Part shown: in pieces, positions 1-64,000 of the stretch
Position numbering within the stretch: position 1 is the stretch's first letter
Layout of the letters: each line of letters starts with the position of its first letter
Origin: Fidelibacterota bacterium
GTDB lineage: Bacteria > Fidelibacterota > UBA8477 > JABMPR01
Direction: 5' to 3'
Assembly (NCBI GenBank): GCA_018650795.1
Contig: JABIFG010000282.1
Span: 35,491 to 99,490, forward strand
Length of the DNA: 64,000 nucleotides
Made by a program: the position numbers and the translations under genes
The notes under the pieces: generated by a model
The model's database searches: none
Seen by the model: only the letters and a program-made list of their open reading frames with translations
Told to the model about the DNA's origin: nothing

Positions 1-525
1 AACATATTCCTGTTCAATAATGGTCAATACTTGAGATCTCATAATTCTAGCCATGCCTGGCCAACTCACCAGACCAATAGCCAACATGGCCACTTCAATA
101 CTGGGACGTGGCACAGCGGCTGTAATTCCAATCATAAACAGGAGGGCCGGAAACCCGAACATCACATCAGTAAAACGCATGATAATGGTTTCAACCCACC
201 CTCGAAAGAATCCGGCAATAAGTCCAAGAATCGCCCCGATAAACATAGAAATCGAACTTGCAATAATGCCTACTTTGAGAGAGATGCGCGCACCATAAAT
301 AATTCGAGAAAGTACATCACGCCCCTCTTCATCTGTCCCCAACCAATGTTGTGTTGACGGCGGCTGAAGACTGATATCCAGGTCTGCATCGTAAGGATCA
401 TAGGGTGCTACCCAGTGGGCAAAGACTCCTACAAAAACCAACAAAGCCACCAGGAAAAGGCCGAACAGAGCAACCTTATTCTTGCGAATCTGTCTGATGG
501 TTTCTGATGTGATGCTACCGCGCAT
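1..525 (-). CDS. dppC: Dipeptide/oligopeptide ABC transporter permease, DppC/OppC type (partial)
   Basis: Inner-membrane subunit of a peptide (or nickel/oligosaccharide) ABC importer. The frame is open from the ATG at 525 to the window edge, so 175 N-terminal residues are visible and the C-terminus is missing. It opens with a short cytoplasmic tail and a first membrane segment (about residues 18-38). The family signature LGTDEEGRDVLSRIIYGARI follows at about residues 62-81, and then the start of the binding-protein-dependent transport domain. It lies 69 bases downstream of the DppB-type gene on the same strand, the usual DppB-DppC order. The substrate cannot be deduced. The family call is secure. 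Confidence 0.9.
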   Translation of the reverse strand, partial: MRGSITSETIRQIRKNKVALFGLFLVALLVFVGVFAHWVAPYDPYDADLDISLQPPSTQHWLGTDEEGRDVLSRIIYGARISLKVGIIASSISMFIGAILGLIAGFFRGWVETIIMRFTDVMFGFPALLFMIGITAAVPRPSIEVAMLAIGLVSWPGMARIMRSQVLTIIEQEYV

Positions 526-561
526 ACACTTCTTCCATGAGATGATTTGTTTCATCCACAT

Positions 562-581
562 GCGGCGATTCGAATCGCCGC
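562..581. repeat. Perfect 20-bp palindrome between the two permease genes
   Basis: GCGGCGATTCGAATCGCCGC is perfectly self-complementary and lies in the 69-base gap between dppB and dppC. It may be a REP-like extragenic hairpin or an mRNA processing or attenuation element that lowers dppC relative to dppB. No T-run follows, so a simple terminator is unlikely. Confidence 0.6.
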
Positions 582-594
582 CTAGATAGCCACA

Positions 595-1521
595 TCATTT
601 TTTATTCTCCAAGCGGATGCGCGGATCAATGACGCCATACAGTATGTCCACGATAAAATTGGCTGTTACAAAAATCAAAGCCGTAACCAGAACTGCACCT
701 TGGATGACGGGAAAATCACGTTTCAAAATGGCGGTCAGGGCGAGACGTCCAATACCGGGCCAGTTGAAAATGGATTCTGTGAGCACCGCACCAGACAGAT
801 AGGATCCGAAATCAACACCAATGATGGTCACAACAGGAATGAGGGTGTTTTTCAAGGCGTGCTTGGCTACAACCATAAAATTAGACAAGCCTTTGGCCTT
901 CGCGGTACGGACATAGTCCTGGGATAACACTTCCAGCATATTCGCCCGGGTAACTCGCGCCAGAAATGCAGCGCTACGCGTTCCCAGGGTGATGGCTGGC
1001 AGAATGAGATAAGGCAGACAACCATAGCCGGTGAGATAAGGCCACCCCACGGCTCGAGCTCCAATCACCAGGAGTAACCCTACCCAGAAAACCGGTGCTG
1101 ATATCCCCAGCAAGGCGATTCCCATGGTTGTACGATCCAGCCAGGAATGTGGTTTTATGGCTGACACCACCCCCACAGAAATTCCCAGTAAAATCGAAAC
1201 GGACATGGCTCCTACAGCCAACAACATGGTGGCAGGAAAGCGTTCCATGATCATTTGGGTTACAGGTTTTTGAGAAATAAATGATACCCCTAAATCTCCG
1301 TGGAGTAGACCCCAGAGATAGTGACCGAATTGTTTCCAGAGAGGGTCGTTTAGATGGAACTGCTCTCGCAATCGCTCCAGTGTTTCCTCTTCATAGCGTT
1401 CGCCCACCATGGACAATACAGGATCTCCGGGAACGATATACATCAGTATAAAAGTCAACAGGATGATTCCTAAAATCACAGGGACGAGCTGCGCAAAGCG
1501 ATTAATAATGTATTGAAGCAT
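595..1521 (-). CDS. dppB: Dipeptide/oligopeptide ABC transporter permease, DppB/OppB type
   Basis: Inner-membrane permease that pairs with the DppC-type subunit downstream. The 308 residues are full family length. There is an N-terminal membrane anchor (residues 7-30), the conserved PGDPV segment (about 31-35), a periplasmic loop, and five further hydrophobic segments forming the transport domain. The EAA-type cytoplasmic loop is visible as ARVTRANMLEVLSQDYVRTA at about 185-205. The ATG at 1521 gives the canonical MLQYIINR start. No ATPase or binding-protein gene is visible; they probably lie to the left of the window. Confidence 0.93.
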   Translation of the reverse strand: MLQYIINRFAQLVPVILGIILLTFILMYIVPGDPVLSMVGERYEEETLERLREQFHLNDPLWKQFGHYLWGLLHGDLGVSFISQKPVTQMIMERFPATMLLAVGAMSVSILLGISVGVVSAIKPHSWLDRTTMGIALLGISAPVFWVGLLLVIGARAVGWPYLTGYGCLPYLILPAITLGTRSAAFLARVTRANMLEVLSQDYVRTAKAKGLSNFMVVAKHALKNTLIPVVTIIGVDFGSYLSGAVLTESIFNWPGIGRLALTAILKRDFPVIQGAVLVTALIFVTANFIVDILYGVIDPRIRLENKK

Positions 1522-1558
1522 TGAAGTGTATTATAAGCGAATGTCTAGAGGTTACAAA

Positions 1559-1641
1559 GGGCGGGTTTTCTGGGAAGCAGGTCGCATTGCAATACGACCT
1601 GCTTCCTGGAACACAAAATGAAATCCGTGGCAAACCCGCCC
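1559..1641. repeat. Nested inverted repeats (REP-like) in a divergent intergenic region
   Basis: A perfect 12-bp stem GGAAGCAGGTCG (1573-1584) pairs with CGACCTGCTTCC (1595-1606) across a 10-base loop. It sits inside an outer inverted repeat: GGGCGGGTTT (1559-1568) pairs with AAACCCGCCC (1632-1641). The structure lies between the divergent dppB and the membrane-protein gene at 1662. It could form a strong cruciform or RNA hairpin. It is not a typical terminator. Confidence 0.6.
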
Positions 1642-1661
1642 ATCTTCATTAATCTGTTCCC

Positions 1662-2468
1662 ATGTCTACTCTGGATCAAACATTTCTGATTAATCTGGCG
1701 CTCAGTTTCCTGGTTGGCTCGGTCTGGGTTACAACGGTGACCGTTATTGCTGAACGATTCGGAAGTAAAATCGGAGGGTTTATCGGCGGTTTACCCTCTA
1801 CGATTGTGATTGCCCTGCTTTTTATTGGCCTCTCACAATCCACTGCTGCTGCCTCTCAAGCCGCGGTGATGATTCCTTTGGTAATGGGGGTAAATGGTCT
1901 CTTTATCCTGATCTATCTGTCTCGGGTTCATCGGGGTTTGGTTAAAGCCCTGCTCACTGCGCTTTTCTTCTGGTTTATTGTCAATGGAGCGATCGTACTG
2001 GCGGGTCTTGATGGGCTCTGGTTTTCAATCGCAGGTTGGTTGATCATACTTGGTGTCAGTTATTACACAACAGAACATGTTATGGAAATAGCCTCGAAGG
2101 GGGGTATTCGGGTACCCTATACCCTTCAACAAATGCTTATCAGGGGAACCGTGAGCGGATTTATCATTTCCATGGCTGTGTTGGTGAGTCGCCTCGCCGG
2201 TCCGATCATTGGTGGTATCTTTTCGACTTTTCCAGTCATTTTTATGTCAACTCTCTACATTACCTATCGTACGGGAGGGCCTGAATTTTCAAGGGCTGTT
2301 GCCAAGACACTTATGTTGAGCGGAATGATCAATGTTGGGGTTTATGCCATAACAGCTCATTATGCTTATCAAAACGCTGGCTTGTTAGTTGGAACGCTTA
2401 TCTCTATAGGCATATCTGGAGTCTCTGCTTCGTTTACATATCGGGTGATACGTCGCCTGACTCAATAA
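1662..2468 (+). CDS. Uncharacterised polytopic membrane protein with internal duplication
   Basis: 268 residues, almost entirely hydrophobic, with 8-10 probable membrane segments and no large soluble domain. Two similar segments, IGGFIGGLPSTIVIALLFIG (about 36-56) and GPIIGGIFSTFPVIFMSTLY (about 180-200), suggest an inverted or tandem repeat as in small transporters and exporters. The ATG at 1662 has a modest upstream purine stretch. It stands 50 bases upstream of the AI-2E family gene on the same strand and may be co-transcribed with it. I do not recognise a specific function; transporter is an inference from topology. Confidence 0.75.
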   Translation: MSTLDQTFLINLALSFLVGSVWVTTVTVIAERFGSKIGGFIGGLPSTIVIALLFIGLSQSTAAASQAAVMIPLVMGVNGLFILIYLSRVHRGLVKALLTALFFWFIVNGAIVLAGLDGLWFSIAGWLIILGVSYYTTEHVMEIASKGGIRVPYTLQQMLIRGTVSGFIISMAVLVSRLAGPIIGGIFSTFPVIFMSTLYITYRTGGPEFSRAVAKTLMLSGMINVGVYAITAHYAYQNAGLLVGTLISIGISGVSASFTYRVIRRLTQ

Positions 2469-2518
2469 AACAGTTTTACTCTCTTTTTAAACCGAATTTC
2501 TCCGGCTAGATTCCAACC

Positions 2519-3568
2519 ATGCAAGAAAATGGTCAGATAGGTTTTAACCGAGTACAGCAATTCATGTTAACCATGGCAGCTTTTGTGGTTGTCGTGGCTG
2601 GAATGCGCGCTGCACAAGACATCCTGATTCCTTTTCTGCTTTCTCTTTTTATAGCTATCATCGTGACGCCCCTCTTGAACTGGTTGCGAAGCAAGGGCAT
2701 GCCTACCTGGGCAGCCATTTTGATGATTATTCTGGCTATTCTCGTGGTTGGTTTTCTCATTGCTGTCCTGGTTGGATCGTCTCTGACAGATTTTTCCAAC
2801 TCACTTCCGTCCTACCAACAAAGCCTACAGAACAAAACAACCGATCTACTCACTTTCTTTGAGGAAAAGGGTTTTAAAGTCATTGACCAAACGTTTATGG
2901 AGTTTATTGATCCCGGTGCTGCCATGCGTCTGACCTCCAAGATTCTCACCGGTATGGGAAACTTGCTGGGTGATACCTTTTTGATTCTTCTTGTTGTGGT
3001 CTTCATGCTTCTGGAGGCAGCCACTTTTAGCCAAAAAATTGAGAGAGCCTTTCCTGCAAAATCCCCACAGATGGATCGTTTGAACACCTTTCTCCAGAAC
3101 ATTAATCGCTACATGGTGATAAAAACCTGGACCAGTCTCGGGACTGGAACCATCGTCACGGTCTGGTTAAGCATTTGGCGAGTGGATTACGCACTCCTCT
3201 GGGGCCTACTGACCTTTCTCTTAAACTATATCCCCAACATTGGATCCATTATGGCTGCGGTTCCACCGGTACTCCTGGCTTTGGTGCTGCTGGGTCCCTG
3301 GACAGCTCTTGCTGTCGCCCTTGGCTATCTGGCTGTCAATATGGGTATTGGTAGTTTTTTAGAGCCTCGACTCATGGGTAGGGGTCTCGGTCTTTCTACC
3401 CTTGTTGTTTTTCTGTCGCTCTTGTTTTGGGGGTGGGTCCTCGGTCCTGTAGGAATGATTCTTTCTGTGCCTTTGACCATGACAATGAAAATTGGTCTCT
3501 CCAGTTTTGATGAAACCCAATGGCTTTCTGCTCTATTGGATGGTGGGGCCAGCGTTAAACAAGACTAA
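2519..3568 (+). CDS. AI-2E family transporter (PerM/TqsA/YhhT-like permease)
   Basis: 349 residues, usual length for the family. The N-terminal membrane pair (about 15-38 and 63-88) includes the LIPFLLSLFIAIIVTPLLNW stretch. A polar central coiled region (about 95-145) follows, then a membrane-rich C-terminal half carrying the family-type LLNYIPNIGSIMA segment (about 235-250) and an EPRLMGRGLGLSTLVVFLSL segment. Family members export autoinducer-2 or act as Na+/H+ antiporters, so the substrate is open. A rho-independent terminator follows at 3607-3627. Confidence 0.88.
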   Translation: MQENGQIGFNRVQQFMLTMAAFVVVVAGMRAAQDILIPFLLSLFIAIIVTPLLNWLRSKGMPTWAAILMIILAILVVGFLIAVLVGSSLTDFSNSLPSYQQSLQNKTTDLLTFFEEKGFKVIDQTFMEFIDPGAAMRLTSKILTGMGNLLGDTFLILLVVVFMLLEAATFSQKIERAFPAKSPQMDRLNTFLQNINRYMVIKTWTSLGTGTIVTVWLSIWRVDYALLWGLLTFLLNYIPNIGSIMAAVPPVLLALVLLGPWTALAVALGYLAVNMGIGSFLEPRLMGRGLGLSTLVVFLSLLFWGWVLGPVGMILSVPLTMTMKIGLSSFDETQWLSALLDGGASVKQD

Positions 3569-3606
3569 ATCCTTTTTTTACATCTTTATTTATTGAGTGT
3601 GTTTAG

Positions 3607-3627
3607 CCTGGCTTGTCCAGGTTTTTT
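3607..3627 (+). terminator. Rho-independent terminator after the AI-2E family gene
   Basis: CCTGG (3607-3611) pairs with CCAGG (3617-3621) and is followed immediately by six T residues (3622-3627). It lies 39 bases after the stop codon and just before the convergent recO end. Confidence 0.7.
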
Positions 3628-3631
3628 ATCG

Positions 3632-4387
3632 TTAGCCGTAGAGTTGGCGTAATACCTTAAGGGACTTCATCCCTCTGACAGATTCAATATGATGAAAAGT
3701 AAATTGCCAGAGAAAATCCCATAGAGACCGTCTCTCTCTTGCGTTGAGTGTGGTTTTCTCTCGTTCACTCCAGTTGATATCAAGCAGGCCTTGAATGGCT
3801 TGAAGCACCACTCCACTTACAAAAACAGAGCCCTGGCCGGGTTGATGACATTTCACGCATTCAAGTTGTGAAGTTCCATTCCCCAGTGAACCACCTTCGA
3901 CCAGCGCTTCGCGGCACACTGAACAATGTCCCACATGGGGACGAAAACCCAGCTCGCGGAGTAAGTGGGTGTGAAAAAACCAATATGCCTCTGCAGGGCT
4001 AATTTCCTGATTACTGAGCCGTGACAAACTATCAACAAGCAATTGAAACAAGCGGGGATGACTCTCGTCATCTTCAACAGAACGATCCTGCAACTCAACC
4101 ATAACCTGAGCTAAAGTCAGACGGTCAAAGTCCTCTTCAAGTCCAAAAAAACCGTCGATTAGTTCTCCGGATTTAAACAACTGTAGATCAGATGTCGCTT
4201 TCGCATAATAGATCACCTGGATGTGACGTGTCGGCTGAAACAAGCCCATGGCCTTGCTTTTGGGAGAGCGAACCCCTTTGGCAATAAGCTTTAATCGTCC
4301 AGCCTCACGAGAGTATAGCGTAATAATCTTGCTGGTGTCCCCGTGGTTCAGCGTTTTGAGAACAATAGCCTCTGCCTTTTCTATCAT
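3632..4387 (-). CDS. recO: DNA repair protein RecO
   Basis: Recombination mediator that works with RecF/RecR to load RecA on SSB-coated single-stranded DNA and to anneal strands. 251 residues, normal length. An N-terminal OB-fold (about 1-80) starts MIEKAEAIVLKTLNHGDTSK, followed by a helical domain. A zinc site of two CxxC pairs is present (Cys155/158 and Cys177/180). The gene is convergent with the AI-2E gene, with a terminator between them. Confidence 0.93.
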   Translation of the reverse strand: MIEKAEAIVLKTLNHGDTSKIITLYSREAGRLKLIAKGVRSPKSKAMGLFQPTRHIQVIYYAKATSDLQLFKSGELIDGFFGLEEDFDRLTLAQVMVELQDRSVEDDESHPRLFQLLVDSLSRLSNQEISPAEAYWFFHTHLLRELGFRPHVGHCSVCREALVEGGSLGNGTSQLECVKCHQPGQGSVFVSGVVLQAIQGLLDINWSEREKTTLNARERRSLWDFLWQFTFHHIESVRGMKSLKVLRQLYG

Positions 4388-4530
4388 GAATTAGTACAAT
4401 CTCTTTTTAACAGCCTGCCCGCACGTAGCCTTTTCGGTGAAGGCTGGTGAATCAAATGAGGGTAGCGAATTTATAACGCTTACTGGGTTGTTATTTATTC
4501 GTGGGTTTCGTTGAGCTCGTTCTATGGAGT

Positions 4531-5766
4531 TCATGGGCTTGACATTTCACAATTGAGTCGGCGTACGAAGATTGTTGCCGACAACATCGCGATAGAACCA
4601 ACAATAAAGACCGGGGTATACCCCACCCAGGCGATTACAAAGCCAGAGATCAGGGGAAACAGGGCGATGGTAAGGTTAAACGCGCCATTTATACCAGAAT
4701 ATAGTGCCCTATTGTCATTTTCAGATATCTCGATCAAGACACCTTCTTGGGCAATTTTACGGGCGCTCATGGCTACCCCACTTAAAAAGAACACAATTAG
4801 AAAAACGGGTTTGGCTGCAAAAGCGGAAAATACCAGCGCCAGGACTGGCAAGCTAGCACCAATGAGTATCCAGATCAACAACACGCCCTTGAAATGATAT
4901 TCTTTTACAATCCTAGACCATAAGAAATTAGAGAGGATCATCCCAGCAATTTGAACCAGCAAGAAATTACCTACATCAGCAAGCGCCAATGAATAAGTAT
5001 CTCGTGCCAATACCACATAAAAGGGCAGTAGTGTGGTGGCGAAACCGGTCAGGTTATTCATTATGATATAATTTCTCAGATTGGAATCACCTTTCAAGTA
5101 TTTTGGGATAAACTTGATGATATCAAAAAAGGAACTACTCTCAAAGCGGTTAGCGATTGGCTTTTCCCGCAGGGCGATGAATCCCAACGCAGCCAGAAAG
5201 AGTGCTCCGGCAGCAGCGGCAAACAAGACTTGATAGTTCTCTGGATATTCAAACCGCTTTAACAACTCTCGTGTAATAAGCGCCGAGGCCAAGATTCCCA
5301 GGCTTGATAAAAATTGACGAACCACAAAGAACCTTTTGCGAACATTACCGGCAATGCTTTTACCGAGAATATCTGTGTAGGAGACTCCAGCAAAGGCACC
5401 ACTGGTGGTAAACATTAACATCCAGCCATATACCAAAAAGATCACCACAAGCGGGTCAATATCAGTGATGCTGGATAGTGTCCACGCTACACCTCCCAGT
5501 GCGATGACCCGAAGATATATACCCAACAACAGATATGGTTTTTTACGCGGCTTGGGTGTGAGAAATCCAGCGAAAACCAATTGTGTCAACATTGGAACGC
5601 CCACCATGATCGCTGTGAGTATTCCGACATGGATTTGATTCCCCCCAACCCTGAGGATCATCCCGGGCAGTACCGTATTGATTTCTGTAAAGGTGGAAGT
5701 AAATGCCAGCCAGGTGGCGTGCCACACAAAAGCTTTAAAATTATGCTGGGTATGGTCTTGATTCAT
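4531..5766 (-). CDS. Major facilitator superfamily transporter
   Basis: 411 residues with about 12 predicted membrane segments, arranged as two halves of six around a central polar loop (about 205-235). Motif-A-like residues appear in the loop after segment 2 (GFLTPKPRKKPYLLLGIYLR). The substrate is not identifiable, and no neighbouring pathway gene points to one. The gene is upstream of recO on the same strand but separated by about 140 bases without an obvious feature. Confidence 0.85.
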   Translation of the reverse strand: MNQDHTQHNFKAFVWHATWLAFTSTFTEINTVLPGMILRVGGNQIHVGILTAIMVGVPMLTQLVFAGFLTPKPRKKPYLLLGIYLRVIALGGVAWTLSSITDIDPLVVIFLVYGWMLMFTTSGAFAGVSYTDILGKSIAGNVRKRFFVVRQFLSSLGILASALITRELLKRFEYPENYQVLFAAAAGALFLAALGFIALREKPIANRFESSSFFDIIKFIPKYLKGDSNLRNYIIMNNLTGFATTLLPFYVVLARDTYSLALADVGNFLLVQIAGMILSNFLWSRIVKEYHFKGVLLIWILIGASLPVLALVFSAFAAKPVFLIVFFLSGVAMSARKIAQEGVLIEISENDNRALYSGINGAFNLTIALFPLISGFVIAWVGYTPVFIVGSIAMLSATIFVRRLNCEMSSP

Positions 5767-5833
5767 GCCGGCAAGATACTAGGCAGGGTTTCGAATCCCA
5801 GCTCTGAGATTGAACTCAACTGACATCATGGAT

Positions 5834-6286
5834 TCAATCGTCTGCCTTTGATATTACACCAAGAGCCTCTTTTCCAAGCAGTCGGATATCATTTTCAATC
5901 TCTTCGCCTTCCAGTTCTTCAATGGTGAACCATCTCAACTCAACAGATTCTCCGGCATCAGGCGTAACATCAAAGGAGGATGCCCTCGCAAAATAAATCA
6001 TATCAATATGCTGGTGGAAGGGGTTGATATTTTCCAGAAGTAAATGTCGGGGGCCGGGGATTTCCTGGGCGTTTTCTGAATGTATGGTCGGCGCAGTATG
6101 GATAAGCTCAACATCGAGACCTGTTTCTTCTTTGACTTCACGTATGGCCGCTACATGGGGAAGTTCATCTCTATCGATGTGTCCACCTGGTGGTAACCAC
6201 ATTTTTAAGCTGCGGTGCAAGTGTAGTAGCGTTTTTTGTTTATATACAACAAATGTGGTGGCAGTAAAGTGTCTCGTGATCTCCAT
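5834..6286 (-). CDS. NUDIX hydrolase
   Basis: Hydrolyses a nucleoside diphosphate linked to another moiety; the exact substrate is unknown. 150 residues. The Nudix box GX5EX7REUXEEXGU is complete at about residues 35-57, with the core REVKEETG at 49-56 for metal binding. It precedes the MFS gene by about 70 bases on the same strand and is divergent from the glycyl radical enzyme gene. Confidence 0.9.
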   Translation of the reverse strand: MEITRHFTATTFVVYKQKTLLHLHRSLKMWLPPGGHIDRDELPHVAAIREVKEETGLDVELIHTAPTIHSENAQEIPGPRHLLLENINPFHQHIDMIYFARASSFDVTPDAGESVELRWFTIEELEGEEIENDIRLLGKEALGVISKADD

Positions 6287-6381
6287 GAAGTCTCCTGTCT
6301 TATGTGCTTCGTAACATTAAAATGGGTGTGTTTGATGCGGTTTACAAGCCTCTTCAATCTTGCCACTTCGAGTTATTGGCA

Positions 6382-6410
6382 TTGACGTATGGGTGGCTCT
6401 TCTTTATAAT
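6382..6410 (+). promoter_or_regulatory. Sigma70-type promoter for the glycyl radical enzyme operon
   Basis: TTGACG (6382-6387) and a perfect TATAAT (6405-6410) are separated by exactly 17 bases. Transcription would begin near 6417, leaving a leader of about 150 bases before the preferred start codon at 6566. This is the best housekeeping-type promoter I can see outside the cassette array. Confidence 0.75.
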
Positions 6411-6565
6411 GCAACTTCGCTGTGGTTTTGTCTTGGAGGATGTTAGAACTGAAATCAATAAAAGAGTTAAACGGTCATTTGGAATCCAATCAGACCCCTG
6501 GGCGTCCCGCCTCAACGGAGGGAAATTTTTATAACAAACTGGGGCCAGATGTCATAGGTCCCGGC

Positions 6566-8926
6566 ATGAATCCCAGGATTCAACGTCTTCGGAAATTGAG
6601 TTTTGAAGCCGAGCCCTGTTTGTCTATTGAGCGAGCTCTCCACCAGACAGCCTTTTATAAAAAGCATTTCGGAAAACACTCTATTCCTGTTTTTCGAGCC
6701 TTAACCTTTCTGGACCATTGTGAAAAAAAGACTCTTTTTCTTGGTGATGATGAACTCATCGTTGGCGAACGCGGACCATTTCCCAAAGCCGTTCCAACCT
6801 TTCCCGAATTAACCTGTCACAGCGTGGAAGATTTTCATGTATTAAACACCCGTGATCAACAACGCTATACTATCAGCCAGGTGGATATCGATACATATGA
6901 AAAAGAGGTTATCCCATATTGGCAGGGCAGGACTCAGCGAGAGCGAATTTTTAAGCATGTCCCTAAACCGTGGCTCCAGGCATACGAAGCAGGGCTATTT
7001 ACAGAGTTTATGGAGCAGCGGGCTCCGGGGCATACAGCCCTGGATGGGAAAATTTATCAAAAGGGCATGCTTGATTTTAAGCGTGATATCCAGACCCACA
7101 TAGATTCGCTAGATTTCCTGAACGACCCTGAAGCAACAGACAAGCTTGAACAGCTAAAGGCGATGGACATCTCCTGTGACGCTGTCATTTTGTTTGCCAA
7201 CCGCCACGCGGCCCTAGCCGAGGAAAAGGCCGAAAAAGAGACTAGCTCACAACGTAAATCGGAATTGCTGAAAATTGCTCAAGTTTGCCGTCGGGTTCCT
7301 GCCCATGCTCCCCGGACATTTTGGGAAGCGCTGCAGATGTACTGGTTTGTTCACCTCGGGACTATTACTGAGTTGAATGGATGGGATGCCATGAACCCTG
7401 GTCACTTTGATCAACACCTCACCCCTTTTTATGAGCAGGAAGTCGCTGAGGGCAGCTTGACCCGCGAGGAAGCAAAAGAGCTACTCTGTTGTTCCTGGAT
7501 CAAAGTGAATAATCAGACAGCTCCACCCAAAGTGGGTATTACAGCGAAAGAAAGCGGTACCTATAACGATTTTACAAATATCAATATCGGTGGTTTGACC
7601 AAGGATGGTAGCGATGGCGTCAGTGAGGTGTCCTACATCATGTTGGAAGTCATCGAAGATCTTCACTTGTTGCAACCTGGCACTTCGGTTCACATCAGCC
7701 CCAAAACACCAGATAGTTTTCTACATTCTGCAGCAAAGGTAATCCGGCAAGGACATGGCTACCCATCTGTCTTTAACCCTGAAACTTATATCCAGGAAAT
7801 GGTGGGTATGGGTAAATCTCTCAGTGATGCCCGGGAGGGTGGCTGTAGTGGTTGTATTGAGGTGGGTGCTTTTGGCAAAGAAGCTTTTCTGTTAACAGGA
7901 TATCTAAATGTACCCAAAATTCTTGAAGTAACACTCAACAATGGTCGCGATCCACTTACTGGTAAAATAGCAGGTCTTGAGACCGGCGAGCCTGAATCTT
8001 TCCGTTCGTTTGAAGTGCTCTATAGTGCCTTTCTTGAGCAGCTCAATTATATCGTGGATCAGAAAATTCGGGTGAGTAATTATATCGATACCATGTTTGC
8101 GAAATATGCACCAGCTCCTTTTCTTTCCGTTTTAATCGATGACTGTATTTCCAAGGGTCGTGACTATTACAATGGCGGTCCCCGTTATAACACGAACTAT
8201 ATCCAGTGTACAGGTCTGGGAACGGTAACCGATAGCCTTTCAGCTATTAAAACACATGTTTTCGAAAAACAGAGCATTGACTTGATGGCGCTCCTGGATG
8301 CTGTATCAAAAAACTTCGTGGGCGAGGAGAAGCTGCGACAGACGATTGTAAATTGGACCCCATTTTTTGGCAATGACGATGATAACGCGGACCGTATCGC
8401 AGTACGGGTTTATGAGGATCTTCTTAAGGCCATCGATGGGAAACCCAACACCAAAAGTGATGTCTTCCATCTCAACATGCTTTCAACAACCTGCCACATC
8501 TATTTTGGTAAAGTTCTGGGGGCCACACCCAACGGGCGTCTCGCCGGAAAATCTATATCTGATGGAACGTCGCCTTCTCATGGATGTGACATCAACGGAC
8601 CCAGTGCGGTTATTCGGTCCTTAACCAAACTGGACCACACCCGTTCGGGGGGCACACTCTTGAATCAGAGATTCTTGCCCAGCTTGTTAAAGAGAGATAC
8701 TGATATAAAAAAACTTGGTAGTTTGATTCGGAACTATTTCAAGCGCGGGGGACACCATATTCAATTCAATGTGGTTGACACAGCCACCCTGAAAGCTGCA
8801 CAAAAAAACCCCGAGGATTATAAAGACCTGTTGGTCCGCATGGCTGGGTACAGCGATTATTTCAATGACATGAATGCTGATCTACAGCAAGAAGTGATTG
8901 AACGTACAGAAAACGAATCTTTTTAA
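6566..8926 (+). CDS. hypD: Glycyl radical enzyme, trans-4-hydroxy-L-proline dehydratase type
   Basis: 786 residues from ATG 6566. That start is chosen because family homology begins at NPRIQRLRKLSFEAEP; the same frame is open back to an ATG at 6422, almost on the predicted transcription start. The catalytic pair lies in GCSGCIEVGAFGKEA: thiyl Cys430 (codon 7853) and Glu432. The glycyl radical loop is RMAGYSDYF with Gly761 (codon 8846). These positions and the segments FMEQRAPGHT and LTGYLNVPKILEVTLNNG match what I recall of the C. difficile hydroxyproline dehydratase rather than PFL, choline lyase or diol dehydratases. The residue after CIE is Val where I recall Thr, so specificity is probable, not proven. 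The activase is 11 bases downstream. The oxygen sensitivity contrasts with the organism's respiratory genes. Confidence 0.78.
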   Translation: MNPRIQRLRKLSFEAEPCLSIERALHQTAFYKKHFGKHSIPVFRALTFLDHCEKKTLFLGDDELIVGERGPFPKAVPTFPELTCHSVEDFHVLNTRDQQRYTISQVDIDTYEKEVIPYWQGRTQRERIFKHVPKPWLQAYEAGLFTEFMEQRAPGHTALDGKIYQKGMLDFKRDIQTHIDSLDFLNDPEATDKLEQLKAMDISCDAVILFANRHAALAEEKAEKETSSQRKSELLKIAQVCRRVPAHAPRTFWEALQMYWFVHLGTITELNGWDAMNPGHFDQHLTPFYEQEVAEGSLTREEAKELLCCSWIKVNNQTAPPKVGITAKESGTYNDFTNINIGGLTKDGSDGVSEVSYIMLEVIEDLHLLQPGTSVHISPKTPDSFLHSAAKVIRQGHGYPSVFNPETYIQEMVGMGKSLSDAREGGCSGCIEVGAFGKEAFLLTGYLNVPKILEVTLNNGRDPLTGKIAGLETGEPESFRSFEVLYSAFLEQLNYIVDQKIRVSNYIDTMFAKYAPAPFLSVLIDDCISKGRDYYNGGPRYNTNYIQCTGLGTVTDSLSAIKTHVFEKQSIDLMALLDAVSKNFVGEEKLRQTIVNWTPFFGNDDDNADRIAVRVYEDLLKAIDGKPNTKSDVFHLNMLSTTCHIYFGKVLGATPNGRLAGKSISDGTSPSHGCDINGPSAVIRSLTKLDHTRSGGTLLNQRFLPSLLKRDTDIKKLGSLIRNYFKRGGHHIQFNVVDTATLKAAQKNPEDYKDLLVRMAGYSDYFNDMNADLQQEVIERTENESF

Positions 8927-8937
8927 CGCGATTCCTC

Positions 8938-9879
8938 TTGATAACTCCCACCCCTAAACCCAACGACAAAACGAGCTCCAGCCTCATTTTTGACATCAAG
9001 CGCTATGCTATTAATGATGGACCTGGTATTCGAGTTACTATCTTTTTCAAGGGTTGTCCCTTGTCCTGTGTGTGGTGTCACAATCCAGAAAGCCACTCCT
9101 CATCGATACAAAAAATGTATAGCCGCGAGAAGTGTATTGGGTGCGAAGCTTGCATAGAGGCTTGTGAACAAATGGCCTGCAGACTTACGGCCGATGGTGT
9201 TGTCACAAATCAGGACCTCTGTATCCTGTGTGGTAAGTGTGCAGAAGTTTGCCCGACCAAGGCCACAGAGATGTCGGGAGAGCAACTCATGATAAAAGAT
9301 ATCATGGAAGTTATTTCCCGAGAAAAATCACTTATGGATGACTCTGGGGGTGGGGTGACTTTTTCGGGAGGCGAACCGCTTATGCACCCCAACCTCTTGA
9401 TTCCACTGCTGGATGAATGCGGAAGTGAGGGTATTCATCGATGCGTCGATACAACTGGATTGGCCAGCGCTGAGTTGTTGAGGCAGGTTGCAAGCAAGGC
9501 TGAGTTGTTTTTGTTCGACTTGAAATTGATGGATCCTGAAAGACACCGCACGTATACAGGAGTCAGCAACAAGAACATCTTGAGCAATCTGAAATTCCTG
9601 GCTAAAACGAATATAGAAATCATCATCCGGATACCACTTATCAGAGGTATCAATGATGATGATCAAAATATTCAAGACACTGCTGAATTTATTGCCTCAC
9701 TGCCAGGGCGGGTAAGAGAGGTCAATTTATTGCCCTTTCACAATTCTGCTGCTAAAAAGCACGAAAGGCTGGGTCAAAGCTTTGATTCAGAACTTTTGGG
9801 TGAGCCTGACCAAAAGCGACAGCTGGAAATTGTCGATATTTTCAAGGGGTTTGGGATCTCTTCCCGTATTGGTGGATAG
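8938..9879 (+). CDS. hypE: Glycyl radical enzyme activating enzyme (radical SAM)
   Basis: Installs the glycyl radical on the enzyme encoded just upstream, using S-adenosylmethionine and a reduced iron-sulphur cluster. The TTG at 8938 is the most upstream start; there is no strong ribosome site, so translational coupling is likely. The radical SAM CxxxCxxC motif is in FKGCPLSCVWCHNPES (about 35-50). A ferredoxin-like insert follows with two 4Fe-4S sets, CIGCEACIEAC (about 67-77) and CILCGKCAEVC (about 94-104), typical of activases of non-PFL glycyl radical enzymes. The GGEPLMHP glycine-rich SAM segment is present. 313 residues. Confidence 0.9.
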   Translation: MITPTPKPNDKTSSSLIFDIKRYAINDGPGIRVTIFFKGCPLSCVWCHNPESHSSSIQKMYSREKCIGCEACIEACEQMACRLTADGVVTNQDLCILCGKCAEVCPTKATEMSGEQLMIKDIMEVISREKSLMDDSGGGVTFSGGEPLMHPNLLIPLLDECGSEGIHRCVDTTGLASAELLRQVASKAELFLFDLKLMDPERHRTYTGVSNKNILSNLKFLAKTNIEIIIRIPLIRGINDDDQNIQDTAEFIASLPGRVREVNLLPFHNSAAKKHERLGQSFDSELLGEPDQKRQLEIVDIFKGFGISSRIGG

Positions 9880-10054
9880 CATTTAATCGCTTCATCTCTA
9901 ACCTGTTTTCCAGAGAAATACCACCCTTAAAAAACGCTGTTTTTCCATATGTTAACTTTATCACAACGACACTAAAGCGCTCTCTTCCTTTTTGGAAACA
10001 ACCAGCTCTTCACTTACTTTGTATGCTAATCTTGAGGAGCATGTTATAACACAA

Positions 10055-10627
10055 ATGTTTAAACGGTTTATTCTTTTGCGACCCCTTTTTTTTCGAGGAA
10101 TTATTTTACTCCTGCTACCACTGCTTTCTCTTCAAGCCCAGAGAGTTCGAGTGAATCCCGATACTCGAATGAAGGCTGTTTTTTTAATTAATTTCACCAA
10201 ATACATCAGCTGGACAACCCTGGACACTGTTAAAAACTTTACTATCGGTGTCTATGGGTTAGACGATATTCTGGTTCCCTTGAGACAAATGTCAAAAGAG
10301 CGCGCTTCAGAAGGTCAAAAAATTATGGTTGAACGCGTTTCAAGTATCAAGGAAATCGAGGTCTGTGACATCCTGTTCGTCCCTATTGATCAAAGCCAAG
10401 CTTTTCACGAATTGCGTCCAGATATCCCGCCTCAAAACATTCTACTGGTTGGTGAGTCCCTTGGTTTTGCCACGAGCGATGGTGCTATAAATTTTATTAA
10501 ACGGGATGGTAAAATTAAACTGGAGATTAACCGTAAAGCGCTTCAGGCTGCAAATCTGACAGCGAGTTCGCACCTGTTGAAGCTGGCAGTTCTGGTTGGC
10601 GAAGAGGAAATCCCCTTTCGTGATTAA
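10055..10627 (+). CDS. YfiR-like periplasmic protein (DUF4154)
   Basis: Periplasmic regulator family in which YfiR restrains a membrane partner carrying a CHASE8 sensor. ATG 10055 gives 190 residues beginning MFKRFILLRPL with a long hydrophobic signal segment ending near Ala-Gln (about residue 30); the open frame extends upstream to a TTG at 9992. The family pattern is clear: KAVFLINFTKYISW near the N-terminus, then GINFIKRDGKIKLEINRKAL-like residues (with Ala for the first Gly's neighbour) and a terminal SSHLLKLA. The stop codon overlaps the start of the downstream kinase, so the two are coupled. No lipobox is visible. Confidence 0.85.
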   Translation: MFKRFILLRPLFFRGIILLLLPLLSLQAQRVRVNPDTRMKAVFLINFTKYISWTTLDTVKNFTIGVYGLDDILVPLRQMSKERASEGQKIMVERVSSIKEIEVCDILFVPIDQSQAFHELRPDIPPQNILLVGESLGFATSDGAINFIKRDGKIKLEINRKALQAANLTASSHLLKLAVLVGEEEIPFRD

Positions 10628-12083
10628 ATTTCAAGATCTCTCCATCAAATTAAAGCTGATCACTATTCAGCTGTTTACCACGCTTTTTATTCTGGTCTTC
10701 TTTGTCGGGATTTATCTCTTTAGTCAGTATCATCAATATGAGTCCCGGGCTTTTACACGTCTATCTACCCTGGCAGAGGTTTTGGGCTCAAACAGTATTT
10801 CCGCACTACTCTTTTTTGACAATGACGCCGCCGATGATGTTTTAGAGTCTCTTAAGACCCAGCCGGACATCCTCAATGCGGTTGTTTATGATCACAATGG
10901 AACTGTTTTTGCCCGCTATAACCATCCCAGTCATCCCCGTTTCACTTTTGGAGTCGTAGATGTCGAACAAAGAGCCACTGGTGATGATGGTTTTATTCTT
11001 ACCAAGAGAATAATTTTTGATGATCTCAAGGTTGGTTGGATAGCCTTGCGGTTAGATTCAAGTGGTCGAAGGGTAGAGCTTCTTGAGGCTGTCCGGCAGT
11101 CCTTTTTGCTTTTTATTGCCGGCATTATACTCGCCGGCCTCCTATCTATACGTGCTCAAAAACCCATTTCAAACTCCATCGGAACGTTGGCTGAAACAGC
11201 CAAAAAGATTAGCGATTCTGGGGACTACACCATCCGGGTAAAATCAAGTGCTCGGGATGAGATTGGACAGCTCGTTGGCAGTTTTAACGACATGCTTGAA
11301 AAGATTCTTAATCATGAGCAACATCTTGAACAATTGGTCGCCGAGAGAACTGTCGAGCTGGAGGCAGCCAAAACAAAGGCAGAAGAGTCTGACCACCTGA
11401 AATCTGCCTTTCTGGCATCCATGTCACATGAGCTAAGAACACCCTTAAACTCTATTATCGGATTTACTGGTATTCTGTTACAGGGTATGGCGGGTCCTCT
11501 TTCAGAAGAACAAGCCAAGCAGCTTGGCATGGTGAAGGGGAGCGCTTCACATCTTTTGGAGTTGATTAATGATATTCTTGATATATCAAAAATTGAATCC
11601 GGTAGAGTACAGGTATACGACGAAGCCTTTAAGATAGACCTGTTACTGGTTATGGCTGTAAGCTCCCTGCGACCCTTTGCTGAGAAAAAGAGCTTGCGGC
11701 TCAGACACAATATTGAAACTGACTTGCCCAAACTCTACAGCGACAAACGCAGGCTGGAGCAGGTGCTGATTAATTTGATCAATAACGCCATCAAGTTTAC
11801 CGAAGAGGGTGAAATCATGGTTAGTTGTTACCTAAAGGAAGACTTTTTAAACATCGATGTCTTCGATACAGGTATTGGTATCAGCGAAAAAGATTTGGAA
11901 ACTGTTTTTGAAACCTTCCGGCAGATTGATACTGGGCTTGATCGTGTTAAAGAGGGTTCGGGTCTTGGGCTGGCAATCAGTAAAAAATTGGTTGAGCTGT
12001 TGGGTGGTACTATAAGCGTTGTAAGCGAACCTGGCGTTGGCAGTACTTTTTCGATACTTTTACCAATCAAGCAAGAGAATTAG
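10620..12083 (+). CDS. CHASE8-HAMP sensor histidine kinase
   Basis: GTG 10620 is preferred: AGAGGAA lies just upstream and it overlaps the yfiR-like stop by eight bases. The frame is also open from a TTG at 10596. About 487 residues. Membrane segment 1 is at about 10-35. A periplasmic domain (about 36-155) with the CHASE8-like LAEVLGSNSISALLFFDNDA segment follows, then membrane segment 2 (about 160-180) and HAMP (about 182-235). A short coiled coil leads to HisKA with SHELRTPLNS (phospho-acceptor His270). The HATPase domain has its N box at about LINLINNAIKFT and its G boxes at DTGIGI and GSGLGLAI. It is adjacent to a YfiR-like gene upstream and a lone receiver downstream. Confidence 0.9.
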   Translation: MIKFQDLSIKLKLITIQLFTTLFILVFFVGIYLFSQYHQYESRAFTRLSTLAEVLGSNSISALLFFDNDAADDVLESLKTQPDILNAVVYDHNGTVFARYNHPSHPRFTFGVVDVEQRATGDDGFILTKRIIFDDLKVGWIALRLDSSGRRVELLEAVRQSFLLFIAGIILAGLLSIRAQKPISNSIGTLAETAKKISDSGDYTIRVKSSARDEIGQLVGSFNDMLEKILNHEQHLEQLVAERTVELEAAKTKAEESDHLKSAFLASMSHELRTPLNSIIGFTGILLQGMAGPLSEEQAKQLGMVKGSASHLLELINDILDISKIESGRVQVYDEAFKIDLLLVMAVSSLRPFAEKKSLRLRHNIETDLPKLYSDKRRLEQVLINLINNAIKFTEEGEIMVSCYLKEDFLNIDVFDTGIGISEKDLETVFETFRQIDTGLDRVKEGSGLGLAISKKLVELLGGTISVVSEPGVGSTFSILLPIKQEN

Positions 12084-12086
12084 ATC

Positions 12087-12458
12087 ATGAAAATTAATAC
12101 ACTTATTATTGAAGATAATGAAAATAACATGTACCTGATCACCTTTTTGCTTGAAAATAATAATCACGAAGTCTCTCAAGCCTATGATGGAAAAGATGGT
12201 GTGGCACTCGCCAAAACCGTGGAGCCAGATTTAATCTTGCTTGATATTCAGCTCCCCAAGATGAACGGTTATGAAGTTGCTAAAGCGCTTCGAAAAGACG
12301 CCTCTCTTAATGCCGTTCCTATTATAGCTATTACTTCTTATGCCATGCCTGGGGATCAAGAGAAGGCGCTCGCCGCTGGTTGCACCGGGTATATAAAAAA
12401 GCCTATCAATCCAGACACCTTCTTAAGGGAAGTCGAAGGCTATCTGGATAACAAGTAA
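12087..12458 (+). CDS. Single-domain response regulator (CheY-like receiver)
   Basis: 123 residues comprising one receiver domain and no output domain. The acidic pocket is near IIEDNENN (about 5-12), the phospho-acceptor is Asp53 in LLDIQLPKMNG, Thr in AITSY is at about 83, and Lys in YIKKP is at about 105. It begins three bases after the kinase stop codon and is surely co-expressed. Output must be by protein contact or phosphorelay. Confidence 0.93.
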   Translation: MKINTLIIEDNENNMYLITFLLENNNHEVSQAYDGKDGVALAKTVEPDLILLDIQLPKMNGYEVAKALRKDASLNAVPIIAITSYAMPGDQEKALAAGCTGYIKKPINPDTFLREVEGYLDNK

Positions 12459-12541
12459 GAGGAAACAATACCGTTGTTGGCAATAACGGTGGTGGCATTA
12501 AAATGTTTGCCGGCCTGACTCCAGGCTGGATTCTTTTCTCC

Positions 12542-13414
12542 CTAAGGATTTACTCTATCAAGGGCCATGCTCACAAACAACACGGGTAGATACATCAACA
12601 TATAGCGAAAGAATTGTCTCGCGCTATTCCCTTCACGTCGGTTGTAAAATCGGGAAACCATTACAAGAGCACCCAGCGTTACAATTGTGGCGATAATAAG
12701 GTACACTCCTCCAGAAATCCTGAACATAAATGGTACAAAAATCAGGGGTACGTTGATCAGGGTATACCAAACACTTTGACGGAAGGACGCGTCCTCCCCA
12801 GCCACGAAAGGAAGTTGTTTTCCACCGGCTGCCTGGTATTGGTCTTTATAGCGATGGCAAATCACAAAGGTATGGGGAATCTGCCATAAAAAGATCATGA
12901 GGGACATCCACAAAATCATCAAGTCAACACCCTGGGTTACAGAATACCAGCCAATAAATGGAAGTAGTGCGCCTGGAAGTGATCCAAACAGGGTACTCGT
13001 GGTATATCTTGATTTTAGGGGTGTATATGTCCAGACATAAAGCCCACCGCAGAGAAATGTCGCCAGCGCAGTCATGGGGTTGATCAAGACGTATTGCAGG
13101 GCAAGACCCAGGGCAAATACGACTAATCCAGCCACCAGTGCCTTCCGGGGTGAAATTTGACCTGCTGGAATCGGACGGCTCTGGGTTCGTTCCATTTTCG
13201 CATCACCGTGGCGCTCGTAATATTGGTTAAGCGCAAATGTGGCAGCATTTGCCAGACCTGTAGTGAGGACTAAAACCAAGAGGGGGATCCATTGAAAAGA
13301 TAGACCCGTTTCATTCAAGGCATACAAATGCGCAAAAACCACCATGAGCATAATCATGGGGATGGGTTTCAAGCGAAAAAGTTGGATATAGACTTTAAAC
13401 ATTAATTGTAGCAA
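12542..13414 (-). CDS. ctaB: Protohaem IX farnesyltransferase (haem O synthase)
   Basis: Integral membrane prenyltransferase that converts haem B to haem O, the first step to haem A for the adjacent cytochrome oxidase. 290 residues with about nine membrane segments. The polyprenyl-binding motif lies at NQYYERHGDAKMERTQSRPI (about 83-102), where NxxxDxxxD is modified to NQYYERHGD. A second loop carries the usual QIPHTFVICHRYKDQY stretch (about 178-193). It is last in the oxidase cluster, separated from coxB by a REP-like hairpin. No haem A synthase (CtaA) is visible here. Confidence 0.9.
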   Translation of the reverse strand: MLQLMFKVYIQLFRLKPIPMIMLMVVFAHLYALNETGLSFQWIPLLVLVLTTGLANAATFALNQYYERHGDAKMERTQSRPIPAGQISPRKALVAGLVVFALGLALQYVLINPMTALATFLCGGLYVWTYTPLKSRYTTSTLFGSLPGALLPFIGWYSVTQGVDLMILWMSLMIFLWQIPHTFVICHRYKDQYQAAGGKQLPFVAGEDASFRQSVWYTLINVPLIFVPFMFRISGGVYLIIATIVTLGALVMVSRFYNRREGNSARQFFRYMLMYLPVLFVSMALDRVNP

Positions 13415-13421
13415 TAAATAC

Positions 13422-13497
13422 TGTCGTCCCGAGCGGAGTCGAGGGATAACTATTTAACATTTTTATCGTCGCCTCTCGACTCCGCTCGAGTTGACGA
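13422..13497. repeat. REP-like extragenic hairpin between coxB and ctaB
   Basis: CGAGCGGAGTCGAG (13430-13443) is perfectly complementary to CTCGACTCCGCTCG (13475-13488). The flanking TCGTC and GACGA extend the stem at its base. This sequence type resembles repetitive extragenic palindromes found in many copies in FCB-group genomes. It could stabilise or process the oxidase operon mRNA. Confidence 0.7.
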
Positions 13498-13522
13498 TTT
13501 CCGTGTCCTGTTTCCGAAAACA

Positions 13523-14470
13523 CTATTCAGACAGCTCCTTGATGTGATCAATAATGGCCTGGACTTCATCAGCTGTCATTGGTAGTGGCGGCATCAGGGG
13601 TTGGTAACCCTTAACAATATCCTTGCTCGGTTCCATAATGGATGTTTTGAGATAGGCTTCATCAACGGTAATTTCTCGTTCTTCGCCATTGGTGACAACT
13701 ATTTCCGCTTTGCCATAAAGGTCTTTAAATGAGGGCCCAATAAGCTTGGTGCCATCGCTACTGTGACAGGCAAAACAACCCTTTGATGTTATGAGAGCTT
13801 GCCCGGGATTCTCTGCTTGCTTTTTCAGGTGTTCTGCTGATTGCTCTTCAAGCCAGGCTTGATAGTCCGGTTTGGTCAGGACGTGAACCTTGGTAATCAT
13901 TTGGGCGTGATTTAAGCCGCAATATTCTGCGCAGAAGAGATCAAAATCGCCGATCTGGCTGGCTTCAAACCAGGTATAATTATCTTTTGCTCCAGCCGCT
14001 TTTGGGACCACATCCATTTTCACACGGAAGGCGGGAACATAAAAGGAATGCACCACGTCATTTGAATGCAGGGGCAGATAAATCGGTGTGTCCGCTGGAA
14101 CCGTAAGACCTTGAGCTGTGTTTTGCTCAAGACCGTTAGGGTAAGTGAATTTCCACCACCACATGCCCGCATCTACTTTAATTTCCATGGCATCTTCCGG
14201 TACATTTCTCATCTTTAGAAAACCCTGAAGGCCAAAGTAGAAGAAAAGCATGACTAGAATTGTGGGGACAATCGTCCAAACAATCTCTAGGCCGGTGTGA
14301 CCATGCAGGTTTGATGGAACCGGATTATTCTTTCGGTTATACTTAATAATACTGAATATTATGAAGCCGGTAATAAAGACCAGGAAGAACATGCTCACCC
14401 ACAGAATGAACCAAAAAGCAAAGTCTACATCTTGTGCAAAAACCGAGGCTGGGTTGTAATTTACGTTCAT
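13523..14470 (-). CDS. ctaC: Cytochrome c oxidase subunit II with fused cytochrome c domain
   Basis: Accepts electrons at the CuA centre and passes them to subunit I. 315 residues: two N-terminal membrane helices (about 17-45 and 65-88), a cupredoxin domain with the CuA ligands in CAEYCGLNHAQM (about 184-195) plus an upstream His in DVVHSFYVP, and a C-terminal c-type cytochrome with CFACH (about 234-238) and a distal Met ligand in PLMPPLP. The fusion defines a caa3-type oxidase. It overlaps the subunit IV gene by four bases. No cleavable lipoprotein signal is visible. Confidence 0.94.
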   Translation of the reverse strand: MNVNYNPASVFAQDVDFAFWFILWVSMFFLVFITGFIIFSIIKYNRKNNPVPSNLHGHTGLEIVWTIVPTILVMLFFYFGLQGFLKMRNVPEDAMEIKVDAGMWWWKFTYPNGLEQNTAQGLTVPADTPIYLPLHSNDVVHSFYVPAFRVKMDVVPKAAGAKDNYTWFEASQIGDFDLFCAEYCGLNHAQMITKVHVLTKPDYQAWLEEQSAEHLKKQAENPGQALITSKGCFACHSSDGTKLIGPSFKDLYGKAEIVVTNGEEREITVDEAYLKTSIMEPSKDIVKGYQPLMPPLPMTADEVQAIIDHIKELSE

Positions 14471-14766
14471 GCTATCCCCCTGAATGCATAGTCTGAAAAG
14501 GTGAGCAAAAACAAGGTTGCCAGGGTTACAAAAGCCAGGGCGACAAAGAGTTTAAATATCAGTGGTTCATGATTCAGGTGCATAAAGAAGTAAAGCACCA
14601 GTCCTGCTTTCACAGATGCAACTGACATGGCTATCAACAAAGCCCCGGTATTTCCAACATCAAGACCGGACAACAGCACGGTGGCAAGCGTCAGGACAAT
14701 GAGTGCAGAAAAAACAAGGACGGGACCGCGAGGACTAAAAGACTGCTCTTTTGTATTCATATTCAT
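14467..14766 (-). CDS. ctaF: Cytochrome c oxidase subunit IV, prokaryotic type
   Basis: 99 residues with three membrane helices (about 15-33, 40-61, 70-92) and the conserved KAGLVLYFFMHLNHEP segment around 53-68, typical of the small prokaryotic subunit IV. It overlaps the subunit II gene by four bases and lies five bases after subunit III, so it belongs to the same transcript. Confidence 0.88.
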   Translation of the reverse strand: MNMNTKEQSFSPRGPVLVFSALIVLTLATVLLSGLDVGNTGALLIAMSVASVKAGLVLYFFMHLNHEPLIFKLFVALAFVTLATLFLLTFSDYAFRGIA

Positions 14767-14771
14767 ACCCC

Positions 14772-15437
14772 CTATGCTACCAGGTAGTAAAGTGGAAAGA
14801 GGAAAATCCAGATCACATCAACCAAATGCCAATAAAGACCACAACGTTCGAGAACTCCAGCATTGTCCGGGTTAATGCTTCCTTTGGAGATCCAAAAGTA
14901 GACAATGCCCATCCATACAACACCAATGATGATATGCAATGCATGCGTGCCTGTCATAATGAAGTAAAGACCATAAAAGAGGACTTGTCCATCGGGCAAC
15001 ATATCAGGTCCAGGTGTTAAAAGTGGTGATCCCTTGCCCTCTGCAATTGCAGCGCTGGTCTGTAAAAATAGATGATGGGCAAATTTAGCATTCCACTCAA
15101 AGCCCTTGATAACTAAGAATGTCGTTCCTAGAGCCATGGTGAATAGAAGCATGGATTTGGCCAATTTGACCCGTCCAGCCTTCATGGCATTTAAAGACAA
15201 CACCATGGTAAGGCTACTGGCCAGAAGGATAATCGTATTTGTAGTACCAATACCCGTGTTCAAGCTTTCGGCTGCAATTTTAAAATCATTCAAGTGGGCC
15301 GTCCGGTACACACCATAAACGATGAAAAAGGCTCCAAAAAGAAGGAGCTCTGTAAAGAGAAATAACCAGAACCCTAAACGGGTCCCCTCTTCATCGTGAT
15401 GATGAAAAGCTTCTACCTTCACGGCTGGCTCACTCAT
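14772..15437 (-). CDS. ctaE: Cytochrome c oxidase subunit III
   Basis: 221 residues with five to six membrane segments. Family signatures include GFWLFLFTELLLFGAFFIVY near the N-terminus (about 22-41), an HALHIIIGV segment (about 160-168) and the terminal YWHLVDVIWIFLFPLYYL. The gene overlaps subunit I by eight bases, indicating translational coupling. Subunit III stabilises the proton uptake side of subunit I. Confidence 0.94.
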   Translation of the reverse strand: MSEPAVKVEAFHHHDEEGTRLGFWLFLFTELLLFGAFFIVYGVYRTAHLNDFKIAAESLNTGIGTTNTIILLASSLTMVLSLNAMKAGRVKLAKSMLLFTMALGTTFLVIKGFEWNAKFAHHLFLQTSAAIAEGKGSPLLTPGPDMLPDGQVLFYGLYFIMTGTHALHIIIGVVWMGIVYFWISKGSINPDNAGVLERCGLYWHLVDVIWIFLFPLYYLVA

Positions 15438-17127
15438 CTCTAGCCCCTTTAGACGTTCCCGCTTTCACTTCAGTCCTGAAAGCATCATAATCATAGGGGT
15501 GTCTGGTGATAACGGGGTCTTTTTCAAAATTATAGAGTGTCGGGGGTGAAGCCGTCTGCCATTCCAGGGTTGATGAGTTCCAGGGATTTTCCTCGCTGCT
15601 TTGCTTTCCTTTAAGCAGGCCGTGAATCCAAGTGATAAACATTAGCATGACGCCCGTAACCAGTATCCAGGATCCAATCGTTGATGCCTGTTGCAGGTTG
15701 GTAAATAGGGGTATGTCTGGATAGGTGTGATAGCGCCTGGGCATACCATAAAAGCCCAAAATAAACATGGGAATAAACAGGGCATTGAAGCCCGTAAACA
15801 TGAACCCAAAAGTCGCATTGGCCAGTTTGTGAGAATACATTTTCCCAAACATTTTGGGGAAATAGTGGAAGATACCACCAATAATTCCAAAAGCAGCTCC
15901 GCCAAACATTGTATAGTGGAAGTGAGCCACAATAAAATCGGTATCATGAAGATGGATGTCAGTGGACAATGATCCCAGGAACATGCCAGTGAGGCCGCCA
16001 ATGCTAAAATTAAATACAAAACCAAGTGCAAAGAGCATGGGCGGTGTCAACGAAATAGATGCCTTGTAAAGAGTGGCTATCCAGTTAAAGACCTTAATGG
16101 CAGTAGGAATGGCCACAAAGAAAGTCAAAAAAGAAAAGATAATCGAAGCCACATCAGACATTCCTGAGGCAAACATATGGTGAGCCCAAATTAAATAACC
16201 AACGCCAGCAATACTGCAAGATGCGATGGCAATGCTTTTGTATCCAAAAATTGGTTTCTGGCTGTTGGTGGGGATAATCTCACTGACCAGCCCCATTGAG
16301 GGCAGTATCATCACATAAACGGCAGGGTGGGAATAAATCCAGAAGAGATGTTGAAACAATATGGGATCGCCCCCCTTGTTGGGGTCAAAAAATCCAACCG
16401 GCATCATCCTTTCAAGAACAATCATCAATAATGAAATACCTACTACCGGGGTAGCCAAAACCTGTATCCAGGAGGCGGCATAGATTGACCAGGAGAACAG
16501 TGGCATTTTAAAATAGCCCATGCCCTTGGTTCGCATTCTGTGGATGGTAATAATAAAGTTGATGCCTGTGAGAATGGTTCCCCATCCCAAAATGAAGGCT
16601 GCTGTCAACATCCAGGAAACAGAATCAAACTGTGTCCCAAACATGGAAATGGTTCTGGTTGTCACAGAATAGGGTGGTGTAAAGGTCCAGCCCGTGTCAG
16701 CCCCACCCAAAAGGATTCCCACAACTGCCATAATTGCACCAAATAAGTACAACCAGTACGAGAGCAGGTTGACACGGGGAAAGGCAACATCCTTGGCTCC
16801 GATCTGTAGAGGCAGAAAGAAATTACCGAGAACGGCCGGTGCGCCTGGAACGATAAAGAGAAAGATCATAATCACCGAGTGAAGCGTGAAATAGGAACCA
16901 TACCACTCTACAGGTATTATCTCCCAACCGCTGGCGGCTGGATAAAATTTTTGGAGTTTGATTATGAAGCCAATCCATACGGCCAAAAAGAAAAATGAGA
17001 ACATTGTGAAGCCGTACATAATACCAATTCGTTTATGGTCCGTCGATGTTATCCAGCTCATAAACCCACTGGTCCACCGACTACCGGTGTGACTGTTCAA
17101 GTAGTTGGTGCTGTTAGCTGTTTCCAT
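15430..17127 (-). CDS. ctaD: Cytochrome c oxidase subunit I, A2-type haem-copper oxidase
   Basis: Catalytic subunit that reduces oxygen and pumps protons. 565 residues with at least 12 membrane helices. Haem and CuB ligands are visible: low-spin haem His in FTLHSVIM, the His-Tyr pair in YSHPAVYVMILP, His-His in WAHHMFASGM, and AHFHYTMFGG for the high-spin site. The YSHPAVY motif replaces the GHPEVY glutamate of A1 oxidases and marks the A2 subfamily known from Rhodothermus and Thermus caa3 enzymes. It is followed by subunits III, IV and II and preceded by a SCO gene. Confidence 0.95.
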   Translation of the reverse strand: METANSTNYLNSHTGSRWTSGFMSWITSTDHKRIGIMYGFTMFSFFFLAVWIGFIIKLQKFYPAASGWEIIPVEWYGSYFTLHSVIMIFLFIVPGAPAVLGNFFLPLQIGAKDVAFPRVNLLSYWLYLFGAIMAVVGILLGGADTGWTFTPPYSVTTRTISMFGTQFDSVSWMLTAAFILGWGTILTGINFIITIHRMRTKGMGYFKMPLFSWSIYAASWIQVLATPVVGISLLMIVLERMMPVGFFDPNKGGDPILFQHLFWIYSHPAVYVMILPSMGLVSEIIPTNSQKPIFGYKSIAIASCSIAGVGYLIWAHHMFASGMSDVASIIFSFLTFFVAIPTAIKVFNWIATLYKASISLTPPMLFALGFVFNFSIGGLTGMFLGSLSTDIHLHDTDFIVAHFHYTMFGGAAFGIIGGIFHYFPKMFGKMYSHKLANATFGFMFTGFNALFIPMFILGFYGMPRRYHTYPDIPLFTNLQQASTIGSWILVTGVMLMFITWIHGLLKGKQSSEENPWNSSTLEWQTASPPTLYNFEKDPVITRHPYDYDAFRTEVKAGTSKGARDE

Positions 17128-17129
17128 AA

Positions 17130-17942
17130 TTAGCTGTCCTCGTTTTCATTTGATATGGCAGGTTTTTTGTGTAAGGCTGTAGTTAAAACCAGTATGGTTA
17201 TCATGATTGATGCAAGGATCAAGACCCCGGTGACTTTTAGGAAGTTAAAATAGTAACCTCGGCCTTCTGGCTCTTCAACAAAACAAAAGTTTACGATTTT
17301 ACGGAGTGTGGGTGCCCACTTGCCTTCCATGGCATTGGTTACCGAAACCATGACTTCGACTGGTAGGAAATATAGGCCGCGGATATAGCGGGAGATAATG
17401 CCACTTGGCGACAAAATGATCAGCGAAGAGGCATGCATAAAGCCCTCGGCTTCATCTGGAGCATACTTAAACCCAACCGATTCAGTTAAGGTTCGGATCG
17501 TGGAGGAGTCGGCTGTCAAGAACCTAAAAGAAGATTCGGGTATATTTGTTTTACCTTCGAACAGATTGAGGTAGGACTGCTTTTTAAGGGCTGCGATCTC
17601 ATGACCCTCATTGGGATCAAAACTAACTGCCACCACATTGTATTTATCTCCAGGCAGAAATGCTGAGGGGGATTGATTTATCACATCTACAATGGCGTTG
17701 AGAAAGGGATTGCAGATAGAGGTACAGTTGTAATAAACTAGCGCCAGAACAATGGGACGACCTTCACTGGCCGCTGACAGAGTAATGGGTTGGCCACTCT
17801 CATCAAAAAAGCTCAAATCCAAATCAACTTTTTGCCCCAAAAAGCTGTCATCGATACCAATTTCAGGTCGTGTTTCTATTTCTTCTGAGAACACCGAAGT
17901 GCTCAGGATAAGGCTTATAATTATTAAGTGTTTGAATAGCAT
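17130..17942 (-). CDS. SCO1/SenC copper chaperone, membrane-anchored at both ends
   Basis: Delivers copper to the CuA site of subunit II. ATG 17942 is preferred because it starts a classic signal segment (MLFKHLIIISLILSTSVFSE) and has GGGGTG upstream; the frame stays open to 18017. 270 residues. The thioredoxin-like fold carries the copper ligands in CTSIC (about 74-78 of this start) and a later His in HASSLIIL. An extra C-terminal membrane helix (about 235-258) is present, which not all SCO proteins have. The stop is three bases before ctaD, so it leads the oxidase operon. Confidence 0.88.
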   Translation of the reverse strand: MLFKHLIIISLILSTSVFSEEIETRPEIGIDDSFLGQKVDLDLSFFDESGQPITLSAASEGRPIVLALVYYNCTSICNPFLNAIVDVINQSPSAFLPGDKYNVVAVSFDPNEGHEIAALKKQSYLNLFEGKTNIPESSFRFLTADSSTIRTLTESVGFKYAPDEAEGFMHASSLIILSPSGIISRYIRGLYFLPVEVMVSVTNAMEGKWAPTLRKIVNFCFVEEPEGRGYYFNFLKVTGVLILASIMITILVLTTALHKKPAISNENEDS

Positions 17943-18121
17943 GTTCACCCCAGTCAAAATAAACTCATACTTACTACATAGACCATTGATGATAGTTTTG
18001 GTCACCATCCATTGCAAGCAGGAAATTTGCGTCTGGAAATATTTGTTTCTATTTAAAGTCGAGGATGACTTAAGGTTGTTTGCGAGGCTATTCGATACTC
18101 AAGCATTGTTAATCGTAGATA

Positions 18122-18613
18122 CTATTTCTGAGGGGCTTGTCCCATGTCTTGGTCTGTTTGGCGATATTTCAACTGCATTCCATTAAGGAAATTGCGCAGG
18201 ATCTGGTCTCTTAGGGGACGGTAGTGTTTATGGTCTGGTTTGCGAAAAAAAGCGCTTAACTCATATTTACTTACTTTTAAATCAACCAGCATCAACACAT
18301 CAAGCACTTCTTCGGCTCGCAAATTCAAAGCGATTTGTAATTTTTTCAAGATTACATTATTGGTAAGTTTGTGTTCTGGTTTTGGGATAGGACCATCTTT
18401 TCTGCCGCGCTTTTCAACAATAAGGCCATTCAGAAACATAGCCAACTCATCATCATAGAGGGTTTTATAAGCAGGATCTTCTTCTCTCTTCATCCAGTCG
18501 CTAATTTCTGTCCGAGTGACCTTGTGCCCAGCCAGGGCAAAAATTGCTATCATCTTATCATCATTAAAATCAAAGGTGTACCTGATTCTTCTCAAAACAT
18601 CATTTTTGGTCAT
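18122..18613 (-). CDS. yehS: DUF1456 family protein (YehS-like)
   Basis: 163 residues made of two related DUF1456 repeats: MTKNDVLRRIRYTFDFNDDK at the N-terminus and LTNNVILKKLQIALNLRAEE at about 83-102, each followed by a helical segment. The role of the family is unknown. The start overlaps the stop of the GNAT gene upstream by four bases (ATGA), so they form a bicistronic unit. Confidence 0.88.
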   Translation of the reverse strand: MTKNDVLRRIRYTFDFNDDKMIAIFALAGHKVTRTEISDWMKREEDPAYKTLYDDELAMFLNGLIVEKRGRKDGPIPKPEHKLTNNVILKKLQIALNLRAEEVLDVLMLVDLKVSKYELSAFFRKPDHKHYRPLRDQILRNFLNGMQLKYRQTDQDMGQAPQK

Positions 18614-19101
18614 ATCACATCCTTAATGAGCACTGCAGCATCTCCAGGACAATTCAAAACGATCCCTGTTTCTGGTGTGAAGCCATAGTTCTGATAAAAG
18701 TTCATTGCACCTGCATTGCCAGCCATTATTCCGGCGGCAATCGCACGAAAATTATTTTTGGTTGCCCAGATAAAAATATTGTCCATCAGGGCAACTGCCA
18801 CGCCTTGTCTTCTAAATTCTGGAGGTACCCATACTTGCACTAATTCCCCGACATCCGCAGGTGAATCAAGCCGATAAAGTGCCGCCAGCCCCGCAGGTCG
18901 ATCATCCACAAACGCGAGAAGTGTTGCTCGATCAGACCCCCGGCTGCTTCCATCGGCCTGTTCAGTCCAGCTTTCCGGGATACGTTTCAAGGCTGATTCG
19001 TAAGTAGAACCAAACGCTCCTGGCGAATCCCGGAGCGACTTGAGGCGTAGTTTTTTATAAAGCTTGCTCTCCCCCTGCCTGATGCGCCTGACAGTCAACA
19101 C
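18610..19101 (-). CDS. GNAT family N-acetyltransferase
   Basis: 163 residues. The acetyl-CoA binding motif A is visible as VWVPPEFRRQGVAVALMDNI (about 90-110, R/QxxGxxA type). The motif B region follows, with NAGAMNFYQNYGFTPE near the C-terminus. The substrate is unknown. It is coupled to the DUF1456 gene by a four-base overlap and follows sodN by five bases. Confidence 0.9.
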   Translation of the reverse strand: MLTVRRIRQGESKLYKKLRLKSLRDSPGAFGSTYESALKRIPESWTEQADGSSRGSDRATLLAFVDDRPAGLAALYRLDSPADVGELVQVWVPPEFRRQGVAVALMDNIFIWATKNNFRAIAAGIMAGNAGAMNFYQNYGFTPETGIVLNCPGDAAVLIKDVI

Positions 19102-19106
19102 GAAGC

Positions 19107-19571
19107 TTAGTGTTTATGCTCAGGGTAATATTGGGCCAATAAACTTATGCTCTTTTTCAGTGTTTTTACACTCGCTAAATCAGCGTTTTGCTTGGCCTTC
19201 ATGGCGGCCAGAATCACAGCATGGTGATGTTTCAGTCGTTCTGAATAATCTTTTTGGGACGGCATAATTCGTTGTGTTAAAAAATAATCGCTGATTGTGT
19301 CAATAATTTTTTGAGCATGATCTTCTTTATTCATGACCCAGCGGACCATCTGGTTTTGCGATTGAATATCTGTTTTACCAGTCAGTTTGATCATCGTTTT
19401 GACCGACTTTTCTACTGTGGCAGCATCTTCCAACATGAATTGAAGTCTGGCATAATCATCATAGATGCCACAGGGAATCTGACAGTGAGCCTGTGCTGAT
19501 TGTGGTAGAATTAAGCCAACACTAAATAGGATGGCCAGGCTGAGAAATGTTGTTCTGTATATATGCTTCAT
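19107..19571 (-). CDS. sodN: Nickel superoxide dismutase with a Sec-type signal peptide
   Basis: Dismutes superoxide at a nickel hook. 154 residues. The N-terminus is a typical signal peptide (charged MKHIYR, hydrophobic 9-22, AQA at 26-28). Directly after AQA the protein reads HCQIPCGIYD, the nickel hook HCxxPCGxY, so signal peptidase cleavage after Ala28 would expose His29 as the required N-terminal ligand. Ligands are His29, Cys30 and Cys34. Most Ni-SODs instead need the SodX protease, and no sodX is seen beside it. The mature part is 126 residues. Confidence 0.92.
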   Translation of the reverse strand: MKHIYRTTFLSLAILFSVGLILPQSAQAHCQIPCGIYDDYARLQFMLEDAATVEKSVKTMIKLTGKTDIQSQNQMVRWVMNKEDHAQKIIDTISDYFLTQRIMPSQKDYSERLKHHHAVILAAMKAKQNADLASVKTLKKSISLLAQYYPEHKH

Positions 19572-19630
19572 GGTGGTTTCCTTTGGTTTGAGTGTTTTAC
19601 AATAGTTTCTGGTTTTTCGGTGTAACTGGA

Positions 19631-20443
19631 TCAGCCAATTCGCTTTTCTGTTTGGGTAAGATAGTCTTTGACGTGTTTTTCTAGTATTTCATTTCCCATA
19701 ACATGTCTGATCGTCTCGTAAAGTATAACGCTTTCGCGGAGAGCTCGAAGACAATCTCCGGCATCATACTTCGTCAGAGTAGCTCTCAATTGTTTTAGAT
19801 CGCCCTGGCTGGCATGTGTTTCAAGTTTTCTTAGCCCCTGGGGTCGGGCGCCATGTTTCTCCAAAATTATAGGACCCAACACGTGACCACGCAGAAAGGC
19901 AATGGCTTCGATGGCTTCGAATAGCTCGCCGCGCGCTATTTTTGTAGCGGTATAGTGAACCCATACCCAGAATCGCTTTTCGATCCATTCGTGATTTGGC
20001 CGTGGAAAGTCAGCCGGTTCCAGGTAGACCTGGCTACTTACAAAAGCTTCACGCTCCCATAAGACGATTGGATTCTCAACCTTCTCCTTGATATCATCCA
20101 TGGAAACGAATTTAAGGTCAATGTGTAGTAGGGGTGGACCAAACAGGCAAATGAGCAGTCGCGGTTCTCCCACATGTTCTCCTGTGAAACTTTCTAACAG
20201 GGAATCCATGTTTTTAACGATGCTTTCACGTTCTTTTAAAACCTGTGCATAATGCTTTGGGTCTACATAGACAACAAGATCCAAATCGCTATATTCATCC
20301 AGTTCGTTTAGCAGGAATGAACCGCCAACGGCCACACCGAGGATCCGTGGATCTTTTTTCAGTCGGGGAACTGAGTTTTCAATAAATTTCTGATGTGGTT
20401 CAGGAAGTTTCGATTTTTGTGAGGTGTCTTGTGGTATGTCCAC
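19631..20443 (-). CDS. Nucleotidyltransferase-domain protein
   Basis: 270 residues. The pol-beta-type nucleotidyltransferase motif GGSFLLNELDEYSDLDLVVY (about 40-60) contains the GS and the DxD carboxylates; a third carboxylate is likely in HIDLKFVS (about 110). A helical C-terminal region follows. Related proteins modify aminoglycosides or act as standalone transferases; the substrate here cannot be set. Confidence 0.78.
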   Translation of the reverse strand: MDIPQDTSQKSKLPEPHQKFIENSVPRLKKDPRILGVAVGGSFLLNELDEYSDLDLVVYVDPKHYAQVLKERESIVKNMDSLLESFTGEHVGEPRLLICLFGPPLLHIDLKFVSMDDIKEKVENPIVLWEREAFVSSQVYLEPADFPRPNHEWIEKRFWVWVHYTATKIARGELFEAIEAIAFLRGHVLGPIILEKHGARPQGLRKLETHASQGDLKQLRATLTKYDAGDCLRALRESVILYETIRHVMGNEILEKHVKDYLTQTEKRIG

Positions 20444-20457
20444 GGCGGATTATTTGT

Positions 20458-20631
20458 TTAACTCTCTAGATCTTCTTCTTCTGGGGGGGATTGCTCTGAG
20501 GTTTCCCCGTTTTCATTTTCGAGCTTTTGCTGTAGCTTTGCCTCTTCTTTGAGTCTTTTTTTCTCTTCTTTCTTCTTCTTTTTCGCAAGGTCTCTCTGGT
20601 GTTTTGCAAAAGCGTAATTTGGCTTAGCCAT
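20458..20631 (-). CDS. Small highly charged protein of about 57 residues
   Basis: A short gene with ATG at 20631 and a strong GGAGAG ribosome site six bases upstream. The protein begins MAKPNYAFAKHQRDLA, continues as a lysine/glutamate-rich helix (about 16-40, likely a coiled coil) and ends in an acidic tail EEEDLES. Proteins starting MAKPNYxFAKxQR are widespread small conserved proteins of unknown function. It lies between the nucleotidyltransferase gene and the divergent icd. Confidence 0.75.
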   Translation of the reverse strand: MAKPNYAFAKHQRDLAKKKKKEEKKRLKEEAKLQQKLENENGETSEQSPPEEEDLES

Positions 20632-20772
20632 TAACTCTCCTTTTAATAATGTTTACTGAATATTAATTCATTTCTGTTGCGCGTCTTAACCTAAGGGCAT
20701 GTTGATCTCTGGCAAAACACAAAGCTTCAGAATAATAACCTTCTTTTTCGGTCAAGAGGATAAAAAAAATAG

Positions 20773-23121
<2,349 letters not shown>

Positions 23122-23488
23122 AGTTTTCTTTTAGCTCTCAACTTCAAAACTTTTTCCCTCACCAAACGACGTTAAACTGTTTCGCCGTATATTACTGCCG
23201 GTTTAGATTATCAATTATTCCTGTGCATTTACTCATCTGACCAAACGTCTGGCCTGTCGCGAATTACTTCCATTATTCTACTTCCTGGAACCCTTTAAAT
23301 TATCTTTTCGATATACCACAACATTCAAAAACAACTCGTGTGGGCGTATTTGCACTGCATTTAATTGCATTGAGGTGCAATTTGACGGCTAGGGTAGCTC
23401 CGCTAATCTCTTAGTTCAAAAATGATAAATAAAATGCTTTTGTGGATCTGATGTTTAACGACAAAGATTTCTGGCGTTTTGAAATATT
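23122..23488. other. Intergenic region, 367 bases, no gene seen
   Basis: AT-rich sequence between convergent icd and a GNAT gene. It starts with a weak hairpin (AAAGTTTT ... AAAACTTTTT, about 23120-23155) that may end icd transcription. No open frame of credible codon use and no tRNA-like cloverleaf was found. Confidence 0.5.
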
Positions 23489-23959
23489 TTACTTTTTCCC
23501 TTTTAGCTTATTGTACTCGAAAAGCTGATAGTTTGATTTTGTCATTCCGAGCTTTGTATAAACATTTTGCGCTTTGGTATTATCGTGGTCTACGTATAAT
23601 CTTATTCCCACAACATTTTTACTTCTGTCTGTTAGAGTTTTAACAAACTCATACATTTGTTTATATAGACCCAGTTCTCTATATTCTTTTTGAACATACA
23701 CGCTTTGAATCCACCAGAATAATCCATTACGCCAATCGCTCCATTCATATGTGATCATGAGACAGGCTCTGACTGTTTCTTCTACTTCACAAACTATATA
23801 GAAACCATGCGTAGGATCTTTGAATATTTCCTCAACTCCTGGAGCCAGGATTTTTGAATCCAGTGAAATAATTTCTGTCTCAAGAGCCATGGCCTTATTG
23901 AAGTCTACTATATCTCCAATATCCTTACGTGTTGCTCTTCTGACCACAGGTGGCGGCAT
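23489..23959 (-). CDS. GNAT family N-acetyltransferase
   Basis: 156 residues with the GNAT fold: N-terminal RRATRKDIGDIVDFNKAMAL, a central WIQSVYVQKEYRELGLYKQM acetyl-CoA motif (about 88-108) and C-terminal NVYTKLGMTKSNY. A Q/RxxGxx-type loop is present as YRELGLYK. It overlaps the stop/start of the PhoU-like gene by one base. The local base composition is clearly more AT-rich than neighbouring blocks. Confidence 0.87.
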   Translation of the reverse strand: MPPPVVRRATRKDIGDIVDFNKAMALETEIISLDSKILAPGVEEIFKDPTHGFYIVCEVEETVRACLMITYEWSDWRNGLFWWIQSVYVQKEYRELGLYKQMYEFVKTLTDRSKNVVGIRLYVDHDNTKAQNVYTKLGMTKSNYQLFEYNKLKGKK

Positions 23960-24633
23960 TAGCTTTTCTTTTTTGGTTTGAAACCAATCCGGTCATATGG
24001 ATTTATAACGCTGGATATAATGTTACGTAGATGAGCATTAATTCGTTTAAGATAACGAAAATACAAGACCAGTACTGCTACGATAGATGTATTCAAATTT
24101 TCTTCGTTCGTTTCGATCAACATCTTAATGTTTTTATCACAGGTTCTACCGATTTCTTTTGTTTTTGAATATATGTCAAGTGCCACGTCTTCGTCACCGG
24201 ACTCAATACATTCTGGTGCTTTTTTAAACATGGTCTTTATTGAGGACTCAATTCCTTGAAGTTTTATTTTACTGTTTTTTCCCTCGAGTACTGCTGGATG
24301 CATTTCCGTTAGATCTACTATGTTTTTTATATAGTCACCTATTCGCTCTACATCAACTATTACTGTAGATAAAACTAATCCGGCTGCAATACTTTCATTA
24401 CCTTGAACTGTTAAGTGAGTTATAACTTTGCGTCTTATATCTCTTTCATATTTATTGATGAGTTTGTCTTTCTTAAAAATCAGTTTTTGTATTTTCTTTC
24501 GATTATCTCCCCACAAGGCATCAGTGGCATCATTAAACATTTCAGCATCAATGTTTATTGCCTCATAAGTAAGATCCCAGGCTTCGTTTAACAAGTTGTC
24601 ACTTGTCCACAAATTTCGTATTTCTTTCCACAT
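23959..24633 (-). CDS. PhoU-like protein associated with Na/Pi cotransport
   Basis: 224 residues, all helical, with two PhoU-type halves. The E/DxxxD metal-binding pattern is seen as STVIVDVERIGDYIKNIVDL (about 88-108). It is encoded 17 bases downstream of a Na/Pi cotransporter, a common pairing in which the PhoU domain modulates phosphate uptake. The AT-rich codon use matches its two neighbours. Confidence 0.82.
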   Translation of the reverse strand: MWKEIRNLWTSDNLLNEAWDLTYEAINIDAEMFNDATDALWGDNRKKIQKLIFKKDKLINKYERDIRRKVITHLTVQGNESIAAGLVLSTVIVDVERIGDYIKNIVDLTEMHPAVLEGKNSKIKLQGIESSIKTMFKKAPECIESGDEDVALDIYSKTKEIGRTCDKNIKMLIETNEENLNTSIVAVLVLYFRYLKRINAHLRNIISSVINPYDRIGFKPKKKS

Positions 24634-24650
24634 ATGTTTACCTTTAGTTT

Positions 24651-25748
24651 TTAACCTAACATTATAAATAGGATGGGTACAAAATATATCATCGAATACA
24701 AGACCAAGAATATTATTAAATTCTTTCTAGATATAGAAACGTAAGAGCTGACCTTCTCTGCTAAACTTATTGGAATAAACTTTAATGGATAAAAGATGAT
24801 AATTCCAAATATGTTAAAAGCAAGATGTGCAAAAGATGCTGTAACTGCTACTGGATTTCCTGTGGCCAGTGCAGCAAGTAGTGCTGTACCTGTAGTACCT
24901 ATGTTCGCACCCATAGTATACGGAAAAATCTTTCTCAGACTAACTATACCGGCTCCAGCGAGTGGTACAATGAGGGAAGTTGTTACTGAGCTACTTTGTA
25001 CAATGAATGTCATACCCATACCCCAGGTCATACCCATTAAATCATTCTTAAATAAATATTTATTAATCACAACTTCTATTTTATCAACTACCAGGGATCT
25101 TATTGTTTTTATCAATAACCCTAAGGCTGCAAACATTCCTATAATTGATATGATCATTAGAACTATCTCATTATATGGTATGCTAACCATAATTGAATCT
25201 ACAAAGTGTATTACTGGGTTTAAAATTGCTTTAAGAGGGTTAAACATCTTCATCCCTCCGACCCCCTCAAAACTTTTATTCAAAAAGATTGCTGTCCTTT
25301 GAATAAAATGAAATTTCATTTCCAGAGGAAATATAACTATCACAGCACTGATATTAAAAAAGTCATGAACGACTCCTGCTGCGAAAGCTCTTTTAAACTC
25401 GGCCTTCCTGCCAACATGTCCAAGAGATACAAGGGTGTTCGTTACAGTGGTTCCAATATTAGCGCCCATGATGATAGGAATAGAATTCTCTAAATTAACA
25501 ACACCTCCAGCAACTAAACCGACAACAATAGAGGTAGTTGTTGATGAGCTTTGAATTAAGGATGTTGCAACTATCCCAATAATTAAGCCTGTAAATGGAT
25601 TAGAAGTTGTTTGAAGCATTGCTTCTGCGAACTCCTTACCAAAGAGTTTAAAACTGTGTCCAAGAAGTTTTATGCTGAGCAGAAAAAGATATATCGTTAC
25701 AATTACTGTTAATATCTTGATAATCTTTTGGCGTGTTTCCGAGTTCAC
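24651..25748 (-). CDS. Na/Pi cotransporter family protein
   Basis: Sodium-dependent phosphate uptake. 365 residues containing the paired family signatures: GIVATSLIQSSSTTTSIVVG (about 58-77) and MGMTFIVQSSSVTTSLIVPL (about 238-257), each with the QSSS motif. Each is followed by an MGANIGTT segment (about 95-102 and 276-283). Eight or more membrane helices. It is upstream of the PhoU-like gene, in an AT-rich block that borders the gene-free 25.75-26.59 kb gap. Confidence 0.92.
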   Translation of the reverse strand: MNSETRQKIIKILTVIVTIYLFLLSIKLLGHSFKLFGKEFAEAMLQTTSNPFTGLIIGIVATSLIQSSSTTTSIVVGLVAGGVVNLENSIPIIMGANIGTTVTNTLVSLGHVGRKAEFKRAFAAGVVHDFFNISAVIVIFPLEMKFHFIQRTAIFLNKSFEGVGGMKMFNPLKAILNPVIHFVDSIMVSIPYNEIVLMIISIIGMFAALGLLIKTIRSLVVDKIEVVINKYLFKNDLMGMTWGMGMTFIVQSSSVTTSLIVPLAGAGIVSLRKIFPYTMGANIGTTGTALLAALATGNPVAVTASFAHLAFNIFGIIIFYPLKFIPISLAEKVSSYVSISRKNLIIFLVLYSMIYFVPILFIMLG

Positions 25749-26164
25749 AATATTCCTTCTGAAGCTATGAATATTTAATGGATCAAGTCAAAGATGATGA
25801 CAAATTCTAATAGAATCACTATGAGGAAGGTAATTTCGGGTTTCATCAATCCAATTAAATTTTGCTTTCTTAAACCCTGTAGAAAAAATATTCATACAAG
25901 TGATTATCAAATACTGACAAATAGTATTTCACAGTTAAGCATTATGGTCAAAACCCGCAATTCATCGGTTAAAACGATTAAAAAGTAGTCACGACCCTAG
26001 ACCACAAATTATTGACTGGCGAGCTTAAGCAAGCAATAGTTAGTGCATAGATATGCACACATTGATATCAAATGAGATGTCCTATATACGACCATTTGGT
26101 CGGTAATATACTATAGTAGTATTATTTTAATATATAAAGTAGTGGTAGTATAGGCTCATATTAA

Positions 26165-26173
26165 TGTGGATAA
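26165..26173 (-). promoter_or_regulatory. DnaA box, perfect consensus
   Basis: TGTGGATAA on the plus strand, i.e. TTATCCACA on the minus strand, within the AT-rich gap. Three such boxes within 190 bases of non-coding DNA exceed chance expectation. Confidence 0.6.
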
Positions 26174-26264
26174 CATTGCGAATGACCACATGTAAAGCAT
26201 TATAAAACCTAAGCTAAAGCCAAGATATATTATCATAAATATGCGTTAGTAAGTTGAAGTAAGG

Positions 26265-26273
26265 TGTGGATAG
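26265..26273 (-). promoter_or_regulatory. DnaA box, one mismatch
   Basis: TGTGGATAG, one base from consensus, in the same orientation as the perfect boxes at 26165 and 26343. Confidence 0.45.
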
Positions 26274-26342
26274 GTGTTGAGTCGATGGTAGACAAGCAAC
26301 CCTTATAAACAACTCTGATGTATCTATTACAAAAAGGGTCTA

Positions 26343-26351
26343 TGTGGATAA
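26343..26351 (-). promoter_or_regulatory. DnaA box, perfect consensus
   Basis: TGTGGATAA, same orientation as the other two boxes in the gap. Confidence 0.6.
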
Positions 26352-26587
26352 CTTGATTGTTAATAGAATGAATAACTAAAAAACATCTTACTAAGTCATT
26401 AAAAAACAAATCACTTTTGGCGAATCTCTTTGATAGGGGGTGTTTATAACCCACAGCAGAGAAATCAAAAAAAGAATAATTTGCAGTAATATGAGAATCA
26501 CAACAAATTAGTCAATGCAAGAAAAAGTAATTTCAACCAAACAAGGATGTGTGTTTGAAAGATCAGAAAATGCTGGAAAAAAAGGAA

Positions 26588-27859
26588 CTATTTTAGCTGG
26601 ATATACATTCGATCGCGTTGATCATCGATCCAGGATTGATATCTATCACGTTTTTTGTATTCCAGCGACATATTTTCAACCTCGGCCCAATGGTCAACCA
26701 AATTTATTTTACCGCCGGCAAGTCTACGATGGACAATAATCAGATGAAACTGGTCCCCACTAAACACTGGCATTGAAAGACTCTCAAGAGGGATGTTCAG
26801 AAGCAAATCATGGATGTCTTCAGGCAAAAGTGAGATATCTGTCATACCCATTTGCCCTTTACGCGATTTTATATATTCATCCGTGACATAAATTTCAACC
26901 TGTTCAGCGATAGTCGTACTGTCAGACAATATCTCATCTCTAATTCCCAGGAGCTTGTCCGATGTTGTCTGTCTGTCTTGATCATCGGCTACAGGCATGA
27001 GCAGAATGTGTGAAATATTGACCTGATCACCCTGTTTGTCATCGAGACGTAAGAGGTGTAGTCCAAACTGGGTTTCAACGATAGCACTCATCTCTCCTAC
27101 CTTCAAAGCGTAGGCGGCCTCCTCAAAGGGTTTTACAAACACACCACGACCAACGAGGCCAAGGCTTCCACCATTGGCTGCGGAGCCAGGATCTTTAGAA
27201 TATTGGGTGGCTGCATCAACAAAAGTGATTTTACCAGATTCAATATCCTGCTTTATGCCCAGGAGCTGAGAGCGCAGCTGATCCAGCTTATCAGGCCCCA
27301 ATTCAACGGACAAGGAAAGGATGGAAAAGTCAACCTGAGGATTTTTTGCAGGGAAACTATCTTGCCAGACCTCATAGAAGTCTTCAACCTCACGACGGCT
27401 TACCCTAACTCCATTAAAAAGCTCCATTTTAACCTGCTCGACAAGCAGGTTTGTGCGTATCTGATCTTCATAATAGGATTTAATTTTGTAATGATCTACG
27501 CCAAAAGCCTCAGCAGCTTTTCTCAAACTACCATACTGCAGCTCTATATTTTGAAGAGATTGTTCAAGCTGCATTTGAACACTTCTGTCCTCGACCTCTA
27601 TGGTCTCCTGGCGGGCATACTCAAGCAGGACTTGCTGGTTAAGCAATTCATCCAAAGCACGTATGCGAAGTTGTTGAATAACGTCCGGTGAGGAATAAGA
27701 GGGAAGCTTAGCTTGCATGGCAAAAAGCTGAGTTACCTGATCAACCTCAGAATAGAGAATAGCCTTCTCTCCAACGATAGCAGCGACACCATCAATCAAC
27801 TGTTGAGCGCTGGCATTTAAAGCGAAAAGGGTGGTTAAAACGATAACTAAATGACGCAT
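26588..27859 (-). CDS. surA: SurA-like periplasmic peptidyl-prolyl isomerase
   Basis: Chaperone/isomerase for outer-membrane proteins. 423 residues: signal peptide (about 1-19, ending ASA-QQ), an N-terminal SurA-type helical domain beginning LIDGVAAIVGEKAILYSEVDQ, a first parvulin domain (about 170-265, with GSLGLVGRGVFVKPFEEAAY and FGLHLLRLDDKQGD), and a second degenerate parvulin region to the C-terminus. It is last in a run of three parvulin genes, 10 bases after the previous one. Confidence 0.88.
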   Translation of the reverse strand: MRHLVIVLTTLFALNASAQQLIDGVAAIVGEKAILYSEVDQVTQLFAMQAKLPSYSSPDVIQQLRIRALDELLNQQVLLEYARQETIEVEDRSVQMQLEQSLQNIELQYGSLRKAAEAFGVDHYKIKSYYEDQIRTNLLVEQVKMELFNGVRVSRREVEDFYEVWQDSFPAKNPQVDFSILSLSVELGPDKLDQLRSQLLGIKQDIESGKITFVDAATQYSKDPGSAANGGSLGLVGRGVFVKPFEEAAYALKVGEMSAIVETQFGLHLLRLDDKQGDQVNISHILLMPVADDQDRQTTSDKLLGIRDEILSDSTTIAEQVEIYVTDEYIKSRKGQMGMTDISLLPEDIHDLLLNIPLESLSMPVFSGDQFHLIIVHRRLAGGKINLVDHWAEVENMSLEYKKRDRYQSWIDDQRDRMYIQLK

Positions 27860-27869
27860 TTATTATTAC

Positions 27870-28682
27870 CTATTCTGTAGAGCTTTTATATAGAACACTC
27901 TTGTTAAAAAGAATACTTCCGGACTGTCTAAGGCTATCCACAAGCTGTGTTTCAATATGGCGTTGTTGGTTAATTGAGAGGCGGGCAGCTATTTCTTCCC
28001 AGACCTCATCAAGGCTCTTTACAGAGCCTCGGTCATACCAGGTTTTGACCTCCACCAGGTGATAGCCAAGATCCGTTTTGATGGGTCCAAAAATCCCTGG
28101 GCGTTTCTTTTTAAGCAGATATTCTTTTACTTCAGGAAAAAGGTTTTCAACCTTAAACAAGCCGGTTTCCTTGGGGTGCATAGCCACAAGAGACTGCTTT
28201 TTCTCAAGGTCACCCTTCTCGATGGCACGTTCAAGTTCTCGAGCATCATTTCTGGAGGGTAGCAAGACATGAAAACCAAAGAACTCATTGCTCTGGCGCT
28301 TAAAGGACGTCAGATTCTTCTGGTAGTAGGCCTCAATTTCATCACGGGCAACGCCACCCTGGTTCTTCAGGGTCACATCCAGCTGTTTATCTGCCAGCAG
28401 CCTGCGGCGATAGGTTTCCACCCTGTAATTGAACATAGGATCCCGGTGAATTAAATTCTTCTCAGCCTCTTGAGCTAAAAGGGTTTCCCGAATCCAATTC
28501 TCTACCAACAAGGACTTTTGAAGACTGTCCAGCGCCATAAACCCAGGAAACATTAACACCAGCTCGCCCAATGAAAGATGTTCGTGATTCACCTTAGCAA
28601 TAAGGTTGTCATCCTGACTGTCAGAACAAGAAAGGATTCCCGATAAAAGGGAGACAATCAGAAAAGTAAAAAGAACACGCAT
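27870..28682 (-). CDS. Parvulin-type peptidyl-prolyl isomerase lipoprotein
   Basis: 270 residues. A lipobox LLSGILSC puts a lipidated Cys at about residue 19. A helical N-terminal domain follows, then one parvulin domain (about 130-230) in which FGFHVLL, GIFGPIKTDLGYHLVEVKTW and the ETGLFKVENLFPEVKE region are visible. Probably tethered to a membrane and acting with the flanking SurA and PpiD-like proteins in outer-membrane protein folding. Ten to eleven bases separate it from both neighbours. Confidence 0.8.
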   Translation of the reverse strand: MRVLFTFLIVSLLSGILSCSDSQDDNLIAKVNHEHLSLGELVLMFPGFMALDSLQKSLLVENWIRETLLAQEAEKNLIHRDPMFNYRVETYRRRLLADKQLDVTLKNQGGVARDEIEAYYQKNLTSFKRQSNEFFGFHVLLPSRNDARELERAIEKGDLEKKQSLVAMHPKETGLFKVENLFPEVKEYLLKKKRPGIFGPIKTDLGYHLVEVKTWYDRGSVKSLDEVWEEIAARLSINQQRHIETQLVDSLRQSGSILFNKSVLYKSSTE

Positions 28683-28692
28683 TTATAAGCGG

Positions 28693-30408
28693 CTATTTTT
28701 TGTCTGCTGTTTCACTATAAAAAGCATAGACAGCGGCATAGTTAATTTTAACAGGATACTCTTTAATGAGGTCCCTATAAACAGACTCGGTACGCTTGGT
28801 CCTTAGGTCACTTAAAATTTCCGTTCTGACGCGCCCTTTGACCTTCTTATAGGGCTTGGGTCCTTCGGGCACAAGCTCCTCTAGCTTGATAATGGAATAA
28901 CCGTTACCGAGCTTTATGGGGCCGTTAATTGCACCCACCTCCATAGAGAAGGCTGTTTTACCCATGACACCGTAGCGACCCTCCTGAAAAGCCGGTAATA
29001 ACCCACCATCTTCTTTAGAGGCTTTTCTTTCAGTATAACGGCTAGCCAGCTTGTCAATGAGTTCGCCAGCATCAAGACGTTTTTTCAGGGAGACGGCAAA
29101 TAGACTGTCTTTTACAAAAATCTCACGCACGACAACCTTCTTTTTGTCCATATACTTGGCCGTCTTGTTTGCTTCGTAAAAAGCAAGCAGCTCTTCTTCG
29201 TTAGGGGTCAGGTTTTCGTTCACCTCTTTGGCCATAAAAGCGTCATAGGCGAATCGCTCAACAAGAGCATTTATACTTTTGGCAAAATCTTCATTCTGCT
29301 CAAATTTATTTTTATATCCATAGCTGATAATCAGGTTCTGAGTCACCATTTGTTCAAGGATGCTCTTCAGTTGGTTTTCAGAAGTAATGCGTGGCTTTTG
29401 TCCATCATCTACAGATTTTAACTCCTCAATCAACCAAGCGCTACCCAGCTCTTCACCATTTAGCTTAAAAAGCGGTGCCGGAAAGTTTAATTTTTTCAGA
29501 ACATCATCCATGGGACCCTGTTTGAGCCCCGAGCCATCATAAACGACAAAGAAATCATGTACATTTTTGGCAATTACCTCAAAACCAGCAGCTTTTTTCT
29601 GTTCTTCAAGGAACTGATTTGCCTTTTGTCCAAGCTCAGCACTCTTTTCGCGACCCGCTTGTTGTTTGAGGGCCTGTTTTTCGGATTCAAAATCACCCCG
29701 CTCAAGCTCACGCTTTGCCTCAAGCTTGATGATGTGAAAACCAAAATCAGTTTCCACAACACTCGAAACCTCGCCTGGCTTCAGCTTAAAGGCCGCCTCT
29801 TGAAAAGGACCAACCATTTTGCCCCATCCAAACCAACCAAGATCTCCACCGCTTGTTTTGCCCGAAGGATCATCAGTAAACTCAGTTGCCAGCGCTTCAA
29901 AGGCCTCACCTTTTGAAATGCGATCCTTAATCTGATCCATTAAAGCCAACGCTTCGGTTTTAGTTCGACCAGAGCGAGAGCGGGAGGTGCCCTTGAACTG
30001 CAAGAGAATATGTCGTGCGTTCAGCTCAGTTCCAGAACGATCATAAACCTCTTTGATATAATCATCACTAATTACAACATCAAGAATGGCGCGGGTATAA
30101 ACATCTTGGAGCAGCTGTCTTTTTTCAGCTTTCATTTTTTTGTCTAGAATGTCTTCTGATTCGCCCAGTCCGCGGGCAACGGCTACATGAGAAAAAAGAG
30201 CCTTTCTTACGTGTTCATCAACCTTGGAGTCGATGAAATCATGATCCTTTCCAGCAAAGCGTGTAGCTGGGTTTTGGGATGTGAATTCTTCCAGAGAAAT
30301 ATTTTTTCCATCAATTGTAGCAAGGGTGTCATTATCCATGTTTGAGCATGCAAAGACGAGCATGAGGAGACCCAGGATAAAGAGGGTCCTAGTAAAGCGA
30401 GCATTCAT
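28693..30408 (-). CDS. Two-domain parvulin peptidyl-prolyl isomerase lipoprotein
   Basis: 571 residues. The signal peptide has a lipobox (LMLVFAC, lipidated Cys about 21). The first parvulin domain is at about 130-235, with ARHILLQFKG, GGDLGWFGWGKMVGPFQEAA and FGFHIIKLEA. A helical linker and a second parvulin-like domain follow (about 425-520, with EDGGLLPAFQEGRYGVMGKTAF). It resembles PrsA/PpiD-type foldases. It is first of three consecutive isomerase genes and 30 bases downstream of mfd. Confidence 0.87.
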   Translation of the reverse strand: MNARFTRTLFILGLLMLVFACSNMDNDTLATIDGKNISLEEFTSQNPATRFAGKDHDFIDSKVDEHVRKALFSHVAVARGLGESEDILDKKMKAEKRQLLQDVYTRAILDVVISDDYIKEVYDRSGTELNARHILLQFKGTSRSRSGRTKTEALALMDQIKDRISKGEAFEALATEFTDDPSGKTSGGDLGWFGWGKMVGPFQEAAFKLKPGEVSSVVETDFGFHIIKLEAKRELERGDFESEKQALKQQAGREKSAELGQKANQFLEEQKKAAGFEVIAKNVHDFFVVYDGSGLKQGPMDDVLKKLNFPAPLFKLNGEELGSAWLIEELKSVDDGQKPRITSENQLKSILEQMVTQNLIISYGYKNKFEQNEDFAKSINALVERFAYDAFMAKEVNENLTPNEEELLAFYEANKTAKYMDKKKVVVREIFVKDSLFAVSLKKRLDAGELIDKLASRYTERKASKEDGGLLPAFQEGRYGVMGKTAFSMEVGAINGPIKLGNGYSIIKLEELVPEGPKPYKKVKGRVRTEILSDLRTKRTESVYRDLIKEYPVKINYAAVYAFYSETADKK

Positions 30409-30438
30409 TTCATTAACCTTTTAATTATATTAGAGTTA

Positions 30439-33400
30439 TCATTTATCATTATGGTCGGAAAATTTAGACGAGCGTTGAAGGCTTTCCAAGAATATTCTAA
30501 GCGAGGCCAAAAGGGACTCATCGCTGGTATGCGTCATAATAAAAGTCAGTGATTTGTTGTTCATTATCTCCACCTTTTTACCGGTTTCTCCCAGCGCTTT
30601 GGACAGAGCTTTAATGATCTCGCTTCCTTCTTGTTCCACATGTTCAGGCAAAAAATCACATTGTGCCCGAGATCCCTTAACAACAATGGATCGAATCCCC
30701 AGGGATTGTCCAATCTTTTTTACCAGGGCAGCCTCGATAAGGTTTATGGTTTCTGGTGGGAGGAGGCCAAAACGATCTCTTAACGCTTCACGAATTCCAT
30801 GGATATCCCCAGCGGTTTCCGCTTCAGCAATCCTACGATAACTGGCAATGCGTTCTGCTGTGTTTTCGACATAATTTGAGGGGATCTGCATCTCCAAATC
30901 GATGGAGATATCGGGTGGGGGGAAAACGACTGCCTGGTCACCCTTAATTTCTTTAAGGGTTTCTAGAGTGTCTTTTAAGATTCGGGTATACAGGTGGTAC
31001 CCAATGTTGCTGATGTGGCCACTTTGTTCAGTTCCAAAGACATTTCCCGAACCGCGAATTTCTAAATCACGCATAGCAATCTCATAGCCACCCCCATAAT
31101 GGGCATGTCTTTCCAGGGCGTTGAGACGCCTGATGGCATTTACGCTGAGCTTTCTGAAACCTGGCGCCACAAAGAAGGCCCAGGCCTTGCGATGAGACCG
31201 ACCGACGCGTCCTCTTAACTGATAAAGCTGGGACAAGCCCATGGCATCGGCTCGATTAACAATTATCGTGTTGGCATTTGGTATGTCCAGCCCGGATTCA
31301 ACAATAGTAGTTGATAGAAGTACGTCAAACTCTTTATGGAAAAAACCCAGCATGACCCGCTCAAGCGTACGAGGGTTCATTTGACCATGACCCAAGCCGA
31401 ACTTCACCTCGGGCAGCAGTTTTTGCAATCGACTTAACATGATTCCGATAGACTCAACCCGGTTGTGCACAAAAAAGACCTGACCGCCACGGTCAACCTC
31501 TCGCAGAATAGCCTCGCGAATACGGTTTTCATCAAAATCCATCACCACGGTTTCCACAGGCTGACGCTCTTTTGGTGGAGTTTTTAACATTGAGAGATCT
31601 CGAGCGCCCATAAGAGACATCTGCAGCGTGCGGGGAATAGGCGTGGCTGTCATAGCCAGAGAGTCCACCGACATTTTAATTTCTTTTACCCGTTCTTTAT
31701 GTTTGACCCCAAAGCGATGTTCTTCATCTACAATGAGCAACCCAAGTCGATTAAAAACAACATCTTTGGATAGTATTCGATGCGTTCCAATTACCACGTC
31801 AAGAAGCCCTTTTTCAATATCGGATAGAGTTTGTTTAATCTGTTTTGGGGTTCTAAAGCGGGAGAGCACACCTACGCTCACGGGGTAATCTGCAAAACGC
31901 TCAAGAAAGGTCTCATAGTGTTGTTGGGCTAAAATGGTGGTGGGCACCAACACACCGACCTGTTTAGAATCGTTGATAGCCTTGAAAACTGCCCGCATGG
32001 CAACTTCTGTTTTTCCAAAGCCCACATCACCACAGAGCAAACGATCCATAGGAAAAGCAGCTTCCATGTCTTGCTTAATATCTTCGACAGCCTTTAGTTG
32101 ATCACTGGTTTCGTCATACATGAAAGAGGCTTCCATGCGTTTCTGGAAGTCGTTATCAGGGCTATAGCGAAAACCCTCAACAATAAAGCGGTTGGCATAT
32201 AGTTCGATAAGCTCTTTGGCGTAATTGTCAACAGCTTTGCGGGTCTTTATCTTTACCTGGTCCCATTCTGTAGTGCGCAGGCGTGTGAGTTTGGGCGGTG
32301 TTTCCAGCTGTGATTCGTAGCGATGCACGCGGTGCATTTTCTCGACGGGCACATAAATCCGATCACCAGCCTCATACTCAAGTGCCAGGACCTCACGGAC
32401 TGTTTTTTGAAAGGGCATTAGCTCGATACCCAGGTATTTGCCCACCCCATAATCGAGATGAACCACATAATCACCTTCTTCAAAAGCCTCAACACGCGTA
32501 GCGGGCTTGACCGGAAAGGACCTGGGTATAACGCTGCGCTTTCTAGTTCTTCCAAAAATCTGATGGTCTGTGAGCACGGCCAGCTTGTTCTTGTGGTCTA
32601 TAAAGCCAGATGACAACGAAAGACGTACGCTTTCAAAACGCAGATCTTCAAACAGCACACGTAGGCGATCAAGCTGGATATTACTATCAGCGCAAATGTA
32701 AACCCGATAATTTTCTTCGTTGAGGTGGCCCAGGCGCGCACGAAAAGCATCCAGGTTTCGCTGGAAGTCAGGCTGAATTTCTATATCGTGAACATGGCCT
32801 GCCAGCGGTTTTGACTGATAAAACCAGGACACGTCACCAGGACGCTCATCTCCTAACAACCCGGCAATGGTAGTTGAATCAGAATCTTCAATAATGGGTC
32901 GATATTGATAAAACTTAACACCAACAGGCACAGAATTAATTAAAGGGTCTACAACAGTATCCAGAAAGGGGTTCTCTGGAAAAATTGTGATCTCCCCATG
33001 TTCAACGCCAGATCTCTGTGTGGCGGGATCAAATTCCCGAATAGACTCCAGGGTGTTTCCAAAAAAATCCAGACGGAGCGGCTTGTTTTGATCGCCAGGG
33101 AAAACATCAAAAATGCCACCCCTCGAGGCATAATAGCCTGGCTCTACCACAAAGGCGTCTTGGGTAAACCCATATTCGAACAACCCTCTTTCGAGATCTG
33201 TTACTGAATAGTCCTGCCCCTTCTGTAGAACGATACTTTTTAAAGCGTCTCCGGAAAGGCCTCCGGCAAGTTCAGCAGCCTGGGTAACATATATTCCAGG
33301 ACTAGCCGAGAGCAGTGCTCTCAGAGCACGGCCAGACTGTCCTGTATCAATACCATCCACACGATCACTACCCACAAAATGAACATCTTGACTAAGACCT

Positions 33401-33594
33401 AAAGCTACAATATCATTGAGTGCCCGTTCGGCAGACGGCTTGTCTGGCAAAACCAATACGGTAGCAAGGTTTTTTAGGTTTGCCTGTACCAAAAAGGCCA
33501 ACAAGGGTGGTTCTACTCCAGAAATAGAAGCAGCAGGGAGGGCGTAAGTCCTGGCTATATGGGCGGTAAGGTCAGCGTGTTTCACGTGAAACAT
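30439..33594 (-). CDS. mfd: Transcription-repair coupling factor Mfd
   Basis: ATPase that removes RNA polymerase stalled at DNA lesions and recruits UvrA. 1051 residues, slightly shorter than E. coli Mfd. Order: UvrB-like N-terminal module, CarD-like RNA polymerase interaction domain (about 375-440, [18 protein letters not shown]), helicase lobe 1 with Walker [12 protein letters not shown] and DEEH box, lobe 2 with [16 protein letters not shown], and a C-terminal TRCF domain. The N-terminal MFHVKH is encoded by the perfect parS site, and the first 23 bases overlap the mnmG 3' end. Confidence 0.96.
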
Positions 33595-35455
33595 TTTTTT
33601 TGATAAGAATAATTAACAAAGACACATCTGCTGGTGATACACCACTTATTCTTGAGGCTTGCCCAATGGTCTCTGGGCGAATTTTGTCCAGTTTTTGACG
33701 GGCCTCAAAAGAAACCGCCTGCATAGAAAGATAGTCAATTGAGTCGGGGATGGACATTTGTTGGTGTTTTGATAGGCGCTCCACTTGCAGTCTCTCTCGC
33801 TCGATGTAACCACTATATTTGGTGTTGGTTGCAATAAGGGTGAGCAGGGCGGGGGGCAGGTCGTTCACCCATTTCGGAAGCAGGGATTGGATGTCATTAA
33901 TTGTGACCCCGGGGCGTTTCAAAATGTTTGCCAGGGACTGGCTTTCTTTCACTGTCGTTTGCGTATCGATGAGCTTGTTAATTATATCGGATTTAACATA
34001 GGTAGCCCTAAACAATGCTTCTGTCTTTACGGTTAATTCTTTTTGGTTCTCTACGTCACGATAAAGAGCCTCACCTGTGAGTCCAAGCCGAAATCCTTTT
34101 TCCGCGAGACGAAAATGGGCATTGTCGTAACGTAATAGAAGTCGGTGCTCGGCCCTTGATGTAAACATGCGATAGGGCTCGTCTGTGTCTTTGGTGATAA
34201 GGTCGTCTATCAGAACACCGATATAGGCTTCGGACCTGGCCAACACAAAAGGTTCGGACCGATCAATACCCAAACAGGCATTGATTCCAGCCATCAAGCC
34301 TTGGGCGGCAGCCTCCTCATACCCGGACGTTCCGTTAATCTGCCCGGCAAAAAACAGCCCTTTAACGCGTTTTGTTTCCAGGGTGGCTTTTAACTGCGAG
34401 GGTGGGAAAAAATCATATTCAATAGCATAACCCGGCCGAATAAACTCCACCTTTTCCAACCCCGGAACGGTGCGCAGGCTGCTTAGTTGGACCTCTTCTG
34501 GGAGAGACGACGAGAACCCGTTTACATAAATCTGATCGGCGTTGCTCCATTCCGGCTCCAAAAAGAGTTGGTGAGAGTTCTTTTCCGCGAAACGAACCAC
34601 CTTATCCTCTATTGATGGACAATAGCGGGGACCAACACCCTGTATGACGCCAGTAAAGAGCGGGGAAAACTTCAGGCCACCATTAATAACCCTGTGGGTC
34701 TCTTCATTCGTGTTGGTGATGTAGCAAAATTCATTGGGTGGATCAAAGTCTTGGGTGGAAAATGAAAAGGGTTCAGGGTTTTCATCGCCAGCCTGAACGG
34801 TTGTTTTAGAAAGATCTATACTTTCCCGCTTGATGCGTGGTGGCGTTCCTGTTTTGAGTCGACCTGTTTCAAAACCGAGCTTCACCAGAGACTCAGTAAT
34901 GCCCACGCTAGCGGACTCGCCAATACGTCCAGCTGAAAATTGTTCGCTTCCTATATGTATCAGGCCGTTTAGGAAGGTGCCGTTGGTTAATATAAGGGCC
35001 TGACACATAAAAGTTGATCCACCTCGGGTTTGAACTCCGGTGATTACAGAGTCTGTGTCGTTGGCGATGACTGCAATGGCCTCATCTTCATAGATGTCCA
35101 GGCCCGCCTGGTTATTACAGGTGTTCACCATATATGCGCTATAGGCTTTTTTGTCAATTTGGGCTCGTGGCGACCAAACGGCGCGACCCTTGGATCGATT
35201 GAGCATTTTAAATTGGATGCCAGTATGGTCGGTAGCTTTGGCCATTTCACCACCCAAGGCGTCGATCTCTCGGACGAGATGCCCCTTGGCCAGCCCGCCA
35301 ATGGCAGGATTACAGGAGGCGCGTCCCAGGGCTGCCATTTCCATGGTGATGAGTAAGGTATTTTTGCCGAGGCGGCTGGCGGCAAGAGCGGCCTCTATAC
35401 CCGCATGGCCACCACCTACGACGATGATGTCATATGATTTACGTGAAACAGGCAA
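33572..35455 (-). CDS. mnmG: tRNA uridine-5-carboxymethylaminomethyl modification enzyme MnmG (GidA)
   Basis: FAD-dependent partner of MnmE that modifies the wobble uridine of several tRNAs. 627 residues. The dinucleotide-binding motif [19 protein letters not shown] is at the N-terminus (about 11-29). The conserved [15 protein letters not shown] and a C-terminal helical domain are present. Start is TTG 35455. It follows mnmE by two bases. The C-terminus ends in VSRETR, encoded by the parS palindrome. Its start codon region also carries a two-mismatch parS look-alike. Confidence 0.96.
33578..33593. promoter_or_regulatory. parS centromere site, perfect consensus
   Basis: TGTTTCACGTGAAACA is the exact 16-bp palindrome bound by ParB/Spo0J in most bacteria. 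It lies at the overlap of mnmG (3' end) and mfd (5' start) and encodes parts of both proteins (VSRET and MFHVKH). Its position near dnaA, rpmH and mnmE fits an origin-proximal centromere. parA and parB are not in the window. Confidence 0.93.
35435..35450. promoter_or_regulatory. Possible degenerate parS site
   Basis: TGATTTACGTGAAACA matches the parS consensus at 14 of 16 positions, with the right half intact. It spans codons 2-7 of mnmG, 1.86 kb from the perfect site. It could be a weak second site or chance similarity. Confidence 0.4.
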
Positions 35456-35457
35456 GA

Positions 35458-36798
35458 CTATTTACCCACGCAAAAGCCACTAAAAATCTGATTGAGGATG
35501 TCATCCGGTGTGGTTTTTCCAGTGATCTCGCCCAGGACATCCAGAGCCAGGCGCAAATCTGAGGCAATGTATTCAGGACCAAGTTCGTTTTGTATAGAAG
35601 CGATGCTTGTGGCAATTTGGTCCCTAAACCGAATAAACACATCTCTATGGCGCTCACTATTCAACACAACACCCCCAACCCCAATATTAATCATGTTGAT
35701 AACTTGTTTATAAAGCATCTTTTTTAGTGCCTCCAGGCCTTCGCCTGTGGTACAGGACAGGTTGATGTCCATGTTGTCTGGGGTTTCGGAAGCGAGATCA
35801 AGCTTATTAAAAACAGAGATATAGGGTGTATGTATAAGGTCGTCCGGGATGGTTGTCTCTGTGTCGGGGGCGTGAACCAGGATAATCAGGTCAGCGCTGT
35901 CAATTTCACCCAGGCTGCGATCAACACCAGACAGCTCTGCCTCGCTCTTGGTTTCACGTAACCCTGCGGTATCTACTAGAATTACAGAATGGCCGGCGAT
36001 TACGATGGTTTTCTCGATGGTATCTCGAGTTGTACCGGCCTGAGCGGTAACAATCGCGCGATCTTCACCTAAAAGGAGATTAAACAGAGAAGACTTCCCG
36101 CTGTTGGGTGCCCCCACAAGCGGGACTCTAATTCCTTCTTCGAGCCTGCGCCCATAGAAAAAGGTTTCCAAAAGCGCTTCGGTGGTTGCTCTAATCTCAA
36201 AAAGTGGATTTAGAAGTGTCTGAGGTGGAGAGAAATCGATCTCCTGGTCTGAAAAATCCAGCTCGGCCTCAAGGATGGTGAGGCTGTGAATTAACTTGTT
36301 CGACATTGAATCAATCAAGAGCCTGAGGTTGCCCATAAGCTGGTTTCTGGCATTTTTGTGGGAGGCAGCATCCTTGGCATGTATGAGATCAGCCACTGCT
36401 TCAGCACGAGAAAGATCAATCCGACCGCTTAAAAAGGAGCGAAAGGTGAACTCTCCGGCACCAGCTGTTCGCAATCCGGGTGCACGAAGAAGCACTTCAA
36501 GCAGTTTATGTTGCAAATATGCACCACCGTGAATGGAAATCTCTACCAGGTCTTCTCCGGTAGCGGAGTGGGGTCCCTTGAAATACGTGACCACACAATC
36601 GTCAAACTCACCCTGCCCAAGGGAGGGATGTTTCAGTTTGCCAAAGGTGGCATATCTAGGCTTTAGTTTTTGAGTACTCGAGAAATATTGATTAATTGTT
36701 TCAAGTGCGAGAGGACCAGAAATCCTGACAACAGCCAGGCCGCCTATGCCAGGCGGCGTGGAAATCGCGACAATAGTATCCTCAACAAAGGGAAGCAC
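35458..36798 (-). CDS. mnmE: tRNA modification GTPase MnmE (TrmE)
   Basis: 446 residues. N-terminal tetrahydrofolate-binding domain ([20 protein letters not shown]), helical domain, inserted GTPase domain with G1 [12 protein letters not shown] (about 222-233), G3 DTAG and G4 NKLD, and the C-terminal catalytic cysteine motif FCVGK (family usually CIGK). It works with MnmG directly downstream. It lies 15 bases after yidC on the same strand. Confidence 0.96.
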
Positions 36799-36813
36799 AA
36801 AGGATCCTTCACC

Positions 36814-38580
36814 TTACTTCTTGCGTTTCTTTTTGGGGCGCGCTACAGGAGCAGGAGTGCTGACCGAAGCCGGTAAAGGCTGTTTGGGGGTCAACTTCTG
36901 TTGAAGGATGGACATAATGTTAAAGAGAGTGTAGTATAGATTTAGCCCTGAAGGGAATGTGTAGAACATAAAGAAGAAAACAGCCGTCATAATATAAGGC
37001 ATGTTTTTCATCTGGGGGTTCGCATTGGCTGTCGGTGTCATGAGTTTCTGTTGTAACATCATGGTGGCCGACATAATAATCGGTAACAGGTTGATATCGA
37101 TACCGCCAATATTACCAACGGTATCTGGAAGGGAAAGATCAGCGATCCAAAACTCTAGACCCTTAAAGGCAGCGCCCCTCAACTCAATGGTTGTTCTAAA
37201 CAGGTTAAACATAGCAATCAGAATAGGCATCTGGATCAGCAGCGGTAAACAGCCGCCAAGCGGATTAACCCCAAGCTCCTTATAGAGCTTCATGGTTTCC
37301 TCGTTCAGACGCTTCGGATCATCTTTGTATTTTTCCTTAAGCGCTGTGATTTGAGGTTGAGCTTGTTGCATGTTCTGGGTTGAAGAAAACTGTTTCTTGG
37401 TGAGAGGGGCCAACAAAAGCTTTACCAGTATCGAGAAGAGAATAAGCACGATACCATAGTTAGGAATAATGCCATACAGGGATTTAAAAACCCACAGAGC
37501 CCCTTTTCCGATAATACCAAACCAGCCCCAGTTCATCATTTCTTCAAAACCCAACTGGTAGCCTTTAAGAATATCATAATCGAGAGGTCCAACATAAACA
37601 CGATAATTGGACTGACTAACGTCGTTTCGCCGATCAAAGGAATCACGTATATCAAAATCAAAAATCTTCTCAGAATTATCATCACCACCAGGTGTTTGAT
37701 AGCGCAGCATTTTGAACTCGGAGACAGGCCTTTCTGGAATAAGAATGGCCGTGAAATATTTGGAGCGGGCACCAACCCAGGTGGTTAGCGCTGTTTGCAC
37801 TTCAGATTCACGATCTTCGTCTGCAGAATAATCAGAGGGGCTGCTATCATCCCCGAGTAGTGCATACATTTCTGAATAATATAGATCATCCTTACGGTTC
37901 TTTTCTGTTGGAGCAACACCACCAGACCAGCTTGTGGCAAAGTAACGACCGGCATTTACCTGGTCGAATTCGATCAGTTCCTGTGAAAGATCGAAATGAA
38001 AACTGTCAGGATAGAAGGTAAAGGTTCGAATAATTTTGGCTCCAGCACCCAGGGAAAGTTCAAAAGAAAATGAGGCAGAATTTCCGTAAACAGGAAAATC
38101 AAAATCATAGCCCTCTCCAAGAGAACAAACCGACAAAAGGTCCTGTGTGTCGAAATTTTCAACCTCATACCCTATGAACTGGTTGGCTAGAATACCCTCA
38201 GCCATATCAGAGACAAGCTGAACACGAGAGCTGTCCTTCATCAAATAGTCATTTAAATAGACTTTTTCTAGAGTACCGCCACCGAGGCTTGACAAGTGCA
38301 TTTCAAATAGAGGTGTAGATACGACAACACGAGTTTCGGTAAGGCTTGCTGTTTCCAGGTCATCGACCAGAATTGAAGCCGGCTTAACAGCTGGAGGGGT
38401 TATGGTAACTGGAATTTGTTCTAGCGTATCCGATTCTGATGAAAAAGAGGACTCAATATGGGGTTTTTGTGGAGCAGTGCTACCGGGAGCGACTTTTTCC
38501 TGATACCAGTCAGAGAAAAAGACCATGAGGATAAGCCCCATCAGGGCAATAGCGACGAGCGTTCTGTTTTGTTCAGACAT
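36814..38580 (-). CDS. yidC: Membrane protein insertase YidC
   Basis: Inserts and folds inner-membrane proteins with or without SecYEG. 588 residues, the long Gram-negative form: N-terminal membrane helix (about 8-25), a large periplasmic beta domain (about 60-355), then the conserved five-helix insertase core with NYGIVLILFSILVKLLLAPL, GVNPLGGCLPLLIQMPIL and YTFPSGLNLYYT. The C-terminal tail is basic (RPKKKRKK). The gene lies between yidD and mnmE in the usual dnaA-proximal order. Confidence 0.96.
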   Translation of the reverse strand: MSEQNRTLVAIALMGLILMVFFSDWYQEKVAPGSTAPQKPHIESSFSSESDTLEQIPVTITPPAVKPASILVDDLETASLTETRVVVSTPLFEMHLSSLGGGTLEKVYLNDYLMKDSSRVQLVSDMAEGILANQFIGYEVENFDTQDLLSVCSLGEGYDFDFPVYGNSASFSFELSLGAGAKIIRTFTFYPDSFHFDLSQELIEFDQVNAGRYFATSWSGGVAPTEKNRKDDLYYSEMYALLGDDSSPSDYSADEDRESEVQTALTTWVGARSKYFTAILIPERPVSEFKMLRYQTPGGDDNSEKIFDFDIRDSFDRRNDVSQSNYRVYVGPLDYDILKGYQLGFEEMMNWGWFGIIGKGALWVFKSLYGIIPNYGIVLILFSILVKLLLAPLTKKQFSSTQNMQQAQPQITALKEKYKDDPKRLNEETMKLYKELGVNPLGGCLPLLIQMPILIAMFNLFRTTIELRGAAFKGLEFWIADLSLPDTVGNIGGIDINLLPIIMSATMMLQQKLMTPTANANPQMKNMPYIMTAVFFFMFYTFPSGLNLYYTLFNIMSILQQKLTPKQPLPASVSTPAPVARPKKKRKK

Positions 38581-38586
38581 GGTTGT

Positions 38587-38823
38587 TTAAGAATCCTTAT
38601 TCTTTATAACGGGATCAAAACCGCCTTTGGTGTAGGGATTACAGCGGACGATCCTCCATGTGGATTTAGGTAAAGCCTTCCACAGGGGTAATTTTTCAAA
38701 TGCTTCTACTGTATAGTGTGAACAAGTCGGGTAAAAACGGCAAGTGTCCGGGAAGAGGGGGCTGATAGTCACCTGATAGAGCTTTACCAAAAGGACAAAA
38801 GGCATGTTGATCCACTTATTCAT
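38587..38823 (-). CDS. yidD: Membrane protein insertion efficiency factor YidD
   Basis: 78 residues from ATG 38823, chosen because the family starts at about [18 protein letters not shown]; the open frame runs further up into rnpA. It has the family signature YQVTISPLFPDTCRFYPTCS with the conserved cysteines and GGFDPV near the end. It overlaps the rnpA 3' end by eight bases. It assists YidC, encoded next. Confidence 0.9.
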   Translation of the reverse strand: MNKWINMPFVLLVKLYQVTISPLFPDTCRFYPTCSHYTVEAFEKLPLWKALPKSTWRIVRCNPYTKGGFDPVIKNKDS

Positions 38824-39178
38824 GGCGAGCCAAAAGTTGGTTAATGGTGTGGAGTGTGGGCGAAGAGGATCGGCTGGCTCGGTGAAAAAGAAACAGATAT
38901 CCTCGGCCTGGAGCAAAATTCAGGAGTGAGTTCAAAACGAGCCCCTTGAAGAGCCGCCTGGTTTTGTTTCTTTCAACAGCGTTCCCCGCCTTGCGACGAA
39001 TTAAAAAACCCACTTCCATAATGTCTGTGGGTTTTGTGTACAAAGTTATTCCCCGTATGGTGTATCGACGACCACGCTTGAGGTAGGTATCGACACTGGA
39101 CCGGCTAATTTGTTTAACCGGAAACGGTGAGGCGTTTTCTTCCCTTGGCGCGGCGGCGGGCCAGTACTTTACGACCAT
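38816..39178 (-). CDS. rnpA: Ribonuclease P protein component, overlapping rpmH
   Basis: Protein subunit that helps the RNase P RNA process tRNA 5' ends. 120 residues with the RNA-binding helix [19 protein letters not shown] (about 66-84) and the start of the central cleft at [12 protein letters not shown]. The only usable in-frame start I find is the ATG at 39178, which lies inside rpmH, so the first 22 codons overlap the L34 gene out of frame. An N-terminal extension of about 20 residues results. A similar rpmH/rnpA overlap is known in Thermus. Confidence 0.88.
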
Positions 39179-39254
39179 TTTTCGTTTTCATGCGAGCGCG
39201 GAAGCCGTGTTTGTTGCGACGTTTGCGCCGGCTGGGTTGATAGGTTCTTTTCAT
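39114..39254 (-). CDS. rpmH: 50S ribosomal protein L34
   Basis: 46 residues with the invariant N-terminus [20 protein letters not shown] and a strongly basic body ([20 protein letters not shown]). Start ATG 39254, stop TAA at 39116-39114. It is the first gene of the leftward rpmH-rnpA-yidD-yidC-mnmE-mnmG-mfd run. It shares 65 bases with the rnpA reading frame. Confidence 0.95.
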
Positions 39255-39619
39255 TGTAAATTATTACTCCAATAAATAACATGTTTTTTAAAAGCCGACC
39301 AATATAACAAAGAGACCAGCAAAATCAATTTTTCAAAGCATTTAAGTCAAGTTCTTTTAGAGTGAATATTGTTGACTAAAAAAGCTGGTTTTTATGCCCA
39401 AATTCATTTCTAAAGAGACACTAGAAATCAACACCCGCTACGAACAGAAGACCCAAGCAGATGATTAAACCACCAAGCCATAAGAATTCTTGAGCTTCTG
39501 CGTATCTCAGACAAAAATATATTTGCACTGGAAAATCACCGCTTATTTTAACAGCGGTTTTAGATTAAACCATAGCCATATAAATGTTGATAACTTGTTA
39601 ATATATCTTGGGGTGAGCT
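39255..39619. other. Divergent rpmH/dnaA intergenic region
   Basis: 365 AT-rich bases between leftward rpmH and rightward dnaA, the point where gene orientation diverges. It contains one near-consensus DnaA box (TGTTGATAA, 39585-39593) 27 bases before dnaA, and a hairpin ACCGCT ... AGCGGT followed by TTTTAG (about 39538-39562). Promoters for both operons must lie here, but I cannot place them with confidence. The single box may serve dnaA autoregulation or a dnaA-linked origin. Confidence 0.5.
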
Positions 39620-40972
39620 TTGGGCCACGAGCTTTGGGGTAATGTAAAGACTGTACTGGAAACAAGGGTAGCAAACCAAACCTTTCAGACCTGGTTTCAA
39701 CCAATGACACAACTGGCAGAAGACCAAGAGGTATTAACTCTCAAGGTTCCTAATCAGTTTTTCTATGACTGGATGAAATCCCATTATGGCGACATTATAT
39801 TAAGCACCCTGGCTGAGGTTAGTGGTAGACCCATGCGTGTTGAATACTCAATCGTGTTGGACGACAATGCAGACACTCCAATGCCAGAACCATTTTATGA
39901 ACCAGAAGCGCCAACCCTTAGAGCCCAGGGCTACGAAACAAACCTGAACGAGCAATTTACTTTTTCAAATTTTGTAGAAGGCCCCAACAACCAGTTTGCC
40001 AAAGCCGCCGCAGAAGCAGTGGTCAACTCCAACGACAATAATATGTATAACCCTCTCGTTATTTATGGCGGTGTTGGATTGGGTAAGACCCACCTGATAC
40101 ACGCCATCGGGAATGCCTATCACCAATTCAACCCCAACAAACGCGTCTTATACATTTCTTCTGAAAAATTCACCATGGATTTTATATCCGCGATTCGCGA
40201 AAATAAAGCGGGCCTATTCAGCCAGAGGTATCGTAAAACCGACCTACTTATTGTTGATGATGTGCAGTTCTTCAAAAAGAAGGAGCGCACCCAGGAAGAA
40301 TTCTTCCACACCTTTAATGATCTACACATGAACGGGAAACGCATCATCCTTTCCACAGACCGCCCGCCAGGCGAGATTGGTCTCCAAAAAAGACTCACCT
40401 CAAGATTTCTGGCTGGCCTTTCGGTAGACATTACCTCCCCGGACTTTGAAACGCGGGTGGCTATTCTACGGCAAAAGTCCGAAGAAAGCGGCATTGAAAT
40501 GCCTTATGATGTGATTGAATATCTTGCCACCAATATTGAAAGCAATATCCGCGAACTACAAGGCGCTCTGATTCGTTTGCTGGCCTATTCATCTCTGGCC
40601 AAAAGCGACATCAACCTGCATCTTGCTCATAAAGTCCTTATAGATCTCACCGGTAAAAGAGCTAAACCCATTGTGAGCATGGAAGACGTATTAAATAATT
40701 GTTCAGAATCTTTCGGTGTCAAAAAAGACGACATTTATGGTAAGGGACGCAAACAGGAAGTGGCTCTTGCCAGACAAGCCGCCATGTACCTCTCAAAAGA
40801 ACTCACCCACAATTCACTCAAATCCATCGGTCTGTTTTATGGCGGACGGGATCACTCTACGGTGATTCATGCCTGTAAGACCATTAGAGTTAAAATGGAA
40901 GAAGATGATATTTTTAATGCCGAGATTAAGGCGCTTTTGCGTCGTTTGTCCGGTCCCGCTATGCGAACATGA
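39620..40972 (+). CDS. dnaA: Chromosomal replication initiator protein DnaA
   Basis: 450 residues, TTG start preceded by GGGGTGAG. Domain I (about 1-80) has TFQTWFQPM, followed by a short linker. The AAA+ domain has Walker A GGVGLGKTHL (about 153-162), Walker B LLIVDDVQFF and the sensor region TDRPPGEI. The C-terminal DNA-binding domain IV carries the signature GGRDHSTVIHACK that reads the DnaA box. It is the first gene of the rightward run and divergent from rpmH. Confidence 0.97.
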   Translation: MGHELWGNVKTVLETRVANQTFQTWFQPMTQLAEDQEVLTLKVPNQFFYDWMKSHYGDIILSTLAEVSGRPMRVEYSIVLDDNADTPMPEPFYEPEAPTLRAQGYETNLNEQFTFSNFVEGPNNQFAKAAAEAVVNSNDNNMYNPLVIYGGVGLGKTHLIHAIGNAYHQFNPNKRVLYISSEKFTMDFISAIRENKAGLFSQRYRKTDLLIVDDVQFFKKKERTQEEFFHTFNDLHMNGKRIILSTDRPPGEIGLQKRLTSRFLAGLSVDITSPDFETRVAILRQKSEESGIEMPYDVIEYLATNIESNIRELQGALIRLLAYSSLAKSDINLHLAHKVLIDLTGKRAKPIVSMEDVLNNCSESFGVKKDDIYGKGRKQEVALARQAAMYLSKELTHNSLKSIGLFYGGRDHSTVIHACKTIRVKMEEDDIFNAEIKALLRRLSGPAMRT

Positions 40973-40993
40973 CCCAAACTAGGAGATAAACAC

Positions 40994-41455
40994 ATGTTAA
41001 GTGTTGGAGATAAAGCCCCAAAGTTCAAACTCAATGACCAGGACGGAAAAAGTGTCGAGCTGTCTGATTTTAACGGACAGAAACTGGTTATTTATTTTTA
41101 CCCTAAAGACCAGACTCCTGGTTGCATCAAGGAGGCTTGCAGTTTCCGCGATAATATAGAGGCCTACAAAAAACACAATATCGCCGTTCTCGGCGTTAGT
41201 ATTGACAGTGAGAAATCACATCAGAATTTTATCAGCAAACAGGAATTGAACTTTCCACTCTTGGCTGACGTTGAAAAGGAAATGGTCAACAGCTATGAAG
41301 TTTGGGGAGAGAAATCCATGTATGGACGCAAATATATGGGTACTTTCAGAAAAACATTTCTGATTAACGAAGCTGGATCCATTGATAAAATTTACGAGAA
41401 GGTCAAAGTGACCACACACGCCCAGGATGTTTTAGAAGACTGGGAGATCAGTTAA
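40994..41455 (+). CDS. bcp: Thioredoxin-dependent peroxiredoxin, Bcp/PrxQ type
   Basis: Reduces hydroperoxides. 153 residues with peroxidatic Cys in FYPKDQTPGCIKEACSFRD (about residue 46) and the resolving Cys five residues on, the atypical two-Cys arrangement. The conserved active-site Pro-Thr-Cys context is intact. An AGGAG-type ribosome site precedes ATG 40994. It lies 21 bases after dnaA on the same strand. Confidence 0.93.
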   Translation: MLSVGDKAPKFKLNDQDGKSVELSDFNGQKLVIYFYPKDQTPGCIKEACSFRDNIEAYKKHNIAVLGVSIDSEKSHQNFISKQELNFPLLADVEKEMVNSYEVWGEKSMYGRKYMGTFRKTFLINEAGSIDKIYEKVKVTTHAQDVLEDWEIS

Positions 41456-41461
41456 GCCGAC

Positions 41462-42430
41462 ATGACAATTTCTGCCAGAATCTTTACGCCACCTGATACA
41501 CCTGCCTGGGAAAGCTTTGTTGTCACAGCCAACAACGGCACCATGTTTCACGAACGTAAATTCCTGGGTTATCACCCCTCCGGTCGCTTCAAAGACCACA
41601 GCTTAATCCTCGAAAAAGGTGGAAAACTAAAAGCCATTTTTCCTGCTGCTGAAATTCAGACAGATGCAGGCAAGTCTCTGGTGAGTCACCAAGGCTCTTC
41701 TTACGGCGGAATTATCGTTCAACAGAATCTGAGTTTTCGGGAGAGCTATGATTTTGTAGAAGCAATTTGCGAACACAGCAAACAAGCTGGCTTTAATAGA
41801 ATCCAAATGACTTTACCCCCGTCGATTTATCAACATACTGTAAGCAACTATCTCGACTTTGCCCTTATTAAACATGGTTTTAGTTATAAAAAACGTGATG
41901 TCTCATCCATGCTCACGATCGAGTCTTCTCCGGAAAAAAACCTGGAAAGATTTGCAGCCTCCCACAGAACGGCTGTGCGTAAGGCCGTCAAGGAGGGTGT
42001 TAGCATCCGGGAATCAGGTGATTGGGCGGACTTTTACGCTCTACTCAAAGAAAACCTGAAAATTCGGCACAACGTCCAGCCGACCCACACCCTGGAAGAG
42101 CTGCTGCAACTCAAGGAAATGTATCCAGACCGTATCAGACTTTTTGGCGCTTACTGGGAGGAGAAGCTCATCGCCGGCGTAGTGAATTTTTCTGTAAACA
42201 ATGATGTGGTGCTGGCTTTTTATATCAGCCATATCGAAGACTACCAACACCTGAGGGCCGTGAATCTCTTGTTTTACGAAATCATCACCTGGTGTCATCA
42301 GAATGCATTCAAATATTTAGACTTTGGCATTTTTACAGTAAACATGGAACCCAATTTCGGACTGGGTAGATTTAAAGAAAATTTCGGTGCCAGCGGCGTA
42401 TTTCGTGATACCTTTGAGCTTAATTTCTGA
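41462..42430 (+). CDS. FemAB/GNAT-like aminoacyl- or acetyltransferase
   Basis: 322 residues with a tandem GNAT architecture. The N-terminal half contains LVSHQGSSYGGIIV, usual for FemAB-related proteins. The C-terminal half (about 155-310) contains HRTAVRKAVKEGVSI and a HLRAVNLLFYEIITWCHQNA acyl-CoA-like segment. Members transfer amino acids or acyl groups to peptidoglycan precursors or polysaccharides. It heads the glycan gene cluster that follows, so a role in surface polymer modification is likely. Confidence 0.75.
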   Translation: MTISARIFTPPDTPAWESFVVTANNGTMFHERKFLGYHPSGRFKDHSLILEKGGKLKAIFPAAEIQTDAGKSLVSHQGSSYGGIIVQQNLSFRESYDFVEAICEHSKQAGFNRIQMTLPPSIYQHTVSNYLDFALIKHGFSYKKRDVSSMLTIESSPEKNLERFAASHRTAVRKAVKEGVSIRESGDWADFYALLKENLKIRHNVQPTHTLEELLQLKEMYPDRIRLFGAYWEEKLIAGVVNFSVNNDVVLAFYISHIEDYQHLRAVNLLFYEIITWCHQNAFKYLDFGIFTVNMEPNFGLGRFKENFGASGVFRDTFELNF

Positions 42431-42449
42431 TTGAATCAGGGAGGACGAG

Positions 42450-44048
42450 CTGGCCATAAAACCATTCACCCGAAAACAACACTATCTCGTGTTGTTTGTA
42501 CTGCTTCTCATAACGGTAGTCCCACGGCTTCAATTTCAAGGCCCCTATCTCTACAACGGAGATCCAGTCGCCTATTTCTCTGGCGCTGAAAGCCTGCTGG
42601 AGGATGGAAACTATCTAATCGACGGTAAAACACCGATCTGGCCCATTGGTACCAGCTTGACTCTGATACCCTTTATGCAGTTAAGCAAAGCGATGGGTGG
42701 CCCTGCTGAATCAGGAGCATTCTGGCACGGGATGTTCTTTATTTTTATGGCCGTAGCATTCACCTACTTGTTGGGTAAAAGAATCTTTAATCCAGCCACA
42801 GGGATTATCGCCGCCATTTTTCTTTCGTTGGCCGAAAGTCCCTTTATACATAGCATTAATTCTGCCTCTGACCCAGGCTCGCTGGCTATGCTGCTCGGTG
42901 CGATATACCTCATGTTATTATTTCTGGACACACAGAGTCCCCGCGATCTGTTTCTATCTTTCTTTATGTTGGGACTGGCATTTGTGTTTCGCTGGAACTA
43001 CGTTTTCTTCTTACCCCTGTTTCTAATCTTTCTCGTAGGTGATCGTCGCATATGGGCTTTTCATCTTTATCCCTCTTTCTGGCTATTGGGATTCTTTGGG
43101 TTTTTAGCCGGTATTTTTATTCAACTGATCACCAATTACTCCCATTTTGGAAATCCATTTAAGATTGGCTATGGCCAGCTGGATTACAGCGAACAATTTG
43201 TATTTAACGGCTTTGTCTATATAAAAAACATGTTCCGAATTATGTATCGCATGTTGTTTACCTGGGATTTTTTCTCGCCCCTGCTGGCCATGTTTGGTGT
43301 ACTTGCAATTATTGAATTATGGAAGGAACGACGCCGGGATGTGTTCTGGCTGATCATGCCCTGGGTTGCTCTTGGCTCCCTTTCAGTAATCTATTTTGGA
43401 GTGAAACCGCGCTTACTTATGCCCATCATGCCAGCCATGTTCCTGATTGGTGCCGAGGGTATTGTCCGCGCCTTTTACTCCTTGAGGAAATCACCGTCAC
43501 TAAGTGGTGTTTCCCCCAGGCTAACGGCAGCGGTCTTTATGCTGATGGGAATTATTCTTTTCTCACCCATGTTTGTCCGCACGCTACTTCACTCCCACGG
43601 ACACTTTCAGGATAAGGTTGTGATGCAGCAGGCTTTTCGCTGGGCGGGTGATAATATGTCGAATCCTGAAGGCAGGATTATCACACAACCCTATTATGCC
43701 GGGCAAAACCCGGACTGGCTCAGAGCTGGTTGGGACGTATGGGCCTCAAAGCGCTATTCCAAACGTAATATTAAGTCGCTGGAATTCCCCGAGACCTGGG
43801 CAACAGGTGATGATTGGGCGGTAGTGAATCGGTTCTGGTTTGAGGGCAGCAGTGTGCGTTTTGAAAACTCCAGAGAAATGGCCACTCGCTTCGATTCCTT
43901 GTGCGCGGTCCGAAATTATGAGTTAAAAAAGACCTTCGAAGCTGAGTCAGAACCTCTTCTTTTAAAGAAGCTCAACATGTTGACCTATTACCCGGTTGAT
44001 TTTCTTGAGTATCGTCCCCTCTTTGAAGTTTGGGGTCCCGTAGAATGA
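42450..44048 (+). CDS. GT-C type glycosyltransferase (PMT/GT39-like), probable CTG start
   Basis: A polytopic transferase using a lipid-linked sugar donor. About 10-12 membrane helices; the first loop has YLYNGDPVAYFSGAESLL with the acidic residue typical of GT-C enzymes; a soluble C-terminal domain ends the protein. The first standard start is GTG 42489 with no ribosome site. An excellent AGGGAGGAC (42438-42446) lies just ahead of an in-frame CTG at 42450, which would add LAIKPFTRKQHYL, a plausible cytoplasmic tail. The start is therefore uncertain. The stop overlaps the flippase start (ATGA). Confidence 0.75.
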   Translation: MAIKPFTRKQHYLVLFVLLLITVVPRLQFQGPYLYNGDPVAYFSGAESLLEDGNYLIDGKTPIWPIGTSLTLIPFMQLSKAMGGPAESGAFWHGMFFIFMAVAFTYLLGKRIFNPATGIIAAIFLSLAESPFIHSINSASDPGSLAMLLGAIYLMLLFLDTQSPRDLFLSFFMLGLAFVFRWNYVFFLPLFLIFLVGDRRIWAFHLYPSFWLLGFFGFLAGIFIQLITNYSHFGNPFKIGYGQLDYSEQFVFNGFVYIKNMFRIMYRMLFTWDFFSPLLAMFGVLAIIELWKERRRDVFWLIMPWVALGSLSVIYFGVKPRLLMPIMPAMFLIGAEGIVRAFYSLRKSPSLSGVSPRLTAAVFMLMGIILFSPMFVRTLLHSHGHFQDKVVMQQAFRWAGDNMSNPEGRIITQPYYAGQNPDWLRAGWDVWASKRYSKRNIKSLEFPETWATGDDWAVVNRFWFEGSSVRFENSREMATRFDSLCAVRNYELKKTFEAESEPLLLKKLNMLTYYPVDFLEYRPLFEVWGPVE

Positions 44049-45520
44049 GTTCCGTGGGTGCTAACATAAAGAAAATGGCCAGTAATACCCTGGTTTACGG
44101 TCTTGGCAATATTTTCAACCGAGCCATCACCTTCTTACTGCTACCCCTCTACATCAACATGATGACTCCGGTGGAATATGGAGCCCTCAATTTGATCTAT
44201 CCTTTCCTGGCGTTGATGAATGTGGTTTACATGTATGGTCTTGATGCTGCCTTCATGCGCTTTTTTATCCCCGAGAAAGACCAGGCACGCCGACAGGAAA
44301 TTTTCAGCATCGTCTACCTGAGCATCCTGGTAACCACGGGGATTATTACAGCCGGTCTTTTCCTGTCAGAAGCCTCTCTTTCCAGCTTGCTACTGGGAGA
44401 CGATCCCGCCACCAGCGTCTTTGCTCTGGCCTTTATCATTCTCATGATCGACGGCCTGTCCTTCATGCCAGTGTTGTATTATCGAAGCATTCAAAAACCA
44501 CTGCGTTATGTGAGCATCATATTTTCCGAGGTTGTTATCAATCTGGGTCTCAATGTTTTATTGGTAGGGTTCTGGGGTTGGGGTCTTAAGGGGGTGCTGG
44601 TCGCGAATATCTCCAGCTCACTTGTAAAATTGATCGTTGCTTCACCAGCCATTTTTCAAAATCTATCCTTCACCTGGAATACTCGCTTATGGAAAGACCT
44701 TCTGAGGTTTGGCCTGCCCACCGTTCCAGCCGTGCTTTTTGCCATGGTTGTTGCTCTGGGAGACCGCTTTCTGATTAAATATTTCTTTGATCAAGCCACC
44801 GTGGGTATTTATAGCGCAGGCTATAAAATAGGTATGATCATGGCCTTGATGGTTACGGCCTTCCGTTTTGCATGGCACCCCTTCTTTCTTTCTCTGGCTG
44901 ACCAGGAAAATGCACGCGAAACCTTTGCCAGAATACTGACCCTTTTCCTGATTGTGGGCTCCTTTGTCTTTCTGTTAGTATCTCTATTAGCCCCACCAGT
45001 GTTAACCATGGATTTCAACGGAAAAGCTATTATAACACCTGAATATGCCGAGGGTCTCAGAATCGTTCCTTTGATCCTGTTGGCCTATCTCTTTCAGGGT
45101 GTCTATGTGAATCTGGTTGTAGGCATGTATCTCAAAAAGAAAACCTATCTGGCTCCCCTGTTTACGGGAACAGGAATGGTGATCAATTTGTCCACCAACC
45201 TGATCCTCATGGGCGTTTTGGATTTTGGTTTTATAGCAGCTGGAATCGCAGCACTTGCTTCATATATAGGACAATCATTCCTGTTGTGGTTTGTTTCAAG
45301 ACGCTTTTACCCCATACCCTATGAGGGCACGAAAATGATTAAACTGGCTCTCCTGGTGGCTGTTCTGTTCTTTTTGCCACAGCTCATTCCTGGCCAGGCC
45401 CTGCTTATCTCATTCGTGGTTGTGCTGGCATACTTTCCCCTGCTACCTGCAGTAGGTGTTTTAAGCATGACGCAGATAAAAACGGCTGCCCGCCAGTTGA
45501 TATCCAGGAAGTCAGGTTGA
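44045..45520 (+). CDS. Polysaccharide flippase, Wzx/MATE-like
   Basis: Moves lipid-linked repeat units across the inner membrane. ATG 44045 gives 491 residues and overlaps the preceding stop by four bases; the frame is open to 44030. About 14 membrane helices, starting MASNTLVYGLGNIFNRAITF and including the TPVEYGALNLIYPFLALMNV segment typical of the polysaccharide biosynthesis family. It sits between the GT-C enzyme and three soluble glycosyltransferases, consistent with an exported glycan. Confidence 0.88.
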   Translation: MSSVGANIKKMASNTLVYGLGNIFNRAITFLLLPLYINMMTPVEYGALNLIYPFLALMNVVYMYGLDAAFMRFFIPEKDQARRQEIFSIVYLSILVTTGIITAGLFLSEASLSSLLLGDDPATSVFALAFIILMIDGLSFMPVLYYRSIQKPLRYVSIIFSEVVINLGLNVLLVGFWGWGLKGVLVANISSSLVKLIVASPAIFQNLSFTWNTRLWKDLLRFGLPTVPAVLFAMVVALGDRFLIKYFFDQATVGIYSAGYKIGMIMALMVTAFRFAWHPFFLSLADQENARETFARILTLFLIVGSFVFLLVSLLAPPVLTMDFNGKAIITPEYAEGLRIVPLILLAYLFQGVYVNLVVGMYLKKKTYLAPLFTGTGMVINLSTNLILMGVLDFGFIAAGIAALASYIGQSFLLWFVSRRFYPIPYEGTKMIKLALLVAVLFFLPQLIPGQALLISFVVVLAYFPLLPAVGVLSMTQIKTAARQLISRKSG

Positions 45521-45523
45521 CCT

Positions 45524-46408
45524 ATGCCCGCCTGTGATCTTTCCATTGTTCTGCCTGTAAATAGCAATCAAGAAAACCTGGATAGAATTCTGCTTGAACT
45601 GTCAGCCAACTCCCCGGATGTGAGTTGGGAGGTTATTGTCGTTGATGATGGCTCTTCTATAGCACTACAACTATCGGACACAAGCCCGGATCATTGGAAT
45701 ATATATCGAAACGAAAACAGACAGGGCGCGGCGGTTGCCAGAAATATTGGCGTCAAGCATGCCCGGGGCGAATTCATCATCCTGCTCTCAGTTTTTCTAA
45801 AAATCCCTGACACATATATCGATCAGCTCAGGGCGTTTATCAAGAATCACCACTTTGACATAGCTCAACATCTCGTGGAAAAGTCACCAAACGCCCAGGC
45901 TGATTACTTTCAGGTTTTTCTGGCAGGTCAAAAAGGGCGAGTCTCACGAGTAGGGAAAAATCTTCCTGTAAAAAACACCCAGTTTGGGGCTGCCATTTTT
46001 AAAAAAGAGATGTTTGTGGAAGTCGGTGGTTTTGATGAAACCATGAACCATTACGGCGGTCATGAACTAGACCTGGCCTACCGTCTTGACCAAAAGGGGT
46101 ATTCTACCAGGGTGCTCATTGAAGACTTGTCTCTGGAGCGAGTCAAGCTGGAAACCCACTCCAGCGTTAGCTCCAGACTTCAGGAATATGGACGTATTGG
46201 TCTTCCTGCTCTATTGAAGAAACACCCCGAGCTGAAAAAGACAATTTTGCTTTACCCCCAGCTCTGGTATTTATTAAAAATCTTTGGAATTTCCAAAGGA
46301 CTGGAAAACAGGCTCAATAAGCGCATCGAGCAAAATGTTAAGTTAAGCAAAAGACAGTATCGACTCTATCTACACCTTCTGGTGAGGAACGCATGGGACG
46401 CCCGCTAA
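45524..46408 (+). CDS. Family 2 glycosyltransferase
   Basis: 294 residues. GT-A fold with LSIVLPVNSNQENLDRILLE at the N-terminus, EVIVVDDGSS (about 36-45) for nucleotide binding, and a later HELDLAYRLDQKGYST segment (about 180-195) with the acid/base region. An unusual point is that the expected DxD position reads LLSVFLKIP rather than a DDD/DxD motif. It starts three bases after the flippase stop and overlaps the next gene by 16 bases. Confidence 0.85.
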   Translation: MPACDLSIVLPVNSNQENLDRILLELSANSPDVSWEVIVVDDGSSIALQLSDTSPDHWNIYRNENRQGAAVARNIGVKHARGEFIILLSVFLKIPDTYIDQLRAFIKNHHFDIAQHLVEKSPNAQADYFQVFLAGQKGRVSRVGKNLPVKNTQFGAAIFKKEMFVEVGGFDETMNHYGGHELDLAYRLDQKGYSTRVLIEDLSLERVKLETHSSVSSRLQEYGRIGLPALLKKHPELKKTILLYPQLWYLLKIFGISKGLENRLNKRIEQNVKLSKRQYRLYLHLLVRNAWDAR

Positions 46409-47502
46409 AAATACTCTACCTGCGATCTGAAAACACTTCAGGTACGCTTCAGCTCTTTGTGGAGGGCCACCGGAGGTTGGGGAATCAAGCCAATTTCGTG
46501 ACCCTTTTTCCCACAGCAGAAGGTTTTCCTGAAGACATTTGTTTGGACCTGCCCCTGTTACCCAAAACCGACAGCTTTAAAAAGGCCAAAAGCTATTTGA
46601 CCGACGAAAGCAAGCTGTATGAAGACGCTGAGGGATACCCGCCTGAGTGGAAGCCGTCTTTCCAGAGAGCCCTTTTTTTTACGATGCGAGACCAGCTCTG
46701 GAAACCCATCCTGAAGAAATATTTTAAAAAGTACAACCTTCTGGACTACGATATCTATCACCTGGAAGGTGGCCATGGATTTCTGAGAACCTCAGCCTGG
46801 CCTTTCGATGAGCTAAAAAAACAAGGCAAACATATTATAGCCAACTACCACGGTGTAGATATGCGCACCCGGGGTGTGTTTCCCTGGATCGATAAGCTGG
46901 TCGATATCAATACCTCAAGCGAATTGGATCTATTAGAAAAACACCCCAATATGGAATATGTGTTTTTACCTTTTGAGGTGAACAAACACAGCACACGATT
47001 TGAGCTAAACGTACCCTTGAAAATTTGTCATGCCACCCGTGATCGTTACTGGAAGGGTTCAGATGTCATTATTGAGGCTTGCAAAAAACTGGAAAAGAGT
47101 CATGGTGTGGAGTTTGTGCTAATTGAGAATGAGCCTCATGATATCACCCTCCAGAAGAAAGCAGAATGCGACATTTATATCGATCAGGTTGCCAACCTGG
47201 GTGGCTGGGGCTATGGCATGAATTCCGTTGAAGCCTTTTCAATGGGCCTGGCATGTTGCACCAACCTTATACCAGCATATGAGACCTTCCTGGGAGAGCA
47301 TCCTTTTGTGAATGTCCACAAGGAGTCGCTCTACGAGGATCTAGTGAAACTAATCTCAAACAAAGAGTTGATTATTCAAAAGAAAATGGCTGGTAGAAAG
47401 TGGGTAGAAAAAACCCATAGTATTGAAGCTGTCATGCGTTCGGTTTATGAGATTTACCATAAGCAAGGCTGGATAAGGGAGTTGCCCCGTGATCTGGCCT
47501 AA
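46393..47502 (+). CDS. GT4-like (GT-B fold) glycosyltransferase
   Basis: 369 residues. The N-terminal domain begins RPLKILYLRSENTSGTLQLF; the C-terminal Rossmann-like half contains ATRDRYWKGSDVIIEACKKL and the sugar-nucleotide site around WGYGMNSVEAFSMGLACCTN (about 275-295), as in group 1 transferases that retain configuration. It overlaps the flanking genes by 16 and 14 bases, so all are translationally coupled. Confidence 0.8.
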   Translation: MGRPLKILYLRSENTSGTLQLFVEGHRRLGNQANFVTLFPTAEGFPEDICLDLPLLPKTDSFKKAKSYLTDESKLYEDAEGYPPEWKPSFQRALFFTMRDQLWKPILKKYFKKYNLLDYDIYHLEGGHGFLRTSAWPFDELKKQGKHIIANYHGVDMRTRGVFPWIDKLVDINTSSELDLLEKHPNMEYVFLPFEVNKHSTRFELNVPLKICHATRDRYWKGSDVIIEACKKLEKSHGVEFVLIENEPHDITLQKKAECDIYIDQVANLGGWGYGMNSVEAFSMGLACCTNLIPAYETFLGEHPFVNVHKESLYEDLVKLISNKELIIQKKMAGRKWVEKTHSIEAVMRSVYEIYHKQGWIRELPRDLA

Positions 47503-48445
47503 GCTAAGCATTGTCATTTTTGCCAACGCGGATCCTGGTGCCTGCATGCGAATATTAACGGGGTGTGAGCGTCTCCAACATGAGAACCTAGAGCTTGAAG
47601 TTGTTATGGTTTTACAGGGCTTAACCAAAAAAGTTGAAGCTGTCCTAAAGGATTATCAGTTTTCCTTTGATTTGAACTTTATTTCGGCAGACGAAACCAC
47701 AAATCGTGCGAAGGGCCGCAATCTTGGTGTACATGCCGCAAAAAACGAAATCATTCTTTTTCTGGAGAGTGTACTGGAGGTTACCCCCGACCTCTTGTAC
47801 CGACACCTCGAAGCGTATAAGACCGAATCAATAGCAGCTGTTATGGGTGAAATCTATCTGCCGGCATTTGTAAAAAAGAACCGCTGGTTCCGCTTCCTAG
47901 ATAGTGATTATCGAAGCACGCGTCGTTGGGCCGCCAGAACGGGATCACAATCATCACCCCCGCTGAGATATGTAAATACGGCAAATTTTTCTATTCGAAA
48001 AAAGGCGTTCGAGGCCTTTGGCGGTTATGCCGAGCATATATATCACTATGAAGCTGAAGATATCGATTTAGCACACCGCATAAGTGCTCAAACACAAAAC
48101 CAGATTCATTATGAGCCGGAAGCCATTGCTTATTGTTTACACAACTCATTGCGGAATAGTTTAGCACTGAAGTACGAGTTTGGAAAAGAGGGTATTCCTA
48201 AGCTATTGGAGGCTTACCCTGAGCTCTATCCGGTTTTGCCAAGTCGGTTTGTAAAAATGACTGGATTCCCCGACGTGTCGCCATTTTACAGGGGTTTTAT
48301 GAATCTTCTTTTTATCACGCCTGTCTTTTTTCTGGCCAGGGGTGTTCGATTGTTTAGCCCAGAGTTTATCTCTTTTCGGATGATGCGCTATATGCTACAG
48401 GCGGAGAGTGTCAGGGGTCTAAAGGAAGCCAAAAAACTCAGCTGA
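47489..48445 (+). CDS. Family 2 glycosyltransferase
   Basis: 318 residues, GT-A type. An N-terminal KLSIVIFANADPGACMRILT segment, RAKGRNLGVHAAKNEIILFLES (about 71-92) in the acceptor/donor region, and EAEDIDLAHRISAQTQNQIH (about 195-215) are the family landmarks. It is the last gene of the rightward glycan cluster. A short stem TGACAC ... GTGTCA follows at about 48455-48480 without a T-run. Confidence 0.83.
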   Translation: MIWPKLSIVIFANADPGACMRILTGCERLQHENLELEVVMVLQGLTKKVEAVLKDYQFSFDLNFISADETTNRAKGRNLGVHAAKNEIILFLESVLEVTPDLLYRHLEAYKTESIAAVMGEIYLPAFVKKNRWFRFLDSDYRSTRRWAARTGSQSSPPLRYVNTANFSIRKKAFEAFGGYAEHIYHYEAEDIDLAHRISAQTQNQIHYEPEAIAYCLHNSLRNSLALKYEFGKEGIPKLLEAYPELYPVLPSRFVKMTGFPDVSPFYRGFMNLLFITPVFFLARGVRLFSPEFISFRMMRYMLQAESVRGLKEAKKLS

Positions 48446-48497
48446 AAGAGGCAAGCTGACACCCCTTTCATTGTGTCAACCCCAGTCTAAGCTCCAG

Positions 48498-48839
48498 TTA
48501 AATTTTTTTCTCAGTAATCAGATATGATTCCTCAAGCCATTTCTCCCAGATCTTTTTGGGGAGAGGCTCTTCTGCAGAAAATCTTGTTGTTACCCACGCA
48601 GTAGAACCAACTTCAAAACGCTTGGGCTTTTCATTGGCTAGTGTTTCGGCTTGTGGCATTGACCCCTTTAACTTAAACATGGCTTTAAAGCCAATGCCTT
48701 TGGCTCCAGGACCGATAAAGAGAAAGGATCCACGTTTAGTTTTGAAGGAGCTTTGATTACAAGAAGTCCCCGTAACCACTTCTTCAAAAGCTGTGGCCAT
48801 TTCTCTGATTGGATAAGTCGGGTCTCTGGAATCACTCAT
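48498..48839 (-). CDS. MmcQ/YjbR-like protein
   Basis: 113 residues. Composition and order (N-terminal helix, FIGPGAKGIGFKAMFKLKGS, then RFEVGSTAWVTTRFSAEEPL) fit the small MmcQ/YjbR-type or DUF1801-like fold. Function is unknown. It is the downstream gene of an XRE-family regulator, 35 bases apart on the same strand, and is convergent with the glycan cluster. Confidence 0.55.
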   Translation of the reverse strand: MSDSRDPTYPIREMATAFEEVVTGTSCNQSSFKTKRGSFLFIGPGAKGIGFKAMFKLKGSMPQAETLANEKPKRFEVGSTAWVTTRFSAEEPLPKKIWEKWLEESYLITEKKI

Positions 48840-48874
48840 AATTATTTCCTCTTATGTTCCCCCAAGATGCTGTG

Positions 48875-49240
48875 TTAATACCCCCAGGAATGACTTTTTG
48901 ATGCAGCTTCAGCCGGAGGGGGGGTTTCAACCCTCTCGGACTTGGATTTCTTTTTGGAAGGAGCATCGTTTTTTTCTGCTGTCAAGGCCAGCCCAAAAGG
49001 CTCCAACAACTTGAATACCCGTAAAACCTGAAGCATGGTCGACAGTTGAATTGAGCTACCCGCCTCGATACGTTCAATTGTGCGTTTGGAAACACCAGCT
49101 TTTTCGGCCAGACCAGCCTGGGTGAGTTTTGCCTGAATCCGCTGTTGGGTTAGACGAACTCCTATTTCATTCAACACAACTTCGGTCTTTGACGAGTTTT
49201 TGATCTTCATGATGTGGGTCCAATTCTTTGGGTTTGGCAA
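48875..49240 (-). CDS. XRE-family helix-turn-helix regulator
   Basis: 121 residues. The HTH lies at about 29-85, with LTQAGLAEKAGVSKRTIERI (recognition helix SKRTIERIE) and the following STMLQVLRVFKLLEPFGLAL. A charged C-terminal tail (KKKSKSERVETPPPAE) has no known domain. Another ATG at 49210 gives a shorter form that still keeps the HTH. It resembles HipB-like or Xre repressors, but no toxin partner is recognisable beside it. Confidence 0.82.
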   Translation of the reverse strand: MPNPKNWTHIMKIKNSSKTEVVLNEIGVRLTQQRIQAKLTQAGLAEKAGVSKRTIERIEAGSSIQLSTMLQVLRVFKLLEPFGLALTAEKNDAPSKKKSKSERVETPPPAEAASKSHSWGY

Positions 49241-49385
49241 TAATAAGAATCAGGACAGGGGAATACGAGGGAAAAAGAGAGGGATCGTCAGAGATGACGA
49301 CCCCCGTAAATGTGGACCGTGCGAAGGTTTCTAGCAAATATATGTTCCCCAGACGGGGACTCTAATCCCCGCCGGGAAGATATTA
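49241..49385. other. Intergenic hairpins between pepF and the XRE gene
   Basis: Two structures: TCGTCA-GAGA-TGACGA (49285-49300), a compact tetraloop stem, and GACGGGGA ... TCCCCGCC (49352-49373). The second is REP-like and similar in layout to the palindromes at 562 and 1573. Neither is followed by T residues. Confidence 0.5.
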
Positions 49386-51170
49386 TTATACCAACGCTTC
49401 CAGCTGATCTACCAGCGTTTCGATATACTTCAAACTTTTACGCCAGAAATCAGGATGATTAATGTCGGCCTCAACAATGGCAGTTAAATCAGCCGGACTT
49501 GCGGAACTACCCATGGAAAGGAACTGTTTGTATTTGGGTATAAACGAGTTGCCTTCTTCCAGATATTGCTGATACAAAGCAAAAACCAGCAAGTTGCCAA
49601 AATTGTAGGCATAGACATAAAAAGGGACATTAAAAATGTGGGGGATGGATGACCACTCCCAGGCATACTCAGGTGTGATAGTCACACTGTCACCAAACAT
49701 TTTCTCCAGCTCAGCAGTGTATAGCTCACAAAGTGCCTGAGGACTCTGGAGTTGTTCATTGATGGCTTTGTGTGAAGCAACCTCAAAACTACTGAACATA
49801 TTTTGGCGGTGTGAGCTTGCAAAAATGTCTTCCAGTTTGCTGGTGAGCATGGATTTTTTGACGTCCACGTCAGTTTCCTTCTTTAACAACGAATCTGTGA
49901 GCACCATCTCTGAGAAAATTGAAGCGGTTTCTGCAAGAGGTAAGATGGAGTGATAGTTCATCAATTTTTGCTTACTGGAAAGCATGGCGTGAATGGCGTG
50001 TCCTAATTCGTGTGCCATGGTGGAAACATCGCGAACCTTACCAGTGTAGTTCAATAAAACAAAGGGTTTCAGGTCGGGCGTTGAGCTGGCACAAAAGGCA
50101 CCACCCCGTTTACTGGGTTCGACGGGCGCATCAATCCGATTCTCGTCAAACATGGCTTTGGCCATCTCATAAAAATCATTGTCAAAGGATTTGAATCCCT
50201 CCAGAACCAGCGTCTTGGCCTCATCAAAGGGATAAGCTTTGGAAGACTGTGGGAGGGGGGCATAAATATCAGCCAGGGTCATCTCGTCCATCTCTAGCAT
50301 TTTTGCTTTCAGCTTATAGTAACGATTGACCAGGGAGTAGGACTCGGTGGTTACATCATTAAGCGCCTGAATGGCTTCATCGCTCAAATCATTGTGTGTA
50401 TTCATGGTGCTGATAGGTTGGTCAAAACCACGCAAATCAACTTCAATACCATGGTCTTTGACGAGAGCATTGTAGAGATGGTTGATGACCAGGGTATTGT
50501 CTTCATAACGGGAGAAAAACAGCTTCATGGCCCGTTGACGAACATCAGCATCTGGATGCTGTCGCATGGCACGTAGCTGATCACCATTAAGCGTTTTGGT
50601 TTCACCATCAGTCTCGAATTCAAAAGAAAAGGATGCGGTGAGTTCGCCATAGAGCTTTTGATGGGCATTACTACCATTCAGATCTTTAAGGTTAATGACC
50701 TGTTCTTCTTTTTCAGAGAGATTGTAGTGAGCATTTTTACGTTGCTTGGCGATTTTATATTCAAAATCAACCAGGGCTTCAGCGCCTTCAAACTTTGCAA
50801 ACTGCTCATCTGAAAGACCGCCTAATTCCAAGGTGAAAAAGACCAACAGGTTGGAGGTAGTAGAGGCGGATTGTTCAATTTTACCCAGGAGTGCTTTGAT
50901 CTTATCATCAGCAGTGTCAACCGCATATTCTAGATGCACAAATTGGCTTAAGCGATAGAGGGGAGCACTGATGGTTTCCAGCTCATTGTAGGCGATCGCC
51001 AGGGCTTCTGGTGTGAGACCTCCTAATTTCCCGCGATACTGTTCAACAAAAAGCTCTGCTTGTTGGCGGCTATCACTTAAAACGCTATCAATTTTTGGAT
51101 CATCCAGACCTGAGAAAAGTTCACTCAAATCCCAGCGAACATTTTCTGCTCCAGTTGCTTGTGTACTCAT
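49386..51170 (-). CDS. pepF: Oligoendopeptidase F (M3 family)
   Basis: Cytoplasmic zinc metallopeptidase that degrades short peptides. 594 residues. The helical N-terminal domain opens ENVRWDLSELFSGLDDP. The zinc site is in STMAHELGHAIHAML (HExxH, about 386-400), with a second glutamate downstream in SIFSEMVLTD. Stands alone on the minus strand and is divergent from the GroES-like gene. Confidence 0.94.
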   Translation of the reverse strand: MSTQATGAENVRWDLSELFSGLDDPKIDSVLSDSRQQAELFVEQYRGKLGGLTPEALAIAYNELETISAPLYRLSQFVHLEYAVDTADDKIKALLGKIEQSASTTSNLLVFFTLELGGLSDEQFAKFEGAEALVDFEYKIAKQRKNAHYNLSEKEEQVINLKDLNGSNAHQKLYGELTASFSFEFETDGETKTLNGDQLRAMRQHPDADVRQRAMKLFFSRYEDNTLVINHLYNALVKDHGIEVDLRGFDQPISTMNTHNDLSDEAIQALNDVTTESYSLVNRYYKLKAKMLEMDEMTLADIYAPLPQSSKAYPFDEAKTLVLEGFKSFDNDFYEMAKAMFDENRIDAPVEPSKRGGAFCASSTPDLKPFVLLNYTGKVRDVSTMAHELGHAIHAMLSSKQKLMNYHSILPLAETASIFSEMVLTDSLLKKETDVDVKKSMLTSKLEDIFASSHRQNMFSSFEVASHKAINEQLQSPQALCELYTAELEKMFGDSVTITPEYAWEWSSIPHIFNVPFYVYAYNFGNLLVFALYQQYLEEGNSFIPKYKQFLSMGSSASPADLTAIVEADINHPDFWRKSLKYIETLVDQLEALV

Positions 51171-51432
51171 ATATTTCTCCCAATTATTCAGTATAAAATT
51201 TTCACTCCAAACTAATCGAGGTGAATACCGATATTAAGAGAATTCGACTTATTCTAGACGGGCTCTTTTCAACCACGGATACACAGATTTGTACAGCTTT
51301 GTTTTTAGATGTTTTTGACATGTATTAGTTCGTCACGGGTCGGTATGAACTGAGGTTAGAGGGATAAAAAGTTTCGCGCGAAATAACACAAGAAGCATTA
51401 GCTTGTATGAAGCAACAGAACAGGAATCAAAC

Positions 51433-51822
51433 ATGGCAAAAAACCTAAATAAACTCAAAGTAATTGGTGATCGGGTGCTCATCTACCCCGATTCAGGTCA
51501 GGATCGCACATCCTCTGGTCTATATTTACCTCCGACAGTTACGGAGAAGGATTTGGTACAGGGAGGCTTCGTCGTTGCTGTAGGTCCCGGGACACCCCTG
51601 GCAAGCACGGAGGGAGAAGACGATGTCTGGCAAGCTTCAGATTCAAGTAAAGTGAAATTCATCCCCCTGGAGATTGAAGTGGGTGATTATGCGCTGTATT
51701 TGAAGAAGTTCGCTATTGATATTAAGTATCAAGACGAAAAATATATCATCGTACCCATGTCAGGGATTCTTGTGGTGGAACGTGATGATGAGAGTATTGA
51801 CTTGAGTCAGATATTAAAATAA
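51433..51822 (+). CDS. GroES-like co-chaperonin paralogue
   Basis: 129 residues from ATG 51433, which has AGGAA just upstream; the frame is open to 51403. The Cpn10 fold is recognisable: LNKLKVIGDRVLIYPDSG at the start, TSSGLYLPPTV (mobile-loop region, about 28-38), GGFVVAVGPGTP, and KYIIVPMSGILVVE at the C-terminus. It is longer than GroES (about 97) owing to an insertion around 60-85. No groEL follows, so it may be a specialised paralogue. No CIRCE-type operator was seen upstream. Confidence 0.85.
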   Translation: MAKNLNKLKVIGDRVLIYPDSGQDRTSSGLYLPPTVTEKDLVQGGFVVAVGPGTPLASTEGEDDVWQASDSSKVKFIPLEIEVGDYALYLKKFAIDIKYQDEKYIIVPMSGILVVERDDESIDLSQILK

Positions 51823-51838
51823 GAAGGCGAGCATAAAA

Positions 51839-52108
51839 ATGGCAAGCAATCAGATCAACATGAAAGACCTATTCACCTTACTTGTGAATCAATTAAGTGC
51901 TGGGGCCTGGTCTCAACTGGGTAAAACCCCCAACCCAATCACGGGCAAACCGGAGATGAATCTGGAAGCGGCAGCTGTCAGTATTGGAATTTTGGAAGCC
52001 CTCCTTTTTAAGACAGCGGGTAACCTGACTCGCCAGGAAGACGCCCTACTTTCTGATAAGGTCCGCGAGTTGAAATTAAGCTTGCAGGAAGAATCAAATA
52101 AAAGATAG
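51839..52108 (+). CDS. DUF1844 domain protein
   Basis: 89 residues. MKDLFTLLVNQLSAGAWSQLGKTPNPITGKPE and a LEAAAVSIGILEALLFKT helix are typical of the small DUF1844 family found in planctomycetes and FCB bacteria; its role is unknown. It follows the GroES-like gene by 16 bases with an AAGGCGAG ribosome site. It is the last gene before the candidate end of the cassette array. Confidence 0.8.
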   Translation: MASNQINMKDLFTLLVNQLSAGAWSQLGKTPNPITGKPEMNLEAAAVSIGILEALLFKTAGNLTRQEDALLSDKVRELKLSLQEESNKR

Positions 52109-52179
52109 AAGTCAACTTTTGAATACCCCAAAACTATATCTTGTGGGTAAATGAAACAGATGCCGAACCAGCTTATCCA

Positions 52180-52219
52180 GGCTAACCCACCTGAGATTAA
52201 ACACAGCGCTTTGTTAGGT
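52180..52219 (-). repeat. Possible degenerate terminal attC
   Basis: On the minus strand ACCTAAC (52219-52213) could be an R'' box and GTTAGCC (52186-52180) an R' box, with only about 26 bases between. The reductase stop codon lies within the R''-like box, just as in true cassettes. The arms pair poorly, so this may be an eroded last attC or chance. Confidence 0.35.
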
Positions 52220-53224
52220 TTCTGATCCAACAGTAATAATCACATGGCCTTTTTTATGTCCCCGGTCAACGTATTTGTGAGCTTCCACAATTTGATCGAG
52301 AGAATAACGTTTATCTATAACTGCTTTAATTTCACGCTTCTCCATAAGCTCTTGCAGGAATATGAGCTCTTCAATATCCAGTTTCAAACTACCAGAAGAC
52401 TTGAGTACGTTCAGATACACACCTCCAGGCTTTAATATGTTTTTACATTGAGAAGGTGAAGCCTTGCCAACGGCATCAAAAACGACATCATACATCTCAG
52501 CATTTTTTGTGAAATCTTCTCGCGTATAATCAATAGCTTTGTTCGCACCCAGTGATCGAACCATATTCATGTTTCTCGTGCTGCATACGCCGACGACTTC
52601 TGCCCCCATATATTTGGCGAGCTGAACGGTAAAAGTTCCTACGCTACCTGAAGCACCATAAATAAGAATTTTTTGGTTCCTCTGAAGATTAGCTCTTCTT
52701 AGAAAACGTAACGCAGTGATGCCCCCATTGGGAACAGGTGCAGCCTCTGCATAGGACATATTGGCGGGTATTTTTGCTAACACACCATTTTCTGGCAAGC
52801 ACTTATACTCAGCATGGGCACCAAAACTCATTTCGGTGGCCGCAAACACCTTATCTCCTGGCTTGAAAAGGGTAACATCTCCACCGATTGCTTCGATTTC
52901 TCCAGCGAGCTCCATCCCCAATATCTTTTTACGTGGTCCCCTGAAACCAATCATAAATCGCATGATCGGTTTGAACAAAACATCCTGAACCTTGCCTAAT
53001 CCGGGTTTAAAGCCTCGAATTTTAGTATCCCCAATATGCACAGTGGTTGCACGAATTTTTATCAACACCTCATCGTCTTTAGGTGTCGGTTTTTCAATGT
53101 CTCGGACCTCAAGTACCTCAGGAGGTCCATATTTTGTACAGATGACTGCTTTCATTTTTAAAAAGTCTGAGTACGTTTCCAAATGTTCCCTTTTTGTTGT
53201 TCCGTGCCATATTCTAGCAATCAT
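52214..53224 (-). CDS. Zinc-less MDR-family NAD(P)-dependent oxidoreductase
   Basis: Medium-chain reductase, quinone-oxidoreductase type. The catalytic protein starts at MKAVICTKYGPPEVLEV (ATG 53155, 313 residues). The Rossmann glycine motif is YGASGSVGTFTVQLAKYMGA (about 148-167). The longer frame from 53224 adds MIARIWHGTTKREHLETY, which resembles the start of antibiotic-biosynthesis monooxygenases, not of reductases. This hints at a fused or remodelled cassette. The stop overlaps an R''-like box. It is probably the last or next-to-last cassette. Confidence 0.85.
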   Translation of the reverse strand: MIARIWHGTTKREHLETYSDFLKMKAVICTKYGPPEVLEVRDIEKPTPKDDEVLIKIRATTVHIGDTKIRGFKPGLGKVQDVLFKPIMRFMIGFRGPRKKILGMELAGEIEAIGGDVTLFKPGDKVFAATEMSFGAHAEYKCLPENGVLAKIPANMSYAEAAPVPNGGITALRFLRRANLQRNQKILIYGASGSVGTFTVQLAKYMGAEVVGVCSTRNMNMVRSLGANKAIDYTREDFTKNAEMYDVVFDAVGKASPSQCKNILKPGGVYLNVLKSSGSLKLDIEELIFLQELMEKREIKAVIDKRYSLDQIVEAHKYVDRGHKKGHVIITVGSET

Positions 53225-53252
53225 AAGTACTTTCTAATCTGTTTTTAGTTGC

Positions 53253-53376
53253 GTATAACGTCCTGAGTTTGAGCTGCTTCTGTATGAGGTGTGACTTTGT
53301 ATAATCGGTGCATCCTGAGACAATATTTCAGTAAAGCATTCCATTTTAGTTAGTCCGCCTTAAGCCTTTCTTAGGC
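53253..53376 (-). repeat. attC 1 (after the GNAT cassette), subfamily B
   Basis: R' GTTATAC (53259-53253) is intact; R'' GCCTAAG has lost the final C and overlaps the GNAT stop codon. Inner arms are TTTGAGCTGC and CCGCCTTAAGCC. The central part differs from the main attC type and matches attC 10. Confidence 0.8.
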
Positions 53377-53844
53377 AATAGGTTTTGCTAAGATTCGTGA
53401 CTGAATGTCATAGCCATCAGATTTATAAAATGCCTGTGCAGATGTGTTGAATTCCATTACCTCAAGACGTATTTCCTTAGCGCCTGACTTCTTTGCCCAT
53501 AATTCAACTTTATCCATTAGCGACCTGCCAATACCTTTTGAGCGGTGTTCCTTTGACACTACAATTGTTCCCACTCTACAAATTTTATCCTTTGAGAGAA
53601 AAACCACCTTCAAATTCTGTGTGATTCTTGCTGTAATAAATCCTTGGATCTTATCTTCATGTCTAGCTACGAAAAAAATGCTATTTTCAGAATCTATTAG
53701 AGCTCGCCAAAAGTCTTTGTCGCTCCCCATTGTTGCCGGTGAATTAAATACTGTGGGTACATTATTATGGTGATCCCAGTTGATTTGATTAGAAAGAACA
53801 CATATCGCGTCTAAATCAGCACTCGAAGCTTCAGTAATATTCAT
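53371..53844 (-). CDS. GNAT N-acetyltransferase (integron cassette)
   Basis: 157 residues from ATG 53844 with AGGA four bases upstream. A longer open frame to 53943 must be rejected, because its extra 33 codons translate the neighbouring attC. Motif A is VSKEHRSKGIGRSLMDKVEL (R/QxxGxG/A, about 88-107), followed by RLEVMEFNTSAQAFYKSDGY. The stop codon lies in the R'' box of attC 1. Related enzymes acetylate amines or antibiotics; the substrate is unknown. Confidence 0.88.
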   Translation of the reverse strand: MNITEASSADLDAICVLSNQINWDHHNNVPTVFNSPATMGSDKDFWRALIDSENSIFFVARHEDKIQGFITARITQNLKVVFLSKDKICRVGTIVVSKEHRSKGIGRSLMDKVELWAKKSGAKEIRLEVMEFNTSAQAFYKSDGYDIQSRILAKPIA

Positions 53845-53856
53845 AATTTCCTGTTT

Positions 53857-53981
53857 GCCGAATGTCTTTGGTTTGAGCTGTTTCCCGAAATAGACTCGAC
53901 TTGTTCGATAATTGTATCCGTCCACATCATTTTCGTCTTGCACCCCTCTGCATTTGAGTCCGCTCGAAACCTTTGCTAGAG
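53857..53981 (-). repeat. attC 2 (after the permease cassette), both boxes eroded
   Basis: Main-type centre (AGACTCG ... ATTGTATCC ... CCACATCATT) is conserved, but R' reads ATTCGGC and R'' reads CTCTAGC. Both conserved AAC/GTT cores are lost, so the site is probably inactive. Confidence 0.75.
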
Positions 53982-54000
53982 GGCTGGCTTTTACACCTAT

Positions 54001-54525
54001 TTATAATTTGGTGCTAGAAAAAAAGTAATTCGCAATTAGTCCGGCAACGGGCGGAAATATTAAAGTTGACGCAAGCCTGATGAGCGTAAATTTCCAACCA
54101 AGTATACCCACTTCCATCGGTATGCGTCCAACAGCCCAAAGCGACCATCCAGTTAAAAATGCCACCATTGTCCCTATATTTGCACCAGAATTTAAAAGGC
54201 CTGCAACTATTGGAAGACTTACATAGGGACCGCCTGGGGCTAAGCCTCCGGCAATGGATCCAACTAATATTCCACGAAACCCAGATTCAGCACCAATCCA
54301 TTTTGAAAGCATTTCTTTTGGTAATAGTATTGGAACCATACCTGCAATCACGAAGGCAAAAAGTAATAGGGGTAAGATTTGAACAAACATTGTAAAGGCG
54401 GATCGTAAACCTATCAGATGCTCACCTTCACCACGATTATACCCAATAAGCAGAAACACTATAGCAAGCATGCCCATGATAAGAGTTGGGATTAACATTT
54501 TATTAATATTCCTTTTCGCTGTCAA
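54001..54525 (-). CDS. Permease, ArsP/DUF318-like, short (integron cassette)
   Basis: 174 residues with four to five membrane helices. SIAGGLAPGGPYVSLPIVAG (about 90-110) resembles the core of DUF318/ArsP permeases, which are about twice as long, so this is a half-size member. Either TTG 54525 (AGGA five bases upstream) or ATG 54498 may be the start. The cassette carries attC 2 and begins 38 bases after the R' box of attC 3. Confidence 0.7.
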   Translation of the reverse strand: MTAKRNINKMLIPTLIMGMLAIVFLLIGYNRGEGEHLIGLRSAFTMFVQILPLLLFAFVIAGMVPILLPKEMLSKWIGAESGFRGILVGSIAGGLAPGGPYVSLPIVAGLLNSGANIGTMVAFLTGWSLWAVGRIPMEVGILGWKFTLIRLASTLIFPPVAGLIANYFFSSTKL

Positions 54526-54562
54526 ATTGGTCCTTTTGGCCGATTGTTGATAGATGACCCCC

Positions 54563-54686
54563 CCCTAACGCTTTAGGCTTGAGCTGCCCGTATCTAAGCA
54601 GTCGATTAGTATGATATTCTGTATATTCATCTTCATAATCGTTTTGCGATCCTCTCAAGAAGGTCAGAATGAAGCCTTTGTTAGGT
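54563..54686 (-). repeat. attC 3 (after the CPBP cassette)
   Basis: R' GTTAGGG (54569-54563) and R'' ACCTAAC (54686-54680) are 124 bases apart. Inner arms GCTTTAGGCTTGAGCTGC and TGAAGCC are conserved; the centre is divergent. Confidence 0.87.
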
Positions 54687-54716
54687 GTTTGGATTCCCAA
54701 CTAAAAATTTCAGACT

Positions 54717-55436
54717 TTAGAGAACTCTATCAATCATGGACATACTATTAAGTGCAGCGTGAGCAATAATTAATGGCCATAAATTTCGTCCAAAAGCCAC
54801 ATATGCTATTCCCATGACCAAACCAATTATGCCAACAGTTATTGATCTTTCTGAAAGATTATGTGAGTGTCTAAATCCAAAAATTGCTGCTTGTAATAGC
54901 ACTGCAAGTATTGTGGCGAACGAGGTCTTTGAAAACAATTTTTCTAACCAGTTCAATAAGAATCCTCTATCCAATAATTCTTCCAAAAAAGATTCGATTA
55001 AAACCATTGAAATTATTGAAAAGAAAAGCGGCCAGCTTCCTTTAAGATCGCCAAATTTTGTATCCGCACTCTCTGGGGTTGCATCAGGTGTTGTCAGAAA
55101 GGGCAGTTGATCTTTAAACAGATTAAAAACCAATATGAATGTTATCGCTGAAACTAGAATCAAGCCCGAGAGCAGTAGCGTTTTCTTAAAGTTATCAGGC
55201 TTGTGTAAACCTAACTCTTTCCACGTCACGCCTCTTGCCCTCATTCTCCAAGTAGCTACAACGAGAGTAGAAAATGACCAGAAAAGACCGTTTGCAAGGA
55301 AGCCTAAACTGGGGAAATATATTTCTCTGACCAAAAACATTGTAAAGAGATAAATCACCAAGTCAAAGAAAATCCCTTTATAGTCAGCTGGTTTCATGAT
55401 TTTTGCTTCAGTATTAATATTATTCACCATGTTCAT
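54717..55436 (-). CDS. CPBP family intramembrane glutamic protease (integron cassette)
   Basis: 239 residues with seven to eight membrane helices. The three CPBP motifs are visible: EELLDRGFL (EExxxR, about 168-176), FGFRHSH (FxxxH, about 190-196) and HAALNS (HxxxN, about 226-231). Bacterial members process CAAX-like or bacteriocin-related substrates and confer self-immunity. Which applies here is unknown. The cassette ends with attC 3. Confidence 0.88.
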   Translation of the reverse strand: MNMVNNINTEAKIMKPADYKGIFFDLVIYLFTMFLVREIYFPSLGFLANGLFWSFSTLVVATWRMRARGVTWKELGLHKPDNFKKTLLLSGLILVSAITFILVFNLFKDQLPFLTTPDATPESADTKFGDLKGSWPLFFSIISMVLIESFLEELLDRGFLLNWLEKLFSKTSFATILAVLLQAAIFGFRHSHNLSERSITVGIIGLVMGIAYVAFGRNLWPLIIAHAALNSMSMIDRVL

Positions 55437-55495
55437 GCTTGTTTGAATTCCTTTTTTTCAGCCGCTTCCAGTGCACAGTAACTCTATTGTAAATA

Positions 55496-55726
55496 CACCC
55501 AACGCTTTAGGCTTGCGCTGCTTCCCAAAGCAGACTCGCTTAGTTCGATAATTGTATCCATCCACATCATTTCGGACTTCCTCTCGTCACTCTGTGTGTC
55601 GAAGACCCCGCCGGAGGGGAACGCGAAGTGTCGGGGTTAGTCAGCTCTAAGCCTTGGGTCGTGGCAAAGGACATCGATTTCAATTGCAGCGCGACCCGCG
55701 ACTCCGTGAGCAGGGGTTTGTTATAC
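55496..55726 (-). repeat. attC 4, extended and chimeric (after the YdeI-like cassette)
   Basis: About 231 bases. The low-coordinate arm (ACGCTTTAGGCTTGCGCTGC, R' eroded to GTTGGGT) and the centre are of the main type. A main-type 3' arm, CAGCTCTAAGCC, ends at 55653 without a GTTAG. A second, GC-rich arm then follows to the R'' box GTATAAC (55726-55720), which overlaps the YdeI stop. It looks like two attC ends fused. Confidence 0.7.
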
Positions 55727-56323
55727 CTTTTTAGTCTTGTCAGAGCCAAAGCCCGGCTTTTCTTCGCGGACAAGCATATCCATGAATTTTGCAAATCGCC
55801 TCTGTCTGGTTTCTGGTTTCTTCGCACTTGTCAATCCGTACGCGATGACGTAACGGCTCGATTTATTGAGCGTTTCAAAGAATTGGTTCGCCTTCGGCTT
55901 GCTTTGCAGTGCTGCCAAGAAATCCGCAGGCACTTCCAGCTCACTTGCCGTATTGGCGTTCTCCCAGCGGCCGTCCGCTTTGGCTGCACGAATATGCACG
56001 AGGCCTGACTCCGTCATTCGACCCTCGCTTATCAAACGCTCCGCATGCTCTCTGTTCCTTTTTGACCAGTTGCTTCGCGTCGTTCTTGGAGTGACGCGTT
56101 GGAGATAGGCTTGGTCATCGATTGACTTCTTGACACCGTCGATCCAGCCCCAGCACAGCGTCTCAATCACGACATCGTCCCAAGTCACGCTCAGAATGCC
56201 AGTCTTTTTCTTGAATATCTTCACCCAGAGCTCACTTTCGGTGGCATGATTCACCATGAGCCACTGGCCGAGATATTTCGGCTTTGCAAATGTCATAATT
56301 CTATCTGGATCGGGTTCAGGCAT
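55721..56323 (-). CDS. YdeI/OmpD-associated family protein (integron cassette)
   Basis: 200 residues. Landmarks of the family: ESELWVKIFKKKTGILSVTW, ETLCWGWIDGVKKSIDD (about 55-71), FTPRTTRSNWSKRN-like VTPRTTRSNWSKRN and a C-terminal SSRYVIAYGLTSAKKPETRQ. Function is unknown. Base composition is clearly more GC-rich than neighbouring cassettes, pointing to a different source. Its attC is the chimeric site 4. Confidence 0.87.
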   Translation of the reverse strand: MPEPDPDRIMTFAKPKYLGQWLMVNHATESELWVKIFKKKTGILSVTWDDVVIETLCWGWIDGVKKSIDDQAYLQRVTPRTTRSNWSKRNREHAERLISEGRMTESGLVHIRAAKADGRWENANTASELEVPADFLAALQSKPKANQFFETLNKSSRYVIAYGLTSAKKPETRQRRFAKFMDMLVREEKPGFGSDKTKKV

Positions 56324-56341
56324 GAAACTAGATTCTCCTCG

Positions 56342-56368
56342 GTATAACGCTCTACGCTTTTGTTATGC
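56342..56368 (-). repeat. attC 5, collapsed to 27 bp (after methyltransferase 1)
   Basis: R'' GCATAAC (56368-56362) and R' GTTATAC (56348-56342) remain, but only 13 bases separate them (AAAAGCGTAGAGC). The L arms and centre are deleted. It cannot fold into a normal attC, so this junction is probably frozen. Confidence 0.7.
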
Positions 56369-56378
56369 GCATCACTGT

Positions 56379-57017
56379 TTAGTGCCTTCTCGCTACAATA
56401 AAGCTGATAGTTATGCCATGAAATATTTTTTCAGCTTTTAGCAGACTAAAATTCTGGCTGGTGACTAGTTTCTCTACATCAGAAGTTGTAAATAGATTTA
56501 AATGTAAAGGAAATATCCCAAGTTTCTTAATTACAGAATACGCGGAAAACTCTATTCTGTTTTTGAAAGCCATTTTATCTCCCAGGCAAGCTGTTGTGGA
56601 AATAAACAAACCGTCTGGTTTCAGCAATTCATGAATTCTTCGAATTACTTTTTCACTATCATCCAATAAATGAATTACTCCATACGAAACAATTTTGTCG
56701 AATGAAGCTTCCTCTAGATCACTATTGAAAATATTCCCTTGTGAGAAGGAAACCTTCTTAGCCTCTTTTTCGCTTATCTTTTTTATTGCTTCGTTAATCA
56801 TCTCAATCGAGATGTCAAGTCCATGAATGTGATGAACCCCATCAACAAGTTCTAATGTTTTAGTACCTGTTGCACATCCGAAGTCTAGAACATTATCATT
56901 TGTATTGAGGTATTCCTTTGTTTTAGTAATTACCTCCTTAAAGACAGCTTCGAATTGTCTTTCACTATAGTCATATTTTTTTGCCTGTTTATCCCAAAAT
57001 TTTTGTGTTTTATTCAT
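56379..57017 (-). CDS. Class I SAM methyltransferase (integron cassette)
   Basis: 212 residues. SAM motif I is VLDFGCATGTKTLELV (about 43-58), followed by an acidic residue in LDISIEMINEA and motif post-II around IVSYGVIHLLDDSEKVI. Target unknown; small-molecule or quinone-type methylation is possible. A low-GC gene, compared with the YdeI cassette beside it. Followed by the collapsed attC 5. Confidence 0.86.
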   Translation of the reverse strand: MNKTQKFWDKQAKKYDYSERQFEAVFKEVITKTKEYLNTNDNVLDFGCATGTKTLELVDGVHHIHGLDISIEMINEAIKKISEKEAKKVSFSQGNIFNSDLEEASFDKIVSYGVIHLLDDSEKVIRRIHELLKPDGLFISTTACLGDKMAFKNRIEFSAYSVIKKLGIFPLHLNLFTTSDVEKLVTSQNFSLLKAEKIFHGITISFIVARRH

Positions 57018-57079
57018 TAGAATACCTGTATCTCAGTATTTTGAACCCTGTATGTAGAATTCCACATTTCTTCGTATGC

Positions 57080-57204
57080 GTATGGCGTCCCACGCTTAAG
57101 CTGCCTCGCAGAGAAGCATCGCTTTGTATAACTTGTGTATCCGTAGACATCATCATCGTTGAGCACTCCCTTTGTGTGGGTCAGCTTGAAGCAGCATGTT
57201 AGAC
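57080..57204 (-). repeat. attC 6 (after methyltransferase 2)
   Basis: R'' GTCTAAC (57204-57198) is canonical; R' reads GCCATAC (eroded). 125 bases. Inner arm sequence GTCCCACGCTTAAGCTGCC is intermediate between the two attC subfamilies. Confidence 0.8.
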
Positions 57205-57225
57205 ACTAAATTTGGTGATTGGCAT

Positions 57226-57987
57226 CTATTGATCTTTCACGGCCGTAGATATTAGTCTATTGCTTGTCTGTTTATCATAAGCTGAAAAATCATAGTCTCC
57301 ATAAAATCGAATATCTTTAAACCCACTAGCTCCGAGCAAATTCTTATGATCATCCTGAAGAAATACTTTCTTGTAAGTAATGCTCCATGACTGCAGTGAA
57401 TTCTGTCCCTTTGGATGGTGAAGATCTAACATGTTATAGGTGGCACCTTCGCCATCGTAATCAATGACAAAAACTCTTGAAGCATTATCATGACTTGGTC
57501 CTAATATGAACCGTGGTTTCTCATTCCACTGCTTATCTGTTGTGCCTTGCGTTAATATTAACAAACCACCCTTGTTAAGTATCTTTTTCATGCTGTGTAA
57601 AGCACTTAGAAATTCAGCATCATTGGGCATATGGAGTATTGAACTTGTTAGACATACTAACGCATCAAATTTTCTATTAAAGTGTTCGGAAAGATTGCGG
57701 TAATCAGCCTCAATTACTTCAATTTTAGAACCAAATCTGTTAAGGTTAACTCGGGCTTGATTGAGCATCCCAGGCGAAATATCGGACCCAATCACTTCGC
57801 AGTCTAATGATTGAAAAAGTGGTAAATATTGACCAGTCCCACAAGCACAATCAAGGACACTTGTGATATTATGATTTTGAAACATCCTTTTATAGAATTC
57901 ATATGTTTGTGAATCATATTTTCCAAATTCACCATGAAAGTGATCATATCGGTATGCGATTTCACTATAGGGGTCTTGTTTAGTCAT
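57226..57987 (-). CDS. Class I SAM methyltransferase (integron cassette)
   Basis: 253 residues. Motif I VLDCACGTGQYLPLFQS (about 40-56), then VIGSDISPGMLNQARVNL and a DALVCLTSSILHMPNDAEFL motif. The C-terminal half is variable beta-strand sequence. Target unknown. ATG 57987 has GGGAAT just upstream and follows the R' box of attC 7 by about 20 bases. Confidence 0.86.
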   Translation of the reverse strand: MTKQDPYSEIAYRYDHFHGEFGKYDSQTYEFYKRMFQNHNITSVLDCACGTGQYLPLFQSLDCEVIGSDISPGMLNQARVNLNRFGSKIEVIEADYRNLSEHFNRKFDALVCLTSSILHMPNDAEFLSALHSMKKILNKGGLLILTQGTTDKQWNEKPRFILGPSHDNASRVFVIDYDGEGATYNMLDLHHPKGQNSLQSWSITYKKVFLQDDHKNLLGASGFKDIRFYGDYDFSAYDKQTSNRLISTAVKDQ

Positions 57988-58006
57988 AGCATTCCCGTTT
58001 TTATGT

Positions 58007-58131
58007 GCCTAGCGCTTTAGGCTTTACCTGCTTCTCAAGGAAGCATCGCTATGTAAGTTCACTGTATCCATCCACATCAGTTTAGCACTCCAGACCACTG
58101 CGTGTGAGTCAGCTTGAAGCCTTTGTTAGCC
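58007..58131 (-). repeat. attC 7 (cassette with inverted toxin-antitoxin pair)
   Basis: R' GCTAGGC (58013-58007, GTT core eroded) and R'' GGCTAAC (58131-58125), 125 bases. Arms GCTTTAGGCTTTACCTGC and CAGCTTGAAGCC; centre ACTGTATCC-ATCCACATCA of the main type. Confidence 0.85.
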
Positions 58132-58140
58132 TGGCATTAT

Positions 58141-58169
58141 TTGTTTGCCATATGTCATATCTGACATAT
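58141..58169 (+). promoter_or_regulatory. Promoter/operator of the plus-strand toxin-antitoxin module
   Basis: A perfect inverted repeat ATATGTCA-TATC-TGACATAT (58150-58169) lies 10 bases before the first start codon. A TTGTTT (58141-58146) 17 bases ahead of ACATAT (58164-58169) may be its promoter. Antitoxins of this class typically repress such sites. Confidence 0.6.
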
Positions 58170-58179
58170 CTTAGTCCCG

Positions 58180-58512
58180 ATGAACATGAATGACAAACCT
58201 CTCGTCTGGTTACATGGTGAAGTCAAAACACCACCTTTCTCTTCTGAAGCTAGAATTGAAGCTGGTTACCTTTTGAGATCGCTCCAGATGGGTGAGAATT
58301 TGAGTATGCCTCAATCTCGACCAATGCCAAGTATTGAATCCAGGTGTCACGAATTGAGAATAAACGATGAGGCTGCAACTTGGAGACTGATTTATCGGAT
58401 TGATGATGATGCCATCGTCATTCTTGAGGTTTTTAGCAAAAAGACTCAACAAACTTCCAAAAAAGTGATAGATGTCTGTAAGAAAAGAATAAAGGAATAT
58501 GACAATGCGTAA
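58180..58512 (+). CDS. HigB/RelE-type toxin (Gp49-like), inverted in its cassette
   Basis: 110 residues. The RelE-fold segment RCHELRINDEAATWRLIYRI (about 54-73) and EVFSKKTQQTSKKVIDVCKK (about 84-103) match phage Gp49-like HigB toxins, ribosome-dependent mRNA endonucleases. It overlaps the antitoxin gene by 14 bases, in toxin-first order. The operon is on the plus strand, opposite to most other cassettes, and has its own palindromic operator. Confidence 0.82.
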   Translation: MNMNDKPLVWLHGEVKTPPFSSEARIEAGYLLRSLQMGENLSMPQSRPMPSIESRCHELRINDEAATWRLIYRIDDDAIVILEVFSKKTQQTSKKVIDVCKKRIKEYDNA

Positions 58513-58816
58513 AGAGAAAGCTAAAAGATTAGAAAACAAGGGCTGGAAGATTGGCTCAGCAGAAGATTTTCTCGGTCTCTCTCCTGAGGAATCAGCATAC
58601 ATAGACCTGAAACTCAACTTAAGTGCAAAGCTCCGTAAATTGAGGGCAGAGCAAAATCTCACACAGACTGAACTTGCCAAACTGATCCATTCTAGCCAAT
58701 CAAGAGTAGCTAAGATTGAAACTGGTGATCCTACTGTCTCAATTGATCTCATCATTAAATCTCTTCTCGCTCTCGGTGCCTCCAAGAAGCAACTCGCTCG
58801 GGCAATTTCATCCTGA
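58499..58816 (+). CDS. XRE-type antitoxin (HigA-like) of the inverted module
   Basis: 105 residues. The C-terminal half is an HTH (about 45-95): LRAEQNLTQTELAKLIHSSQSRVAKIETGD. The N-terminal helix may contact the toxin. It neutralises the preceding HigB/RelE-like protein and probably represses the palindrome at 58150. The gene ends 13 bases before the R' box of attC 8. Confidence 0.84.
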   Translation: MTMRKEKAKRLENKGWKIGSAEDFLGLSPEESAYIDLKLNLSAKLRKLRAEQNLTQTELAKLIHSSQSRVAKIETGDPTVSIDLIIKSLLALGASKKQLARAISS

Positions 58817-58828
58817 TTACCTAGCTCA

Positions 58829-58955
58829 GGCTAACGCCTTAGGCTTGAGCTGCTTCATGGGAACCACTTAAAACAATTCGGTAATCTTGTGTACGTGATT
58901 TCAATCTTAATTTCCCCCAAGATGAGTGTGAGTCGGCTTTAAGCCTTTGTTATAC
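58829..58955 (-). repeat. attC 8 (after the higBA cassette)
   Basis: R' GTTAGCC (58835-58829) and R'' GTATAAC (58955-58949) are both good; 127 bases. The R'' box contains the higA stop codon. Confidence 0.88.
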
Positions 58956-59243
58956 TGCTGCGAACTCCAGTTTTTCCACACCTGTTAAGTCAACTTTTTG
59001 TCTAGCTACCCATAGCGAATAGCTATCCTGCATCGCAAGCCAACTCTCAGGACTGCGACCCAGAACTTGAGACAAGCGTAATGCCATCTCAGGTGAAACA
59101 TTGCTTTCACCCTTTAAAAGACGAATGAATGTCGAAGGAGCAACATCAAGATTCTTTGCAACCTTTCTTGAGCTAATACCAAAAGGCTCTATGTATATCT
59201 CACGGATGAATTCACCAGGATGGGGCGGATTGTGCATACTCAT
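58950..59243 (-). CDS. higA: HigA-type antitoxin (integron cassette)
   Basis: 97 residues. HPGEFIREIYIEPFGISSRK is the classical HigA N-terminus; the HTH (about 23-75) contains RKVAKNLDVAPSTFIRLLKG. It overlaps the toxin gene by one base, in the toxin-first order of higBA. The stop codon is in the R'' box of attC 8. It likely binds the palindrome inside the promoter at 59527-59555. Confidence 0.92.
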   Translation of the reverse strand: MSMHNPPHPGEFIREIYIEPFGISSRKVAKNLDVAPSTFIRLLKGESNVSPEMALRLSQVLGRSPESWLAMQDSYSLWVARQKVDLTGVEKLEFAAV

Positions 59244-59521
59244 TAGCGATAATCCTCATAATTTACAATTTGCGCATTGCCTTCCTCAAACTTGAAGGTT
59301 ACCCGCCAATTGCCACTTATGGATATTGACCAGATTCCACTTCTTTCCCCCTTCAGGGGGTGAAGACTAAATCCTGGCAAATCCATGTCATCAATAATTC
59401 GAGCTGAATCCAAAGCTGCTAACATGAGTCTAAGCTTCTTGGCATGCTTTGCTTGAATACCAGCCGTTGATCCCATCTCATAATATTTCTTAAGTCCTTT
59501 ATGCTTAAATGACAGAATCAT
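59243..59521 (-). CDS. higB: HigB-type toxin, RelE superfamily (integron cassette)
   Basis: 92 residues. MILSFKHKGLKKYYEMGSTA at the start, RLMLAALDSARIIDDMDLPG in the centre and NWRVTFKFEEGNAQIVNYED at the end are HigB hallmarks. This ribosome-dependent mRNA interferase is held in check by HigA encoded downstream. Its own promoter with an operator lies directly upstream. Confidence 0.92.
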   Translation of the reverse strand: MILSFKHKGLKKYYEMGSTAGIQAKHAKKLRLMLAALDSARIIDDMDLPGFSLHPLKGERSGIWSISISGNWRVTFKFEEGNAQIVNYEDYR

Positions 59522-59526
59522 GGCTT

Positions 59527-59555
59527 AATATAGCGTATTGCGCATCACGCAACAA
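59527..59555 (-). promoter_or_regulatory. higBA promoter with palindromic operator
   Basis: On the minus strand TTGTTG (59555-59550) and TATATT (59532-59527) are 17 bases apart. The palindrome TTGCG-TGATG-CGCAA (59552-59538) spans most of the spacer and overlaps the -35, a good place for HigA to block polymerase. Confidence 0.7.
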
Positions 59556-59572
59556 CCCTTTTTACAGTCAAT

Positions 59573-59675
59573 GTATAACGCCTTAGGCTTGAGCTGCTTC
59601 CCAAGAAAGCATCGATTTGTAAGTTCCGTATATCCGACCACATCATTTTTGTATTCCATCTCCCCTGCATAACTA
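59573..59675 (-). repeat. attC 9, truncated (after the propeller lipoprotein cassette)
   Basis: The R' end is intact: GTTATAC (59579-59573) with arm CGCCTTAGGCTTGAGCTGC and main-type centre to CCACATCATT. The whole R''/L'' arm is missing; the sequence runs straight into the lipoprotein stop at 59673. This half-site cannot form the folded hairpin. Confidence 0.75.
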
Positions 59676-60992
59676 TTCTATCCCTAACACATACTTGTCA
59701 GAGCTTGAATTGGCATATGCGTAAATAAAATGATTATTGTACCCGATTGCACCACCCGCCCAGCCACCTGATGGCAATTCAATGTTCCACAAAGCAGTAC
59801 CTGTAGAAGACTCTATTGCTTGAAATTCACGTCCAGGAATATATAAAACGCCTGCACCATCCATTGCAATCACGGAATATTGATAAGTTAGAAGTGAACT
59901 TCGATATATTTCTACCCCATCATAGCCCAGCGCTAACAATTCATCGCCGGCACAAATGTAAAGATGCCCATTAGGCCCAAGACTGTATTTATCTGAACCA
60001 GTGTCGACGTTATATCTCCACCTGAGAGATCCATCGGGATTAAGCGCATGTAATCCATTGGCTTCTGAGGCGACACCATCCACCCAACCACCTACGGCAA
60101 CATAGATATTACTTTGATTATCGACCATTGGCTGTCCCATGGTATGTTCGTCTCCACCGAGATTGAATTCCCAGAGGACTTGTCCATTCAAGTCTAATGC
60201 GTAAAGCTCGGCATAATTTTTCGCACCTGGAACATAAAGAGTATTACCATCAGGTGCGATTGCAAGGGTCCAGTGTTCATTGGCCCTGAAACTCTGATTA
60301 CTTTCTTTTATCCAAGAAAGATTGCCATCTTCTTGTAGCGCCACAAGGTTTCCTGATGAGTCGATAAAATAAATGGTCCCATCCATACCGATATTAAGAT
60401 TATCAGGGATCCAGTTGCCACCACTGTGAGTGTATTTCCAACTAAGGACACCGTCGGAATCCAAAGCGTATATATTCGCGTAAAGGCTACTTTTTCCGAA
60501 AAACACTATCTCGTTATTAGCTGTTATTATAGGACCACCCGATGCAATGTCATGAGGGTGGTTATTGTCTGAGAACACCCATTTCTGTTCACCATTTGGA
60601 TGTAAAGCATACAGAACCCATCTATGCTGACCGCTCCCCACGAGTGTATCGTTATTTGAGATGAAATAGATAGATGAATCGGCCCCAATAGCTATTGAAG
60701 AGTTCCCATAATTGTCACCCACACCACCAAGCTCTGTGCGCCAACTAACGGTACCAGCTACAGGTCCTTCATAGGTAGTTCTTCTGGTGCCTTGAGGATC
60801 GTGGGAATACATGGGCCATGGACTATCAGCGAGACTTGGCCACGGAACATGCTCCTGAGTCATTGTCGCAGGAATTGTGTCTTGGACGATAGGAACGTCG
60901 TCTTGTTTGGTTGGAGAATCCTCTGTACAACCCATCAGAAATAGTACTATACTCGCCAGTACTAATGTGATGTTGGTTGTTCGCTTTTTCAT
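59673..60992 (-). CDS. PQQ-type beta-propeller lipoprotein (integron cassette)
   Basis: 439 residues from ATG 60992 (GGGTGGGAATT upstream; a GTG at 61001 is also in frame). Signal peptide with lipobox LFLMGC, so lipid-anchored in the envelope. The rest is a repeated propeller of the PQQ_2 type, with blades marked by ALHPNGEQKWVFSDN, ALDSDGVLSWKYTHSG, ALDLNGQVLWEFNLGG and ALNPDGSLRWRYN. Probably a scaffold or binding protein, not an enzyme. It is the longest cassette gene in the window. Confidence 0.82.
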   Translation of the reverse strand: MKKRTTNITLVLASIVLFLMGCTEDSPTKQDDVPIVQDTIPATMTQEHVPWPSLADSPWPMYSHDPQGTRRTTYEGPVAGTVSWRTELGGVGDNYGNSSIAIGADSSIYFISNNDTLVGSGQHRWVLYALHPNGEQKWVFSDNNHPHDIASGGPIITANNEIVFFGKSSLYANIYALDSDGVLSWKYTHSGGNWIPDNLNIGMDGTIYFIDSSGNLVALQEDGNLSWIKESNQSFRANEHWTLAIAPDGNTLYVPGAKNYAELYALDLNGQVLWEFNLGGDEHTMGQPMVDNQSNIYVAVGGWVDGVASEANGLHALNPDGSLRWRYNVDTGSDKYSLGPNGHLYICAGDELLALGYDGVEIYRSSLLTYQYSVIAMDGAGVLYIPGREFQAIESSTGTALWNIELPSGGWAGGAIGYNNHFIYAYANSSSDKYVLGIE

Positions 60993-61018
60993 AATTCCCA
61001 CCCCCTATAACATATTCC

Positions 61019-61145
61019 CTCTAACGTCCCGCGCTTGAGCGGCTCCCGTATGATTTATCCTTTTGCAAAAAAAAACTGTATCCTGAGACATGATTTTGGT
61101 TAACCAATCCATTTTGGTGAGTCCGCTCGAAGCAGCAAGTTATGT
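61019..61145 (-). repeat. attC 10 (after the NmrA cassette), subfamily B
   Basis: R' GTTAGAG (61025-61019) and R'' ACATAAC (61145-61139), 127 bases. Arms GCGCTTGAGCGGCTCC and GTCCGCTCGAAGC and a TGTATCCTGAGACA centre are shared with attC 1 and distinct from the main type. Confidence 0.85.
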
Positions 61146-61157
61146 GTTTCAACAGAC

Positions 61158-62084
61158 TCAAAGAAGTCCATTATTGACTCTTTTGGTAGTCTCCATTTCT
61201 AAAGTGACAGGTTTATAAATAAATAAGTCGCGCAATATTTTGTGATCATTTGGAACATTGTCAGCTAAATCAGAAGGGAAATTATTTAGCATTTTTAGGC
61301 TTTTATACAAAAACCTTACAAATGGGGCAAAGGGTAAGAGGCAAAATGAAACTATATTGATGACTAATAATGGTATTGCCATATGATTGATAGTTTTTCC
61401 ACTGATAGATGCAATTCTTTCTGCCGCTTTCGGGAAGGTAAATGCTTCAGGTCCAGTCAGTTTTAATCGTTGCCCATTTAAATCATCCCGCAAAGCTGCT
61501 TGTGCTGTAATTTCTCCAACATCATCAGCAGAAATACATGGAATAGCATTCAGCCCTCCACCTGGCACAGCCATTTTACCGTTCCGGATAAATGCAAAGA
61601 ATATTTCAAATGCTGGAGCATCACCCAGTATTGTCCAATTAAAGTCTGATTCGGATATTTGCTTTTCAATCTTGATTTTGATTTCACCAAATTCAGGTAT
61701 TTTTAAGTCGTTTAGTAGCTGTTCTCTCATTTCATACCCAGACATGTAGATTAATCTTGAGATATTTAATCTTTTTGCCTCGGCCATGATTGTGATTACC
61801 GCATCATGTTCAATCTGTTCCATCTTTCGGATTAGTTTGTTACTCATCGCCGAGAGACAAATGATAACAGTGCTGACATTTTGTAAAGATTTTACTATGG
61901 TTTGATGATTGGTAACATCACCCTGAAATATATCGACATTTTCTCCCAGAATTTCTACCGCGTTTTCTCGGTTTCGACTTACAACTCTGACAGCTTCACC
62001 TTTTTGAGTGAGCCTTTGGACTACCTTTCGCCCATAATATCCTGTGCCCCCGTATACTATGATGATGTTACTTTTAGTACTCAC
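61158..62084 (-). CDS. NmrA/atypical SDR NAD(P)-binding protein (integron cassette)
   Basis: 308 residues, GTG start with GGAGTG upstream. Rossmann motif IIVYGGTGYYGRKVVQRL (GGTGxxG, about 8-25) and a DVTNHQTIVKSLQNVSTVI segment. There is no SDR catalytic YxxxK at the usual place (RLIYMSGYEM instead), as in NmrA-like sensors and some complex-I assembly-type SDRs. A C-terminal hydrophobic stretch (about 240-262) could be a membrane anchor. Ends with attC 10. Confidence 0.85.
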   Translation of the reverse strand: MSTKSNIIIVYGGTGYYGRKVVQRLTQKGEAVRVVSRNRENAVEILGENVDIFQGDVTNHQTIVKSLQNVSTVIICLSAMSNKLIRKMEQIEHDAVITIMAEAKRLNISRLIYMSGYEMREQLLNDLKIPEFGEIKIKIEKQISESDFNWTILGDAPAFEIFFAFIRNGKMAVPGGGLNAIPCISADDVGEITAQAALRDDLNGQRLKLTGPEAFTFPKAAERIASISGKTINHMAIPLLVINIVSFCLLPFAPFVRFLYKSLKMLNNFPSDLADNVPNDHKILRDLFIYKPVTLEMETTKRVNNGLL

Positions 62085-62108
62085 AATAGCACTCCCAACT
62101 TCTATTCA

Positions 62109-62233
62109 CTCTAACGTTTTAAGCTTAAGCTGCTTCCCAAAACAGACTCGCTTTGTTTGATAACTGTATCCATCCAGGTCATTATTGTCATGCACATCCT
62201 TGCGTGTGAGTCAGCTTGAAGCTTTTGTTAGGG
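62109..62233 (-). repeat. attC 11 (after the zinc-ribbon cassette)
   Basis: R' GTTAGAG (62115-62109) and R'' CCCTAAC (62233-62227), 125 bases. Main-type arms and centre, including AACTGTATCCATCCAGGTCA. Confidence 0.88.
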
Positions 62234-62251
62234 CACTTTTCAGAGTAAGAA

Positions 62252-62917
62252 TTATCTAGATTTTAGTTCCTGAATTTTTAGCTCTAGCTCTTTTATCTCA
62301 GCCCCTTGTTCGGCATCATCAACATCATCTGTTTTCAGAACATATAAAGCTTCATAGTATTGATCTAGTGCTTTGCTATACTGTTCTTTGAATTCAAATT
62401 TTTTAGCTTTTTCAATAAAATACGAATACAGGATTTTATTTGATTGACTATTCAGCTTATCAATTGCCTTGAAAACTGAATCTTCATCGCCAACAATTTC
62501 AGATAGATTTTCTAGTTTTGTGATACCCTTATTTATTGCTGCTGTGGTGGAACTATCTGTTTTAGCTAATTTTGCCTTTGAAATAGAATCCTTCAATATC
62601 AATTCGATTTGTTCAGCGAGAATTTCTTCTTTTACTTCCTCAAGATTAGCAATAACAGTCGATGGAGAAGGATCACTTACAGAAATATCCATTTGTTCAT
62701 ATCTTTGAAGTTGGCGTGCATGATCTAGAACTAATTCGCAACGCTCCCATCTAGTTTTAAAAACTTTGCCATCATTGACAATCTTTAAGGAAGACTCAAT
62801 TACTCTAGCCCTCTGCTGTAATTCAAACGATACTTTTGGAGCACAGGATTTGCAAAGCCCTCTGTAATCGACTTTTACAAACATCCCACTATTTTTGCAC
62901 CATTTGCATGAAGCCAT
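62252..62917 (-). CDS. Zinc-ribbon protein with helical repeat domain, unknown function
   Basis: 221 residues. The N-terminus has two CxxC pairs, CKWCKNSG (4-7) and CKSC (22-25), which form a small zinc ribbon. The rest is helical and charged, ending in a TPR-like helix (KFEFKEQYSKALDQYYEALY) and a coiled coil. A strong GGGGGAA ribosome site precedes ATG 62917. I do not recognise the family. A role in protein or nucleic acid binding is only a guess. Confidence 0.7.
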   Translation of the reverse strand: MASCKWCKNSGMFVKVDYRGLCKSCAPKVSFELQQRARVIESSLKIVNDGKVFKTRWERCELVLDHARQLQRYEQMDISVSDPSPSTVIANLEEVKEEILAEQIELILKDSISKAKLAKTDSSTTAAINKGITKLENLSEIVGDEDSVFKAIDKLNSQSNKILYSYFIEKAKKFEFKEQYSKALDQYYEALYVLKTDDVDDAEQGAEIKELELKIQELKSR

Positions 62918-62941
62918 GCTATTCCCCCTTTCTTAAAGTTG

Positions 62942-63064
62942 CCCTAACGCTTTAGGCTTGAGCTGCTTTTCAATTCAGACTCGCTTGTAAATTCATTTTA
63001 TCCGCCCACTTCATTTCTGTCATCCACTTCTTTCATTTGAGTCAGCTCTAAGCCTTTGTTAGTT
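62942..63064 (-). repeat. attC 12
   Basis: R' GTTAGGG (62948-62942) and R'' AACTAAC (63064-63058), 123 bases. Main-type arms GCTTTAGGCTTGAGCTGC and CAGCTCTAAGCC. Confidence 0.88.
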
Positions 63065-63092
63065 GGCTGATATTTTTTTGTGAATCATTAAT

Positions 63093-63848
63093 TTAATCCA
63101 ACGTCTGATACATTACTTCGTATCCATGTTTAGCAGGGTCGTATTGGAATTCAGGTCTAGTCGATTCCAAATACTCGTTCTTCAGATCAAGAAACTGTTT
63201 TAGAAGAATTTCTTCTCTGGTACCTGGGTTCTCTGGGTAACTTCCTCTATACCAACGTAATTTCATCCTGCGAACTTCATGTCGGAAAGTTAGAGTGTCG
63301 AGATCATCCGTAGATAAGCAGTCTTTAAGAGCCAGCATGTCAGCTATATGATCCTCTAATTCAATCACTCTTTTAGAAGGCGTTCCAACTACTGAAAGAA
63401 AATAGGAACTACCTGAGCTTCCTTTCGGAGTCTGTGCAACGGCGGCCACCTTAAAAGGGCGTTTTTTATGAGCAATTACATCACCCTGGATTGAAATTAG
63501 CGTATTTGCGGGGAGGTCTCCTGTGAATGTCTTATTCTCTCCTCTGATCTCAGCGTAATCTGTATGCGAATAGTAAACTACTAGCATGAGCTCTAAATCA
63601 GGGACGGCTTTCGAGGAAATAAAGTCTGCACGAGCCGAAACACTTCCCCCACTATCAACTTCCAAAGCTGAAAACATAAGTGTAGGAATTGCGCCTAACC
63701 CATGACTAGACCTATTTAACTCTCCCCATATTAAATAAGGGTAATCGGGATCGATAGGATCGCCAAAGTCGCCTTGTACATAAAAGTGCCCGTCCGCTAG
63801 GCAAAGATTGACAATAACGAATAGATTAATGATTATCTTCAATAACAC
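63093..63848 (-). CDS. Secreted protein of unknown function (integron cassette)
   Basis: 251 residues (GTG 63848; TTG 63842 with GGAG upstream is also possible). It starts with a signal peptide (KIIINLFVIVNLCLADG) followed by a mature region rich in beta strands (to about 160) and a charged helical C-terminus (RHEVRRMKLRWYRGSYP). No known domain is evident. The cassette ends with attC 12 and starts just after attC 13. Confidence 0.7.
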   Translation of the reverse strand: MLLKIIINLFVIVNLCLADGHFYVQGDFGDPIDPDYPYLIWGELNRSSHGLGAIPTLMFSALEVDSGGSVSARADFISSKAVPDLELMLVVYYSHTDYAEIRGENKTFTGDLPANTLISIQGDVIAHKKRPFKVAAVAQTPKGSSGSSYFLSVVGTPSKRVIELEDHIADMLALKDCLSTDDLDTLTFRHEVRRMKLRWYRGSYPENPGTREEILLKQFLDLKNEYLESTRPEFQYDPAKHGYEVMYQTLD

Positions 63849-63856
63849 TCCAGACC

Positions 63857-63981
63857 AACTAACGCTTTAGGCTTGAGCTGCTTCCTGAAACAGACTCGCT
63901 TTGTTCGATAATTGTATCCATCCACATCATTTTCGTTTGGTAATCCCCCTCGTGTGAGTCCGCTCTAAGCCTTTGTTAGAC
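63857..63981 (-). repeat. attC 13 (belongs to the next cassette to the right)
   Basis: R' GTTAGTT (63863-63857) and R'' GTCTAAC (63981-63975), 125 bases. The best main-type example: arms GCTTTAGGCTTGAGCTGC and CCGCTCTAAGCC, centre TCGATAATTGTATCC. Its cassette gene lies beyond base 64000, proving the array continues. Confidence 0.9.
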
Positions 63982-64000
63982 AACGAATTAAATCACCCCA

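What the first reader, a model, noticed from the sequence alone, without database searches (positions are those of the whole stretch)
53253..64000. Sedentary chromosomal integron array in what looks like an uncultured FCB-type bacterium
Thirteen attC-like sites, most with R'/R'' boxes of the GTTRRRY/RYYYAAC type, separate twelve short, mostly same-strand genes. Gene starts sit just after R' boxes and stops at R'' boxes. Most sites are 123-127 bp and similar to each other, as in large Vibrio superintegrons. Orientation shows the window holds the distal end and that intI/attI lie to the right. The host does not look like a gammaproteobacterium, so the attC family and integrase may be new.
Basis: partly seen in the sequence, partly recalled or inferred. 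Interest (0 to 1): 0.95.

Follow-up and report, generated by a model that had tools for sequence, protein, structure and literature searches.

The report
Integron with several scattered docking sites
The window holds the far end of an integron, a gene-cassette collecting array, in an uncultured bacterium of the phylum Neomarinimicrobiota; its integrase gene lies just past the window, and the same genome carries two more copies of the predicted docking site, each heading cassettes of its own with no integrase gene beside it, so one integrase likely serves several sites at once.

Summary
The integron is real. Twelve attC sites match a covariance model built from ten of them; a thirteenth is a 27-bp remnant. 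The window ends with its contig; a 141-bp exact overlap leads to contig C73, which carries the first cassette, a putative attI and intI (TIGR02249, 457 bits; cut-off 265). SpoIID and DUF1844-groES, on the two contigs here, are neighbours in four relatives, which confirms the join. The host is Neomarinimicrobiota (FCB group). intI runs with the cassettes: a "reverse" integron of the known inverted-integrase group.

Beyond the finding: the putative attI occurs three times in this genome with one intact intI; both extra copies head attC cassettes. In the genus, this genome included, 18 attI-motif hits lie away from an intact intI; 10 have an attC within 2 kb downstream, on the right strand. One such site is shared by three species; two of them differ there by exactly two cassettes, while their only full intI match is on another contig. 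In another genome four of five attI carry the same first cassette. I read this as one integrase serving several attI in trans. No recombination was tested.

The parts
52182..52217 (-). attC remnant (36 bp) overlapping the stop of the dehydrogenase gene; probable distal edge of the array
   Evidence: read directly; no stem test
52214..53224 (-). probable terminal cassette: zinc-binding dehydrogenase / quinone oxidoreductase-like gene
   Evidence: Pfam ADH_zinc_N, ADH_N; starts 30 bp after site s1; lies inside the insertion between SpoIID and DUF1844
53255..53374 (-). attC s1 (core decayed: TAAG)
   Evidence: R1 96.7 bits; training site
53371..53943 (-). cassette gene: GNAT acetyltransferase
   Evidence: PF00583 E 1.6e-19
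53859..53979 (-). attC s2 (cores decayed)
   Evidence: R1 109.9 bits; training site
54001..54525 (-). cassette gene: ArsP_1 permease, half-length
   Evidence: PF03773 E 3.2e-15, profile 12-138 of 294
54565..54684 (-). attC s3
   Evidence: R1 93.7 bits; training site
54717..55436 (-). cassette gene: CAAX (Rce1-like) protease
   Evidence: PF02517 E 1.6e-16
55499..55661 (-). attC s4, enlarged and decayed
   Evidence: R1 85.2 bits, not a training site
55721..56323 (-). cassette gene: YdeI/OmdA-like
   Evidence: PF13376 E 1.5e-21
56342..56368 (-). attC s5, minimal remnant of 27 bp
   Evidence: core ends only, no inner stem
56379..57017 (-). cassette gene: methyltransferase
   Evidence: PF13847 E 1.9e-24
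57082..57202 (-). attC s6 (one core decayed)
   Evidence: R1 103.1 bits; training site
57226..57987 (-). cassette gene: methyltransferase
   Evidence: PF13649 E 2.1e-17
58009..58129 (-). attC s7 (one core decayed)
   Evidence: R1 110.8 bits; training site
58180..58816 (+). cassette with toxin-antitoxin-like pair (Gp49-like + HTH), the only cassette read on the plus strand
   Evidence: PF05973, PF01381
58831..58953 (-). attC s8
   Evidence: R1 81.4 bits; training site
58950..59521 (-). cassette with HigB/HigA-type toxin-antitoxin pair
   Evidence: PF05015 E 1.4e-21, PF01381
59575..59716 (-). attC s9, one half decayed
   Evidence: R1 54.3 bits, not a training site
59673..61001 (-). cassette gene: beta-propeller protein-like, 442 aa
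   Evidence: weak beta-propeller matches
61021..61143 (-). attC s10
   Evidence: R1 93.8 bits; training site
61158..62084 (-). cassette gene: NmrA/NAD(P)-binding
   Evidence: PF13460 E 3.6e-19
62111..62231 (-). attC s11
   Evidence: R1 124.5 bits; training site
62252..62917 (-). cassette gene: unknown, 221 aa
   Evidence: no Pfam or NCBIfam match at E 1e-3
62944..63062 (-). attC s12
   Evidence: R1 116.6 bits; training site
63093..63848 (-). cassette gene: unknown, 251 aa
   Evidence: no Pfam or NCBIfam match at E 1e-3
63859..63979 (-). attC s13, the attC of the first cassette, whose gene lies on contig C73
   Evidence: R1 127.2 bits; training site; the last 141 bases of the window equal the end of C73
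51839..52108 (+). DUF1844 gene: chromosomal flank on the distal side
   Evidence: PF08899 E 5.9e-19; next to SpoIID in four relatives without the integron

Best explanation
The window carries the distal part of a chromosomal integron in a Neomarinimicrobiota bacterium whose genome has one intact intI and three copies of its putative attI, each heading attC cassettes, so the single integrase is predicted to insert and remove cassettes at all three sites, in trans at two of them. Shown: the attC array; [quoted passage not shown] a module between intI and the first cassette that ends in a GTTA core; two further copies of that module, 80 and 89% identical over about 150 bp, without intI beside them; and, in sister species, such modules without an intact intI whose cassette content differs exactly at the core. 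Inferred: that the module is attI, that IntI recognises all copies together with the folded bottom strand of attC as other integrases do, that new cassettes enter next to each attI, and that the integrase works in trans. Not settled: how the modules were dispersed (loss of intI from complete integrons, for which two sites keep intI fragments, or movement of attI itself), and where the cassette promoter lies.
For: attC array: hairpins and covariance model. intI: one match over cut-off in the genome, C73:33212-34156, full length, no stops (15 weaker matches stay below the cut-off); match to solved IntI4 over residues 14-323, E 7.5e-82. Contig join: exact 141-bp overlap, the only one among the 12 contig ends compared; SpoIID (C73) and DUF1844-groES (C40) are neighbours in G009, G010, G018 (33 bp apart) and G011. 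Three attI: 3 exact copies of the palindrome, 7 other places at 3 mismatches (the reversed control pattern has 32 hits at that level, so only the exact ones count); blastn gives C73 100%, C231 89% and 80%, and one partial hit on C241; aligned. Both C231 copies are followed by attC on the right strand. Genus: 25 motif hits in 11 of 19 genomes against 8 for the reversed pattern; 7 lie by an intact intI; of the other 18, 10 have an R1 attC within 2 kb downstream, all on the right strand, where about 0.5% per site is expected. Trans use: G013 and G012 share the site behind SpoIID (flank 92% identical) without intI there; G013 has attI-cassette1-cassette2-cassette3, G012 has attI joined directly to cassette3 (91.7% over 411 bp), junction at GTTAG; their only intI matches at E 1e-60 are G013:C30 and G012:C19. 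Same first cassette at four of five attI of G002. attC sites elsewhere in the window's genome are closest to particular sites of the main array (C231a-s10 79%, C231b-s8 82%, C38-s6 82%, C108-s11 88%).
Against: No recombination was observed; activity is inferred from comparison. All genomes are fragmented bins (the window's: 355 contigs, 91.5% complete), so a second intI on missing DNA cannot be excluded. At the shared SpoIID site only about 45 bp next to the core resemble the module, so the minimal attI is unsure. The motif misses the intI-linked attI of four genus genomes that have intI (G006, G007, G009, G015). In G007 the shared site has a changed core (GTTT), and its intI sits by a different-looking attI, so that copy may be dead. 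Of the 18 hits away from an intact intI, G005:C34 has no detectable attC in 7 kb; three 2-mismatch hits (G018:C16, G010:C258, G017:C30) have no R1 attC support (G018:C16 has one weak pattern hit) and may be chance; four lie within 550 bp of a contig end. G005 has two such attI and no intI match. Two sites (G002:C111, G013:C158) keep intI fragments, which fits mere loss of intI.
Confidence: 0.72

Rival explanations
1. Relics: the extra attI-headed arrays are remains of complete integrons that lost intI and no longer recombine; they are ordinary integrase-less arrays (CALINs) whose attI happens to be still readable.
For: intI fragments lie upstream of the attI in G002:C111 (residues 224-339) and G013:C158 (246-286). 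Seven of the 13 attC sites of the main array are decayed.
Against: 14 of the 16 sites tested show no intI trace in the fetched flanks (two of the 18 were not tested). G013 and G012 share the intI-less layout, yet differ by two whole cassettes at that attI, so recombination probably went on after intI was gone from there. Four attI in G002 carry one and the same cassette.
Confidence: 0.2
2. An ordinary single-platform sedentary integron; the extra motif copies are operators or promoters of the host, and cassettes reached them by off-target (attG-type) insertion.
For: The motif is a palindrome (TTATAC-N6-GTATAA), as many operators are; cassette insertion at non-attI genomic sites is known (cited in the passages; the original paper was not read).
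Against: In the window's genome the likeness extends over about 150 bp (80 and 89%), the cassette edge is at the GTTA core, and the exact motif occurs three times, each time at the head of cassettes.
Confidence: 0.05
3. Assembly or binning artefact: the C231 contig or the relatives' contigs come from other organisms, each with a complete integron.
For: All are metagenome bins; contigs break at cassettes.
Against: SpoIID and DUF1844 flank the site or the empty place in seven genus members (G007, G009, G010, G011, G013, G018 on one contig, the window's genome on two); C231 is 133 kb and its attC sites match particular sites of the main array; continuous upstream flanks of 3.4-6 kb contain no intact intI.
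Confidence: 0.05

Closest known systems
Sedentary chromosomal integrons (e.g. Vibrio; TIGR02249 integrases)
   Same: intI, a putative attI and a run of similar attC cassettes with mostly unknown genes and toxin-antitoxin cassettes, on the chromosome
   Different: intI runs with, not against, the cassettes; three attI copies instead of one; arrays are short
Reverse integrons / inverted-integrase group (Treponema: PMC3607928, passages and one section read; PMC7691350 and PMC4909258, passages; group named in PMC10500605, one passage)
   Same: [quoted passage not shown] our integrase falls among such integrases on a tree
   Different: the phylum is not among the hosts named in what I read; dispersed attI copies are not mentioned there
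Archaeal integrons (PMC9668308, passages read)
   Same: attI described as immediately downstream of intI
   Different: other hosts; their integrases were not compared here
CALIN, clusters of attC lacking integrase (PMC12444791, passages read)
   Same: arrays without intI at conserved chromosomal places, said to be movable in trans
   Different: here each such array starts with a copy of the local attI module; the Xanthomonas passages describe no attI at them
attG genomic insertion sites (cited in PMC11023631 and PMC12444791, passages read; original paper not read)
   Same: cassettes placed away from the main attI
   Different: attG are described as sites that are neither attC nor attI; here the site is a copy of attI
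Delta-attI cassettes of mobile integrons (PMC12901181, abstract read)
   Same: attI copies other than the platform's own that an integrase can use
   Different: those are attI pieces within cassettes of mobile integrons; ours head separate chromosomal arrays

Membership tests
Integron | Integron integrase: tyrosine recombinase with the IntI-specific domain | tested here: met
   TIGR02249 457 bits, cut-off 265; IntI4 aligned end to end including the IntI-specific stretch (that stretch is named from recall)
Integron | attC sites: hairpin-forming, conserved ends, unpaired bases on the 3' arm of the bottom strand | tested here: met
Integron | attI between intI and first cassette with a GTT core at which cassette content changes | tested here: met
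   putative attI: of 9 genus loci aligned, 7 are alike just before GTTA and differ beyond it; L145 and L153 have a different version
Integron | Recombination of attC with attI by this IntI | not testable with these tools
   needs an assay
Integron | Promoter for the cassettes (Pc) at the platform | tested here: inconclusive
   2 promoter-like matches in L010:13000-14450, 3.1 expected by chance
[quoted passage not shown]
   C73: intI, attI, first cassette gene and attC in one direction; L145 of the same genus shows 6 attC 3' of intI on one contig
Reverse integron (inverted-integrase group) | Integrase in the same clade as reverse-type integrases | tested here: met
   tree of 62 integrases, 20 reverse and 26 canonical by curated labels, 2 changes against 15.3 in shuffles; 6 against 15.0 uncurated; Treponema was not in the tree
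CALIN (the two C231 arrays) | At least two attC and no integrase nearby | tested here: met
   C231b: two attC and no intI hit on the fetched stretch; C231a has one attC before the contig ends, so only C231b meets the count
CALIN (the two C231 arrays) | No attI (not demanded by the usual definition) | tested here: not met
   attI module present at both

The most novel reading that the evidence does not exclude
A distributed integron: in this genus attI is a chromosomal fixture in its own right, inherited and spread apart from intI, and one integrase, wherever it sits, loads and unloads cassettes at several attI sites across the chromosome, so the same cassette can be placed at many addresses with different neighbours and expression. 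Many integrase-less arrays elsewhere may hide unread attI sites of this kind.
Probability: 0.5. Interest if true: 0.85.

Novelty: new variant of a known kind. Interest (0 to 1): 0.72.

Why it matters
Integrons are treated as one platform: an integrase gene, one attI beside it and one array. A genus in which one integrase appears to serve several attI sites changes how arrays without an integrase should be read: they may be live, and the attI at their head can be found once the local attI is known. The place behind SpoIID, seen empty, with attI alone, and with intI plus attI in related species, makes the gain and loss of an integron platform directly testable. It also adds Neomarinimicrobiota, where at least 43 of 245 genomes (25 of 84 genera) have an integron-integrase match at E 1e-60, 42 of them over the family's cut-off, to the known hosts.

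Tried and rejected
Rfam scan of the window: no match at gathering score. A generic stem scanner was not specific enough (17 and 22 hits on the two strands of 52.5 kb outside the array) and was replaced by stricter ones; their expected-versus-control counts were 71 against 18, 42 against 4 and 89 against 4. A general attC covariance model was given up because MAFFT misaligned the 3' arms (alignment A3 not used). An outgroup of two Xer proteins had branches too long to root the integrase tree. Promoter and terminator scans at the platform gave nothing above chance. A giant Vibrio-like superintegron was dropped: apart from the window and the copy of s13 on C73 there are 8 model hits in the genome at E up to 0.1, two of them weak.

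How side labels were curated: the automatic labels (26 canonical, 20 reverse, 3 both, 72 unassigned, of 121 loci) gave 6 changes on the quick tree, 45 labelled rows (shuffled mean 15.0, 0 of 500 as low). After seeing that tree I read the candidate sites of 27 loci and changed labels: L079 and L165 from reverse to canonical; L089 from both to canonical; L146, L026, L031 and L017 to reverse; L032, L072, L134, L137 and L169 unlabelled as unclear; L087 (short integrase piece) left out. The curated tree has 2 changes. The curation came after a look at the tree, so 2 is flattered; 6 is the uncurated figure. The 121 loci hold one record twice (L022 and L152).

Full report
WHAT IS IN THE WINDOW. The region 53255-63979 holds attC sites in one orientation with short genes between them. 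Ten sites were aligned on the plus strand and turned into a covariance model (R1) with a 5-pair outer and a 14-pair inner stem; 86.3% of cells pair, against 30.9, 23.3 and 37.0% when the partner is slid by -3, -2 and -1, and 63.7, 32.9 and 28.9% at +1, +2 and +3. The shuffle control there is weaker: 83.4% on average, 6 of 500 as high. R1 finds 12 sites in the window. Ten are training sites and match by construction; the other two score 85.2 and 54.3 bits. A 13th, 56342-56368, has core ends only. Six of 13 keep TAAC, GTTA and the inner stem; the four nearest attI (s10-s13) are all among them (chance 0.02, one-sided, looked at after the fact), which fits older cassettes lying further from attI.

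Genes: acetyltransferase, ArsP-like permease, CAAX protease, YdeI/OmdA, two methyltransferases, a Gp49/HTH pair on the plus strand, a HigB/HigA pair, a beta-propeller-like protein, an NmrA-like protein and two of unknown family. The dehydrogenase 52214-53224 starts 30 bp after s1 and its stop overlaps an attC remnant, so it is probably one more cassette.

WHERE INTEGRASE AND attI ARE. The window is contig C40:35491-99490 and ends with that contig. In the whole genome one match passes the TIGR02249 cut-off: C73:33212-34156, 457 bits; 15 weaker matches do not. The last 141 bases of C40 equal the reverse complement of the last 141 bases of C73; among 12 contig ends compared, of 355 contigs, this was the only overlap. 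The join is confirmed by neighbours: SpoIID (C73) and DUF1844-groES (C40) stand next to each other in G009, G010 and G018, with 33 bp between the aligned gene ends, and in G011. In the window's genome about 13.8 kb lies between them. On C73 the order is SpoIID, intI (L010:13182-14201), putative attI, a 132-aa gene (14374-14772), attC s13, all in one direction. intI thus runs with the cassettes. Another member of the genus shows the same on one contig without any joining: L145, intI followed by 6 attC.

HOST. Stretches from handles in the same genus are identical to records named Candidatus Neomarinimicrobiota: G002 with Dive96_bin1.149 and G012 with BS150m-G71, G013 with bin.62 and G018 with BH26. 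NCBI puts this phylum, Fidelibacterota, in the FCB group. Integrase matches at E up to 1e-60 occur in 43 of 245 genomes of the phylum, 25 of 84 genera (only the best candidates per genome were scored there), and in 10 of the 18 other genomes of the genus. A source already names such proteins 'integron integrase [Candidatus Marinimicrobia bacterium]'. Paper searches for integron with Marinimicrobia gave 4 papers, judged from the listing as not about this, and with Neomarinimicrobiota none. The phylum list in PMC8618304 (passage) does not include it. The name Fidelibacterota was not searched.

REVERSE TYPE. In 121 integrase loci (the two plasmid genes apart) a scanner with strand control found 89 attC-like sites in the orientation expected for cassettes leading away from intI (51 on the 5' side, 38 on the 3' side) and 4 in the opposite one; 72 of the 121 loci got no label. 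On a tree of 62 integrases, 46 with a curated label, reverse and canonical types need 2 changes, against 15.3 in shuffles; with automatic labels 6, against 15.0. Reverse loci on that tree come from Neomarinimicrobiota, Thermodesulfobacteriota, Actinomycetota (Coriobacteriia and one Actinomycetes bin), Planctomycetota, Nitrospirota and bins named Deltaproteobacteria; canonical ones from Chloroflexota, Cyanobacteriota, Gammaproteobacteria, one bin named Gracilibacteria and 11 Neomarinimicrobiota loci. One genome, G015, holds both types. That reverse integrons exist and that an 'inverted integrase group' is recognised is known (PMC3607928, PMC7691350, PMC4909258, PMC10500605; passages or sections), and archaeal attI are described as downstream of intI (PMC9668308, passage). 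So this part extends a known group.

MORE THAN ONE attI. In 7 of 9 genus loci aligned, the bases just before a GTTA core behind intI are alike and the sequence differs beyond it; L145 and L153 have another version. The palindrome, TTATACGAGACCGTATAA here, occurs exactly three times in the window's genome: beside intI on C73 and twice on C231 (7 more places at 3 mismatches, 32 for the reversed control, so those are chance). As DNA the module is 89% and 80% identical at the two C231 places over about 150 bp, and a partial hit of about 70 bp lies on C241; sequence on either side looks unrelated. Both C231 copies head cassettes: C231a a 280-aa gene and an attC at the contig start; C231b a YoeB/YefM-type pair, an attC, a 494-aa gene and a second attC. 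No intI match lies on the fetched C231 stretches.

Across 19 genomes of the genus a 27-base motif with up to 2 mismatches gives 25 hits in 11 genomes; the reversed pattern gives 8. The motif was written after seeing intI-linked attI and the two C231 copies. Seven hits lie beside an intact intI (G000, G001, G002, G003, G012, G013, G018); the motif misses the intI-linked attI of G006, G007, G009 and G015. Of the other 18, 10 have an R1 attC within 2 kb downstream and all 10 are on the right strand: G000 two, G013 four, and one each in G001, G002, G005 and G007. Four more (G012:C7, G002:C31, C111, C112) lie within 550 bp of the contig end; one (G005:C34) has 7 kb without an attC; three (G018:C16, G010:C258, G017:C30) are 2-mismatch hits without R1 support. 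The stretches around G010:C258 and G017:C30 were not fetched beyond the small loci, so the intI search covered 16 of the 18. In it, intI fragments were seen next to G002:C111 and G013:C158; L212 (G002:C111) also has a weaker recombinase match further off.

ACTIVITY AT attI WITHOUT intI. G013:C88, G012:C7 and G007:C29 are the same site, just behind SpoIID: upstream flanks are 92% (G012-G013) and 78-80% identical, with no intI. Upstream of the core G013 and G012 are 85% identical over 150 bp; downstream 54%, as in shuffles (53%). But G012's first cassette is G013's third: 91.7% over 411 bp from the first base after GTTA. Two cassettes have therefore been inserted or removed exactly at this attI, while the only integrase match of each genome at E 1e-60 lies on another contig. 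Because both share the intI-less layout, intI was probably already gone from there when they parted. Caution: in G007 the core reads GTTT, and G013 keeps a 41-residue intI fragment at another site (C158). In G002, four of five attI (C31, C71, C112 and the intI-linked C47) carry the same first cassette, identical for 98-132 bases from GTTA; their flanks beyond the last 200 bases upstream show no match to each other at E 1e-10. In C71 the cassette is about 250-270 bp, without an evident gene, and ends in an attC. Mixed strains in the bin could contribute to this.

ONE SITE, THREE STATES. SpoIID was found in 13 of 19 genomes. Behind it: empty in G009, G010, G018 and G011; attI with cassettes in G007, G012 and G013; intI, attI and cassettes in G000. 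Four more (G003, G005, G006, G017) show neither attI nor DUF1844 there, and G015's contig ends. A SpoIID gene tree mixes empty and occupied genomes (G009 beside G012 and G013, support 89/88), so gains or losses happened more than once, or the gene tree misleads.

KNOWN AND NEW. Integrase-less arrays (CALIN) at conserved places and their possible use in trans are known (PMC12444791, passages), as are genomic attG insertions (cited there and) and attI pieces within cassettes (PMC12901181, abstract). I found no description of several attI-headed arrays sharing one integrase in the searches, judged from the rows listed (in one search 20 of 185) and from the passages read; that library lacks most subscription journals.

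VERDICT. The integron is genuine and of the reverse type. The dispersed attI copies are shown by sequence; their use in trans is inferred, supported by the two cassette comparisons, and untested.

Noticed in passing
L153, L155 and L154 (genome G015): Reverse and canonical integrons occur in one genome: G015 carries three integrases, two reverse (L153, L155) and one canonical with six attC on the 5' side by the strict scan (L154).
   Followed up: partly
G000: C108:786-906, C38:3005-3125, C121:6985-7108: Single attC sites away from the arrays in the window's genome, the C38 one beside cytochrome-like genes; the C108 site is 88% identical to s11 and the C38 site 82% to s6.
   Followed up: partly
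L211:1435-1054 (G002:C71): A short cassette of about 250-270 bp without an evident gene is the first cassette at four attI sites of one genome; it may supply a promoter or a small RNA.
   Followed up: no
L032, 5' side, about 163 bp from intI: In an Acidobacteria bin a strong attC lies 5' of intI pointing towards it, while another lies on the 3' side.
   Followed up: no
G111: One Neomarinimicrobiota genome has six integron-integrase matches on different contigs, two of them partial.
   Followed up: no
G000:C241:3818-3883: A fragment of the attI module of about 70 bp (87% identical) without the core.
   Followed up: no
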